A stretch of 64,000 nucleotides of DNA from Lineolata rhizophorae (taxonomy: Eukaryota; Ascomycota; Dothideomycetes; Lineolatales; Lineolataceae): the NCBI GenBank assembly GCA_010093515.1, contig MU001675.1:887371-951370 (forward strand), written 5' to 3'. The notes under the pieces were generated by a model that did not search any database, was not told the DNA's origin, and saw only the letters and a program-made list of their open reading frames with translations. The stretch's first letter is position 1, and the number at the start of each line of letters is the position of its first letter. The position numbers and the translations under genes are program-made. Of the stretch, positions 1 through 64,000 are shown piece after piece.

Positions 1-719
1 TGGCGAGGTGCGCGACAGGCGCGATGGGCGCGCCCTCGGGGGCGTGCCATTCGACGCTGGGGAAAGAGTGAGAAGGGGCATTGTGTGTTGAGGAGGAGGA
101 GGAGAAAAAGAAGAAAGAAGAAGTATTCTGCAAAGATTGCGATGGAAATGCGACGGACCTTGTCCGGGAGGCGACTTACGTGCAGTCGAGCTGGCGGAAC
201 ACCTCGTCGAAGAAGGGTACGCCGGCTAGGACGCCCTGGTGTTGGTGATGGTGGTGGTCAGCCCTGGCATTGCATCATTTACCGGCACGGAGGTGCAGCA
301 ATGCAATTGGAGTGGAGGTGGGCAAGTAATATCGAGATAGGACAAGTAGAGAGACACACGAGTGGGAAGTGAATGCGTCTCGGGTTGCTTGGAAAAGGAA
401 AGCACACGGCACAGCCGGACCGAAAACGCGGGGGCGGGGCACGTACATGAAGGACCCAAGGAAAAAAGGCTTCTCATCTCCTCTTCCGCGCCGTTCAAGC
501 CCGTCAAACGGGGGCAGTCGTCCGCTGTACGAAAGATGGCGTACGTACCTTGGACTTGCCCAACAGCCGGGCCTCGGCCACGTGCTCGCCGACGACGAAG
601 CCGCCGTAGTCGAAGCTGGGCGTGTCCTCCTCCAGCCACTGCGCCACCATGCGCTTGTACGTCTGCGGCAGCAGGTGGGCGACCTGGCCGTGCGCCGGGG
701 CGCCTTCCTTGGCCTGCAT
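1..719 (-). CDS. BNA6: Quinolinate phosphoribosyltransferase, 5' part (cut by window edge)
   Basis: This is the N-terminal part of nicotinate-nucleotide pyrophosphorylase. The enzyme converts quinolinate and PRPP to nicotinate mononucleotide, CO2 and PPi in de novo NAD synthesis. Visible exons are 719-549 (57 codons, starting [12 protein letters not shown]), 235-180 and 56-1. They join in frame through GTACGT and GTAAGT donors. Family marks are [30 protein letters not shown] and LLGKSK, then [13 protein letters not shown], then [18 protein letters not shown]. About 94 residues are visible of a family size near 290-300. The PRPP-binding half lies left of the window. Intron 1 is long for this window (313 nt). 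The gene is divergent from the GH47 gene. Confidence 0.9.
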
Positions 720-1342
720 TGCTGGACGGGGCGGGTGGCCGGCGGGTGCGTGCGGAGAGCGAGGAAGAACAGGCAAAAGGGCGCGATGCGGAGGTGAACG
801 GGGACGCTGCGGACGCGCGCGGAGGCCGCCGGGACTCTCCCGAGGCCGCCAAGGCCGCCCGCCGCAGCCCGCGCGCCAAGAGCCGGGGCCCCGGACCAGC
901 CGGGGCCCGCGGCGCCTCCTTTTCCCGCCCACGGCCTGGTGGTCTCGTGCGCGCCCTCGTCCTGTCCGCGTCCCCTCTTCTTTCTGCCCTTCCTCGGTGC
1001 CATCCCATCTCTTCCCTTCCTCTCTCCTTCCTTCGGCCCAGTCCACGTAATCGTCCCGAGTCGCCTGCGGAGAGCGCCCTTGTCCTGCCGCGGCACGCCG
1101 AACAGTCGGCCCCCTGGCGACGCCGGCCGCTCCGCTCCGCCACGCGCGATACTGAAGCACTACAGCATCACGTCCTGGCGCGCAAACGCGCTCGTGTGCG
1201 CGTGTGCTCTCTCCCCCCACGGCCGTTTCGGCCTCTGTGCCTCTCATCACCGGGGCGCTCTCCCGTCCCATCCCCGACGAAAATCAGCAAGTCTTGGCGC
1301 CAAGACAAACACGGCCGTCCGCCGGGACCTCCCCCCTTCACG
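720..1342. promoter_or_regulatory. Divergent intergenic region BNA6 / GH47
   Basis: This 623 bp stretch lies between two start codons facing away from each other, so it should carry both promoters. It is strongly GC-rich, with a pyrimidine-rich run around 960-1045. Long open frames cross it on both strands, but they look like by-products of base composition. No TATA box is evident. Confidence 0.4.
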
Positions 1343-4300
1343 ATGCTACGCTACCGCCGCTACCGCGTCTTCGTCGTCCTCGCTGTGCTGACCATCCTCG
1401 CGCTGTACCAATTCGGCGGCTCCTACTCGACCAACTGGCAGCAGGCCGCCAGCAGCCTGAGCCACCTGCACGATAGCGATGCGGACGCTGACGCCAAGCC
1501 GCCGGCAGCGGCCGACCAGCAGCAGCCGGAGCAGCAAGCTCCGCCGGCGCTCGACAAGATAGAGATACCGGAGGCTGAAGGCCACGTCGAACCTACCGCG
1601 ACACCGCCGCCGGTGCCGCCCGGCGACGTGCCGCCGCAGCGCATCCCGCCCCCGCTGCCCAGCGCGCGGCCCTCGCCTCCGGCCCTCGGCGACACGAGCG
1701 ACGGGCCGGCCGAGCCCTTGGACCCGGTCGCCGCCGAGGTCCCGGCGCCGGCGCCGCCCATGGCCGAGGCCGGCGAGGGCCGCGTCGAGGTCGACCGCCC
1801 GCCGACGACGCTGCCCGTGATCCACTGGGAGCGCCCCACGGAGCACTTCCCCGTCGAGAGCACCGTCCCGCTGCCCACCGCGACGCCGCGCCGCGACATT
1901 CCGCGCATCCAGCACGACTTCGCCGGCCAGCGCGCCGCGAGCGCCGCCGACGACGAGATACGGTTGCAGAGGCTGGCCGCGGTCAAGGACGCGTTCGAGC
2001 ATGCCTGGGGCGGGTACAGGGAGAAGGCGTGGATGGCGGATGAGATCAGCCCGGTCTCGGGCGGGCAGAGGAACCCGTTTGCGGGCTGGGGAGCTACCTT
2101 GGTGGACTCGCTGGACTCGCTGTGGATGATGGGGTTGGTGGAGGAGTTCGATCACGCGGTCGAGGAGGGCGTGGCCAAGATCGACTTCACGACGAGCATC
2201 CGCGGGGACATCCCGCTGTTCGAGACGACAATTCGCTATCTGGGCGGCTTGCTAGGCGCGTACGACATTAGCGGTGGGAGGCATAGGGTGTTGTTGGACA
2301 AGGCCGTAGAGTTGGCTGAGATCGTGATGGGCGCCTTTGATACCCCGAATAGGATGCCGATTACCTATTATTACTGGAAACCGTAAGTTTTTATGCCTTT
2401 CCTTTACCTCCTCTCTACTTTCATCGGGAAAGATCAGCTCTTTAGTTAACGCAGTACCTGCTCTGCCTTCTTTGCAGAGCCTTCACCTCCCAACCCCACC
2501 GCGCGAGCACCGGTGTCGTCCTCGCCGAGCTGGGTTCGCTCTCCATCGAGTTCACCCGCCTCGCCCAGTTGACCAAGGAGCCCAAGTACTACGACGCCAT
2601 CGCGCGCATCACGGACGCGCTCGAGGAGTGGCAGATGGACACGCGGATCCCGGGCCTTTGGCCGACGAAGCTCGACGCCTCAGGCTGCCAGAAGCACATG
2701 AACCAGATTGTGTCGCAAAGCCCGCGCGACGCAACTGAGGAGCTGCTGGGTGCCAACGCGACCATGTTGGATGCGGATGTGACGTCGCCGCAGCAGCCGC
2801 ACGGCTGGGAGAAGAGGCAGATGGATGACCTGCCAAAGGCTGGCGCGCAGGCCAACGCCAACGGCAATAGCGGCGCGCAGCCGGCTACCAACAACATTCC
2901 GACTCCGCCCGACGCCCTTGGCCAGCCCGGCTCCGCCCAGGAGCAAGGGAACCGCCAGCCCAACTGCATCCCGCAGGGCCTCGGCCACGTCTCGCAGACG
3001 GCGTCCGAGGCGTACTCTATCGGTGGCATGGCCGACTCGACCTACGAGTACCTGCCCAAGCAGTGGCTGCTGCTCGGCGGCGCGCTGTCGCAGTACCGCA
3101 CCATGTACGAGGCGTCGGCTGAAGCGGCCATCGAGCACCTCGTGTATCGGCCGATGCTGCCGCCGCCCGAGGAGTCGGGGCCTGGGAGCAGGGAGTGGGA
3201 CATACTCTTCGCGGGCTCCAAGCACGTGAAGGGACCGGCGAGCCGTTCCGACGGGTCCTCGTCCTCGTCCTACTCTCCGAACGGCGACCGCTTCGAGGCC
3301 GAGGGCGCGCACCTAACGTGCTTCGCCGGCGCCATGTTCGCCCTCGGCGCCAAACTCTACCCGGACACGCGCGGCGCGGCCGGCGACATGGACGCCGCGC
3401 GCCGCCTCACCGACGGCTGCGTCTGGGCCTACAACATCACCGCCACCGCCATCATGCCCGAGAGCTTCCACGTCGTGCCCTGCGAGAGCGCCGACCCGGC
3501 CGCGCCTTGCCCCTGGGACGAGGACCTCTACAAGCGCTACCTCGATCCCAACGCCGAGCAGCGCTGGCGCGCCTACGAGCAGCAGCTCGACCGCGAGCGC
3601 GAACGCGACGAGATGGCCAGCCTGCGCGCCCTCACCCGCTCATCCCCGGCCCCTGCCCCCGCCGCGACCCCTGCGCCGCTTGCCCCGGCCGACGACGCCG
3701 AGCCCGCCGGCCCCCCGAGGTTTCCCCAGGCCACGCCGCCCGCCGCCGCCGCCCCGCGCCTCCCGCCCACGGTGCCAGACGGCGTCGCCGCCGCCGCTCC
3801 GCCTCCGGCGCGCGGCCTCGACGAGGAGCGCGCGCCCCTTGACAACGTGCCCGGCGGCGCTGCGCTCGCGCGGCGGCAGCTCGACGGGGTGGGCGCGGGC
3901 GCGGGTGCGGGCGCGGGCGCTTCGCCGTCGCCGTCGCCGTCGCCGCCGACGGTCCCGGGTGCCGACGGCGGGAGGCCGCTCGCGGCGCACGACGTGGTCG
4001 AGGCCAGCCCGGGGGCCAAGGGCGGCGGCAAGCTGCAGGTGCAGAAGCCGTTAACGAGGGACGAGTTTGTGGAGGCGAAGGTGAGGGACGAGAGGATCCC
4101 GAGGGGGCTCACGGCGATTGGGGGGAGGAAGTATATTTTGCGGTAAGTGGGACCGGGAACTTATCCGTTGCATGCCTGAAATTCCCTATTTCGATTTTTC
4201 TTTTTTACCTCCCTGCATTCTCTTTCGGCTTGCGCCTTCATAGCAGGTGGCCTTCCTAGGGCTAACGCGCGCGAACCCCCTACGCAGACCCGAGGCCATC

Positions 4301-4591
4301 GAGTCCGTCTTCTACATGTACCGCGTGAGCGGCGACCCGTACTGGCGCGAGGCCGGCTGGGACATGTTCTCGGCGGTGCAGCGGCACACGCGGACCGAGT
4401 GGGCCAACTCGGCTATCGACGACGTCACCAAGGAGGCCCCCCAGCTCCTCGACGAGATGGAGTCCTTCTGGCTCGCCGAGACGCTCAAGTACTTCTACCT
4501 CTTGTTCGCCGACGAGGACTTGGTCAGTCTGGATGACTACGTGCTCAACACCGAGGCGCATCCGTTCAAGAGGCCAGATATGGTGGCATAG
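1343..4591 (+). CDS. GH47 class I alpha-1,2-mannosidase, enlarged, type II membrane protein
   Basis: This enzyme trims alpha-1,2-linked mannose from N-glycans in the ER/Golgi lumen. Exons 1343-2382, 2478-4142 and 4288-4591 give 1002 residues. The ATG at 1343 is chosen because it starts a type II anchor: MLRYRRYR followed by a hydrophobic helix at about residues 8-24. A Pro/Ala-rich stem of about 180 residues follows. The catalytic barrel begins near residue 205 and shows [56 protein letters not shown] and the terminal hallmark [10 protein letters not shown]. Two large low-complexity inserts interrupt the barrel: about 425-515 (Gln/Asn/Pro) and about 715-870 (Pro/Ala/Gly-rich). Typical family members have 500-650 residues, so this one is clearly oversized. 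It could be a Golgi mannosidase or a degradation-type ER mannosidase; sequence alone does not settle which. Confidence 0.9.
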
Positions 4592-5206
4592 CTGGTGGGA
4601 TCGGGAAGGTTGCGGTGAGTGGCGGAAGACTTGGGAGAGCGTCTTGTATGATCACGTCGCGAGGGTGATTGATACCCTTTTTGTACGGGCTTTTTGCGGG
4701 TTGCGCACGTCCCGGCTGCATGTGTCTGTCCTTGGGTACGGAAAGATGCCACCTACGTGGCCGGAGCTAGACGCGGAGCGCGTTGTAAAGGGGAAAAGGG
4801 AAACAGTTGGCATTTTTTGGTTGTTGGGTGCACATTAAAAAGGGTGCTCTACTCGGGTTACGTAGCGCGCTTGTTCGGACTCCGGCATCATCAAGGCGGC
4901 TTTAGCGCCCGGTGCATATACGGCGTTTGCAGACCTCACTTCTGGGGGATTTGAGAATTTTCAGTTGCTCTTTGGCTCCAACTAGGAGACTTTGCTGCGC
5001 CGATGGTGCTGTGATGGTATCTGCAGAAGCACTTTCACCTCAGGTGTAAACTAATAATGATAGTAATGACGACATTAGCAGAACAGTTCGGCGGCGCCTA
5101 GCCTTCTCCACCGCTTGCCTCCTCGCTCCATCCTCAGCTAACCCCACATTCACCTAGCCCTTCTTACATCTCCTCGACACGCCCGCCTTAGGCTGTGGTA
5201 AGCCTC
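4592..5206. other. Intergenic, convergent 3' ends
   Basis: This stretch separates the 3' ends of the GH47 gene (+) and the unknown lysine-rich gene (-). It should hold both 3' UTRs. I see no gene or repeat in it. Confidence 0.5.
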
Positions 5207-7416
5207 CTACAAGTCATCCAACCAAACCTTCCCCTCCTTCTCCCTCATCCTCCGCAGCTGCAGATCCGCCACCTTCTTGCTCTCAGCCCTCCTCGCCAGC
5301 GCCACCTCCTCCTTCTCCCACTCCGTCATCTTCCTCATCTCCTCCAGCGAGAAGTAAATCTTGGCCCAAATCGCCCTCCTGCGCTCCGCCTTCCACCTGC
5401 GCTCTCTCTCCGCCTCAGCCCTCTCCTCCTCGGTCGGCTCCGGCGGCAGCGGCGACCACGCCCTCCGCGCGCCGTCGACGGCGCCGCCGTCGCCGGCCGC
5501 CCCCTTCTCGAAGCGCGCGCGCGCGCGGTCGTACGCGCCCACGACGTGCGTGACGGCCACCATGCGCGCCATGAAGAGCGGCTGGTGCAGGGCCCAGGCG
5601 CTCTCGCACGTCTGGCGCAGGATCGGGAGCGACGTCTCGTCGTCGAGCCAGTCGGGGGCGTCGGCGCGCAGGCGCTCGAGCTCGTGCCGGTAGCGGTGGG
5701 CGCGCTCGCGGACGTGGTGGTCGCGCCAGTGGGCGTGGAGCGTGTCACGCTGGAAGAGCTCGTGCGTTAGGTGCGTTGCTCGTGGGAGGAAGGTCTGGGA
5801 GGGTGCGGAGAAATGGGGACGGAGGGCCGAAGAGGAGAGGAGGTTTTTCTTAACTTACGTCGCCGTCTAAGAGCTGGCGCGCGCGCACCTTAATCAGCTC
5901 TTCGATATCCTGAGACTTCATATACTTGAATTTCCTGCCTTTGGGCGGCTTGCCCGCTTCCTTGCGCTTCTTGTCCGCCTCGGTCTCGGGCTGGGGATCC
6001 CACGTCGACCAGTGTGGAATCTCAAGTTTCGGACTCATGGCAATCACACGCTTCCAGAGAGGCAACGACACATCGTCGGCCTCATTTCCTACTCGCTCTT
6101 CCTGGCCTTTCTTCCACAAATCATCATCAGGACCATCATCGACAAATATATCCGACTTTTTAGACCCTTTGGACTGCTTATCCCTGGTCCGTTTCGGCTT
6201 GTCTTTCGTCTGTACAGGTGAAGAGGTCTCCTCGGTTTTCCTCTGTATCGAGTCATCGCCAGACTGATTTTGAAGAAATGTCAACCTTAATTTTGAATCG
6301 AAGCTAGCCGCGCAGGCAAAATATGGGGCTTGGATTCTTCTGCAGGCTTGTAGACAGAGTCAGAAAATCAGAAACCAACATACCTGGTCCTCTCCCTGCG
6401 ATCCAGTGACATCCCACTGAATGTTCAGGACCATTCCATCATCGTCAGCATCCGCGGCAAGAGTTTCGACCTCTGCTTGTTTCCTGTGTTTTTTCTTCTT
6501 GTGCTTCTTAGCCGCCACGTCGGTTGGAGGTTCAGACTGGATTGTGTTAGACGGCGATGTAATCAAGGCATTATCATAACATACCTCTTCGTTAATGGCA
6601 TCTGGTGCTTTCTCGAGTCGTGCCTTCTTTTTTCTCGCCGGCACTCCACCGTCAGATAAGGAAGCGTCGCTTTTCCTGCGCTTGCTGTGCTCCTTACGTG
6701 CTTTCCTGTCCCCGGACCTATTTTTGTGCTCGTCCTAAACGATAATGGTCAGATTTTCGTCCCCAGGAAGCCCAGCCTGGACCGCATACCTTATCCATAC
6801 CGCTGGTGTCCTTGCTCTTACGTTTCTCCTTCTTAGCCTTCTTCTTAGCCAGACCATCGCTGTCACTACCTCCATTGCCACCCCCACTTGCGGCAAGCTG
6901 TTTATTCGCCTTGTTCGGTTCAGCGCCGCCCGCATAGTCGCCCTCACGCCGGGCAATTTTGGCGTCAGCATCACCTTTATCACCCTCCCATACCTGACCC
7001 GAGTCTCCACCGATATTTTGGAATCCATCGGTGCCCTCACGGTGTGCCTCGACGCCGGGCGAAGGTAGCCCATCAGCGCCACCATGTCCTCCATCCCGCA
7101 TCTTCCTGCTCTCTTTCTTCCTCAATTCCTTGGCTTCTTTCCTCGCCTTCTTGGCTTCCTTCTTCGCCCTCTTCCTTTCCCTTCGCGTGGCTTCGTCATC
7201 TCCGTCCGTGCCCTCTCCGCCCGCTTCACCGCCAGTCAACCGCACGTGACTATTCTCGTGGCCAGAGTGCTCGTTGTGACTCTCTACCATTTCGTATGAA
7301 AGGCCTTTGCGGTGCTGGCATTCGTGTCGCTTCTCTTCCTTCTCGACGTCTACGTGGCGCGACTTGCGTTTGCGGTGGCCGTCGAGACGGCTATTCTCCG
7401 CCGGCATGTCCGGCAT
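5207..7416 (-). CDS. Lysine-rich protein of unknown function
   Basis: I do not recognise this family. Exons 7416-6790, 6734-6585, 6536-6384, 6263-5859 and about 5749-5207 join in phase 0 at each junction, giving about 625 residues. The last acceptor could instead lie at 5758, adding LFQ; 5749 is preferred because TTCCAG follows a CTAAC branch site at a normal distance. The N-terminal third is highly charged and probably disordered, with repeated KKAKKEKRK-like basic runs such as RKRAKKEAKKARKEAKELRK. The middle has a folded-looking stretch (PLWKRVIAMSPKLEIPHWST; YMKSQDIEELIKVRARQLL). The C-terminus is helical and Trp/Arg-rich (HAHWRDHHVRERAHRYRHEL), ending in a long charged helix. Basic runs suggest a nuclear or nucleolar place (inference). 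Clean splicing argues that it is a real gene. Confidence 0.7.
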
Positions 7417-8296
7417 CGCGATGTTAGCGCTCGACGGCCGAGCTATAGCTGTGGACGGTGTTGGAACACTGTTGGTCTGTCACAGTTTTATGTTCGCTTT
7501 GATATATAGCTTTTGATGCGAGCGGAATTTGAAAAAGGCCTGCGCGGGCGAGGAGCCGCGTGATTCAATGCCAGATGAGACGCGACTAGTTGTTCGGAAG
7601 CAGCACTTATTGAAAGCTGCAGCAAGGCAGCTGAAGAGCATTGCACCAAACGCAGACGGCCAAAACCTTCAGGATGAATTGAGGTTTATCAGTCAGTGCG
7701 GCGCGTAGGAAAGTTCAGTGGAGTTATGGTTGGGAGTGGATGAAGTATTAATGGCTTGCACGTGATGCAACGTGAAAAGTTAATGGTTGAGTCTTGGCAG
7801 ATACTTGTCTGCTGAGTCAAGACGTTAGAGCTTCCTATTGGCCGAATTGAGGCTCCAAACGAGTTTCTTCGGCCAATCAAAGCATGTGGGTAGACTACAA
7901 GGCTGCTCCGAACTTGAAAGATTCAAGATTTGGGATGGTTTGCATTCAATAGACCTCAATATTCTAAACTGCCAAAGTTCATCACAAACCATAGCGCATT
8001 CTCTCGAAGATAAAATATTTCTATTTCAAGACACTTTAACAGCTAGTCATACAAGCCAATCCGAGCTCCACCTACGGAGCTACCACGAGGCCCAGCACCA
8101 GAGATCAACTGCCAGAAAAGGGAACCGTATTAAAACAACCCAAGCCGGCGGCATCCCTCCCGAAGACAAGCCTAGGCACAGGGGCTAACACTACCGGCGC
8201 TAGCCCTCAAAATATCTTAAAGAAGCAAGCCCTTCCAACCTAAGGGTCTTCTCATCCCCGCTTCTTCAAGCCAATGCTTCCCTCCACCCTCCCCAC
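7417..8296. other. Intergenic region, no gene seen
   Basis: These 880 bp hold the 5' flank of the unknown gene (-) and the 3' flank of the RSC gene (-). The stretch is more AT-rich than its surroundings around 7700-8050. The open frame at 7838-8188 has no recognisable domain and is not called. Confidence 0.4.
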
Positions 8297-11200
8297 TCAA
8301 AATTTCATCTTCTCCACCACCTCATCCACCGCCGCCCTCCACCCATCGTCCCCCCTCAGCCTAACCCACTCCTCCCTCACCGTCCTCGCCATCCCATCAA
8401 CCAACAGCTCCGTCGCCTCGCCCATCAGCCGCTTCGCCTCGCCCGCCACGCGCGCCTCTTCCTCTAGCTTCGCCTTCTTCGCGGCCTGCTCCGCAGCGTC
8501 GTCCTCGCGGCCCCGCTTCAGGCTCTGGGCGCGCTCCGCGCGCGCCGCGTCGAGGCGCGCCTTGGCGGCCAGGAAGCGCGTCGTGTGGCGGAGCGGACGA
8601 GAAGCCGGGGGTGCTGGGACCGGCGTGGGCGCCTTCTCCGTCTCGGGCGCTGGGGGAGGCGCCGAGGTGCTGCCGGGTGCTTCGCCAGCAGCCGTGTTCG
8701 CGCCGGAGGTACCTTCTTGCTTCCCATCGACACCTTCGCCGTTCATGGTGGCCGCCTTGTCCGGTTCGCCTTCTTTCTTCTCAACGCTAGGCTCAGCCTT
8801 CTTCTCATCCTCCTTAGCCTCGTCCTTAGCCGGTGCCGGCGAGGCCACCGCCCTCGTAGTCGTCATGCGCGCCGCCTTCCATAGCTGGCTCGTATCGACC
8901 GGTGGACTCGTGAAGAACAACACCCTTCCCTGCTCGTCTTGTAGGAACTGTTCCCGAATTTCGGGCGGAATTCCCGCATTGCCCGCATCTGGCAGCACGT
9001 ACACCTCGTGCGACGGCGGACGATACCCACCGGCGGTACCCGTCGAGGCTGAGTGGTGCATATGCGCGGGATGAGGGTGCGGCGTTGCCGTCGGCGCCGC
9101 CGGTTGTAGGTGATGGAGGTGTCCGGGCGTCGCGCCAGCGGGCTGCAACTGGTGGTGGTGCCCGCCGGCTCCTGCGCCGCTAGCACCAATTGCCGCGCCG
9201 CCGTGCTGCGGCAGCGCGGATGAATGGTGCGTACTCATCGCGCCAGGACCGCCTAACGCACTACCGGCCACATGTGGTGGTGCGCCCGGCGTACCGGGTG
9301 CGAGCTGCGCACCCCGATACGCAGAGACGGCAGGACCGACGCCAGGCTGGCCAGGCGTGCCGTATGCACCCGAGCCAATCATGGGCGGGGCTGGAGATGC
9401 GACCGCTGCCGCATGGTGGTGGCCTGCTTGAGTGGGCGCTGGCGGCGGCGCGAACGGCCCGCCAGTTGCTGGATGTGGCGAATGATGGTGAGGAGAGGCG
9501 GAATGGTGCGGTTGGTGATGCAAGCCGGCTGAAGGTTGGAACGGCGACGCCTGAGGTGCTGGGGTTGGGTGGTGCGCGTGCGGGTGGTGCGGTGCCGCGT
9601 GGTGACCCAGAGGCGTTGGCGGGGCAGGGGAAGCCGATTGATGGTATGCGGCTGGATGGTGATGCGCCGGCTGTGGCGTGTAAGGTTGGTGGGGAGGAGC
9701 GTGCCCGTGAGGCCCGTTAGGCAAAGCGGACGCTTGGGTAGGCGTGCCCATGGCGGCTTGCGGTTGCTGTGCGTAATCTGGCTGCGTTGGATAGCCGTTC
9801 GTTGCCGCTACGACCGCAGAGTTGCCAGATGGTTGGCGCACCGGTGGAGGTGGTTGAGGTGGAGGAGAAGGTGTAGGTTCAGGTGGCGGAGATTCCTAAA
9901 TAGCAAACAAAAAATGGATTAGCGAGACTGTTGAAGGGATCACTATTGATGGGGTCCAACGGCAGGCTGCAGCTGGTGCCCCACAACCCCCAAAATTCAC
10001 TGTCTAAATCCACTAACCTTTGGATCCCGTGGTCGCTTATGAACCGCCCCAATTTTGGGCGGAGCATTCTCTGCACCCCATTCGGGTTTTGGCAGATCGT
10101 CCGTTTCTTTCGCCTCGTCTTTGAGTAGGTACGCAATCGGACTCGGCACTTTCTTGATCTTCTTTGGCTGATCGAAAAGGTCCATCTCATAATCCTTCTC
10201 GCGCACCTCGTCTGGTAAGCAGCTCGCCCAAGTCTTGATCTTGTTGAGCTTATGCTTTTCCTCGTTGTAGCGAGACTCGCAAATGTAGACCTCCTTGTCC
10301 CGCGGAAAACCTCGAGGACGTCCCTTGTTGAAGCGGGTGAAGAACATGACAAAGCATCGATCTACCACCTCTTCAATGCGGTGATCTCGGTATTGTCCTG
10401 TCTTAACCACCTCATTCTCGTAGAAGTGCCGGTCAAAGCGGTGAACCGTCTGTTCTGGTCTATAGTACCAGCAGGCGTTCACCCACTTGCCACCTTCCGA
10501 GTCCTGCCAAGTCCGATACACCTGAGCCACGATGGGCTTGGTAAGATCGTTTGCGTTTTGAATGTGGACCCAGTCGCCTAAATACAACAGTTAGTGCAAT
10601 TGTTCAGGAACCAACGCCTTATCGGGTACCTCAGCAATGCAACTTACCGACTTTCCAAAGCTCGCCATTATGCAAGATACCATTTGGCATCGGTAACCTG
10701 CCGTCTTCCATGACATAGTCGGTATCCGGCTTCTTCTTTTCTTCTTCGGCAACCTTCTTCGCCTCGGCCTGTAGCTCAACAGCGTCCTTGTAAATCTGAC
10801 TGTCATCCTCGTTATATTGCTTGGCGTTCTCAAACATGATATCCACATCTTTCATGAACTGTTCGATGGACTGGTATTTCTTCCGCTTCAACTTTTTCTG
10901 CATCGATTGTCAGCCCTTGCTCAAACCCCACTTGACTGCGAGCGACTAACCTTGAGGACATCCATCGCCATGGGGTTCTTGATCTCGGCAAAATATTCTG
11001 GCATCGCCGCCTTGTCCGGAAGCCTCTCAAAATGCGAAATCTTGACCTGGCCTTCATCATTCTTTGGTTTGCGCAGACCCTTCATGATATTCTTAATACG
11101 GGCCTCCATTGGTGTATCAACCCGAGGTGGTCGCCCTCGCTTTTTCCGCAGCTCTGCCTCCGCCGCGGCTTTCCTCTCGTTCTCATCCTTAGCCGATGAG

Positions 11201-12344
11201 GCAGCGGCAGCAGCACTCTCACGCTTGTTGGACGATCCCGACTTGCCACTTTTCCTCCGCTTGCGCTTGCTGGCGACTCCCTCATCATCTGATTCTTCCT
11301 CGTCTTCCTCTTCCTCTTCCTCCTCCTCCTCCTCTTCTTCTTCCTCGGCGGGGGCCTCGTCCGGTGGAGGAATTTCACCAAGATAGGGAAGCTCAGCAAC
11401 TTCTTTCGTGATAACTTTCTCGCCTACCAACTTTTGGAGTTCTCCTTCGAGTACTCCCTAAGATCGACGTTAGACTTTTACTTTTTGCAGAACAGCGCAC
11501 AATAGGATCGACTAACCTTTACGACGAGAGCATCTTGGTACACCTCCGAGTCAGAGCGGTTGTAGACTTGAGCATTATACGGAACCTAGCACCGTATTAG
11601 TAGGTCGCTACGCCGCAAAAATTACATTCAAAAGGAGCCGTACCAAGGCAAAGTCCCTGACAAACTCGGCAAAATTCCTGTATTCCTTGCCGTTGACTTT
11701 TTTCTGCACATCCCCAACGCGTTAGCTTAATGCACCAGCCCTTGTGCACAGATCATACTAGGGGGAAACTTGCCCTAATCAAGCCAATCCACATAGGCTC
11801 CTTGATGACATTGTAGTAATCCGGGGTGTTGCGCTTATTGACCTTGCGCTGGAACACCAAGGACGGATTGTAGTTGCTACGGGTAGTCGAGTATTAGTTT
11901 TTCCTCTTCGGACCATTGTTTAGGGCGATCAGAGACTCACTCTTCCTGTCTATAATCCGATACGTTGGTTACTACTGTCTGCATCGCCTCCCACTCATCG
12001 TCCTTGAGGCCAGATTCATCACCATCCGCCCCCTTGTTCTCTCCATCTACACCCTCACCAGCTTCTTTCCCTTTCCCCTTCTTCTTGTTGTCCCCTTCTG
12101 TCTTGCTTTCCTCCAGCTTATCCACGTCCATCTTATCGCCGTCACCCACCGCGCCCTCCTTCTCCTCGTCTTTCTCCTCCTTCCCCTCGCTCCGCGCGTT
12201 CTCCGCTTCCGGCTTCACCGTATCCACGTCCATAGACTCGGCCTTTTCCGCCGCTGCCGATTTTGCCGGCGCACTGGAAGCAGCAGCAACAGCAGGCGTC
12301 GGTGTCGCATCCGTGGCTTCAGCAGCCACGTCTTGTTTTTGTTG

Positions 12345-12375
<31 letters not shown>

Positions 12376-12461
12376 TGCCTCGGCGAGACACGCTTTGACG
12401 ACGCCTGCGTGGGCGACGCCGCCTGGGCCGCAGCCGCCCTGGACGCGCGCGTCGGCGCCAT
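8297..12461 (-). CDS. RSC1: RSC chromatin-remodelling subunit Rsc1/Rsc2-like (two bromodomains, AT-hook, BAH)
   Basis: This is a subunit of the RSC (SWI/SNF-type) nucleosome remodeller. Its bromodomains read acetyl-lysine and its BAH domain contacts the nucleosome. Eight exons (12461-11941, 11876-11774, 11703-11644, 11585-11517, 11457-10951, 10897-10648, 10577-10018, 9895-8297) give 1222 residues. A poly-Gln tract sits at 29-41. Bromodomain 1 is at about 155-255 (NYNPSLVFQRKVNKRNTPDY, PYNAQVYNRSDSEVYQDAL). A Glu run at 288-306 and an AT-hook KKRGRPPR at 356-363 follow. Bromodomain 2 is at about 366-495 (AEIKNPMAMDVLK, ENAKQYNEDDSQIYKDAVEL). BAH is at about 500-620 (VGDWVHIQNANDL, WYYRPEQTVHRFDRHFYENE). 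The long tail is His/Pro/Gln/Ala-rich with an island REQFLQDEQGRVLFFTSPP. Domain order matches yeast Rsc1/Rsc2. Intron 2 appears to be GC-AG. Confidence 0.93.
12338..12378. repeat. CAG/CAA trinucleotide tract (poly-Gln)
   Basis: This is a GTT/GCT run on the + strand, read as CAG/CAA on the coding minus strand. It encodes the 13-Gln tract near the N-terminus of the Rsc1/2-like protein. A block of identical CAG codons next to CAA codons suggests a length-variable microsatellite. Confidence 0.9.
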
Positions 12462-13749
12462 CTCCTCCCCGAGAAATAACCCACCAGCAGGTTTGCGCAG
12501 CAGCAAACTCAGGTCGCCGTCGCTGCGGCGAGACTACCGAGGACCGGGCGGGTTCGAAGCAAGGGATGATGGTGGTGTTGCAACCCGCGCACGGCCTTTA
12601 ATTCGGGTGTGCGGCGATTCACTTCGTAAACCCGTACGCGTTCGCGCTTGCGTCGGGGCGTTCGGTGGTGCGGGATGCGGATGCGTGCGGTACCTCGGTG
12701 GTGGTGGGAAACGGGCCGCGGGCGAAAACGCGTCGTAGGACGTGCGCTTTGCGACAGGACGGGGGAGGGCGGGTCTGGCAGCCGCGAAGGGCTGGGCGCG
12801 AAGCTGGAGCTGGTCCGGGGGAGGAAGGCGGTGACCGGCGGCAGAAACGAGGCCCCGGGTTCAAAGGAGCTATGTAAGCGCACGAATCATGCAAGGCCTT
12901 GGTCTTGGCACGCCAGTCTTGGTCGACCTCACCTCTGTCCAACGTCCCTTTTTAATCCAAGACTGGCAAACGACTGTCGAGTCAAATCGGAACACTGCGA
13001 CCTTGACTTACCTGGCCCCGAAGCTGGAACTGAAAATTTCCAAGAAAACGGAAAGAGGTAAGATTTTATGCCTCCATCAACGTCCCAGTGGGACGGTCTT
13101 ACATGAAATCGCTACTGCATGTTTCAATATGCTTCTGTGCACGCTTGGCCTTATTCCAACGGCATGTCTGGTTGTCATGGAAGCTACGAGTTCAAGATCA
13201 AGCGTCATTTGGGAACTCCGGCCGAAGGCGAAGGCTCGACCCGCCGTCGGAACGGGTCATTGCTTTGTTCCGGGCGATCTCCTGGGCCGGGCGGCAGTGA
13301 CGCCGGATCCTGGAAACCGCGGCCCCGCAGCCGGCCGACCAGCAATTGGCTGCCGCGTGCTGCGTGCCAACTGTGTCTACATGCTACCTGCTTCGTGACT
13401 GCTCCTTGTCCCTCGTGCTGGACCCATTGCAAGCATTCGGCCCAGCTCATAAAGCAGCACCTTGTTCCACGTCGTTCGGCACAATATACCACGCCAATGT
13501 CTCGGGTCCGGTGGATTCGTATATAGAGTGCGAAGAGATTACCAAGCGACCTATCCAACCCATTGACGCCACGTCCCTAAAACTAGTAGTATCCGCGCTA
13601 CATATCGCTACCTTCGCCTGCCTTGTCCGTGATCTGTTCCAGCGTTCCTCTTCATCGCTCTCTTCTTCTTCCCCCTTCTCCTCGTCCGTCTCCCCCTGAT
13701 AGTACCGCTCTTCTACCCTACATCCCTCGCAAGCCATCACGAAACAACC
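12462..13749. promoter_or_regulatory. Divergent intergenic region RSC / OTU1
   Basis: This 1.29 kb stretch separates the start codons of the RSC subunit gene (-) and OTU1 (+). Several open frames cross it, but none shows a domain or splice logic. It should contain both promoters and 5' UTRs. Confidence 0.4.
13644..13697 (+). promoter_or_regulatory. Pyrimidine-rich promoter tract before OTU1
   Basis: This is an almost pure C/T run on the coding strand, ending about 50 bp before the OTU1 start codon. CT tracts of this kind mark core promoters and transcription starts in many filamentous fungi. The role here is inferred from position and composition. Confidence 0.45.
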
Positions 13750-13987
13750 ATGCGCATCCGCCTCCGCACGCCTTCCAGCGTCAAGACGCTGAGCTTGCCC
13801 GAAACCGCAACCGTGGGGGATCTCCTCGCGGCAGTGAGCGAGCAGTCTGGCCTAGCCCGCTTCGACCTGAAAAGCGGCTTTCCCCCGACGACGCTAGAGG
13901 TGGCCGCCTACGGCAATGAGACCCTCCTCTCAGACACGGGCATCAAGCTCGACGGCGAGCAGCTGATCGTCGTGGCGCGGGAAGCCG

Positions 13988-14025
<38 letters not shown>

Positions 14026-14853
14026 ATCGTGGACGGGTCCAAGGTCGCCGCCGCCACACAGCCGCAGCAGTCAAAGCCATCGCCATCATCATCGCGGGCA
14101 CAACTCGGCACCTCTACCGCCGCCACGCCGTCGGCATCGCGCCCAACGGGCCCCGCCCAGCAGACGTCCGAGCCCCTCTCCCTGGCGCGGAAGCCGGCCC
14201 CCTCGCTCGACACGGATCCGCCCGAGGTGCCGGTGCCCGCGCTCGGCGCGACCGTCGTCCTGCGCGTCATGCCGGACGACAACAGCTGCCTATTCCGCGC
14301 CGTGTCGTCGGCGCTGCTGTCGGACGCCATCGACGGCATGACGGAGCTGCGGTCGCTGTGCGCGGCCGCCATCGCCGCGAACCCGGACCTGTACTCGGCC
14401 GCCGTGCTGCAGCAGGAGCCCGCCGAGTACTGCCGCTGGATCCAGCACCCGGACTCGTGGGGCGGCGCCATCGAGCTCGGCGTCCTGAGCCAGCACTTCG
14501 GCGTCGAGATCGCCAGCGTCAACGTCAGCGACGGGCGCGTCGACCGCTTCAACGAGGACGCTCCCAGGCGATGCATCCTCGTCTACTCGGGCATCCATTA
14601 CGACACCATCGCTATGAGCTGGGACGGCGCCCCGCCCGAGTACGACGTCAAGGTGTGGGAGGGCGCCGACGCCGACGTCGTGCTGCAGGCGGCCAGGGAG
14701 CTCTGCGCCAAGTTGAAGGAGAGACACTATTACACGGACACGGCCACGTTTGCCATCTCGTGCAATGTGTGCGGTTGGGAGGGGAATGGAGAGAGGGAAG
14801 CTACGGAGCACGCGAAGCAGACCGGACATATGGACTTTGGTGAGGCTGGCTGA
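13750..14853 (+). CDS. OTU1: OTU-family deubiquitinase OTU1/YOD1
   Basis: This is a cysteine protease that removes ubiquitin from Cdc48/p97 clients in ER-associated degradation. The single exon encodes 367 residues. An N-terminal UBX-like ubiquitin fold (1-80, MRIRLRTPSSVKTLSLPE) is the Cdc48-binding part in the family. A poly-Gly run and a Ser/Pro/Ala linker follow. The OTU core holds PDDNSCLFRAVSSAL with catalytic Cys about 180 and its partner Asp about 177, EYCRWIQHPDSWGGAIELG, and YSGIHYD with catalytic His about 283. The C-terminus carries a C2H2 finger, CNVCGWEG followed by EHAKQTGH, as in yeast Otu1. All catalytic residues are present. The gene sits between a divergent RSC gene and a convergent large mitochondrial gene. 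Confidence 0.95.
13987..14025. repeat. GGC trinucleotide tract (poly-Gly)
   Basis: This is a nearly uninterrupted (GGC)n run encoding about 13 glycines between the UBX-like fold and the linker of OTU1. The uniform codon suggests slippage-prone DNA. Confidence 0.9.
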
Positions 14854-15430
14854 GATTATAAGGGTAGCACGAGCGGGTTTTCTCTCTGGCAAGCGTTCTT
14901 CAGGTCTGCCATCGTCTTTTCGTTTCATGTCGGTTTCGCGTGCATTAATGAGCGTTCAGCTTAGTCGGTAGAGCGATATACCAAGAATTGTCCATAAGTG
15001 GCCTTTTTGAACAGACGCGAGGTTTCGGCAGATGATTTTCTTATGGGAAGGGAATAGACGGGGACCACGGTGTTTTCCATGGCTGTTTTAGGATCGTGGA
15101 AATTATAATTCAGATTAGCTTCGACCAGACGGATGTTACAAGAGCGTCTTCCCAAGTTGCGACTGCACCAAGCCCATTCTCACTAAGCGTTCCGTCCCGT
15201 CTATCAAGCCACATATATCACATTGTCGAACCACGATGTCTATTCTACAGCACATTCTCACCATCCTTTCTATCTAACGAATTTCGAAGCAAATAATAAA
15301 GGACCAAGACACATCCAAGAAATTTGAAGGGCCAAGCCAAATATGCTAAATCGCCGGGGCTCTCCCGCCACCTATCGACACATATATTTACACTCCTCGC
15401 ATCTTGTTCGCACCGCACACCACCCTTCGC
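14854..15430. other. Intergenic, convergent 3' ends
   Basis: This stretch lies between the 3' ends of OTU1 (+) and the large gene on the minus strand. It is moderately AT-rich, and I see no gene in it. Confidence 0.5.
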
Positions 15431-18400
15431 TCACACATACGCCTCCCAATTCCCGTTCCTCGGGTCCACCAAGTACGCCTCGACCTCGTCATCCGACGGC
15501 CAAGGGCCCCACTGCCTATTACGCTCGAAGATGCGCCGCGCCTCGGCGATGCGGCGCGGCCGCGCCCGGTGATCCATGTCGGCCAGGACCTCCTGGAACC
15601 AGAGCTTCTGGTCCAGCGCGACGAGGGCGCGCTCGCGCCTCCAGCCGAGCGGCTTGCGGCTTTGCGGGAGAAGCTCCTCCCTGTCGTAGTCGTCCTGGCC
15701 ATCGTGGGCGTGGTAGACCTTGCGAATGGGGGGTGCTTGCCACCCCGTCATGCCGCGTTCGTCGTTTGAAGGCGATGGGCCTGCCTGGGACTCTCTCTCG
15801 CCTTTGTCCGTCTGCTCCGTACTTTCACCGGGTGGCCGCCAACCTACGGTTTCTTCCGGTCCGCTTGCGGGCCCTTGCTCTTTCCCCATTTCAGTCGCTT
15901 GGCGCTCGCCGAGGGGTTTCGGCTCTACGGCTTCATCCTTTTCCTTCGCAATCCATGGCGCCGTCTCCACTTCTGCTTTGCTGTGCTGCCACGAGCGCTC
16001 GAGGAAGACCCGAAAAGGTACGGCGATGAGGCGACGGTGACGGGCGGCGTAGTTGCGCTCGAAATCATGGTAGATGTTCAGCTCCTTTCTGAAAGACGTA
16101 AGCCACCGGCCAAGGGCGATGATGAAACCCCAGGAACGCATGACTCCAAGAGTGCGCAGGTACCAGTGTATAGTGATCATATCAGGGGGGCAGCGGAGAC
16201 GGGGTAGATCCGGGGCGGCCAGAGGTACATAAAGGCCGAAACCATCCGGCATGGGCTCCAGAGGATCGGTGTCCTCCAAATCGATGTTTTCAGACCATGA
16301 TCTTGACGGCCCGTCCATCTCGTCGCTGAGGCTAGCGGGTTCCTGGCTAACCTTTTCGAGACTGGCTTCATCCAACATCCAACTAGTTAGGCCATGTTCA
16401 CCCTTGTTCTTTGGCGGTCCAAAGGATTTGTAAAATAGCTGTTGCAACTTTTTCGGACTCTGCAACAGCACCGTCTCAGCGTACTCCACCAGCGACTCTG
16501 TTGGCTCGAGGCCATAGTCTCTAACGCGCTTTAATTCCCGCCTCAGGGCAATCGTTTCTTTGCAGGCGATATGACACATGATGCGAAAGCCTTCCTGGTC
16601 AAGGTACACCCCTCGCGCCTTCATGTCAGCGCAGATCATCTCAGCAACACAAAAACGATTGTGCGCTTGGACGTAGTCGGTCCTTTTTTTCCGCCAGTTT
16701 TGAACCGGATCAAGAGGCGTGCGGTGGAAAAAGTAATCGCGATTGCTCGGTCCATCCGTCGAGGTCGTCGATTCGTAGTCTTCTTGGCAGATTGCGTCCA
16801 AGATGGCATACCAAGCAGGTTTATAGGTTGATTGCTGTGCGCTAACAAGGCGCCAGGCGTGCAAAACAGGATGTTTGAGATCCGTTGATATGTCGGGGAG
16901 GTGATTGTACTCTTCCCGCTTTGAGCGGCAGAGAAGAATCACAAATGCAGTAAGAATATTCCTAGGCAATTTTGGCTCGCGATCGACTTCTGTTCTGGGG
17001 ACAGAGGTGGGGTCGACAGGTGCCAGCAGTGCCCGCAAAGATTCCTCATCCATGTGCTCGCGTAGATAACAGACACCATCTTCTAAGGTCTCGGAATATC
17101 GAGTTAGCATCGCTAGAGTCCTTCCCTTCATCTCCAGGCCTTTCTCCCGCATACGCTGATACAGTTGCTTAGTAGACGGCACAGGTTCGCGTAGATAGAT
17201 CGATTCCAAAGGCGATGATGGTGCCGGCCACACTTCCTTCGAGTCTCCTGGAAGTAACACCCTCAGCTCATCTTCGGGAGTTACAGGGAGCGGCTGGTCG
17301 GGGACGACGAGTTTAGCATTCAGTTTGGAAATCATCACTTGGTATGCCTTCTCGTTCGGCAGGGGCAAAGCCTCCTCACCGGCCAGAAAATACGCCCAAG
17401 CTTCTTCAACCGTCCTCGTTGCCCTAACCCTTGCGGCCCAGAGGCGAAATTGATCCCCCATCGTAGGCCCTTTCGTCAACGATTCGAGACATGCTTTCGC
17501 GCTTAATGACGGGAGAATATCCGTCGGCATACCACGCATTTGAATAGTCGGCGTTCCATCTGTGTCCCATCCCGTAAAGATGCTCGCAGTCTCTTCCCAA
17601 CCAGAAGCAGCATATCCGGCCTGTTGACTTTGACGGAGCGTTTGCCCCGCTTGCGAAATCCCGTACTCCGGCCCTTTTGAAGCATCAATGCCCGACCTGT
17701 CCTTCTTCCACGGAGGCCAAGAGCCAGACTTGAGGAGAGCCCAGTCCGCCTCTCGCCTTGTTTTCTTTTGTGCCAGCTGAACAAGGCTTACGGCCCGGTA
17801 ACCCTCTTGGGTGAGTACAAGGGGAGGGTCGTGCTCAGACATGAAACGCAGAATATCCAATTGGGCCAGTTCTTGATATGTGGCAGACGCGACTGGATCA
17901 ATGGGAGCTGGCAGAGCAACCTGAGATAGCGCCCTATTGAGCATGAAAGATTTCTTTGGAAGACCTACGCCGCTCCCAGACTTAGGCAGGCGTGTAAGCA
18001 GAATGGAAGTGGCCATCGGAATCAGCAAAGGAGCGGTTTTCCGCACCATGCGCACCATCCGGATAAAGAGAAGCATCAGCGTGTCGGAGGTCGCCCAAGG
18101 TCGCTTGTCCGCCAGGGCTCCAGTTTGGATTCGGTGTACCTCGTGTCGAAGCCTAAGCAGCACGTACTCCAGGAGAAACCGCGCCGCTACGGGGCTCAAA
18201 ACCTTGCGACGCAGGGTAGCGAGTATTACGAAGACGGGAAGTTGCTGATGGAGTTTAAGTTCGATGGAATCATCAGGCACTTCAAGGATCCGAATAATCT
18301 CATCCGAATTCTCGCAGCAAAGCAGGTCAGACCACAGAGCGACATCATCCCAATTGTAGCCGCGACCCATCAAATACTCTTGCTCCTCCGTGGAAAATAG

Positions 18401-18961
18401 GCCTTCGACAGACTCTTTCGCTTGCTGGCCCGTCAACATCTCGGGCCGCACACGTTTGATTTCCATCCGCCGAGTGATGAACTTCGCTGTAATGGAATGT
18501 AGTGAGACTTGTGGTGTCTCTACCTCGGGCGGCGTATATTGCTTCTGCTCTGGCATGCTGATCGGACTAAAGTACGAGTAGTCATGTCTCCTCGTATGTC
18601 CAGGTTCATGATGATAAATTCCGGTACGTGCGAGTACGCTGTTTAGTCCAGACGTCCGCTTTTGCCTCCGCTGTCTGATCTTCCTCTTTGACAATGTCTT
18701 GGCCCTTGTCTCCTCCATCCTTGACTGCCAACGTATAGCCCCACTTGGCAACTCGTCCCTAGTCCCAAGTGCTGGCCCTTGTCGCGTTAATCGCGTAACC
18801 TCGGTGTTTTGCGGCGTTTCCGCATCATCCCACTCCTCGTCTTCTGGAGCCCCGTTTCGAGAAACATGCTCGGATATCTTGAGCTTGCTTCCAGTATTAC
18901 TTCCATCTCTAGCCAAGGCAGAAGCAACTCTCTGAGAGGACGACTTGAAATATTGGCGCAA
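15431..18961 (-). CDS. Large conserved, probably mitochondrial protein of unknown function
   Basis: The open frame spans about 1176 residues without an intron. The first in-frame ATG is near 18718, but the frame is clearly coding-like further upstream (RQYFKSSSQRVASALARDG), back to a stop near 19010. In another frame, an ATG at 19149 starts a 56-codon Arg/Ala-rich leader (MLLTARRAAASCGGLGVIRV) that looks like a mitochondrial presequence and ends at about 18979. No good GT donor joins the two, so the true 5' end is unresolved. The body is mostly helical. It contains PPR-like helical pairs around the stretch NRFCVAEMICADMKARGVYL, the motif TIHWYLRTLGVMRSWGFIIA, and WDTDGTPTIQ. My reading is a mitochondrial helical-repeat protein, perhaps in RNA metabolism. 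The function is not established. Confidence 0.65.
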   Translation of the reverse strand: MRQYFKSSSQRVASALARDGSNTGSKLKISEHVSRNGAPEDEEWDDAETPQNTEVTRLTRQGPALGTRDELPSGAIRWQSRMEETRAKTLSKRKIRQRRQKRTSGLNSVLARTGIYHHEPGHTRRHDYSYFSPISMPEQKQYTPPEVETPQVSLHSITAKFITRRMEIKRVRPEMLTGQQAKESVEGLFSTEEQEYLMGRGYNWDDVALWSDLLCCENSDEIIRILEVPDDSIELKLHQQLPVFVILATLRRKVLSPVAARFLLEYVLLRLRHEVHRIQTGALADKRPWATSDTLMLLFIRMVRMVRKTAPLLIPMATSILLTRLPKSGSGVGLPKKSFMLNRALSQVALPAPIDPVASATYQELAQLDILRFMSEHDPPLVLTQEGYRAVSLVQLAQKKTRREADWALLKSGSWPPWKKDRSGIDASKGPEYGISQAGQTLRQSQQAGYAASGWEETASIFTGWDTDGTPTIQMRGMPTDILPSLSAKACLESLTKGPTMGDQFRLWAARVRATRTVEEAWAYFLAGEEALPLPNEKAYQVMISKLNAKLVVPDQPLPVTPEDELRVLLPGDSKEVWPAPSSPLESIYLREPVPSTKQLYQRMREKGLEMKGRTLAMLTRYSETLEDGVCYLREHMDEESLRALLAPVDPTSVPRTEVDREPKLPRNILTAFVILLCRSKREEYNHLPDISTDLKHPVLHAWRLVSAQQSTYKPAWYAILDAICQEDYESTTSTDGPSNRDYFFHRTPLDPVQNWRKKRTDYVQAHNRFCVAEMICADMKARGVYLDQEGFRIMCHIACKETIALRRELKRVRDYGLEPTESLVEYAETVLLQSPKKLQQLFYKSFGPPKNKGEHGLTSWMLDEASLEKVSQEPASLSDEMDGPSRSWSENIDLEDTDPLEPMPDGFGLYVPLAAPDLPRLRCPPDMITIHWYLRTLGVMRSWGFIIALGRWLTSFRKELNIYHDFERNYAARHRRLIAVPFRVFLERSWQHSKAEVETAPWIAKEKDEAVEPKPLGERQATEMGKEQGPASGPEETVGWRPPGESTEQTDKGERESQAGPSPSNDERGMTGWQAPPIRKVYHAHDGQDDYDREELLPQSRKPLGWRRERALVALDQKLWFQEVLADMDHRARPRRIAEARRIFERNRQWGPWPSDDEVEAYLVDPRNGNWEAYV

Positions 18962-19807
18962 ACGGCAGCGGGGAAATGCTACGGCGTGGTCAAGGCACTG
19001 AAAGAGCTGTCAATAAGGTTCTCTGGCCAAGCAAATAGGACGGGATTGCTCCGAACAGTTTGAAGAGCTGGGCCACTAGCAATGCGGGCGACGCGGATGA
19101 CGCCGAGTCCTCCGCAGGATGCGGCGGCGCGGCGGGCAGTCAACAGCATTCATTGGACGCAGGTCGAAATAGCCCTAGAGCGCCAAATGGAAGGGTTCGA
19201 AAGCTCCTTTCCCGTTCAACAAGAGGTCTGTCGTGGCGCCGGCGATGGTCGAGAGCTCGAACTCTAATGTACCCCTACAGCAGTCCAGAAGGTTTGCGAT
19301 TCGCGATGCGCACTCTGCACGTGACCTTCCAACCAATAAGCGGCCTCGACCGAATGGGCTCTGTAGACCTCAAACATCCCCGATCTCTAATGTAGAACGC
19401 CTCCAGAACCCTCGCTCATTCTTTAGAATTTTCCGTAAAGTAGGCACTTCCGCGTCGATAGATCTTCAGAAGGCGCTTAACACCAAGCTCGTGGTTTTCA
19501 TCCGAACCGCGACTCGACAGCCAGCCGATCCGCCAGCGCATTGTCATCGTCACTTATGGCTTCCTTACGCAACGAGGAGCTTCTGACACGAGCTGAACCA
19601 CCTGTGTGACTTCCCTGGTCCCGAATCAATTACATTTCTGTGTTCCTCCGCGAGACGAGTAGGCTTGAATCGAGTCCTAGCGCATTCTACGAACTCCACT
19701 ACGGTGCACGTGCGATTGCACGCTGGTGCGGAGGATTGCGCATTTGACGGGCTTTAGTCTTCTCACAAGAACACCGCTATCTTTGAGACTCTCCAAGCCC
19801 AAGAGCG
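18962..19807. promoter_or_regulatory. Divergent region, large mitochondrial gene / MON1
   Basis: This stretch holds the unresolved 5' end of the minus-strand gene (leader at 19149-18979) and the MON1 promoter. Other open frames here are short and unremarkable. Confidence 0.4.
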
Positions 19808-21923
19808 ATGGCCAACAATACCAGCCAAGAGGGCTCACCCCAGTTGAAGCCCGACACAAGCGAAGAGACACCACCGCCACTTCCGCCGAGGCCCGAGAAC
19901 CTAACCTTCCTAGCCGGCTCAGGGCGGCCGCAAAGCTCCGCCGGCTCTGTCAAAGGCACACAGAGAGGATCGCTTCGTCCGTCGCTACTCCAATCGAAAG
20001 CAACCACTGCTCTTAGCCTAGAGGGTTCTGGCCAGTATACCCACGGCGAGACGATATCAGGCTCCTCGACACCGTCGCGACAGCCTAGCCTCGCTAACAT
20101 TGGCTATAACTACATGCGTAGCGCGAGCGATGTGGATGACACGGCTAGCATCCGAAGCGCCGTCCCTCCTTCCGAGTCAGGAGTCGGCGATGTGGAGAGC
20201 CTGCTGGGCGACGTCGTGACGGAACGAGACCAGACCGCGTTTGAATCGGTAGCATCCGTACGTCAGGACCCAGGATTGTTCGAAGAAACTCTTTTCGGAG
20301 ATGCCGCAGAGCTGGAGAAAGAGTTTGAGACCGAATTAGATGAGATTGATGAACTGAAGACTGACGGGTCAAACCAAGGTCAGTCAGCTAATTCCTTGAG
20401 ATGGAATGAGAGTAGCAAGGTACCTATCTAACTTCAAATAAAGAATCCGTGATGAAAGCTTGGAGATCCAAGCTCAAGCACTACTTGATTCTCAGTTCAG
20501 CCGGTAAACCAATCTACAGCCGCCACGGGGACGACCACCTCATTACCAACTATATTGGCATCATCCAAACCATTATCTCTTTCTACAACAGCGCCGATGA
20601 CCCACTTCGCAGTTTTACCGCTGGCGATGCCCGGTTCGCCATCCTTTCGCGGGGCTATCTCAACCTGGTTGCCATATCCCGCCTTCATGAGTCCTTCTCC
20701 GAGCTCCGCGCCCAGCTTGAAGCCCTCTATATGCAGATCCTATCCACACTTACTCTGCCGAACATGGAGCGCATGTTCTCTAGCCGACCTTCGACTGACC
20801 TGCGTCGCCCACTCCAGGGCACCGAATCTCTGCTGTCTGCCCTCGCCGATGGCTTCACTCGTGGCTCACCGTCAACGTTGCTCTCTGCTCTGGAGTGCCT
20901 CAAGCTGCGCAAAGCGCACCGCAATGCCATCAACAATACGCTGCTCAAATGTCGCACGCCGAGCCTGTTGTACGGGCTCATTGTTGCGAACGGTCGGCTG
21001 GTCAGCGTAGTGAGGCCCAAGAAGCATTCTTTGCATCCAGGAGATCTCCACTTGGTCTTCAACATGCTGTTCGAGGCAGGTGGTGTCAAGGCTGGTGGCG
21101 GCGAGAATTGGATTCCGCTCTGCTTACCAGGATTCAACAATACGGGATATCTATATATGTACGTCAGCTTCTTGAGCGCCAGCCGGGACGGCGTTGAAGT
21201 GGAAGAGCGACGAACGGCAGATGGTAAGGGTGAAGGCGAGGTAGCGATTATCTTCATCAGTGCAAATAAGGAGGGCTTCTTTGAGTTGAGGCAGATGCGG
21301 AATGACCTTATCGAGGTGAGCATATACGTTCAACGAAACTAAAACACAGTCAAGCTACATTGAAAACGGCCGGGGTTGGATTCTGACACTCCAAAAGCAA
21401 ATGAGCAAAAACGGCAGCCTAGACCATATCCTCGAATCTGTCAGCCAAGGCCGCTCCTCCTGTACCGACATCCTTCCTGGCACTGTCCTCCGCCACTTCC
21501 TGTACAAATCCCGCAGCAACGTGCAATACTGCATGTCCTCTTACGACCCGTTCTTCTCAACCCCGTTCTCGCGCCGACGGTAACCCTCACACTCCCCCCG
21601 CTTTCCACCGCACCTAAGCCCACATATCCCAACACGGCTAGCTGACTTGAACCTGTCATCCAATTTCGCATACGACTAGCCTACTTAGCATCTACGGCGA
21701 CCTGCACGCGCAACTCCACTCGCGTCCAGTCCGCCTCAAGATCCACTATACCACCTCGACATCGTACGTCGCACTCGCGTGGAGCTCGCCCGTCTTCGAG
21801 CTGTACTGCGTGGCACCGGCGTCGACATCTCGCGCCGCGCTAGCGCAGGCGGCGACGGCGTTGGTGAATTGGGCGAAGCGGAGTGAGGAAAGACTTTTCT
21901 TAATCGGTGGGGCGGTGTTCTAG
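19808..21923 (+). CDS. MON1: Vacuolar fusion protein MON1 (Rab7 GEF subunit)
   Basis: Mon1 pairs with Ccz1 to activate Ypt7/Rab7 on late endosomes and autophagosomes before vacuole fusion. Exons 19808-20378, 20444-21315, 21398-21579 and 21680-21923 give about 622 residues. The first about 190 residues are acidic and Ser-rich, probably disordered. The longin core begins with [20 protein letters not shown] and [19 protein letters not shown]. It continues through [30 protein letters not shown] and [12 protein letters not shown], and ends [13 protein letters not shown]. For intron 2 the acceptor CCAAAAG at 21397 is preferred over a nearer one at 21349. The nearer site would leave a 34 nt intron and spoil the conserved KNGSL stretch. 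Family assignment is firm. Confidence 0.95.
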
Positions 21924-22881
21924 ATGGAAAGGACATTTTTCCCTTACTTTGGAAGTGGGACTGGTGAGGGGTGTATAAGTGGAGTTTTAATCTGGTGTTC
22001 TTTGAGATTGCTAGCTTTGAAGTAGCGGCCTTCGTTTTTCTTTATGGAGTCCCTTAGCCGAACTCATACAGGGCACACCATAAGTACACTATTTGTTTCA
22101 TGCAACAGTAAGTGCTATGTTTGGATTGCTACGTGCAATGGTGTCTTGTTGCCTCCATATTACTTTGATAATCACCTCGAACTGCAACGGATTTATAATT
22201 GCATCGGAAATTTCATTATACAGTCATACTCTAGCGAACAAATCAAAAGAACTTTCCACCTACCTACTGTTTGACTTTGCTTAGCCCCCTTTTCTACACT
22301 TGTTCCACTTCGTCTGCTATCGAGGTATACTCCATCCAAATTGGACAGCTCTCCACGAATACTAATATCGCAAAAATATCTAGAGAAACAGCAAATCTTC
22401 AGAGCAATATAGTAGAACAATGAAAGACTTTGACTAGGAAAATCGTTCAACCAAACGCTACACAAAGTGAAGTCGAATTTAGCTCTTGCCATTTACGTAA
22501 CAGATTCATGAATCGTCAGACAGATCGCAAGGTCTGCGCGAATAGGCAAGGGAGCCAAGACCCACAAGAAACTAGCGGTAGGAACAAGCTTTAGACAAAA
22601 AGCAAATACGAACTATCCTATCTCAGTAGAGGTTGAGTAAGGGACATTACCGTACAGCACAGAGGTTTACCACCTTTTCCCCTGGTGGATGAAATCATAT
22701 CACGACCGGAGAGGTACAAACTCGGCTTGATTTGGATCAACCTGCGGAAAGCATATTTTACGCGATGCAATGTTTGAACGACTCAAGTGGTATATCACGT
22801 ATATACATGAACATTTAAGCATCCACAACTCAACCAACGCGAAAGGAGCGATGGAGCATGCACCGAGAAGAGACTCTTTAT
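21924..22881. other. Intergenic, convergent 3' ends
   Basis: This AT-rich stretch of about 960 bp lies between the ends of MON1 (+) and the permease gene (-). It contains no recognisable gene. Confidence 0.5.
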
Positions 22882-24710
22882 CTAGTTGAAAACGAAACCA
22901 ATGGTCTTAGACGCGACGCGCTTAAAGCCCTTCTTAGGCGCCTTCTCCTCGTCGTGGTCGACGTAGAAGCGCCTCTGATCGTCGAGGTCGACCTTGCTCA
23001 GGTCGACGTACCACGGGCCGCGGTAGTAGAGGCGCGCGCCCAGGTAAATGACGACGATGACGATGACGGAGACGTAGTTGGCGAAGAAGGTGCGCGCGGA
23101 GCTGGGCTCGCCCAGTGGCCACACGGCCAGGTAGAACTCGACGATGATGAGGATGATGCACCAGCTGAGGCCCCACCAGGCGGCCCACGGCCACGTCCAC
23201 GACTTCCACGGCAGCTCCGACGGCGAGCGGCCCTGCACCTTCCACGCGCGCCGGAAGCGGATGTGCGACAAGCAGATCATACCCCAGCCGAAGAGCGTAA
23301 AGAGAGATGTCAGGTTGGAGAACCAGCCGAAGACGTCGGCGGCCCCGTTGTTAACGTTAAGGTAGGCGAGGCCGCCGCCGAGCAGCAGCGTCACCACCAG
23401 GCCATACCACGGGCGGCCCGTCTTGTCCGCGGTTTTGAATTGCTGGGAAGGGGCAAACGTTAGCGCGAGGTCCGTGGGAGGCGGCGCAGCTGCGGGACAT
23501 TTTTGCGGGGCACGCTTACCTTAGGGGCCATGTTCAGGTGAGCCAGACCCATCGTGGTCCTAGAGCCGCCGTAGCCGGAAATCGAACCAGTCGACAGCAC
23601 CGAGATGAAAATAACAGCGTTCATCAAGTGCGCCATCGGCTCGATGCCTGCATCGCGGTAGGCAATGACGAAGGGTGAGGCATTCGTCCCTTCACCACCA
23701 AACAAATCCGGGTTGGTCGGAGACACGGTGATGGTCACCATGAGCGAACCCAGCAGGTAAAACAATGAGAGACGCAGCCAAATGGAGCCAATGGCACGCG
23801 GCACAGCCTTGCGAGGATTGCCGGTCTCCGCAGCCACGAGACCAGAGTTTTCCGATCCAGCCATTGCAAAAATGCAGGTAGGCATGACTGACAAGAAACC
23901 CTTGAATCCGTTGGTGAAAGGCTCGGCGTTCCAGTACCGGAAACCGACTGCGTCGTGGTTCGGAGCGCCACCAGCAGAAATGACTTTTTGCCAGTCTATT
24001 AGCGGAAGCTCGCGATTAGAGAGCCGTATCCGCGCGTTTTCACTCACCGATGTTTGAGATGATAACAACAAAGATCCAGCCGAATTTGATTGTGGAGCAG
24101 ATGACCTCGATTTCTCCGAAGAACGACACAGCACCAACGTTGACACCAATAATCACAAGCCAGAATATCGTGATCCAAGCAGCGATAGGGACTGCGTCCG
24201 TCCAGAAGCTCAGGACCGTGCAGACACCCTGTAGTTAAGGGAGTTAGCAACTGAGTGAACCGAGCCGCGAAAGAATACCGGTCTTACCTGAAGCTCGTTG
24301 GCGATAGTGATGCAGTACGAGAACCAGTACGCCCAGCCGAGCGCGAAAGAAGCGGACGGGCAGATGAACTTGCCAGTCCACTGCACGAAAGCCGAAGGGA
24401 GCGGGTACATGACGGCCATCTCACCAATCGAATGGCTGACAGACCAAATCATGGAGCCGGCGAGGAAGTAACCCAGGAAGATACCAGCAGGACCACCGCT
24501 CGTCAGTGAAGTACCAGACCCAAGCCAGAGACCCATACCAATGGACGAGCCAAGGGCAATCATGGTCAAGTGGCGGGTGCTGAGCAGCCGCCGCAGCTCG
24601 GTCTCCGCGCCATGGTCGTGGACGTAGACGTCGCCGCTGACGGGCTGTCTGTACTCGTCGGACGGAGAGGACTTCTCGTCCGCAACGAAGTCCGCCTTGT
24701 GCTCATCCAT
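22882..24710 (-). CDS. Amino acid permease, fungal YAT (APC) family
   Basis: This is a plasma-membrane proton-amino acid symporter of the yeast amino acid transporter family. Exons 24710-24288, 24228-24048, 23995-23520 and 23442-22882 give 546 residues, close to the usual 520-600. The cytosolic N-terminus of about 42 residues has Lys residues and a Ser-rich DEKSSPSDEY, typical of ubiquitin-regulated permeases. Then comes the family signature LSTRHLTMIALGSSIGMGLW, which starts TM1. Later marks are IGEMAVMYPLPSAFVQW, FFGEIEVICSTIKFGWI, FAMAGSENSGLVAAETGNPR and SHIRFRRAWKVQGRS. About 12 membrane segments can be counted. Substrate range cannot be read from sequence alone. Confidence 0.92.
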
Positions 24711-24829
24711 CGTGAACGACGTGACTGTTTTCGATTTCGAAGGGACAGCTGGGGAAGAGAGAGTTCAAGCCTCAGTCACGATTCGCACCCTTGCCACGAG
24801 CTAGCCCGGCAGGCGGTCGAACAGAAGAG

Positions 24830-24837
24830 TATATATA
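24830..24837 (-). promoter_or_regulatory. Possible TATA box of the permease gene
   Basis: TATATATA lies about 120 bp before the permease start codon on the coding strand, within the usual core-promoter range. Regulated nutrient permeases often have TATA-type promoters. The call rests on position and sequence only. Confidence 0.4.
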
Positions 24838-26217
24838 CCTAACTGCGGGGCGAGCACCACGCGCAGTAAGTGGCTAGATATTAATCGGGGAACGCATGAC
24901 TAGGGCTTGTACCACAGGAGCCATCGAGCCGGGTCTCCCGAGGAAGGAGATAAGGTGCGATTTCTGCAACTCATGGGCGTGTCCGGGACAGCGCTGATCA
25001 CTTCGTTTCGCAGATATGGGGTGGCCCGCTGCGACCTTCTCGAAGTGGTGTGTGGTGTACGTGGATGGCTTTGCCTCCTCGATCCGGACCCTGGGCGATC
25101 CTGCGGTGGCTGGCCATTCAGACCGGGGGAGCTGAAGACTCTAGAAGGCCGCTCGAATCTCCAAGGTGCGTGACTTGTTTGCGGCCTGCCTATTAAGGTT
25201 CCTTGCGTGCATCTCGAGCGGCGCCGTGCGACCTCCCGAGGCGCGGCCCACCCTAAGAAACCGTCAAACGCACGCACCAACCACAGAGGATGGCGGCCTT
25301 TGCCGGCTCCCTTGCTGGCGTCAGCTATGCAAGAAAGTGAGTACCGCCAGACGGCACGGGCACGAAAGCCAAGTCACTCCCAGCCAATAGCGCGAATCGG
25401 AAATAGTGCCGCTCGGACAGCCGATCCAAGAGAAGTACCTAGCCGGCAGGGGCAGGCTTGCTTTAAGCAGACCACTATACGGAGTACATACGGGCGTGTT
25501 CGCTGCCAGATGCCATTTACTTCCCTGCGGTCTACGGAGTACAGCTCAGGCGTCAGGGCCAGGCTAGACATGGGATTCCCCCCCTCCACCCCACCTGCTG
25601 TTAGGCCGTTAGTGCGGGATATTGAGGGTCAGGGCGAGATAAAGAAGCGCACTTCCCGGCTACAGTACGTCCCCGTCCGCCGTAGACCAGAGCTCATGCG
25701 CACCGGCGTCGGTGGCTGGAAGGCATCGCGCCGGACGGCTACGAGGCGGCGAACAGACGCCGGCGAGATTGGCGGATGCGAGAAGGCGGCGTTCGGCGTC
25801 GGCGTGTCCATCCCACTGTTGTGTCTGGCAGGCGGGCCGGCGTGGAGTCGGTCGTCCGAGCAAGGGACGGCGTCGTCCACGTATCGTCTTGTGTAGGCTT
25901 ATCGCAGCCACCGGCCAGGGGCCCCCGGCCACTTGCCCGGTGCGGGGCGCGAAGCGAAAACAACGGGCCACCCCTAGCCACCGGCTGCAGAGTAAGCATT
26001 GCGGCGTCGGCCCAAGAGGGACGAAGCTTTGCCCAAGACGAGGCCCAGCTCGTTGCCGTTATCTCGGCGAGCTTGACCATGCGCCGGTCGCCAGACCCCC
26101 AGCTGATCGGGGCGCCTCCCGCCGTGTTTATTGGACGAAGCGCGGGACTCCTCCGCCGGCGCTGCGTAACCACGACGCGGTCCCATGCCTCTGACGAATG
26201 CGAAGGCGCACGTCGTG

Positions 26218-26229
26218 CGGAGTACTCCG
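26218..26229. repeat. 12 bp perfect palindrome CGGAGTACTCCG
   Basis: This self-complementary word lies in the gene-free stretch and belongs to the TACGGAGTAC-like motif set. Two related copies lie at 25478-25487 and 25533-25542. CGG half-sites resemble binuclear zinc-cluster factor targets, but the 6 bp spacing and any role are inferred. Confidence 0.5.
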
Positions 26230-27620
26230 TACGGCGTGCCCGGACACGTGAGGCACAATTTTCTTGAAATCGCGGGAACACCCTCGCTGAACCCGCGCTG
26301 CCGGATAGTGGCCATCCACCCACGGCATCCGACCACCGGCATCGTTTATCGAGCAGGCGAGTATTTGCTGGGATCCTGTCGCAAAGTTGGACCTAGACAC
26401 ACCTCCCACGCGGCCACCTGCCTTGGCAGGACATTCGGGCCCTCTGAACGCCGCGGACAGAAGACCCATCAGATCCACCGGAGCTGGGCCTCAAATTCTG
26501 AAAAGGGCGACTCTTCAAAGGGAAGAGCTCGCGCCTCCGGGCTGCCGCGGCCAATTACCATAAGGTTGGTTTCGGGGACGTTTGTGGCACGGTGCGGCGG
26601 AGCCGTACCTACTCGGATCATTCACTGGACCGACACGCTGCAATATATGAAAATGGACGTGGCCTATTGGTCGGCATCACTGTCTGCCAAGAAAAGCAAT
26701 GGCTAGCACTCCATGATCGTTACCGAGGGTGGTGGCAAGCCCCAGGGTGCGTCACGGTGGATAACGCAGCCCAACGAACTCAAAATACGGCGCCGGAAAC
26801 ACTTGGGATAACGCTAGGTACCGTGGCGTTGGAGCTTTCCAGGTGCTTGCTTTTGCCTCCTGGGTGTCGATCGCCGTTGGACTATCACTACCTGGTTGGT
26901 GTCCACCACTACCGCGAATTCGCCCGAGCGAAGATCCATGGCCGGCCATGTGCGATAAAGGCTATCAACTACTTCCCGAGACAATCTTGCAGAGTCCCTT
27001 ACATGATGCTTGTTCTGTTGCTACTTGTACTGCTTGCGCCATGTAGAACGACGAACTTGCTATGTTAGTATCGGTATGGTTTTCGGGTGCCGGCCGAGTT
27101 CCACTGCCAGCGCAACTTCCACTATTTCTCGTCGATTTCTTAGCACCGTGGTCGGCTGGCCGTAAGATACTGTGCATAAGCGAGGGCGTGGGATGCCCTG
27201 CGGGAGTTGCATGTATGATGGTCTGATCTTCGTACGAAGGTATGGGCTGGTGGCCCAGCAAACGGACGGCATCGATGGCCGTTCCAGAACTATTTTCGAT
27301 CGATTCCTATGGGTGACGAACATGCGTGTTCGCGGACCGGGAATCCGGATAGGCGGCGTGCCAGGAGACTGGGGCAAAGCGCCGAGAAGAGCAAGCTTGT
27401 TATCCCATGATGTGCAGGCATCCGTCCGATTGGAAGAACCAGACCACAGCTTGTGTGGCCGCATAGTGACCGATTTTTCCAAATAGAGAAAGCTCTGAAC
27501 CGCGAAAGGGGGAAGGTATTGTCGCTGCTTTGAATTACACTCGCCTTTCCACATGCCTTTTGTTAGATACAAGGCAGAATGGTCTTCAGCGGCCTGGGAC
27601 CCAGATTAAAAACAGGAACC

Positions 27621-30600
27621 CTAGAGCACAAGCCAACGTTCCGTAAGCTGACGCGCAGTCTCTGTGTCGCCCCCCATACAAAAGATGAACTGGAGCGCAT
27701 ATGCGGCCTCAGCAGCAAAGTCCTCAGATTCCTCACTTTCTTCTGGGAGGTCCCCTAGGCTGTCGGCAGCAGCGCGTGGACCTATCATTATGCATTTTTT
27801 GTAAGCCGGAATCGCTTGATGCACGAGGCCGAGGAGGTGCCACATGCGGCCAACATTAAATTCCGCCTCTTGAACATGAATTGGAACATTGTCCTTCGTT
27901 CGAATCTCGTAATATCGACGCAAGAATGCTAGCCCTTGCTGTATTTGGAACTGACGGTTTTCGGACTGTCGTCGTAGGCCATGCTGAACGAAGGCAGTGG
28001 CAATTGAAAGATTCAGAACCGGATCATCTGGCGTTAGAGCAAAGGCCCTGAAATAGTAGTTCAAGGCGCTTGGGTAAGCACCACTATGAGCGAGAATGTG
28101 GCCATAGCAGACGATCACGGTGGGGTCGAGCTCCTTAAGTTTCGAGGGGTTACCATCTGTGGTCCCACGGTTTGTCCATGAAGAACGCTCTATAGACGTA
28201 AATTCAAACATATTCCGCTGCTCTGAGTTCAGGACAGCGAAGTCTGCAGCCTTGAGGTGCCTAAGGATGAATTTTTGGGAGGGCCCCAAATTAATTTTGG
28301 AACTCTCGGCAAGGTTATGTCGGATTGCAGAAGTGTAAAGTCGAAAGGAATCTGGTGAATGGGAGAAGCGTCGAATAAACCACCGGCTAGTATTGAGAAC
28401 TTGATCGTCGTCATCCAGCAGGATCCCGCAAGCTGAAAACAATAAGTTAGCTATGACTCAGGTCCTACATGAATAAAACCAACACAAACTGCCACGTACC
28501 AAGTATCGTGATTCGGAGGCGAAACGATAGTTGAGGGGACCGATCGAAAACTAGTGACTGAGCAACATTCATTAACATCTCCCAGCATTCGCTGGCCCGC
28601 CCAGCTTTGGCGAGCCTCCAGGCTGATTCACAAATAGCATCTAACAAGGTCTCAAACGATACGCCTTGGAAGTCCTCTGAGTCGAGTTGCAGACTATTTG
28701 CTGCAGTACCTTCTTCGTGGGAGGTATGTTCAGCTACATTTGTTAGCACATCGTTGTCCAAACCTCGAGGACTCTAGCAACATACGGTTTTCAATAGCCG
28801 CCTCTGAGATACGCGAAATGTCCCCATTATCCGCATTCGCGTCACCATTGGCTCCGTCGTCATCTTCGTAGTCAATCGTGTCGACAAATCGCGCAAAGGC
28901 CGATGTTCTCGCACTCCGATCCCTTGGGAAGAATTGTCTATTTTCGCAGAATTCGGCCACCAATTTCTGAGTAAGCCCAATGTACTCTGCGGCAGTTTCA
29001 TCGTCCTCGTCCTTGTCAACGTCTTTTAACGACTTTAGTCTTTTCCACAGGTCCTGTGAAGGGAAATCTAGGGCCATTCGTATAGTCCCAGCCTTGCTTG
29101 GCTGCGTTCCATCCACTAGCTTAGTTTTCCTCGGTCCGTACGGGCCCCTCGGTCCGTATCGCCTGCGTCTATATGTGCTACGCAACATCCAGCCATCTTG
29201 GCCAACCGCCAAGCCCTCCTTTCTCACGACGTCCCGTTTGCCAATTCGGATTAGGTCTCGGATGATGGAAAGACCACTTTCGGACATGTCAGCCTTCTGG
29301 TACATCTTTGCCATCAACACTCGGGCTTTGACGTTGCCATTCTCGTGCTGTAGTACGTTGTCGAAGAGCGCTCTCGCCTCGCTGATATTACCGAGGAGGG
29401 AGTGGCACTCCAAAAGGGAAAGGTAGAATATGGAGGTGTGAGGACCAAATTTCTGCAGCGGGGAGTAATATCGAAGCGCGTCTTCGTAGAATCCACTTTC
29501 TCGCAAGGCATCCGCAGCTTCTCTAAAGAGGTCTTGATATTCCAAGGCATGAGAATGGCTCGATTCGGCAGAGGGGTTAAGTAGCTCAAAATGTCTCTGT
29601 GTAGAGTCATTAGCCCAGACGTCCCAGCATATCAGCAAAGAAGGTTAAAATTTGAAGGGGAAAAAAATAGTGGGGGCAGCCTACCATAGCCTCTGGGTAG
29701 TAAGATGGTCGCATCCGTATCCTGAGGACACCCAGCTTGACACGGATCTCAATAGGTAGCCCCGCACCGTAGGCTTGGTTTGGGTATCTATTGGGCTCAA
29801 AGCCTTCAGTTTTGATCCGGCGCTCATCATTGACATCCCATTCGCGGTCATCATTGACTGCATCCCAAAGGGTATCTCCTTTCCGCCCTAACATCCACCG
29901 AGAAAGTGTGCTTAGCTGCCGAACACCGGTGTCAAATCGGCCGCTATGTATCAAGAGGTCAAGATATACGTTTAATAGTGACCAATCCATGCGCTCATTT
30001 CCGGTGTATTCAGAGTCTATCAGCATATCGATCCTTTGATCATAGAGCGCGATAGCTTTCGCTGAGTCTCCGGTCTTCACACAAAGCTCTGTGTATAGAC
30101 GAAGAACCTCCTGGTCATCGGCCCTAAGCTTTAGCATCCTCTCGCACTGCGTTCTGGCACTACCGAAGCGACCAAGTTCCAGGTTCATTTTGAACCTTTC
30201 CATGCGAGCGTCGAAATTATGTTTGTCAAGTTTGAGAGCTTGGCGGTAACAGTAATCGGCTTTGCGCAGCTTCTCGTTCTTGTCAAGGTCGTCGAGTTCC
30301 AATGTTTCCGTGGCGATGTGCCACCATAAGCCTGGATCTCGTTTTGTATGAGCACCGTATGTAAGACTCTCGAGGCCTTCCGCCTTGTTTCCCGCGGCAA
30401 GTAAAATCTCCGAGAGTAAGCCATGTGCAGCGAAGATTTCCGGGTTTTCCTGCACCGCTTGTCTGGCGTGTCCTACTGCCTCGTCAAAATTGCCGTTGAT
30501 AAAAGCGTTGGTTGCAAGGGAATGCAGTCGTTTGAAGTTAGGATTAGGGTCTGCTGCGGCTTGAGGACCGCGTTTGCCCTTCTTGCTTCCAATGGGGCCT

Positions 30601-31115
30601 TCGCCGCGGGGAAACGGTTTGCGTGGCCTCACGTGGATTGCTCGAGCTCGCGCCCGGCCTCGTCCCCTGCCTCCTCGTCTTGCACCTCTGCGGCCATCGC
30701 CCGTGGGTTCTTCATCAGAAGGTGAAAACTCTTCGTCGGATTCTTCGAGTTCCGGGTCCAGCAAAGTGTAGTCTGGATCGTCGGATACAGGGTCGTCCAT
30801 TACGATGTCTTGTTCGTGGTCTTGCTCGAAGTCCTCATCGTCCTGCTCATCCTCCATGTCAGGCAAGTCAAAGCCGTCTTCATCGCTATCGGAATCGCTC
30901 TCACTCGGAAGATCCGGATAAATGGACCGGTTTAGGGAGTCAGAAGCTCCACCAGAGCCAAAGGAAGGGAGCGCGCGAATGTGCGCATCTTCAATATGAT
31001 CGTATGAAGTACTTCCGTAGATAGCAGGGTAAGGGCCGGTGAATGATAATGTGGAACCATCCTGGCCGACGCGCTGCTCCATTGTCGACCACTGATTCCC
31101 ATCGTCGTGGGCCAT
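27621..31115 (-). CDS. TFC4: TFIIIC subunit TFC4/Sfc4 (TPR protein)
   Basis: This is a subunit of the RNA polymerase III factor TFIIIC. It binds the A-box side of tRNA and 5S genes and recruits TFIIIB through its TPR arrays. Exons 31115-29685, 29596-28786, 28733-28500 and 28432-27621 give 1095 residues. The N-terminus is acidic (about 71-136), followed by an RG-rich run at 142-160. TPR units begin near residue 195: ATNAFINGNFDEAVGHARQA, then AGNKAEGLESLTYGAHTKRD and KADYCYRQALKLDKHNFDAR. After a linker (RRRRYGPRGPYGPRKTK) the second TPR block holds HILAHSGAYPSALNYYFRAF and ends AYALQFIFCMGGDTETARQL. Length and layout match yeast Tfc4 (about 1025 residues). Confidence 0.93.
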
Positions 31116-31939
31116 GTCGCTCCTAGAACGCCTAACGACGCCAGTTTAAGTTAGAATTCGAACAGCGCTAGGCTGCAGGCGAAAATATTAGACGATGCGG
31201 AAATAATGTTTTCAGAAACAAGGAGGACCATGCGAAGGAAACAAGGCAAAGCTCTGATGAAGATTTGCGCGCAGAAGCCTTGGGTCACGCGGAAATGCCA
31301 CCGTGGTAAGGAGGGAAGGAACTTCCACAGAGAAAAGCAGTCGCGGTTGTGTATGTGAAATACCTAGTTCCCCATTTTTATGGGCGCTGTTGAAGATTGC
31401 GTGTAGTCAATAGGACTGCTGCGCGTGCTGCCTACCTGCAGTAGCGTCAAGTGGCGGTGGCGGTTGTGAAGGTGATGTATATCGCTTCCGATTGGCCGGG
31501 GCATAGTTCGGTGCGCTTCCACTGCACCATAGGCTCTAATTTTAGCTGTGAGAATATTGTATGAAACAAGTTACCTCATCATATATACATATCCTATTAC
31601 CCATTGCGCCTATGTATATTGTTCATAATGTGAAGCTTTGTGAATAGGTGGTATCTAGTCAAGTGATTCTGAGAGATTAAGAGCGCAACTATCCTATTTT
31701 CGCAAATCATAGACGCTTTTTCAGTGAGCTCAAATAAGCTAAGTAGGTATTTATGATTAAATGCTGAACGTGATTTCCGCTGGTATGACTACTTCTACTA
31801 TTGTACAAAAGGAAATCGGCATAAGCAAGCGGCCATAGGTTCGAGCTGTGGTACCAAGCACTGCAGGCGGCTCCTTTTTCCAAACGCCGTGTGATGTGAA
31901 GCCGTCCCAAAATCAAAGAAAACACGTGCGAAAAATTCG
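31116..31939. other. Intergenic TFC4 promoter / SYS1 3' flank
   Basis: This region of about 820 bp lies before TFC4 (-) and after SYS1 (-). It turns AT-rich from about 31540. No gene is recognised. Confidence 0.45.
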
Positions 31940-32624
31940 CTAGACATTCCCATCGCCGCGGCTCATTCCTACCATCTCGTACTCCCCAGCCCCGTCCTTC
32001 CCCATTCCGTGCTGTCCTCCCTGTCTGAACCCCACACCCTCATCTTCCTGACGTTGGGAACTGCCCCTTCCTCCAAATTTGATCGGCTTAAGCTCCCTCC
32101 ATTGGCAGCTCCAGACACCTAGGAAAGTCATCAGGCAAGCGCTGCATATCTGCAACGCCCACCAGAACCAGTAGGTAGGAATCGAATGAGAGTAAAGCGA
32201 AGTGACAATCAGATGGATGAAATGAATCGTCAAAGCAAAATCGGGTATGAGCTTTGAACGCGCGATAAGGAGGAGGAGAAATATCACACTTATGACATAG
32301 TAGACAATAATTAGCTTTCTGGCTTATTCTGATGTTTGAATACCGTCCTTCCTGAAGCCGACGGAAATCTACGCACCATATGAGACTATTCAACATCCAA
32401 ACAAGACCAAGAAGCCACCCGGTTGTCACATCTCCGCGGAGACTTCGCCAGCTTAGCAACAGGTCCAACTTGACCTCTTTTCCTGCGACAAGAGCCGCGA
32501 ACAGGATGAGGACCGCGGCACACGCATAGTATGCGCCTTGAAGAGCAGCGATTTGCGTCAAAATGCGCAGTGGTGAGAGGTCTGCAAGTGCGCCGGGCCG
32601 AGGCGGTCGTCGTCGACGTGGCAT
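31940..32624 (-). CDS. SYS1: Golgi membrane protein SYS1
   Basis: Sys1 is an integral Golgi protein that recruits the GTPase Arl3 and so the golgin Imh1 to trans-Golgi membranes. Exons 32624-32377 and 32288-31940 give 198 residues with four expected membrane segments. Marks are PRRRRPPRPGALADLSPLRI at the start, QIAALQGAYYACAAVLILFA, SLRGDVTTGWLLGLVW, then LLIARSKLIPDFALTIHFIH, and the conserved tail DGAGEYEMVGM. The exon 2 acceptor (CATAAG) is chosen because it restores the SLIC-VIFLLLLIARSK reading, in line with the family. Fungal Sys1 proteins are about this length. Confidence 0.93.
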
Positions 32625-33352
32625 GAGCCCGGTTACGTTAGAGGCTCATGAAGATATTGCGGTGGTAATGAAGGGAACACCGAATACCACACGGAACATG
32701 AGGGGCGCTTGAGAGTGTTAGTTCTAAAAAGATAAAAAAAAAAAAAGGACTGGGGCAGAGATAGACTGGTGGCGTACTTTGGAGTCTACGTAGGAGAGGC
32801 CAGTTGCGTGATGAACGACTTTCCACTGCTGCCTCCGAGTCGCATACGGGGTCCCCGTCCTACCGGACTCGGAGTAACCCCTGCGCCGCAAAGAATGTTG
32901 CCTTCCACCGGGCCGACTAGCTCCGAAATGCCGAGATCGCCCAAGACCCTCGGGGAGGTTTCTGCCGCTAGATGCCGCTGAGCTCATCGTCTTCGCTGTT
33001 GCATGACCTCTGTCGTCTCCGCTATTAAACACAGCTACGTGCTCATTTCCGTCCGAGTCCTGGCCTCATAACGCACTCTTTGGAGCAACTAAAAGATCTT
33101 CTATCCTGTGCTATCGGCAGAACGCTCATTCAATTGTCGCTGGAGCTCTTTTGGACACGGGCTTCTTTACTCGTAATTCGTATATTAGTTGAAGGATTGC
33201 TACAAAGGCTTCTCTGAACTACGTGAGTGAGGAATTAACCATTGCTATTGCTATCACGCTAACTATAGTATTCAAAGTCCAGCAAATAACATCACAACTC
33301 CTCGACCCTCTCCGAATCGTCTACCTACCCAAACCAATCCACGCTTTCAAGA
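32625..33352. promoter_or_regulatory. Divergent region SYS1 / COA6, with a possible small gene
   Basis: This region separates two divergent start codons. A minus-strand frame from ATG 32984 reads MSSAASSGRNLPEGLGRSRH and runs on to HHATGLSYVDSK. That is followed by a GTACGC donor-like site and, after a T-rich stretch, TTTTTAG near 32725. It could be a small spliced gene or part of the SYS1 leader. I could not build a convincing second exon. Confidence 0.3.
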
Positions 33353-33800
33353 ATGGGCTGGCTTCCAAGCTGGCTCGGCGGCAGCGGCGGGGAGTCAAAG
33401 CCTACTCCGCAAGTGACCTCAGACGGCGGCGTCCAAGCGCCCAACCGCCGCGACCGAGCGCGCTGCTGGGAAGCGCGCGACGCCTACTTCAAGTGCTTAG
33501 ACAAGCACAACATCCTCGATAGCATGGGCCCGGGGGCCGCTGACGCGAAGGCGAAGTGCCCCGTGGAGGATACGGAGTTTGAGAAGAACTGCGCTTCGAG
33601 CTGGGTGAGTGTGGATCGGGATTCGGAAACTTGGGATGTGCCTCGGGAAGCGAGATGGTACCCCTGGAGTCTCGCTGGTCGGTGCTGACATCTTCTAATA
33701 GGTGAAATACTTCCGGGAGTGGCGGGTAGCGGAGTACAAGAAGCAGGAAAGATTAAGAATGATTGAAGCGGAGAACGCCAAGGCTCAGGCACAGAGATGA
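33353..33800 (+). CDS. COA6: Cytochrome c oxidase assembly factor 6 (COA6)
   Basis: Coa6 is an intermembrane-space protein that helps deliver copper to Cox2/Sco during complex IV assembly. Exons 33353-33604 and 33702-33800 give 116 residues. The CHCH core reads RARCWEARDAYFKCLDKHNI (CX9C) and CPVEDTEFEKNC (CX10C), which is the CX9C-CX10C pattern of Coa6. It is followed by WVKYFREWRVAEYKKQER. The intron splits the second helix at SSW/VKYF. There is no presequence, as expected for Mia40 substrates. The N-terminal 30 residues are Gly/Ser-rich. Confidence 0.95.
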
Positions 33801-35321
33801 TCGCGTGACTTCAGCAAAGGAAGACCTCCATGCTGTAGCTCACATGGTGTGGCACGAATTTATGCTTTATGCTCGTCTTGGACGAGCAAGTCGCTTCTTC
33901 TTTGCCGTTAAAATTACTAATGCACGAATTTCGGGGGATGTTAGATGGCTGCGGGAGCATCTGTATGACGTAGTGAGTACCGGCTTTTGCGCAATTGTGA
34001 TCTGCTAATGCTGATGATCAGATGCTTGATCAGCTATCCATGTATAAAGGATGATGTAAATTAGGTTCTCATCTCTCCACGTGTTGGCAACCCACATGGT
34101 AAAATAGATTAATACAACCAGAAGCTTGCGTACTTCAACATGTGAATTCGGGCTGGAATCGATGAGATTTACCACGCCATGATGCTTGCATGGAAGCACT
34201 GATGGAAGAGGGGAACGTTCGTAGCTTACCAAAAGACTGTTGATGTAAGTGAGCACGTGCGCACGTGATTGCGCACATGCAATTATTACGAAGAATTAAA
34301 CATTCGATCTAGCGTAGGTCTGAAGGGAGTGGTACGAGAAAAGAGACCATGAGTAGCTTCAATGCACTTTAAAATGCTCCTCGAAGCCGACACCACAATG
34401 GTGCTTGAATTTTGCCGGGAGACGACTTTTGCCAGAGCATTTCAGAAAGCTTAGCTTGGAGATTCTGGAGGCGGTGTTGGGCATTGATTAGCTCGCTACA
34501 GGTAGACCTTGTCAAATGTGGGCCAGAGGGTCCAGAATGGCCTTGGGTACCGCGTTGCGGTAGTGCGTAGTATGCTATATTGCTCCGCTTGTCTGGCTCC
34601 GTGGAAGAATTATTTCCCTCTGGAAAAGCTGGGGTTCGTGCCTTAGGTAAAGAATGATGGGGGCCACATCTCTCTCTCTCTCTCTTTTTTTTTGTTGAAA
34701 GAACTTCTTAAATGACGGGGGCGTTTAAGTGTGTAAATACACTTTTAGCCGTAGGCGGGGGCTGCTGCCCAACCGCAGCAGCAGCGTCGATTGAAATGCC
34801 GACGAGAGAAATATGTGACATGGATGATTGTCTAGCAGTACGTATTGACATTGTGGAAGAAGCCGCCAGACGGCTAGACGGAGAAGACCCTGTCTGGCGG
34901 AGGTGCAAGAGTCATTATCCGGCCTGTGACGAGCGCCGACTCAAACTTACGCCGAAATTGAATTACTTGACCCACATAACCGAGATATTCTTGTGCGGAA
35001 CGAAAAACAAAAGTTTTGATTGACTGTGACGTTCACATGAAAGTTGTTGCGTCAACATCCAAAGCCTCGACATTTCGTCTATTGGAGGCCTAGAGCAGCC
35101 GGATAAAGCACGGCGAGACCTTAGGGAGAGTTATGGCTCTCCTGGCCTAGATATACAATCACGTACCAGTCCAGCGGGCAGCTACACTAGAGCCAGTCTC
35201 CGGTCATAAGTCATGTTCTGTCATTTCGGGCGTTTAGCCAGCCTACCAATATGCAAGGAGTAAAGGAAATCTTAGTGCGTTCTCGAACTTTTCTTTTCGG
35301 AGGGCTGAGAAACTCTAATTG
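33801..35321. other. Intergenic, convergent 3' ends
   Basis: This 1.5 kb stretch lies between COA6 (+) and the PARG gene (-). A (TC)n run followed by a T run lies at 34669-34693. The open frame at 34712-35023 has no recognisable domain. No gene is called. Confidence 0.45.
34669..34693. repeat. (TC)n microsatellite with T tail
   Basis: This is a pure TC dinucleotide run followed by about nine T in intergenic DNA between convergent genes. Confidence 0.9.
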
Positions 35322-36298
35322 TCAACTTGAAACAGGAAAGATGGAGTCCGCCTTGAATTGTGACTTGAAAATTCTAAATTCTTCGTCTGCTGCGTACCCG
35401 GGCTGATCGCTCTTGATCGCGAAAACAACATCGTTGAACACGCCTCTGAATTCTTCCTCTTCGAACAGTAGGTGCTTCCACAAGCTCGCAATCTCGCTCA
35501 CAGGATTTCCGAATACTGGTCCAGAGCCGAAAGGACCTAAGCAGATCCTCCTATGATGATAATAGGCCGCGATACGAAGGACAGTCTTCATTTTCAGCAG
35601 CATGAGGTCTCGCTCCATGTCGAATGCATATTTCTGAGTTGCCTCATCGATCTTTGGCCGGTGAACCGGAGAGACTGATATGACGGGTAGTGAACGGTAT
35701 CTCTCCCAGACCTGGTAATGGTCAGGGCCATCCCGGAACACGACTATACAAGTGGTGAATTTATTAGCTTCGGGATCCGGGGTGCAATCGAGAGTAACTA
35801 TCGTTGTTACGCACCGACGTTGGGTGAATATATTCCTCCACGCTGAGGTATGGGGTATTTTACTTCGTGATGCGGCCGAGTTAATGTTGGGACCAGGTTG
35901 CTTCGCCGAGCCAGGCATTCCTCTGGTCCCATGGTACCGGATTCCCAGTCTCCCCCTGGGCGTCTGTCGTGCGCCATGTTGAGAATTGGTATGGCCGTCT
36001 GATCTGGTGTGGCCTCTTCGTCTTGCCACAAGAAGGCGATATCCACAGGATAGCCATCGAACACAGCAACTCGCGGTCGTGGGAAAGGGGAACGTCCAAC
36101 GTTGACACGGATCGAATCTGAATCTGCAACTAGAACTGACGAAACTGGCCATTCCGGGTGCAAGTGCTCGACTCGTTGATGGTAAAACTTCTTTGCTTGT
36201 AGTGCTATTTCGGACGGTCTAGCTCGCCCGGGAGCCATGACGGAATTGAGCAGCAAAACCAGAAAAGCGACGAAACTGGAAAGCTGAAGAAATCCCAA
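35322..36298 (-). CDS. Microbial-type PARG / TIGR02452 family protein
   Basis: The family is the microbial-type poly(ADP-ribose) glycohydrolase (macrodomain) fold, predicted to remove ADP-ribose from proteins. Exons 36298-35815 and 35743-35322 give 301 residues; a second Met at 36238 would give 281. Marks are PILNMAHDRRPGGDWESGTM, MGPEECLARRSNL, YPIPQRGGIYSPNV then VVFRDGPDHYQVWERYRSLP, and RDLMLLKMKTVLRIAAYYHH with HRRICLGPFGSGPVFGNP. The catalytic loop reads GGD...PEE instead of the classical GGG...QEE, keeping both Glu residues. The first 20 residues (FLQLSSFVAFLVLLLNSV) are hydrophobic. They may be a real signal anchor, or a by-product if translation starts at the second Met, which begins MAPGRARPSEIA. 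Spacing to neighbours suggests an independent gene. Confidence 0.88.
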
Positions 36299-38089
36299 GC
36301 ACGCGTCGATTAGATGACTCGAAGATGCGAAAGCGGAAATGTCTTCATCTTAAGTATTCAAATCGCCGTGTTGATCGAGCATGTTGCGGTCGCGTTTCTA
36401 GAGCAAAAAAAAAGCGCGGCTGTTTGATGATGCTCAAGGAAAGGCATACAAACACAAATGAAGTGCAACGTTGGGCGACCACATCTAAGGCTAGGGGATG
36501 TGCATCGAACCGCAAAGCGCGCAATCGTGCAGCAAGGCATGTGGGGCGATCCAGTACGGCAACACGCATACAGATCCTGTAGTCAGCCCGGCTAGACCGA
36601 CACTCTTCACTGGCAAGCCACAATCTGGAGACGTTTTCAAAGAGCCACGCATTTGGCTAAAAGTCCCGTGCGGGTGAATCGTTCCAAGGACATTGCGGCT
36701 GATAGGTTTGAGACACCGCGGAGAAGGAAAGATGGCGTAGACACTTTCTCCATAGGGTTTGAGGTGGAACGCGAGTGTTTATTCCCAACGGGGGCCGAGG
36801 ACATATCTCCGGGACAGGTTCTAAATGATGGGAAAATGGGAATCCATTTTGACGGAATATTAAAAGGAGAGCAGTGACCCGAGGCAGGCGGTGTCTGTAT
36901 GGCCGAACGGCGCCCATGGAGAATGCATCTTATATGGCAGAACATTCACGAACAAGAGAACGGGCTGGGCCGTACAGCATAGCCGCTTGGCGCCGTGGAG
37001 AAATGCTTGTGGAGAACTTCCTTTTGCGGTTTCATGAAACTTAGAACTCATGCATAACTGGCTTTGGGCTGCCGTTGGACGCAAAGCTTGTGCGGCAGGC
37101 ACAACGGCCGCGCGGCGGAAGACCAGAGGTTCCGAAAGGAGAAGCGCCAAAAGACGTACAGATATGAGCCGGGCTGGCCGGGCGCAGAGTGCGCGCACAA
37201 GCAGTGGAGGGTGCCCGACATGGGCACGCAGAGGTCCCCTCGGGAAGCAGGAGCGGGAAACAAAACAGACGCAGGGCTGCTGCACTGAGGCCTTAGGCGG
37301 CGGACGGAAGGAGACAGACCGCCGGCCGGGGTGGAGAGGAAAGGGCTTGGTCAGAGGCGGGATGTACGTGTGCACAGAGAACTTAGCAACCTTACCAAAT
37401 CGTCGGGCGGAGGCGACACATGTGCGTACGTCGGCTATCGTGCGTTGCCTCAGCAGTCCTATCTGCGTAGGACGGAGTGGCTTCGACACGGAGGGGCCGC
37501 CAAGCCGATAGTGTCATCTGGGAGAGGAGGCACGAAGGAAAAGGATATAGAAGCACCGGCTAACGGGTGGCGGGCTATCGACAGGCGACTGGGGCTACGT
37601 GAGCAGTCATTATTAACAAGACGCCATGTAGGTGCTAGGTTAGTATCTGCGGAACCTAGGGGCGACAATAAAGGAGGGAAGGCGGAGCAGCTGCAGGAGG
37701 TGGAGGCGAACAGAAGCCAGGTCTTCGGGGAGGGGGGACGGCGGGCCCGGTCGGCGCAGGTACCCAGCACCCGAGTTTGGGCGAGGTGGTACCCGCCGGC
37801 GGGTCCCACCAGCAGCCGAACGGAGGGTCGCCGGCCCCGGCCGGGAATTCCCGGGCCGTGCGAGCACCGTGCCTACATCCCTCCCGCGCGGAAGCGCTTC
37901 CGTGCACTGCGTGACTGCGCACACCTGCTCACGGGATCTCCTGTCCACTGCTACCTCGCGACGTACACCAGCCCGCCATCTTGCAATCATTTGTTTCTCC
38001 TACAAGCTTGCAGATAGCAGCGGCAAACCCCTACCCTTGCGAGCTCGGCTTGCCGCCGCCTGACGCATCCGGCCCTCCCTACGCGCTCA
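36299..38089. promoter_or_regulatory. Divergent region PARG / SLM5, no gene seen
   Basis: This 1.8 kb stretch is GC-rich from about 37050. Overlapping open frames on both strands (for example 37331-38017 on +) have Arg/Gly-rich composition and no domain, so they are not called. It should include both promoters. The 250 bp just before the SLM5 start are pyrimidine-rich. Confidence 0.4.
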
Positions 38090-39926
38090 ATGCCGATGCG
38101 GCCATGCTGGAGGCGTGCCCAAGCGCAATGTCTCCTTCGCGCTTCACCTGACACCTTGAGCCGGCGATCTGCCCCTACTTTGATCCGTGTGCCACCGTTG
38201 TCAACCGTCAAGTCGTCTTCTACGTCTGCGGTCTCACCGATCCGGATATCATCTCTCCTCCGCTCTCAGTCCAGTGCCTCATCCGTAGGTCCAAATGCCA
38301 CTACTGTCTCCCCCTTGGTCTCTGTAAATGGCTTTGTGCGGTCCGTCAGAAAACACAAGCGTGTTGCCTTTGCCGCCATTGGCGATGGCTCCTCCCTGCA
38401 GCCGCTTCAGGTTGTCATGACGCCTGAGCATGCCAAAGAGTAGGTTGATTCCACAGTTTGCAGACCGACGCTCAAACGCGCATGCCCTCTAACGTCGACG
38501 GGATATCCATGTAGGCTTTCAACTGGATCCAGTGTTACAGTTGTAGGAAGGTGGCATCCTTCGCCATCCGGTAAGCTGCAGCAGTTCGAACTCCATGCTG
38601 AGGAAGTAAAAGTATTAGGAGAAAATGATTCCGAAGTATGTCTTCTGTCCGCAGAACTTCGCACTTGTTGCTAATCATTTGCAGGCCTATCCCCTTCAAA
38701 AGAAGTATCATACTCCCGATTTCCTCCGTACGATCCCGCACTTGCGTGCGCGTCTCCCGTACAATTCGTTGTTATTGCGGCTGAGATCACAGGTCATTGC
38801 ATCAGCCACTTCCTTCTTCGCAAGGAAAGACTTCGTACAGACGCACCCTCCAATCATCACTTCTTCAGATTGCGAAGGTGCAGGTGAGGTCTTTTCCGTC
38901 ACAATGTCACCTAAAAGCAGCGTTCATAGTGAGAGCTCTATCAAGCTAGTCACTAAACAGGCTGAGAATTTCTTCAACTCACCTAAATATCTGACCGTTT
39001 CTTCACAACTTCACCTAGAGGCCTTAGCTCAGTCCGTTGGGAGCGTATGGACGCTCTCTCCAACATTCCGAGCGGAGAAAAGTGACACTCCTCGGCACTT
39101 GAGCGAATTTTATATGCTAGAAGCTGAAATCAGCTTCATAGAGAAACTAGACTTTCTCATGGACGTGGTCGAGGATTTTCTGAAAGACACAACTTCGCAA
39201 CTGCTGTCGTCAGATATAGGCAAAGAACTACTCAGCGCGAGGCCAAAAGAAACGGAAATTACGGGCGACGATCCTGATATTTCGAGAGAAGCACTGAGCC
39301 AGCGGTGGCAGAACCTGGCGGCCGGATTATGGCCCCGAATTCCATTCGTCGATGCTATATCTTGGCTGGAGAAATGTCGCCTGGAAGGCAAAGCAAATTT
39401 CGAGTTCGAACCATCTTTCGAGGAAGGCATCCAAGCTGAGCATGAAAAATACCTAGCGAGTAGTATTGGGAAGAACGGCCCTATTTTCGTCACTGATTAC
39501 CCTCGTCATCTGAAACCATTTTATATGGCACCGTCGTCGACTGGCTCGAGCCATACGGATACCAGATCTACTGTAGCATGTTTCGATCTGCTCATTCCAG
39601 ATACGTGCGAGTTGGTCGGTGGTTCGATGCGCGAGCATCGCTTGGAAAATCTTATGGGAGCGATGCAACTCCACGGCCTTCTGAACAAGCCAAAACAGAG
39701 CGAGGAGCCTGTGATTTCCGAGAGAGCCGACGGAGAGACCGCAAGCCCACATGCTGCGGCTTCTCACACGGATTTGGAGTGGTACATCGATCTGCGACGA
39801 TTCGGCAGTGTGCCACACGGCGGGTTCGGGATCGGTTTCGACCGACTGCTCAGCCACTTGTCCGGAGTGCCCAACCTACGAGAGATCGTTTCATTCCCTA
39901 GGTGGTACGGGCGGTGTGAGTGTTGA
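38090..39926 (+). CDS. SLM5: Mitochondrial asparaginyl-tRNA synthetase
   Basis: This class IIb synthetase charges mitochondrial tRNA-Asn. Exons 38090-38439, 38515-38635 and 38685-39926 give 570 residues. The N-terminus (MPMRPCWRRAQAQCLLRASP) is Arg-rich and lacks acidic residues, as a mitochondrial presequence should. The OB-fold anticodon domain holds VNGFVRSVRKHKRVAFAAIG and is completed across the small second exon (STGSSVTVVGRWHPSPSG). The catalytic domain shows YPLQKKYHTPDFLRTIPHLR, motif 2 (LSPTFRAEKSDTPRHLSEFY), YPRHLKPFYM, ELVGGSMREHRLENL and motif 3 (HGGFGIGFDRLLSHL). Both introns close in frame and rebuild conserved text. The family call is secure. Confidence 0.95.
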
Positions 39927-40967
39927 GCCCTCACCCTCGGCACGGGAAAACGACACTCTCTGAGGTACCAGTCGCATTGCGGACGGGGCTTGCCGCCCTG
40001 TGCGACAAGCCGGCAACGGTTGCCGCGCGTCTTGTCCTTTGCATTCCATTTTCGCTCTCGCTAGAATTCTTGTAATCCTTTGCCCCTCTGTGTTTGTATA
40101 CCGTAGTCGTCCATGAACTTTATTCCTGTGGCTCGCAGCTTTCAAGGCTGCGCTCGCCTGGGATTTTACTATTCCCGCGCGGTTGATGGCGGGTCCCAGG
40201 GCTGACATCGGGCGAGCCAAGATTGGGACCTCATTGGCGAAGGATCCTGCCGCCTCGCGGTTGTGCTCTCCTAGAAAAATAATGGAGAGAGAAGTTGAAC
40301 GAGAGCAGCATACTTCTTGTACTTCTACTTTGTAATATACGACGAGGGTTTCCAATGACCGTATAAAAGACGAGCGAAAGGCGACCAGGGTTCTGATTGG
40401 ATGGAGCGCAAGTATCGCACCTAGCCCATGAGAATCACCAGTTCATTGACACTTCAAATGAAGCGTCAAAACTTTTCGTTCGTCTCGCTAATCAGTTACC
40501 ATCGCGAGAGCTACAGCTGAAGAGAAGAAAATGGGACCTTGGTAAGGTCGGCGGAAGAGGTGCGATTACGGTGTCGCCAGGGTCTGGGCTCCGCCGGCTT
40601 CGGCAATCTGGGGGCTCGGAGCTCCGAACCCTCGGAGACAGCGCTACCGTTGCGGCGGCGTCACAACGTGCCGACCTAACATGTCTTTCGAAGCCAAAAG
40701 TCAACTCGCCCAACCTTACCAGGTCTTCTACCTACCGCCACCCCCCTCCTTCCCGACCACCACCACGATCTTCCTCCCACCCGCGGTAACGTGCGCGCAA
40801 CCTTTCAGCTTCTTCGCACGTCGCTGATCTGGTGCCCTCCACGTCGTCACGGCTCCTCCGCGCACATCCTCTCCCTCTCACCGCCGACCACTCTCGCAAA
40901 GCTATCGAGCAGAGCTTCATTAAGGAACGGACCGCTGCGCATCTAGCGCGGTGGTGGGCGGCGGGTC
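39927..40967. promoter_or_regulatory. Intergenic region before mitoferrin gene
   Basis: This 1 kb stretch lies between tandem genes SLM5 and MRS3/4, both on +. A TATAAAAG-like word lies at 40362, about 600 bp before the next start codon. A C/T-rich leader occupies about 40720-40900. No coding region is recognised. Confidence 0.4.
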
Positions 40968-42431
40968 ATGGCCGCGCATGACCCCATCCCCGTCGAAGAG
41001 CTCGAGTACGAGTAAGTTCTTGCCTCCAGCCATGCTTTGTAAAAGGTTGCTTGAAGACTGTTCCTGACCTGGCCAAAAAGCTATGAGTCTCTCCCGCCAA
41101 ACTTTTCGCTCACGGCCAACATGATGGCCGGCGCCTTCGCGGGCATCGCCGTACGTCCCGCCCTTGCCCGCCGGCGCGTCGCGCGCCCGTGCCGAAGAAT
41201 CTGCGGTATTTACTAACACGGCAGCAGGAACATTCGGTGATGTACCCGATCGATCTGCTCAAGGTAAGCTGCTCTGCCCTACCACCCATTCTAGCCAGCG
41301 GGAAATATTAGCGAGGTTTCGACCTGGGCTATTTTGAGCACGACGCGGCTAACAAAGCGTGATTGTTGGTATAGACGAGGATGCAGATCGTGAACCCGTC
41401 CCCGACCGCCGTATATTCCGGCCTCTCGAATGCGATGGTCACCATATCTCGGGCGGAGGGCTTCCGCACGCTTTGGCGCGGCCTGTCCAGCGTCGTCCTT
41501 GGAGCCGGTCAGTTCTTGCTTGATCCGTACACCATCGAATGAAGGAAGGGCTTGGCATTGACTGAAATTCGCGCAGGCCCGGCCCACGCGGTCTACTTCG
41601 CTACCTATGAGACGGTCAAGCACGCCATGGGCGGAAACCAGGGCGGGAGTGACGAGCATCACCCGCTCGCAGCTGGTACGTTGACGGCGCGGATTGGTAG
41701 ATGGTAGAAATTGCGCTGACATTTAGCCTCGCAGCTTCGAGCGGCGCCGCCGCGACGATCGCGAGCGACGCGCTCATGAATCCCTTCGACGGTGGGTCCC
41801 TGGCGCAAATCGTTTACGCTCCCACAAGAGCTATCACTAACAAAATCCTACAGTGATCAAGCAGCGCATGCAGGTGCACGGCTCGAGCTACCGGTCGATT
41901 TTCCACTGTATGAGCTCCGTCTTCCGCCGCGAGGGCTTCACAGCCTTCTATGTCTCATACCCGACCACACTATGCATGACGGTGCCCTTCACGGCGCTCC
42001 AATTCATGGCCTACGAGTCGTTGTCGAAGACGTTCAACCCCTCCGGACGCTACGATCCGTACACGCACTGCGCGGCCGGCGGACTCGCAGGTGGATTTGC
42101 CGCAGGACTCACCACCCCGCTCGACGTGGTCAAGACGCTGCTCCAGACACGCGGCACGGCGACGGACGCGGAGATAAGGAACGCGCGGGGCTTATGGAAC
42201 GCAGCGGGCATCATCAAGAGGCGCGACGGGTATAAGGGTTTCTTCCGAGGCCTGAAGCCTCGTATAATCACTACGATGCCGAGCACGGCGATTTGTTGGT
42301 AAGTGGCTGCATGCGTGTTTGACCTTGTGATACATACGGAAGCTTCAGTTAACCAGGGACACTTAAATAGGTCTGCGTATGAAATGGCGAAGGCGTTTTT
42401 CATAGCGCGCAATGAACGCTATGCATCATAG
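40968..42431 (+). CDS. MRS4: Mitoferrin, mitochondrial iron carrier (MRS3/MRS4)
   Basis: This inner-membrane carrier of the SLC25 family imports ferrous iron for Fe-S cluster and haem synthesis. Eight exons (40968-41011, 41081-41150, 41228-41263, 41375-41507, 41577-41675, 41735-41791, 41854-42298, 42371-42431) give 314 residues. All three carrier repeats are present with Px[DE]xx[KR] signatures: MYPIDLLKTRMQ, MNPFDVIKQRMQVHG and TTPLDVVKTLLQTRG. Mitoferrin marks are MAGAFAGIAEHSVMYPIDLL and GLSSVVLGAGPAHAVYFATY. The second also marks the exon 4/5 junction. The gene is unusually intron-rich for this window, with seven introns in 1.46 kb. Confidence 0.94.
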
Positions 42432-43444
42432 CGGCCGCAGCCTCCCTTTTTGCCTTCTCCTTTGCTTTTAGCGAAGACAAGGCTGGGGTAGATTCAATCG
42501 GTTCACAGGCGCAGGGGATGTAGTAAATGGGTGCTATGCTTTCGTCCGTCCTTGGTTTGTCGGGAGGACAAAGTAGGCAAGAAGAGCCTTTCTCTTCACG
42601 GGAAAAGAGAGAAGGTGCAGGTAGTTGCGGTAACGGTTTCTCTCACGTTAGTGTGCCCGACCTGATGCTAGTGACAAAAGGGGACGTGCGTGAGTTGATA
42701 TCAACGGAGCCTTTTCCCCTACAAGCGGCCATTTTATTTCTCTCCTTGTCTCCCGCGAGTTTTGGGTACGGGATATGTACAGGGTTTACCCTTTTTGTTT
42801 TCTGCTGTTATTACTATCATAGATTTCGTCCGCGATCAATGCCATGGAAGGGCGTGTGTCATGGATTTGGTCTTTTCGCAGTTCGGCAGTGTCAAAAGGA
42901 CACAAGCAGATTCCTAGGGTCTCTAGTCTGGGTTTTGTTTTAGCCAGGAACTGAACAGCGTGGGCGTTTTTCATTTTCTATGCTTGACGGGCTCATCTTT
43001 GTTTCTCTTCTCACTCAACGAAGGGAGAGCTGTGTAATTCTAGAGCGAGTTGGAAAAAAAATGATGGGCAAAGGAGTGAATGTTTTAAATTTCAAGTTGG
43101 TATTGGCTGCACGAGGTCGAATCGGGCTGACAGGACTAGTGATCAGATGAGGCTGTCCACGGGTGCTGCTAGACGCCGAAGTGGTGACTACGTAGTACTG
43201 GGAGTTGTCAGCCTCACCAAGCGCGCTGCGCGGCTAGCGACGTCAGCGGGCTGGTCGGGCGAGGCTCCCCCACCGGCGCCAAGCACCGCCGCCTCTGCTC
43301 TGTCCCACCGCCGGCCAAGCTAGCGCCAGCGGCTCTCCTCCATCTGCATTTCCTCCCCACGCACCAAAAGAGCGCCTTTGAAGAGGGAAGAACTCCCACG
43401 ACGGCCCGCAGCCCCGTTCGGCCCAGAATGCGCCATCTCTGTCC
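42432..43444. other. Intergenic region, no gene seen
   Basis: This 1 kb stretch lies between tandem + genes. It contains the word TACGTAGTAC at 43189-43198, about 250 bp before the next start codon. The frame at 42527-42943 has no recognisable domain. Confidence 0.45.
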
Positions 43445-46155
43445 ATGATGCGGCCAAAGACGTGGTCCGCTCTGGACAAGACGTATCAAGATTGCCTGCA
43501 GCTGTGCACCACAGCCGTTTACTTCGAGGGACAGGTGCGTCGCTACCATTCCGCCTTCTTCACCTCACCCCGTTCCGTCCACTTCGCATTCACGCATTTC
43601 TTTTCGGTTCACCACAAGCTAATCATGACCTCCATTCCCGCCCTCGACAGAACAACGAGGCTGAAGCCCTGCGATTCTGGCGGTCTGCCCTCGACCAGAT
43701 CTACTACCACAATGCCTACCGCGTGCCACGCGACTACCGCCCCGCCAGCGAGACTGAGAAGGCGCTACAAGACAGTCTGCGAGAGATGGAGCTGCAGTGC
43801 AAGGAGCGCGTCGACCTGCTCGAGGCCCTGCGCGAGAGCCGCAACGACGCGAGCCAGGTCTCCCCGTCCGCGTCTAGCTCCGACCCGGCTACCGCGAGCG
43901 CCTCGACGGGCCGGCTGCAGCCCCAGCCGCACCAATATCCGCCGTACCTGCAGCAACAACAACAGCAACAGCGTTTCTCGGCGCCTCAGAGCCCCAGCGA
44001 GGGAATGCCCGGCTGGCTAGGCGACGGCACCATACCCCCTGTAGCCTACTCGGACATCTCACGCCCCCCGCCGCTCCCGCACCGCCCCGCCATGCTCTCG
44101 CGCCACTCCTCTGGCAACAACAGCGCCGACCCCACCAACAATAACAAGAACTACCTGCAGCTGCAGCAGCAGCAAGGCGGACGCTCACAGAGCCTGCCCC
44201 AAAATTCCAGCTCGTCGACGCTCGCTGCCTCAAGCCAGAAACCATCGCGCACGCCCTCACCAGAGAAGAAAACGGGACTGCTGCGCACACTACGCACGGG
44301 CGGCAAGGACGGCCGCCACGACCGGCGCATGCCCAACACGCTTAAGCCGCGGCAGCCGCCTGCAGCAGCCAAGGCGGCGAGCCAGGCTTGGGGCGTCACC
44401 GCGGGGCTGCCGCCGGTATCGCGGAGATTTGTGACCAGCGGGCCGCCCACTGTAACGACGACGGGAGAGAAGGAATTGCCCCTGCCTCCACAATCGTTGC
44501 TCGTGGGCGCGGCTTCAAGCTCCTCGTTGAACGTGGATGCGGCGAGCGCGCACGACGCCGGACAGGATGCAAGGACTAGGAGCCTTGATTCGGCGAGTAA
44601 GGGAGAGAGAGCAGCGGCTCAGGCGAAGCGGAACTACAGAGAGAAAGAGAGGCAGAAGCCCTCGCGGAGCTTCGATATCCCGAGGAAAGATCAAGAGCGG
44701 GTGCGGGAGCGGACGCCAAGGCCGAAGGCGTCGGGGATACAGCCCGACGATTTGGCAGCCAAGTCGGCGTCGCGGGCGCTCAGACTCGACGCGACTGTCC
44801 CAGCGGCTGGGAGAGGACCAGGGAACAATCCGGCAAGGAAAGGGGCTGTGAAGAGGCATGATGTTGGTGTGGGTAGCTCGAGGCCGACTAGAGTGCCGAA
44901 TGCACGAGATTCATCGCCTCCGCTGTCAGACAGCAGCGGCGAGGAGCCCGACAACGCGCCAAAAAGGCCGCGAGGTCGACAGCCACCCCGCGTCCATGCG
45001 CAACACGAGCCCAGCTCCGAGCCCGGCACGCCTTCCTCGGAAGAGGATGTGGCAGCCGCCGAGTCGGACGAGCAGCCGGAGGATTACGAGAGCCCTGCGG
45101 ACAAGGCGTGGAAGGCCCGCGTTGACCACGCCATGCGGCACCTGCCACGCAGCGTCGACGAGACAGCGGCCCGGCAGATCGTCAACGAGATCGTGATCCA
45201 AGGCGACGACGTGCGGTGGGACGACATCGCCGGGCTGACGGCGGCCAAGGCGGCGCTCAAAGAGGCGGTCGTGTACCCCTTCCTCCGGCCCGACCTGTTC
45301 TCGGGCCTGCGCGAGCCGGCCCGCGGCATGCTCCTCTTCGGTCCGCCCGGCACGGGCAAGACGATGCTGGCCCGGGCCGTAGCGACCGAGTCGCGCAGCA
45401 CCTTCTTCGCCATCTCGGCCAGTTCGCTGACGAGCAAGTTCCTAGGTGAGAGCGAGAAGCTGGTGCGGGCGCTATTCGCGTTGGCGCGCGCTCTCGCGCC
45501 CGCCATCATCTTCGTCGACGAGATCGACTCGCTGCTCTCGTCTCGCGGCAATGCGGCCGGCGAGCACGAGGCATCGCGACGCATCAAGACCGAGTTCCTC
45601 ATCCAGTGGAGCGACCTCGCAAAGGCGGCGGCGGGGCGCGAGCCGACGGAGCGCGACAAGGAGCGCGGCGACGCCAGCCGCGTGCTCGTGCTCGCGGCCA
45701 CCAACATGCCCTGGGCCATCGATGAGGCGGCCAGGCGCAGGTTCGTGCGCAGGCAGTACATCCCGTTGCCGGAGGAGGACGTAAGGATGCAGCAGTTGCG
45801 CACGCTGCTGGGCCATCAGAAGCATGAGGTTAGCGAAGAGGAGATGAAGGAGTTGGTCAGGCTGACGGACGGTAAGTTGCGCGCTTCTCTCCCGCTGCAG
45901 ACGAGAGATAGGCGGAACTAACATTGTCTGACAGGCTTCTCTGGCTCTGACATCACAGCCCTGGCCAAGGACGCGGCCATGGGCCCGCTGCGCAGCCTCG
46001 GCGAGCGCCTCCTCGAAATGTCGATGGACGAAATCAGACCTATCCGGTTCGAGGACTTCCAGGCTAGCCTAGCCAACATACGGCCGAGCGTCAGCAAGCA
46101 GGGGCTCAAGCAGTTTGAGGCCTGGGCCAAGGAATTTGGAGAGCGCGGCGGCTGA
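43445..46155 (+). CDS. SAP1: AAA ATPase of the meiotic/Vps4 clade, SAP1/YTA6-like
   Basis: This is an AAA-type ATPase related to spastin, katanin and yeast Sap1/Yta6. Exons 43445-43534, 43651-45871 and 45935-46155 give 843 residues. The N-terminal helices (MMRPKTWSALDKTYQDCLQL; NNEAEALRFWRSALDQIYYH) form a MIT-like bundle split by intron 1. About 450 low-complexity residues with Gln, Ser, Pro and basic runs follow. The AAA domain includes VRWDDIAGLTAAKAALKEAV, Walker A GPPGTGKT (594-601), Walker B IIFVDEID (649-656), AATNMPWAIDEAARRRFVRR with the arginine fingers, and GFSGSDITALAKDAAMGPLR. The Vps4-clade C-terminal helix ends FEAWAKEFGERGG. The ATPase looks intact. Its substrate is not deducible. 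Confidence 0.92.
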
Positions 46156-46621
46156 GGGAAGTGGTGAAGCAGAGGGATATGGCGCGTGGGTTGGGTTCTC
46201 CAGGTGTTGTATTTGCCCATTTCGGGTGAGAGCATGCATGGCGCACGCATTGGGTAAAGGCATCGAATTCGGGTTCAAAGGGAGCATACACATGGAAATG
46301 AACTGAGATGGCTTCTCGGTATTCTTCTTAACAATGGTGCTACGATTGTGGTTTGTATGATCTAGGGCACTTCGCCCGCCCCCGCCGCTAGCTATATTAT
46401 CGTATCACGACCATACCAACGCAGAGATATGGTGGTACGTTTTCTTTCCCCTTTTTTCTCCTTTTACTTTTCCTTTTCCAGTGTATGAGCCTGTTCTATT
46501 TATGCGCGAAAAGCATCAATCAACGGAGTCAATCAATTAAGCGAGCATTCGTCCTAGGTGGGATTGCTACAACTACGACAATCGAATCGTCAAACTTTCG
46601 AAACTAAATCCTGCTAAACCA
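46156..46621. other. Intergenic, convergent 3' ends
   Basis: This short AT-rich stretch separates the 3' ends of the AAA gene (+) and FluG (-). I see nothing else in it. Confidence 0.5.
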
Positions 46622-49435
46622 TCAGTATCTTTCGATGAGCCACCCCCGCCGCTCGTCCTCGGGCATATCCATCAACATTTTCTGCTCCTCCCTCTTCATC
46701 ACGATATAGCGATCGACCATATCCCCGCCCAGCAGCTGCTTAAACTTGTAGTCGGTCTCGAGCCTGTCCAGTGCTTCCGCCAGACTCGCCGGCAACCGGC
46801 GTGTAATGCCGTACTCACTCCGTTGCTGCTCGCTCATCTTGCTTGGGTTGACTGCGCCTCCACAAAACTGATCGTTAGCAAAGTCGTCTTTTCTTGACCT
46901 CGACGATGAGCTAGACTCAACAGAAGGAAACTTACACGGTGTATCCTTCATCTCCGTGCTGTAGTCCGGGTGGTCCACGCCGATAAACCCCGCCGCAATG
47001 ACCGCTCCAAGCGCAAGATACATGTTCGCCATGCCGTCCAGACACCGCACCTCCCAACGGCCCTCCTTGACGCGCCGCAGCGGCGTCTCCCTATTCTCCG
47101 TGCCCCACGCCACCCACGTGCCGCCCGTCCAGTGGTCGTCGGCGACGCGCTCGTACGACACTTCCTCCGGCATCGTGAAGGCGCACACGCTCTCTAGGTG
47201 GTTCAGCACGCCAGCCCAGAAGGACATCTCGTCTTTGCGCGCCTTCTCGAGCGAGGTACGTGAGTGCAGCGACACGTGCGCGTGCGCCGCCGTGCCCGCG
47301 CCCCCGGGGAATGGCTGCGGGTGCAGCGTCGCGCGCAAGCCGTGCGAGTGCGCTATCTGCGCGATGGCGGTGCGGGCTTGGACTAGGGTGTCGACGGCGG
47401 CGAGCGGCTCTTGGGGACCCAGCACGAACTCGTACTGGCCGGGCCCGGACTCGGAGTGGAATTGCTTGACGTGAATTCCCATGGTGCTCAGGGCAGAGCT
47501 GATCTCGGCGAGCAGGGGGAACGCCGTGCTCCATTGTTCAGGGGTGACGGTGCCCCAGGCATGGTTGGTGGTCAAGGGTGCGTACGTGGACGGGGTGGAG
47601 GACGAGCGCTTCAGGAAGGTGACTTCGATTTCGAAGCCGACGAGGAGGTGGAGCTCAAAGGAAGAGAGATCGTCGCATCGTTCCTTTAGGCTACGGCGGG
47701 GACACTCCGGTAAACGTTTCCCGTCGGCATCCGTCCAGAAAGCCATGACGGTGGCTGAGGGGAGCGGGTCCTTGGGGTGCGTGCGGCGCAGCGTGGTCAG
47801 ATCCGGCTCGATGTATATCTGGCCCGTAGTGTTGGCGACGGAGGTAACAAAGTCGTTCTGCAAGGTGCCCTTGTTGCCGCTGGAGATTCCGAGACGGTTG
47901 TCTGACAAGATAAGATGGTGGAATTCGCCCACAGGAAGGACGCGGGAGCGCAATGTACCCATGTAGTCCACCCATTGAACATAGACGTACTCGATTGAAG
48001 GATTTTGGTCGAGGAACCCGTCGAGAATACTAACATCATAAACGTCTGATTCCGCCCGGTCTCTGATTGCTAAAGGGATTGTCGATAGCTCAATTTCAGG
48101 GGCCTGTAAGCGCAATTTGTACAGCCGATTTGAGTTTTCGAAAAGAATATTCGTCGCTAAGTCGACGGCCTCGGACGCAATAAGGTCCCTTTTGTATACA
48201 TAGTCCACAAGAACCTAGTCCAATAAATCAGAACTACTCATACGACAAATACCAGGGTTAGGCAAACGAATTTCTGAGAGTTGAATCGATACCTCTTCGA
48301 GAGCTTCTCGAAACTGCTTATTCGCAAGCCAGTATGTCTCCGGCAAGAAATGCCCATCAGTACTCCACAGGACCTTCGTCCCCGGGACCAGCTCAAGCGA
48401 TTGGCGTAGCACAGAAATCTCGCCGTCCCTACTAAGCATTGGAAAGACCTCACCCACGTCAAGATAAACATTAGCAAAGACGGTCGCCAGATAGCCGGCT
48501 TCTCTCGTGTACGGATATGCCGAGTGCAGCAGCACAAACGGAACCATTTCGTACTTTTCTATGAGTGTCTGGAGGTAGGCTGGGTTACTTCTCCGCAGAC
48601 AGATGTCTGAGTCGCCCAAACCAGTGTGGAATTGGAGTGGCTTCGTCCAAGTCGTCGTCTCCAGCACGCTAGCCAAGACATCGCATGTCTTAAGTACCAG
48701 ATAATCATTGATGCACTTCTTATTGATGCGGAATTCCCGATGCCGCAGCGCCCTTGTTAGATAGCGATCAAATGCCCGCTCCGCATCCTCTGCCACGACG
48801 TCCAAATCCGTGTCTACGTGCAAGCCCGATCGATAGCACACGACGCTCTTGAAGGCCGCGACAGCTGGATCCTCTACTGCCACAGTCAATGCTCTCTCGA
48901 ACCCCACCGTGAACTCATACCACGTATCCGCCAGGAAACCCTCCGCCCGCGCATCATCCTCGCTTATCTTGGCAAGAATGTCGGCGATGAGGTTCTCCGC
49001 GACCGTCTCGATCCGGACCACACGCTTCGTCGGACTAGGAGTGAACTGGTCATGCCAATGGAACGGGAACGTAGCACCAGTTCCCGATAGGCCGTCGTCC
49101 ATGAGGATGCACTCCGTCCCGGCCAGACACTTCCGATAGAGCTCCGCCGGGTCCGTGGCCAGCTGCTTGTCTCGCGCCTTCAGCACCGCATCCCACGACG
49201 CGTCGGCGGCGCAGCCGTACAGCTCGCGCAGCTGCTTGGACGCGCGTAGGTGGGCCAAAGACGCCTTTGCGTCTGCTAGAGCCGCGCCCCGGGCTTCCGT
49301 CGTGGCCGTCTCGAGCGGGTGATCGCGCAGCCGGTCATACCGCAGGAGGTTGTGCGCGTGGTTGTCGATGACGGGACAGCGCTGGGCTGCCGCACGGACT
49401 GACTCAACGGAGACTGGGTTCTTCTGGGCCGCCAT
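46622..49435 (-). CDS. fluG: FluG: amidohydrolase-glutamine synthetase fusion
   Basis: In Aspergillus nidulans FluG makes an extracellular signal that starts conidiation. Exons 49435-48293, 48214-46936 and 46851-46622 give 883 residues (A. nidulans FluG is about 865). Residues 1-381 are an amidohydrolase-2 domain with CPVIDNHAHNLLRYDRLRDH (metal His 26 and 28), FVLLHSAYPYTREAGYLATV and LWSTDGHFLPETYW. Residues 382-883 form a glutamine synthetase type I domain with YVQWVDYMGTLRSRVLP, FHSESGPGQYEFVLGPQEPL, AAHAHVSLH and the C-terminal FKQLLGGDMVDRYIVMKREE. The ATG at 49435 starts MAAQKNPVSVESVRAAAQRC. Intron 1 falls exactly at the domain boundary (REALEE/VLVDY). Intron 2 is 84 nt, in frame and free of stops, so it could be retained. 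It is divergent from the GHKL/NO VEIN gene. Confidence 0.94.
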
Positions 49436-50257
49436 AAATCGCAACTACATAATAGAGTGACAATTTGATCTCGTAGTCGACGGCTTGAACGGATCGTGGG
49501 GGCACAAGTGAGGGCCGCGGTTGTGAGCGCGTAACGTGCAGCCAACCTTGCACTATCGATAGGGTCAACCGCGCAGTGTGTATGTAGTATGTACATAGTA
49601 CGTATCGGGCGCAGGCCGACCAGACAAACATACAGCGTAACCACTACAGCCACATATCAATACAGTCAGTCATGGGGCAGCTACACATCATGGTGCGGTG
49701 TCCTAAGTCCATCGTCTCAAAAGATACTTTGACTTTCTTATATTTGCGCGAAATAACCCTTTATCCCGGCTCCTAGGCAATTTGCAAACATATCACTCAC
49801 AATGCAGGTCCAGCAAGCGCCAGCCCTGTTCGAATGCTCCTTCACATTGCCACTTCCTGGCAACCACCATCATCAGCTAACATCTTTTCAGGTAAAGATG
49901 TAATAATTTTGTTGTATCGTAGAATATGGTCTGCGGACGTAACTTAGACACATCAAGCTACTATCCGCTAGACAGCAGTTCGGCCTCCCATGTAACCGGC
50001 GCATATTTGCTCGAGAGTTCTGAGCAAGATCGCAACAAAAAATAACTATCTTGCCAGCGCGACTACGTGAAACACTACATGCAGCAAGTCTGCGGAGTAG
50101 GTGGTGCAGGCATGCCATATTCAGGTCGAGAGTTTGACCAAGCCCCTGCTGCGCCGCCGCTGCTGTGCCGCAGCGGCTGGGGGGTGTATTTAGTCCCGCG
50201 AGAGCGCCAGTTCTCCATCGACACGACCAGTTTTCAATCAAATCGAAAGTTCGAGCT
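49436..50257. promoter_or_regulatory. Divergent region fluG / GHKL-NO VEIN gene
   Basis: This 822 bp stretch separates the two start codons. It contains TATGTAGTATGTAC at 49581-49594 followed by ATAGTACGTAT, which are members of the TACGTAGTAC motif set. No open frame here looks real. Confidence 0.4.
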
Positions 50258-53200
50258 ATGGCCTCTCTATCGCGAGAGGAGGGTCGACAATTTATCCGCA
50301 AAATCGGAGTCGATAACGGGTGGATATCTGACGAAGATCGCCAAAAAACTCCAGAGAATGTACTCCAATCAATGGAAATTCTCCTACGGAAACTTGGATC
50401 TTCAACTAAGGCGTTAGTCCACTCTTCTCATCGCCGACCAGACGACTGACTTAGTCCATCTAACCTCATCGTAGACTCGCAACAAATTTGTACTCCAAAG
50501 ACACAAGATTTCTGTACGAGTTGATTCAAAATGCCGATGATAATCAATACGACCGCGCTCGTGCTGCTGGCGAAAGTCCGTTTCTCAGTTTTCAGATTTT
50601 CCCAGACAAAATCATCATCGATTCGAACGAAAATGGATTTACCGAGCGTAATGTCAAGGCAATTTGTAGCATGGGCGAAAGCACCAAATCAAACACCGGA
50701 GGTTACATTGGAGAAAAGGGCATCGGGTTCAAGTCAGTCTTCAAAGTGGCAAAGAAGGTGCATGTTCAGTCAGGACCATTTTCATTCTCCTTTAAGCACA
50801 CGCGTGATTCTGACGAGAATGGCTTGGGGATGGTGACCCCATTCAACGAGGAGTATGACGACCTCCCTCCATCCGTGCGGACACGAATGTCCTTGACATT
50901 CCACGGAATTTCCTGCTTCGAACAGATTGTTGAGGACTTTCTCAACCTACCAGACACACTCCTCCTCTTCTTGGTCCGGCTTGAAAGAATTCATGTCAAA
51001 GTACACCGAAGTGAAGAGGTTACCGAGGACACCGAAATATGCTACCCCAGACAGCAAAGTGTTGGTGAGAGTTTGCAGACCCTTACCAAGGTTTGCAAGC
51101 AGAACGGCAAGGAGCTTCGAACCCACAACAAGTACCATGTTGTTCAGAAAGCCATTGTCAATCTTCCACCCGATGCCGCACGGGCCAGTATGAACCATGC
51201 AACGGTGGTCCTCGCTTTCCCCATCAATGATTCGGATACGCCAATCGTGCAGCCACAACATGTCTTTGCGTTCTTGCCCGTCCGCAAGGTTGGGTTTAAC
51301 GTACGTATATTCCTCTCAAACAGCTCGTGGAAAGTAATACGAATATCCAGCTAACAATTTTCAACTAGTTCCTGATCCAATCGGATTTCATTACGCAGGC
51401 GAACCGAGAGGATATCTTCCATTCTCCTCGGAATCAGGCCCTTGTTTCTGGCGTTGCAGATGCTTTCCACGATGCGGTGATCAGGTTTTGCCGTCATCCA
51501 TCTCTTCAGTATTCGTGGATGAGGTACTTGCCGACGGATACTATCCTCGACGACTTTTGGGACAAACTAAGGGAGCAAATATATTCGAGATTAAGGACTA
51601 CAGCCATTCTGAGGTCAAGGCTTGGTACTCTCCGGGGTCCTGGTCAGCTTCGCATACTGTCAGCCGAGTATTGCGATGATGACGGCGAACCACTCGTGGC
51701 CGACCTAACCCCTGAACTCTACCTATCGGACAAATATAGGAAGGGTGATGTGAACACTCTACGGCTGCTGGGACTTGCGGATCTTCGTCTCCCCGAGTTT
51801 CTTGAAAGATTCGGGGCGGATCTCGAACGACAGGAATCCCGTTTTAAAAACCCCAGCACTGATGACGCATGGTATGCAAAGATTTCGAATGTTCTCTGCA
51901 GGCCGTTCGAACGGCGACAATTGTCTAGCCTCAAGAACACAGTCAGAGATCTCCCCTTGATACCTTTGCAAGACAAGACGTGGGTCTCGTCTCATGCCAG
52001 AACCTATTTTCCCACCACAGGATCTAGTCCGATACCAAAGGATATCGGTCTTAAACTTGTCCAACCGGAATTAGTCCAGCGTCCAGGCTGGAAGCATCTT
52101 CTTTCACAGCTCGGTGTCGACTTCTGCGAACTTTCTCAAGTGATCTCTCTAATACGATTAAAATACAAGTCACCCCTCGAAAGCAAGGCAGTTACCCCTT
52201 CAGAGTCGGTCTCGCACCTTGTGTACCTTTTCTGGAACCTCCAGGAGCACGAGGACCATATTGACGACTGCATCTGGATTATGGATGACAAAAGGAGAAG
52301 AATTCGTCGGTCATCGTTTAGGCAAATGCCCATCTATTTCAGAGATTTAGATGACTATAAGCCATTCCCGCTTTTTTGGAAGATCCAAACAAAAGACGAG
52401 AACGCGCCAGGACTCGAAGTTAGTTTCATCAATGATTTCTTGTATCTTGGGGCTGTCAAGGACGAAGCTCGAAATCATGGAAGATCTTGGACAGAATGGC
52501 TCGAAGATGTCGTAGGCATAAAAAGAGCTCCTGTACTTGCTGATGGAGAGGGGAAACTTTCTCGAGAATTCAAATACATCATCTCGCATCGCTCTCAGAA
52601 GCTTCTCAGTACGCTCAAGGCCCATTGGGGATTGTACGAAGCTCAGCTGCAAATGATAAAAGCGGCGCTAATTAGCAGCTACGTCACCTCCGACACAGGA
52701 ATGAGAGTGCAGCTTGGGAATTCATATCTTCCCTTACCGGAGCTTAAAGAGGCCGTAGCTTCGTTAAAGATCAGCAAATTTCCATTCGTCAAAATTGACC
52801 AGTCGCTCAAAGACGAGGAAAGGGATGAATGGGCATTTGTCTCTGGCCTCAAAGTTGGGATTCATCTCGATCTCCGCTTCCGCCTTGATGCTCTTGCACA
52901 TGCTGCCATCTTCTCTCCTGCACGTGCGTCCGCTTTCCCCCCTAGAGAACCTTGTCCCGACGTCATCGACAATCTTTTCGAATTTTACGGCGCAATTCAG
53001 TTTAGCTGCAGCACTGAAGAGGAGAAGGAACTTGTTCGGTATGTGCTCGCGCCATCATGACGCTGACTGCTGCTCACTTTACTCTTAGGAAATATTTCGA
53101 CAAAAAGTCAGTAATCTACGTCCCGTTTCGCTTGCACAATGGCGTATGTGCCGAAGCATCATGGAGAAAGTCAAATGAATGTGTATGGGACGCTCCGTCT

Positions 53201-55604
53201 TGGCTCACAACTAAATCGCCCCTCCGTGGCGTGGGGAGATATGATGAACTACGTACCCTCTTCAAGAGAGTACTGAAGGTCCCAGATACCCATTGGGAGG
53301 ACGTGGTCGATGAGTTGAACTTGAGAAAGTCTAAAATGATCGTTGACCCCATAACGCTGGAGTCCATCTATCATCGCCTGATGCGAGATTTCGAACAGGA
53401 TTCAGGCTTTGATCAAATACGGTAAGTAATCCTAAGAACAAAAGATCTCAGAAGAGACTCAATTAATGACATGCGCATATGAAGAGAATACTTTGAAAGA
53501 TTCAACCTGATTTATGTGCCGTCAAAAAAGACTTGGTGTGCTCCGTCATCCTGCCTTTGGGCAGAGGATACCATACAGATTCCTCGCAAAGAATCCATTG
53601 CAACTCCATACGCATCCCTGGAGGGATTTTTTACAAAGATACTGGGTATACGCACACCGGACGTTGGGATGCATGTCCAAGCGTTACTGGAACAAGCTCG
53701 AGAACTAGCTCAGGGAGTGGATCCCGTGACTCATTCTGAGAAACTCAAGGAGAGAATGACAATTATTAGCTCCATGAAACCGACGGAAACTGACCTAGCC
53801 CCTCTCCGCAAATCTCGAATTTTTCTTGTCAAGTTATCGGGTGGCACAATCAACTGGGCTGATCGAGACTCGGACTTCGCTATTGCAGATAAGCCAGAGT
53901 ACCAGCTTGCTTTCCAAGGTAAAGCCGCGCTTTTAGACTTCACTCTTGCGGAGATCCGTGCATGCATGCTATTTTTGATGGCTTCCGGCCTTGAAAGACG
54001 CTACATGTCCCTTGCGGTTGACGAGCAAACGGAAGTTGAAGGCGGTAATTCGGAGCCCAAATTGACTGATAAGTTCAGATCAAGGGCGTACGCTTTCTTT
54101 CGGTAAGACCGGAGGCAAAATCACTCCCTCAATCAGCAGTGCTGACAAAGCGACTAGCTGTGCTGTTCATTATAGCAGTCCCAAGGTTACGCACAGAAGC
54201 CGTTCGCTCTATGATCTTTTCGTAGCTGCTGAAGTGTATGAAAGCGACGGTATATCAAAGACCATGACGCTTTTTCAGTATGACAAATTCATCAAAATTG
54301 GCGGCAAGAAATCCAACTTTCATCTTGACGACAATGGAGATCAGCTTAGATTATATGTGCCTAAGAACAGAACGGATCGCGACCTCTGCTTTCTCCGGCA
54401 GCTCCCCAAGAGATTGGTTGCTTTCCTCTCGATTACGGAGCCTAAAGCTGAGTCTATCATCCAGAGCATCCTGAACTGTTCAGGTCTGCCCATTGTCGAC
54501 GAAATCCTGAACGACGAAGGAATCGTCGAAGTCGAAGGGATTGATCGCCCAGCGGAGTCGGACATAGAAAGCGAGCAACTTTCCGAAAACGAAGCAGCCC
54601 TCACTTCTCCACATCGTTCTCGGCTTTCGAGTGCGATCTCCGAGACTGCCCATTCGGAAGTTTCAGGAGACGAAGATGAAGTGCAGACCACGAGTACATC
54701 CCTCAGGTCAACCAGAATTGGCCACGCAGCTAGACAAAGAAGTTATGTCCCTTTTGCATCGCCGACGCCAGCCTCGAGCCCAGAGATCGAATTGCAGGAG
54801 CCCGACCAACAAGGAGAAAGATATCGTGCGCTCCTCAACCATGTCATTGTCGCCGCATCTAGAGCTACATTCCCAATATGCCGGACGGCTACGATAGCTA
54901 TAGGCGATGGTGCAAGGTTTGGTACAGCCTTTCTGGCACTAGTAAACAACTTTACGGTCCGTTCGCAAATTCGGGATATTAAAGTCGGAGCTGCCGGAGA
55001 GCTGTTTGTAAGTCGAATTCTCTCTACATTCGCATCTAGGGTCCAGAGTACTAATGCGACCTCAAGGTGTTCGAGCTCCTCAAGCAACTCAAACTTCCTC
55101 AGTTTTCCGCAGAAATGTGGAAAAGCACGATTCGCAAAGAAGTCAAGGTCCATGAAAATTATTCTGACTTGGAGCCGTGGCATGGTGTCGAGACCGCCGA
55201 CATTGTATACCCTGATGGTGAGGGTGACTTCACGAGGCTTCTGATCGAGAGGGGGTATTTTGGGCCTGCTTGGGCGAACGCCAAGCCGACGTATTATATC
55301 GAGGTCAAGACCACCACGGGAGAATGCGCAGATGAGTTCTACATGAGTGGCGCGCAATACAACCGAGTAAGTTTGGAAGCCGGTCTTGGAACGGAAAGCT
55401 CGCTTGCTAATGGCGGCTGCGGAACAGATGCAAGGAATGAGATTAGAATCTGACCGGCCGGCCGCAAATGTTTACATGTTATTTCGGGTTTTCAACCTTA
55501 CGAGGGAGAGCATCGGCCTCCGGCTACACTTGGACCCCGAGACCTGTAGGCGGGAGGGTGAGCTCTCGTTTCACGCTGACAAGTACGCAGTGAGACAAAC
55601 TTGA
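50258..55604 (+). CDS. Sacsin/NO VEIN-type GHKL ATPase with C-terminal restriction-endonuclease-like (DUF3883) domain
   Basis: Eight exons (50258-50412, 50475-51300, 51369-53038, 53089-53421, 53485-54102, 54158-55007, 55067-55366, 55428-55604) give 1642 residues, with every junction in frame. The N-terminal Hsp90-like ATPase has the N-box FLYELIQNADDN (64-75, Glu 67 and Asn 71), the G1 motif DSNENGF (101-107) and the G2 motif GYIGEKGIGFKS (128-139). A long, mostly unassigned middle follows. A Ser/acidic linker lies at about 1320-1400. The C-terminus is a NO VEIN domain: VGAAGELFVFELL (from about 1477), ETADIVY (Asp about 1529), YYIEVKTTTG (Glu 1563, Lys 1565), YMSGAQYNRM and VYMLFRVFN. D...ExK is the core of PD-(D/E)xK nuclease folds. 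Plant NO VEIN acts in development and auxin response. Prokaryotic relatives of both domains occur near defence genes. The role in fungi is unknown. Confidence 0.9.
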
Positions 55605-57740
55605 CTGTCGAGGGAGCGTGACGAAGGACAACGTGCTGGTGATGCCCAGAAGACAAGTAGGATATGGGATGGTGTAGCCTCGGTGTCTGTACACGCATTG
55701 AAGATAGAAAAGCTGATTGTACGCAAGAGGGGAACAATCTGAGGGTTGTAGATGCAAGTGTGACACCTGTCGTGGCTTTTTTGGATTCGTACAATATGCT
55801 ATGGACTGGCGGCCCAGGCGTTAGGTGCTTTTGTCGGTGTTGGCTGTGAATATGAATAATGATAGGATTTTGAACTGTGGATTTTCGCTGGATTGTGCTA
55901 TTGACTAGAGTTGAACGCAGCGGAAGTCAAATCTGGACTGAAACCCAAATACCAAGCGAGCGAAATGAATGGAGAGGCCCTGAGAAGACATTGCTTCACG
56001 TCCCTATCGGACAGCAAAACAGCATCTGAAGAACATCCCGAGAACCGTTCACTCTTGACTTTGCCAGTCATCATTCTTATCACTCCACTTCAACCTTCAG
56101 TCCAAGCAGCCAAATTAATTACCATTGCTCCTCCTTGCTCCTATACAAACAAAGTTCTGCACCGCCCAGCACCTAGGACAAAATTTAAATCCAATCAACC
56201 CAATCCATTACCGCGTACGGCTCTCATTTGCAGCCTGCTACAACAACATTCTACTCCGCATCACCCAGCGCCCAGGACAAAAGCCAAAAAAAAAGAAAAC
56301 AAAACACCGGTTTGTTAACCCTAATATACGTTCGTCGTTTCCCGGGAGCGCTCAGTGAAGAAGCTAAAAAAATAAAAGCCCGGGAAAAAGTCCGCCCAAT
56401 TCCATCCAAGTCTAGCCAACCAGCACTAAGATCTGCTGCTGCTCGCAAAAATTTCCGGTCTAATCGTGCCCTACCCAACCCAAAAAGCCCCCCGGCAGAC
56501 TGCAGTTGAAGACAGTACAAGTTGCTTGTGGGTTTCTGTCCCTCTTCTCTCGCAACCTAGACAATCAAAAGTCATGGCTCCGCTAAACCGGTAGTTAACG
56601 ACAAAATAGCCAAACTCACGTAATAGAAACCACACGAAGAGGCCTCATAAGGGTGCATTAAAGCTAAAACCTGCCTGCTCGACTCGCGTATCTCTAATCC
56701 CACTGTATCCCGCATGCCACAATCAACCTGGCCTGGTGCAGGTATCCCGACGGATAAAGCAGTTCTATCGGCTTTCCACCTCTCGAGTTTCGTTCCTTGC
56801 GCCTGACAGTCATTTATACCTCCGCTGTTCTATTCCCGCTCCCTAAACAAAGAAAAGAGAATATTACTATCATTAAGGATGACGAACAAGCTAAACCAGC
56901 TTGTTTCTCGGGCACGAGGGTGTGACCGGACACTAATATGCTATCTTGTCTTGTCGTTGGACGAATTACCCTGCCTCCAATCCATGCTCGCGCCCAACCA
57001 TGTAGCACCGAGGAAAGAAAAGAGGAGAAAGGGTGACATGAATGAAGAGGGACAGCTGTGACATAATAAAGTAGTGACAGACTAACAATGGCAAAAAAGA
57101 AAGTTTGCATGCAGAAGACCGTGGTGGTTCTTACCGGACTAGAGGGAATGCGCCGTTTGCGCCTCCAAAGAGCGTAATTCGCACAGGTGGCTGAAAGTAG
57201 ACGCAACAAAATGATGAATAGGGAGTAAAATGCGGCTCCTACAGGACCAACTACCACCCGTCCGGTAACACGGGGTTGCCAAAGAAAAAAAGTGAACTTG
57301 TTCAATGCAACAGTAGCAAGGGAAACAGAGCCACGGATGCTAGTGCAAAGGTGCGCTATGCAAAATTACCCTCTTCAAAGCCTTCCTTCCCTCTGTGCAG
57401 TCCAAGTGAGACAGCGAGGCAAAGGCCGGTCTAAGAGGAAGAGCGGGACGGTTTGAAACACGAGCATGGAGAGGACACCGACTAATTTGAAAAGGTAGTA
57501 AGAAACAATCATAGTCGCGGTGCTGACGAACTGTTCGCGTTCGCGGTGCATTTATGTATGTGGAAGGGACGAGCACGTTGCACGCATGCTCACCGGGTGA
57601 TAATGAGCGCAAGGCCATCCATCCAGGCTCCGCATGAACCCGACAGGCCAGCAATCCTATATCCGCGCGGCGGGATGAGTGTGTGCCTGCCCAAACCCGA
57701 CTGTATTAGCCTCAAGCTCGCCGTTTTATTCTCCAAAAAC
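55605..57740. other. 2.1 kb intergenic stretch, convergent genes
   Basis: This stretch lies between the ends of the GHKL/NO VEIN gene (+) and the metallopeptidase gene (-). It is AT-richer than its flanks around 55850-57300. Open frames such as 56814-57305 (-) show no family and no clear splice signals. It should include both 3' UTRs; no gene is called. Confidence 0.4.
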
Positions 57741-60159
57741 TCACCCAGATCCACCACCCGCCTTCCCGAACACCTCGCTCCTCCGCCCCAGGCTCGTCAG
57801 CACCTGTAGGCCATCGATCCATAGCCCCGCGCGTACGTAGAACCCCATGAGGATCTCGCCTTTGCGGGTGTCCAGCAAGAACTCGCTCCCACCCGGCTTG
57901 CCGCCTTTCTTGCCAAAAAGCTGGCTCGTCGAGTCCTCGTAGACGAACTCGATCCCATCCACCGCTATGCCGTGGTACACCTTGATCGCTGTAAGCAGTT
58001 TCGTCTGGATGGTTGCGCAGTCGAGGATAAGCTCCTCCGGGGTGCTGCCCTGGAGCTTGCTAAAGCCTAGCTTGGAACCGCGGAACCCAGCTCGGCCGTC
58101 GGGAAGCCGGAGACGCGAGGCCTTGGACGCCAGAAGCCCAAAGTCCTCGATGGTGTGCTTGCCGCCGCCCGCGGAGTGGATCTCGAGCCGGAGGCGCTTG
58201 TTCTTGGCTTCGGGTAGGCGCGCCCGCAGGTCCGATTCCGTGAGCGTCACCTGCCTACTGGGCAGGCCCATGCCATTGGAGTCGGCGTACTCGATCCAGG
58301 CGCGGCAAAGCTCGTCTCCTTCGGTGTAAATTTCGGTGAAGGCAACGCCCGAAGGCGCCGTGACGAGGACGTTGTTGTTGTCAACGGCCCAAGCGGTCAC
58401 GCTCTCGTCCTGGCCTATGAAACTTGCCGGGGGGTCGTTTGCCTGGCGGAAGCACGGGTGGTAGCGGAATCGAAGGCAGTCAAGACGATGCCAGGAGCAT
58501 TCTTCGGCAGGCAGGCAAATTCGCTTGCCTTGAGACCCAGTCCGTTTACTCGCGGCTTCCTTCACGCAGAACGTGCGGTTGAAGCGCGTATAATCCCGCA
58601 GCATGATACCCGATTCCTGGTGTGGGCAGCCAAACAAATGACCCGTTTCATGCAAGTGGGCGCCGATGCCGATGTTGGCAGCCTCCCAATTAGTGCCCGA
58701 CTCGTTGCTGTCGTTGGCGACGTGCTTGGTGTCTGTTGGCGTCGTATCCGTGAAAGCTGGAACCACTTCCTCGATGCTCGCCGGATAGCTCTGAAGCGCG
58801 TGGGAGCCAAAGATTGCTAGCTTGAGCGTTTCGTCGCCACCGCCCAGCGCCGCATGACCACGAATGACCTTAACCTCGGGATCCCAGTGCGAGTCCAAGA
58901 ACATGGCCGACACGTATAGGCGCTGGCCGGGCCGAGCCTTGAAGTAATCCTTGACAGCCTTGGAAGCGATGACGAACAACTCGCCTCTCTTGGTACCCTT
59001 GTCATACTGCTGAGCTAGGTCCAGGTCTCGAAGCTCTTCAACAGTCTTGTCGCATTTGATGACGTGGATCCGCGCTTCGTTGCGCATCTGCCCGGTCGCC
59101 TGGTCGTGGTATGTCAGCGTGCCCTGCTGCCACTCCTCCTCATAGCGGAAACAGCGTCGGCCTAAATGGTTGCGATTCATTTGCTCGCCCGTGAAGGCCT
59201 GCCACAGATAAGCCGCCATGCGGAACTTTCGAATCGCCGTAGGCAAGCCATTCCCTTCCTGCTCTACCCTCTCCGGCACTGCATCGTATGTGCCCGGCGA
59301 GTCCTTGGCGAGTATAATAGCCAAATGCAGCGGCGGAGAACCATTCAAAGGCAGGTAATTAATGTGGACATGAGTGGCGTGCGCCGGGACCGCACTGCCC
59401 GACGACAGCTTCGGTGAGGTGAAATCAAGGCGGATGCGGTTCGGACCCGGCTGCAGATGGATCAGTACCTTGAATTGGGAATCGTAGACGGGCCAATTGG
59501 TGGGCGGAAACGATTCCTGGTGATGCCAAACGGTGAGTGTGCCGTCCAGCGGCTTCAGGGACGGGTCGCCGATATGTCCGTACACCAACAGCACTTTCTG
59601 ATTGACCTATTATTTTCACCCAATTAGTTCCAGCCAAGATAGCCCCATTTGTTCAATTGCACGTGTGCCTACCCAAGAATTGTCCGACACGGAGGTGACA
59701 CGCGGAGAAAAGGGCGAGGCAGCCGCTTTCACATTTCCATTCGAAAGTGGTGACAGCGAGCCCTAGAAGAAGGATTGAAGTCAGCAAGGAAAAGAGGTAA
59801 TTTTGCCGAAAAAAAGGAAGAGAAAGAAAGGTGAGTCAACAAGCAGACACAATGCATACATTCAGGCTATAGCGATTCGTAGTCGGCGGCCGGCTCGGCG
59901 GCGCGGTGCCATTGGTCCCGTTGGTAGTCTTGATGCTCGGAGCCGAATCGGTGCTGGGCGGCGAAAAGGAACCCAGGTTGGAATTGAGCGTTGAGTTGGA
60001 CTTCTTGTGAGGTATGTTGCGGCCGTTGGCGAGGCCATTGAGGGTCGGCGCGCTGCCGGAGGAAGAGCCGTTCGGCGTCACGCCTTCACTCGGCAATGGT
60101 TTTTCAGTGCGAAAGCTGGACCGCGACCTCCGGCGGAGGTCTCTCAGAAACGAAGGCAT
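57741..60159 (-). CDS. Zinc metallopeptidase (YIL108W-like) with jacalin-like C-terminus
   Basis: This is a predicted metallopeptidase resembling yeast YIL108W (about 696 residues, function unknown). Exons 60159-59860, 59762-59673 and 59606-57741 give 751 residues. The first 130 residues are Ser/Asn/Pro-rich (MPSFLRDLRRRSRSSFRTEK) and look disordered. From about residue 131 a beta-rich stretch begins VNQKVLLVYGHIGDPSLKPL. The catalytic zinc site is HLHETGHLFGCPHQ, an exact HExxHxxGxxH (His 449, Glu 450, His 453, His 459), followed by SGIMLRDY, which fits a Met-turn. The C-terminal about 150 residues (RAGFRGSKLGF, AIKVYHGIAVDGIEFVYED, LLDTRKGEILMGFYVRAGLW) look like a jacalin-type beta-prism lectin. 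No signal peptide is seen, so the protein is probably intracellular. Confidence 0.85.
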
Positions 60160-60715
60160 GAGAGGCGACCGCTCTGCGGGTGCGTACTGTGGGTTGATGG
60201 GAGGGGCTGTCGGTTTGCGGGAATCACCACGACCCGGTGGAAACGTGCAACCGCCGCGGGCAGGGAGCAAGCAAGCCTGGTCGGCGGCACTGGTCTGCAG
60301 GGCTGGCGATAACTATGGGAAAGAAAATGCCAGAAAGACGGAACAGCGAGCGGACGCTTTGCTTCGGCTGGCCGGAGGACGGGGTCTTTGTGTTGCGCCC
60401 GGTGAGCGAGTGCGTGGTGGCCTCGTCGCGTCCGTGGGCCGTCAGTCGGTGCCAGGCCCAGGCTTCGGCCGACGGCGCCGTTCCGGGGAAGCAACAAGGC
60501 CCCAAGGGCGGATGCCGCAAGGCACGGTTCGGGAGCACGCGCGTCGTCCAAGGGAGCGAGTGGAAGGAGAAGGGAGGGGAGAAGCGACCGTGGGCGCGTG
60601 AAGCGGCGCGATTCACGTGTGACGGAGAGGTAAGTATGTAGATGCACTCAAAACGAGAGAGAGGGCGCTGCGGCTGCCTTCACCGAACGGCCGGCCACAG
60701 CACCTGGGTCGTAAG

Positions 60716-60746
60716 TGGGTGGTGGCGGTGGTGGTGGTGGTGGTGG
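60716..60746. repeat. (GGT)n trinucleotide run
   Basis: This is a GGT repeat with one GGC interruption in intergenic DNA upstream of the metallopeptidase gene. The frames crossing it give poly-Gly, poly-Trp/Val or poly-Pro/Thr, and none is likely to be coding. Confidence 0.85.
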
Positions 60747-63420
60747 ACTGATGGAAAGCCGGCGGAGGGCGGGACGCAAGGGCAGCAAAGAGGGGTCGAA
60801 AGGCCGGCTCGGGGCGGGCGTGACGGCGGCGGAGCTTGTCGGGCAGGCGGCCGCGGGGCCCTCTCGCAGCACCTGCCGCCGGTCGATTGTTGGTGGTTAC
60901 CGGATCTGGGTGGAGCGGGCAGCTTCCACGGCGCCGGACGACGAAGCTCACCCGGGCGGCGCCCGCCTATCTGCCGCGCATATGCGCCGGGAGCACACGC
61001 TGCCGCAGAGCGGGTAAGCAGCCGGGGCGCCCCAGAGCACGGCAGGCGCTCTGACAGGTCAATGGCAGGTCGGCGACGCGCAACAGGTGGTAGCAGCGCG
61101 AATCCGAATCCGAGCAGCTAGCGGCCGTCCGTATACAGACATGCTTCGTGGGAGAGGAGGACACTGCCGGTCCGTGGGAGGAACTTCGTCACCTTCCGCC
61201 GTGGCTCTGGAGCGCCACACCCAATCTCCCAAGCGTGGCAGCCGGCCCGCGGTTGGGCGGGGCCCGGGGCGCCTCTCCGTTTGGCTCCGCCTGCCGTGCC
61301 TTGGTTTCAGCCGCCCGCCCCCGCCGCGTCGTGCGGTGACGACAGTGGCATCGGTGCCGGCCCCCGGCCCTAGCACGGCAATCTTCGAAACTACATATGT
61401 ACGGAGCAGTATGTATGTAGTATGTACCATCAACCACCAGCGGAACCACTCCCTGATCCGTGTGTGCTATTGTACAGCAGGTACATACCTACAACTTGCT
61501 TCATTCTTCCACACGAGGGTCGTCGCAAGCATTGGTGAGGATTCTTCAGGAAAATGCCGCTTTTGGCCCTGCGCTTCTTGCCTCTCCGTCCCGGGCCGTC
61601 CTCACGTCACATTTATTTTAGAAATTTTGATATCTGTGTTCGCTGCACCTTGCCACCGACTAAACGGCGTGATCTGTCTTCGTACGTAGTATCTACAACA
61701 CACCTTGCTCAGCTTGTCCCGTGCCTCGTAGCGTCGGATCCGGACGAAAACTCCCATCGAGTTGGTAGTTCCAGCGCTCTTGGCGGCCCACTCCCTGGGA
61801 TGGGAACTCGTGACCTGCCCAGGGCCTTTGGCATCCCCAGTCCTTCCCCTGGCCTCCGCCCCAGTCCTTCCTGGTCCCGGAGGATGTGTGGCCCACCTTT
61901 TTTATATCTGGCAACTTTTTGTCCGGAGGGAAAAGGAAGATCAAAAGACTGGCCAAAAGACTGGCCACCAACTGCCAACATTTGCATCCGGGTCAAGATG
62001 TTAGTTCCCCATTAGCCACACCCAACAGACCAACTCTGCGTAGTGCATGGTATGTGCGCAAGCTCGCTCGCTCCAGAAATATCGCCGAAAAGATAGCGGC
62101 CCATTTCCCATGCGTCCCGCTAATGCAGCGCACTGACAAGGTGACAACGCTCCTAGCGGCAAGCACATAGATTTGGAGGGGGGGGGGTCCGCGGCAAATG
62201 GCTAAACTCCCGCAGGCTCACACAAGACTAAGATTCTGCATGTGTGCCGTCATGGACGATCTTCGTTCTCCGCGCAAAAAAAAAGGCCGATCATACAGTA
62301 GGTAGGTATTCCGTCCATCTATTCCCTGTTCCTTTGCGCCTCCCCTTTGCTCCGACATCCGGCCCGTGCATCCATATTGCGCCCCGGAGCTTCCTACGTA
62401 GTACGGGTAGTAGCAAGAAATGTGTGATGGAAGGAGAAGCACATTCTGTTGCCGAGGGAAGAGCTGCTGCTCAATTCGTAGGAGCAAGCGATGGATTTCA
62501 CAAAAAGGGCCCCGGACTTTTCCGGCAACGACAAACGTCGACGGCGCCCACTCAGTCCCTCGGGGTCTCGGGAACCAGCTCGGGACCTCACAGTCTCTGG
62601 GACACGGGTCAAGTGGTCCCACGGACGGAGCTCACTCATTGAAGTCTGGTTTCCAAGGCGGCCCGAGCCAAGCTTATCCACCACCACGACCATCATCCTC
62701 AATCCATGGATCCCATAGCGAAAAGGCCTAGCGGACTTCCGGGGGCCCGAGGACCATTAGAGTTGGTCAACCTCAGGGCCCACCCGGGATAGGGTTAAGG
62801 GCCAGAAAAGGGCAAAAAAGGGCACCAGCCACTCAACTTTGCTCCCACGTCAAATCTCCGTCGCCTGCGCGCCAGGACGCCCATCGTTTCCGCAAGCGGC
62901 CGTAGCGCCGCCTGATTCGGCAGGGATATGAATGGCCGATGCGCCACACGCTTGCTTTTGCCTCTAGCTTACCTGAGCCGTTGTTCAGCGTTTCCGTACG
63001 TATTGATACACCGGGAGGATTCTACGTAGTACATACACCCTCTTACCACCCCCGGCCTCCCCCCTAAACCACACAAATCCCATTGACCAACCAACCGGCA
63101 CTCAGCTCCCCTCCCCATCCTGTGAACCCGGGGAATCCCAGCACCCGCCAAGCGCCACCCCAATCTCGCACCAACCCCGCCATCCCCCGTCCGCCTAGCG
63201 CGTCTCATGTTCGACGCGTCCGGGCGCGTAAAAAGGGCCAAGTTGCTTGCGCATTTTCCCCTCGGCGACCCCCCTCCCCGCCTCTCCGGGCGACGCGTCG
63301 CGGGCAAACCGGGCAAGCCGAGGGAACGGCACACGAACGGAGGTGGGAAAGCTGGAAAATAGGCGGGAAGATTCATGTGGCTAGCTGGGTGCGTGCGGGG
63401 AGGGGCTTCGAATACATACC

Positions 63421-63438
63421 TATGTGTGTGTGTGTGAG
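63421..63438. repeat. (TG)n microsatellite
   Basis: This is a short TG dinucleotide run in the right-end gene-free stretch, with no associated gene. Confidence 0.85.
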
Positions 63439-64000
63439 AGGGCTTACCTAGGTTTCTTATCTTTTGCGGGCGTGGGGCTGGATTTTGATTGACTGGTCGA
63501 ACTGATGAGCGCATCTCCTCCTATGTACTGCAGGCACTTTGCCAAAGGAGCAAAAGGCCACGGTTGGGAAGGGACAACCCAAGACAATCCTTTCCACCCA
63601 GCTCAATGCTAGCCCTTAACTGGCGCCACTTTGTATTTGCGGAGTCTCGTCCGGCACATATAGCGCCCAAGCGCGGCGAAGCATTCCACCTAGCAAAGCT
63701 GCCACCCGTTCGTGCTCCTGTATGCACCGCAACAGGCGCGCGCTTTTTCCTCGCCGCAGAGAGTAAAGGGGGTTCTCCCCCAACACCGCCGCCGACGGCA
63801 AAGAATGGCGGAAAGCCAAAAAGAACGAAGGAATGGATGGCTAAATGGGTGGATGAACTTTCGGGAGCACGGAATGCCCAATTATAATTATCATTGTCGA
63901 TATAAGCCAAGCTCCAGCGAGACGGTGCTACTTATATTATGTATGACCAGTCTTGTATGGCTGGCTGACCCGGCCCCCAAGCGGCGGCGGCGACACCCGA

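Follow-up and report, generated by a model that had tools for sequence, protein, structure and literature searches.

Gene Structure and Locus

The window (the whole 64,000-nucleotide stretch of Lineolata rhizophorae DNA analysed here) carries an intact gene on its + strand, whose product appears to combine an N-terminal ATPase with a C-terminal nuclease-like domain. Computed splicing of its exons (50258-50412, 50475-51300, 51369-53038, 53089-53421, 53485-54102, 54158-55007, 55067-55366 and 55428-55604) gives a single open frame with its stop, exactly within the limits proposed by an earlier sequence-only reading of this DNA, and all seven introns are GT-AG. A search of the genome with the whole protein found this locus only, which lies internally on a 1.32 Mb contig, and among the nine window frames scanned there was no defence gene or cluster nearby. 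Low GC was considered as a hint of foreign origin and rejected, the GC3 of the gene being 0.51 versus 0.51-0.55 in the comparison frames (five window frames of at least 250 codons at 27.6-39.9 kb). The main features are:

50258..55604, +, whole gene: 8 exons, 1642 aa
50475..51300, +, exon 2: sacsin-type GHKL ATPase core, residues 52-327 (Pfam SACS, profile and PDB match)
50509..50544, +, N-box FLYELIQNADDN from residue 64, with E67 and N71 (E..QNA pattern)
50701..50736, +, lid box GYIGEKGIGFKS from residue 128
51405..51407, +, R340 in FLIQSDFITQANREDI, candidate S5/transducer arginine (motif pattern)
52245..54980, +, middle region, about residues 620-1475, mostly without assignment, after the TmtA and Calothrix matches end
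54978..55604, +, putative NOV_C (DUF3883) domain, about residues 1475-1642, with two introns inside (Pfam, PADLOC TmtA tails, prokaryotic profile)
54999..55001, +, E1482 in GAAGE, first acidic residue of the E-D-ExK pattern (E in 18/20 prokaryotic tails)
55199..55201, +, D1529 (in ADIV), candidate catalytic Asp, aligned with the family GYD by MAFFT globalpair
55226..55228, +, D1538, rival candidate catalytic Asp, aligned with the family GYD in several other MAFFT runs
55301..55309, +, E1563-V-K1565, ExK motif (E and K in 20/20 prokaryotic tails)

The N-Terminal ATPase

Sequence comparison shows the N-terminal part to be homologous to TmtA: a sacsin-type GHKL ATPase, intact and with its S5 part. 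Pfam SACS recognizes it above the Pfam cut-off (E=2.4e-9), and a profile built from seven prokaryotic relatives, with the window protein left out, matches residues 52-366 at 5.8e-67. The nearest solved ATPase domains by profile are those of sacsin (PDB 5v44-5v47), which came out on top when the aligned ATPase family was compared with the PDB (E down to 3e-17), with Hsp90 proteins next; the fungal protein as a single query gave no PDB match at E<=1. Sacsin differs at its C-terminus, which according to published work bears DnaJ and HEPN instead of NOV_C. MORC-type ATPases were brought up in the sequence-only reading; the matches obtained (Pfam SACS, PADLOC TmtA) are of the sacsin/TmtA type and not of the MORC type.

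Both the N-box Glu/Asn pair and the lid are present, the glycine lid spanning G131-S139. We take E67 to be the base and N71 the Mg ligand expected in a GHKL protein. The E..QNA pattern occurs in 32 of the 35 aligned rows and the lid-box pattern in 25. The G1 box, at residue 101, reads DSNENGF; the canonical DxGxG is absent from it and was found in none of the seven aligned relatives. The ATP site had been described as complete, and its three motifs are present at the N-terminus as noted, but a canonical G1 box is missing. R340 is a candidate for the S5/transducer arginine, a role that we infer from PMC2292703 and from what is known of Hsp90; a strict pattern finds its motif in 13 of the 35 rows, the fungal protein among them, and misses it in the other 22.

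Relationship with TmtA and a Cyanobacterial Protein

Against the PADLOC models of TmtA (nine, PDLC03964-PDLC03972) the fungal protein reaches 257 bits (E=9.4e-77). The best stretch, residues 43-619, covers the sacsin-type GHKL ATPase, the S5-type region and beyond, and the C-terminus is matched by three of the nine models, each modestly (E 6e-5, 0.0015 and 0.012). As a specificity control, a DUF3684 protein from the same genome (L088) reached 59.5 bits over 129 residues against TmtA; it shares the SACS-type GHKL N-terminus but has a DUF3684 body and nothing that matches NOV_C at E values up to 0.01. TmtA is presumably the protein of the Tiamat anti-phage system. In the literature found, the mechanism of Tiamat is described as poorly understood or unknown, and no title or abstract opening among the matches listed from open-licence full-text literature names a fungal TmtA or Tiamat homologue.

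A protein of Calothrix brevissima NIES-22 (L009 9872-14053, 1393 aa), with three cyanobacterial kin (L010, L019, L089), has SACS and NOV_C at opposite ends, as in the fungal protein, its NOV_C match being 1.1e-14. By blastp it shows 28.7% identity over window-protein residues 44-622 (E=1.7e-54), and 37% over the ATPase core. It is 249 residues shorter than the fungal protein, with 13 residues from the Asp to the ExK Glu. The tie to prokaryotic defence loci drawn in the sequence-only reading thus proves closer than stated, given that in the relatives a single protein unites the two domains and is recognized by TmtA models.

The N-terminal similarity stops at residue 619 (TmtA best stretch) or 622 (blastp with Calothrix). 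Beyond about residue 620, blastp and hhalign detected homology to Calothrix nowhere but in the tail: hhalign of residues 440-900 and 880-1210 against Calothrix-type proteins did no better than shuffles, and residues 1200-1480 gave no match in a run without shuffles. Residues 955-1075 match the TmtA model PDLC03968 weakly (E=0.0025). About 1200 residues between the two ends had been left unassigned, which the TmtA match corrects up to about residue 619 and which stands for most of residues 620-1475. The fungal gene also differs from TmtA in being eukaryotic, in having introns and in a longer Asp-to-ExK stretch, and most of residues 620-1475 lack demonstrable homology to TmtA.

The C-Terminal NOV_C-Like Domain

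The C-terminal part is a predicted NOV_C-like domain that keeps the E-D-ExK pattern. It shares the YIEVK core and flanking pattern of the NO VEIN C-terminal domain (PF13020, DUF3883) but scores under the family cut-off in Pfam (16.4 bits, E=0.0096; cut-off 22.1). A NOV_C profile made exclusively from prokaryotic tails reports it as the sole domain, with 19.5 bits at residues 1559-1610 (i-E 3.7e-8, for a one-protein search), and hhalign of residues 1440-1642 against four Calothrix-type proteins gives a weak E of 0.016, with 0.18, 0.32 and 0.73 for three shuffles. The earlier placing of DUF3883 at the C-terminus is upheld by the prokaryotic profile, the TmtA tails and the weak hhalign match, but not at the Pfam cut-off. 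The NOV_C search of the fungus's own genome was empty, probably because the domain is intron-split and divergent. Seven PDB hits of the NOV_C profile (E 0.03-0.6, bromodomain and carbohydrate-binding) were taken as chance. A published paper terms DUF3883 ‘a novel REase domain’.

Family-wide conservation of the motif, proposed earlier as a check, was confirmed among prokaryotic NOV_C tails, where D, E and K are all kept in 20 out of 20; they are also kept throughout an 18-row NOV_C alignment (A4), which took 13 of 30 NOV_C loci. The fungal tail has E1563, K1565 and two candidate Asps. An Asp at about 1529 and an ExK at 1563-1565 are present where first read, but the role of that Asp is ambiguous: going by the alignments, the catalytic residue could be D1538 rather than D1529. 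The distance from Asp to ExK is 34 (D1529) or 25 (D1538) in the fungal protein, versus 13-15 in 16 of the 19 relatives measured and 27-30 in three archaeal ones (for the Halosimplex ExK, an alignment count was used instead of the automated motif search).

The modelled Calothrix tail (pLDDT 79.5) weakly resembles PD-(D/E)xK nucleases: of the 50 Foldseek matches listed, 48 are to Hjc, RecU/PrfA, HincII or EcoRV. The best E was 6e-3, none of 545 matches reached E<=0.001, and TM-scores stayed below 0.5 among the matches listed. The nuclease fold first suggested for the fungal domain is thus weakly favoured by its cyanobacterial relative; the model of the fungal C-terminal exon is of low confidence (pLDDT 51.9). 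Neither of the findings that the sequence-only reading had named as refutations, loss of the D...ExK residues in fungal homologues or a model unlike a nuclease fold, turned up in this material, which apart from the fungal protein was prokaryotic, and on the whole that reading is partly supported.

Exchangeable Tails in Prokaryotic Relatives

Besides NOV_C, the tail slot of the relatives can hold a nuclease of the HNH type or a helicase. In the tree, Halorubrum (HNH_2, 4.4e-11) pairs with Halobaculum (NOV_C, 2.2e-7) as its sister with support 100/99, yet their tails differ. Since Halobaculum sits on a long branch, the pairing was also checked by blastp, where both are reciprocal best matches with 23% identity over about 1290 body residues (E about 1e-60); Planococcus, Halorussus and L049 are likewise long branches flagged as unsure. 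Helicase tails occur in Chryseobacterium and in three scanned viral-contig relatives (L051, L052, L054), and the tree has four viral helicase rows, as it includes the near copy L053. A group labelled ‘HNH_Zn’ was set by eye (Halorubrum, Methanomethylovorans, cyano_L037, Ensifer, Rhizobium bangladeshense, L049, L050); only Halorubrum is above the Pfam HNH cut-off, Methanomethylovorans reaches 15.9 of 21 bits, and the Pfam scan, which left out cyano_L037, found no HNH match in Ensifer, R. bangladeshense, L049 and L050. As to a possible transfer of the gene from cyanobacteria, the fungal protein joins the Calothrix group at only 87/47 in this unrooted tree, built without fungal homologues.

The 26 prokaryotic proteins behind the tail profile are no prevalence sample: plasmid records supplied 19 of them (9/9 of one search and 10 of another, which left out 13 of 32 records), chosen in part for their DUF3883 label. 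There are near copies among the prokaryotic rows, in the Calothrix group and between Haloarcula and Halobiforma. Restriction- or defence-type neighbours, judged by reading, lie at 9 of the 19 annotated plasmid loci, a raw count with no background control. In viral contigs, neither the fungal ATPase nor the Calothrix protein found a relative; the family alignment brought up seven loci there, and the tail profile detected NOV_C in none of them. Phage records gave one weak ATPase match.

Possible Functions

GHKL-S5 proteins with C-terminal RE-fold nucleases and an E-D-ExK pattern have been described (PMC2292703, Iyer et al. 2008). Among them, paraMORC3 offers the same arrangement, and a subset of its members are standalone genes, but its nuclease is reported to be similar to the RecB type. 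We consider the odds about even (roughly 0.5) that the gene described here belongs, as a eukaryotic representative, to the GHKL-NOV_C family of TmtA (Tiamat) type and that its product works as an ATP-gated nuclease. The long middle region would sense a ligand or nucleic-acid state, ATP binding would close a probably dimeric GHKL-S5 clamp, and closure would bring the C-terminal domain to nucleic acid, DNA being the likeliest, for cutting. Protection from viruses, transposons or other foreign nucleic acid would be the most probable use. A bolder version seems to us unlikely: that fungi have a working Tiamat counterpart, whose middle senses an invader or virus replication, whose sacsin/Hsp90-type clamp switches and whose NOV_C nuclease destroys DNA or RNA, possibly killing the infected compartment.

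Plant NO VEIN is nuclear and has a developmental role. A TmtA-derived protein might likewise have been recruited to ordinary nuclear work in chromatin, development or DNA repair, with the cell's own DNA as a possible target of the nuclease, and a role outside restriction systems is suggested in PMC2292703 for some GHKL proteins that carry a nuclease. The contig-internal locus, the only one found by the whole-protein search, and the lack of defence genes in the scanned frames agree with such a role, which we regard as somewhat unlikely, given that the nearest relatives found, in a search that covered no fungal ones, are bacterial and their family is filed as anti-phage defence. A chaperone of the sacsin kind, with a dead nuclease fold kept for binding at its C-terminus, would fit the sacsin and Hsp90 matches of the ATPase family and the non-canonical G1 box. 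It appears quite improbable, however, as the fungal tail has E1482, E1563, K1565 and the candidate Asps, relatives may hold an HNH nuclease or a helicase in the tail slot, and Pfam finds neither DnaJ nor HEPN in the fungal protein up to E=1. That the C-terminal match is spurious, leaving a GHKL ATPase with an unrelated tail, is highly improbable: Pfam is below its cut-off, hhalign is weak and the exon model is not confident, but Pfam, PADLOC, the prokaryotic profile and hhalign all converge on one terminal stretch, co-linear with Calothrix.

If the gene does belong with TmtA as an ATP-gated nuclease, an anti-phage protein of poorly understood mechanism would have a eukaryotic relative, apparently in one copy here, so that both proteins would lend themselves to study by gene deletion and biochemical work. 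That one and the same ATPase body can be followed by NOV_C, by an HNH nuclease or by a helicase argues, independently of the fold, that NOV_C acts on nucleic acid, and the argument might extend to the NO VEIN domain of plants.

An apparently single-copy gene with eight exons

The gene under study can be described by one line:

50258-55604, + strand: eight exons and seven GT-AG introns, spliced into a single complete frame of 1642 amino acids

Both the span and the motif positions proposed in a sequence-only reading hold, as the spliced frame is complete and the motifs fall exactly at the residues named there. The gene lies internally on a 1.32 Mb contig of a 30.97 Mb genome (48 contigs), in which a search with the whole protein recovered this locus only (8 exon matches; 4 candidates scored). 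The size of the genome, its introns and its gene content point to a fungus. When the same genome was searched with the SACS family, the one further hit of strength was a DUF3684 protein, encoded on contig C22; another match stayed under the cut-off. This second sacsin-type GHKL protein of the fungus (G000:C22:29500-39000; positions 2064-7307, - strand, of the extracted locus L088) has an open frame of 1748 codons, matched full-length by the DUF3684 profile (E=0), with an HExxH stretch (AHELAHN) near its end.

An ATPase related to TmtA

The N-terminus of the window protein matches Pfam SACS (E=2.4e-9), and a profile of seven prokaryotic relatives, from which the window protein was left out, matches its residues 52-366 at 5.8e-67. 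Among solved structures, the aligned ATPase family finds sacsin best (3e-17), followed by Hsp90 proteins. Of the ATP site that had been called complete, the glycine lid and the N-box residues E67 and N71 are intact, but the G1 box lacks the canonical DxGxG, which is also absent from all seven aligned relatives. A motif like that of R340 (QANREDI) occurs by strict pattern in 13 of 35 rows, including the window protein, and is missing from 22; for MORC-type proteins, Iyer et al. 2008 (PMC2292703) suggest that such a basic S5 residue may serve as a phosphohydrolase finger.

When the full protein was compared with PADLOC, TmtA accounted for nine of the ten models that matched at E<=1 (best 9.4e-77, best stretch residues 43-619), and the C-terminal 169 residues alone matched three TmtA models. 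As a control, the SACS-type DUF3684 protein of the same genome reached 59.5 bits across 129 residues against TmtA. We take the TmtA of PADLOC to be the protein of Tiamat. In the literature Tiamat is presented as a system against phages whose mechanism is poorly understood or unknown (PMC10740426, PMC12926258), and it is located in Pseudomonas genomic islands (PMC12629846).

A scan of genome contigs gave two relatives, both cyanobacterial. The Calothrix protein (L009) has the same two ends as the window protein, SACS at the N-terminus and NOV_C at the C-terminus (1.1e-14), and shares 28.7% identity with residues 44-622 of the window protein (E=1.7e-54); its best matches in the compared set are two close cyanobacterial kin and then the window protein. 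In the unrooted ATPase tree the window protein joins the Calothrix group (support 87/47), a placement that this support neither shows nor rejects.

A nuclease-like tail and its replacements

The C-terminal DUF3883 (NOV_C) domain claimed before falls under the Pfam cut-off (residues 1557-1610, 16.4 bits), but is recovered by an independent prokaryotic profile. This profile started from the Calothrix tail, took in 20 of 26 prokaryotic proteins and reported 1559-1610 (19.5 bits) as its sole domain in the window protein. By hhalign, the window tail is weakly co-linear with Calothrix-type tails (E 0.054 with the whole protein, 0.016 with the piece; 0.18, 0.32 and 0.73 for three shuffled pieces). 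DUF3883 has been termed "a novel REase domain" in a passage of Anantharaman et al. (PMC3710099). In structure comparison, the Calothrix tail model (pLDDT 79.5) weakly resembles PD-(D/E)xK nucleases, with Hjc, RecU/PrfA, HincII and EcoRV making up 48 of 50 among the matches listed (best E 6e-3, low TM-scores, many near-duplicate entries; none of 545 at E<=0.001), but the window C-terminal exon, modelled alone, folded poorly.

The tail profile had no match in the other six of the 26 relatives. The Halorubrum tail is an HNH endonuclease (Pfam HNH_2, 4.4e-11), and that of Chryseobacterium a superfamily-1-type helicase, also matching Mokosh MkoA models. The remaining four (cyanobacterial L037, Methanomethylovorans, Ensifer and Rhizobium bangladeshense), like the viral-contig proteins L049 and L050, carry cysteine-rich tails, Zn/HNH-like by eye, and none of the five scanned (all except L037) passed a Pfam HNH cut-off. 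Among further viral-contig relatives, three scanned have helicase tails, a fourth is a near copy, and L048 received no tail assignment. The clearest exchange is Halorubrum (HNH) versus Halobaculum (NOV_C, Pfam 2.2e-7): these proteins (L025 6959-11644 and L032 6875-11758) are reciprocal best matches within the set, their bodies being 23% identical along some 1290 residues (E 3.6e-60 and 1.8e-62). They are also tree sisters (100/99), the Halobaculum branch being long. Five tail changes are needed on the ATPase tree for three tail types, with groups drawn by hand. Since one nucleic-acid enzyme replaces another at the same position, tail replacement is the best indirect argument for NOV_C acting on nucleic acid.

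Some of these architectures deserve separate mention:

L044 5890-10728 (Chryseobacterium plasmid) and viral-contig L051-L054: proteins that join a TmtA-type ATPase to a helicase; the first, with its MkoA-matching helicase, combines two defence systems in a single chain
L049 3751-8514 (viral contig): a single open frame that the GHKL/S5 profile matches at two separate places, residues 102-413 and residues 747-1025

A putative ATP-gated nuclease

All 20 prokaryotic NOV_C tails have the D...ExK residues Asp, Glu and Lys, and 18 of the 20 also have an upstream Glu; alignment A4 keeps D, E and K throughout its 18 NOV_C domains, 13 of them from a cyanobacterial PF13020 survey. The window tail has E1482, E1563 and K1565, which bears out the ExK proposed at 1563-1565, but the Asp placed at about 1529 is uncertain, one alignment method choosing D1529 and several others D1538. 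The resulting Asp-to-Glu distance is 34 or 25; of 19 relatives measured, 16 have 13-15 and three, from archaea, have 27-30. The window protein is most likely an ATP-gated nuclease, in which the GHKL-S5 clamp would be the switch, the largely unassigned middle region (residues 620-1475) the sensor and NOV_C the blade. Sequence shows the domains and residues, whereas how the protein is gated, what it senses, what it cuts and what it does for the cell are inferred. Alternatively, it may be a chaperone whose nuclease fold is inactive, or a protein recruited to a nuclear role. For the putative nuclease a defence role is favoured because of its kinship.

Nuclease, helicase, DNA methyltransferase, known defence or DUF1156/DUF499 genes lie nearby in 9 of 19 annotated plasmid regions (Halorubrum, Methanomethylovorans, Sulfuricurvum with Qat, Ensifer, Haloarcula, Halobiforma, Roseovarius, Chryseobacterium and Rhizobium bangladeshense) and not clearly in the other 10, by our own reading of raw counts without a background rate. 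On the Sulfuricurvum plasmid pSULKU01 (L028 7046-10066), the GHKL-NOV_C gene is flanked directly by a NERD-domain gene and the qatABCD anti-phage operon. Around the window gene, nine scanned frames revealed no defence cluster: they encode glutamine synthetase, amidohydrolase, metallopeptidase, AAA ATPase, class II tRNA synthetase, TPR, GH47 and OTU proteins, and one gave no match. Three stretches of the window were also recorded, the first presumably resembling a FluG-type protein in two halves:

46625-49444, - strand: adjoining glutamine synthetase and amidohydrolase open frames
15434-19009, - strand: 1192-codon open frame in which Pfam finds nothing at E<=1e-4
57744-59606, - strand: metallopeptidase (PF12044) whose C-terminus matches a jacalin-like lectin
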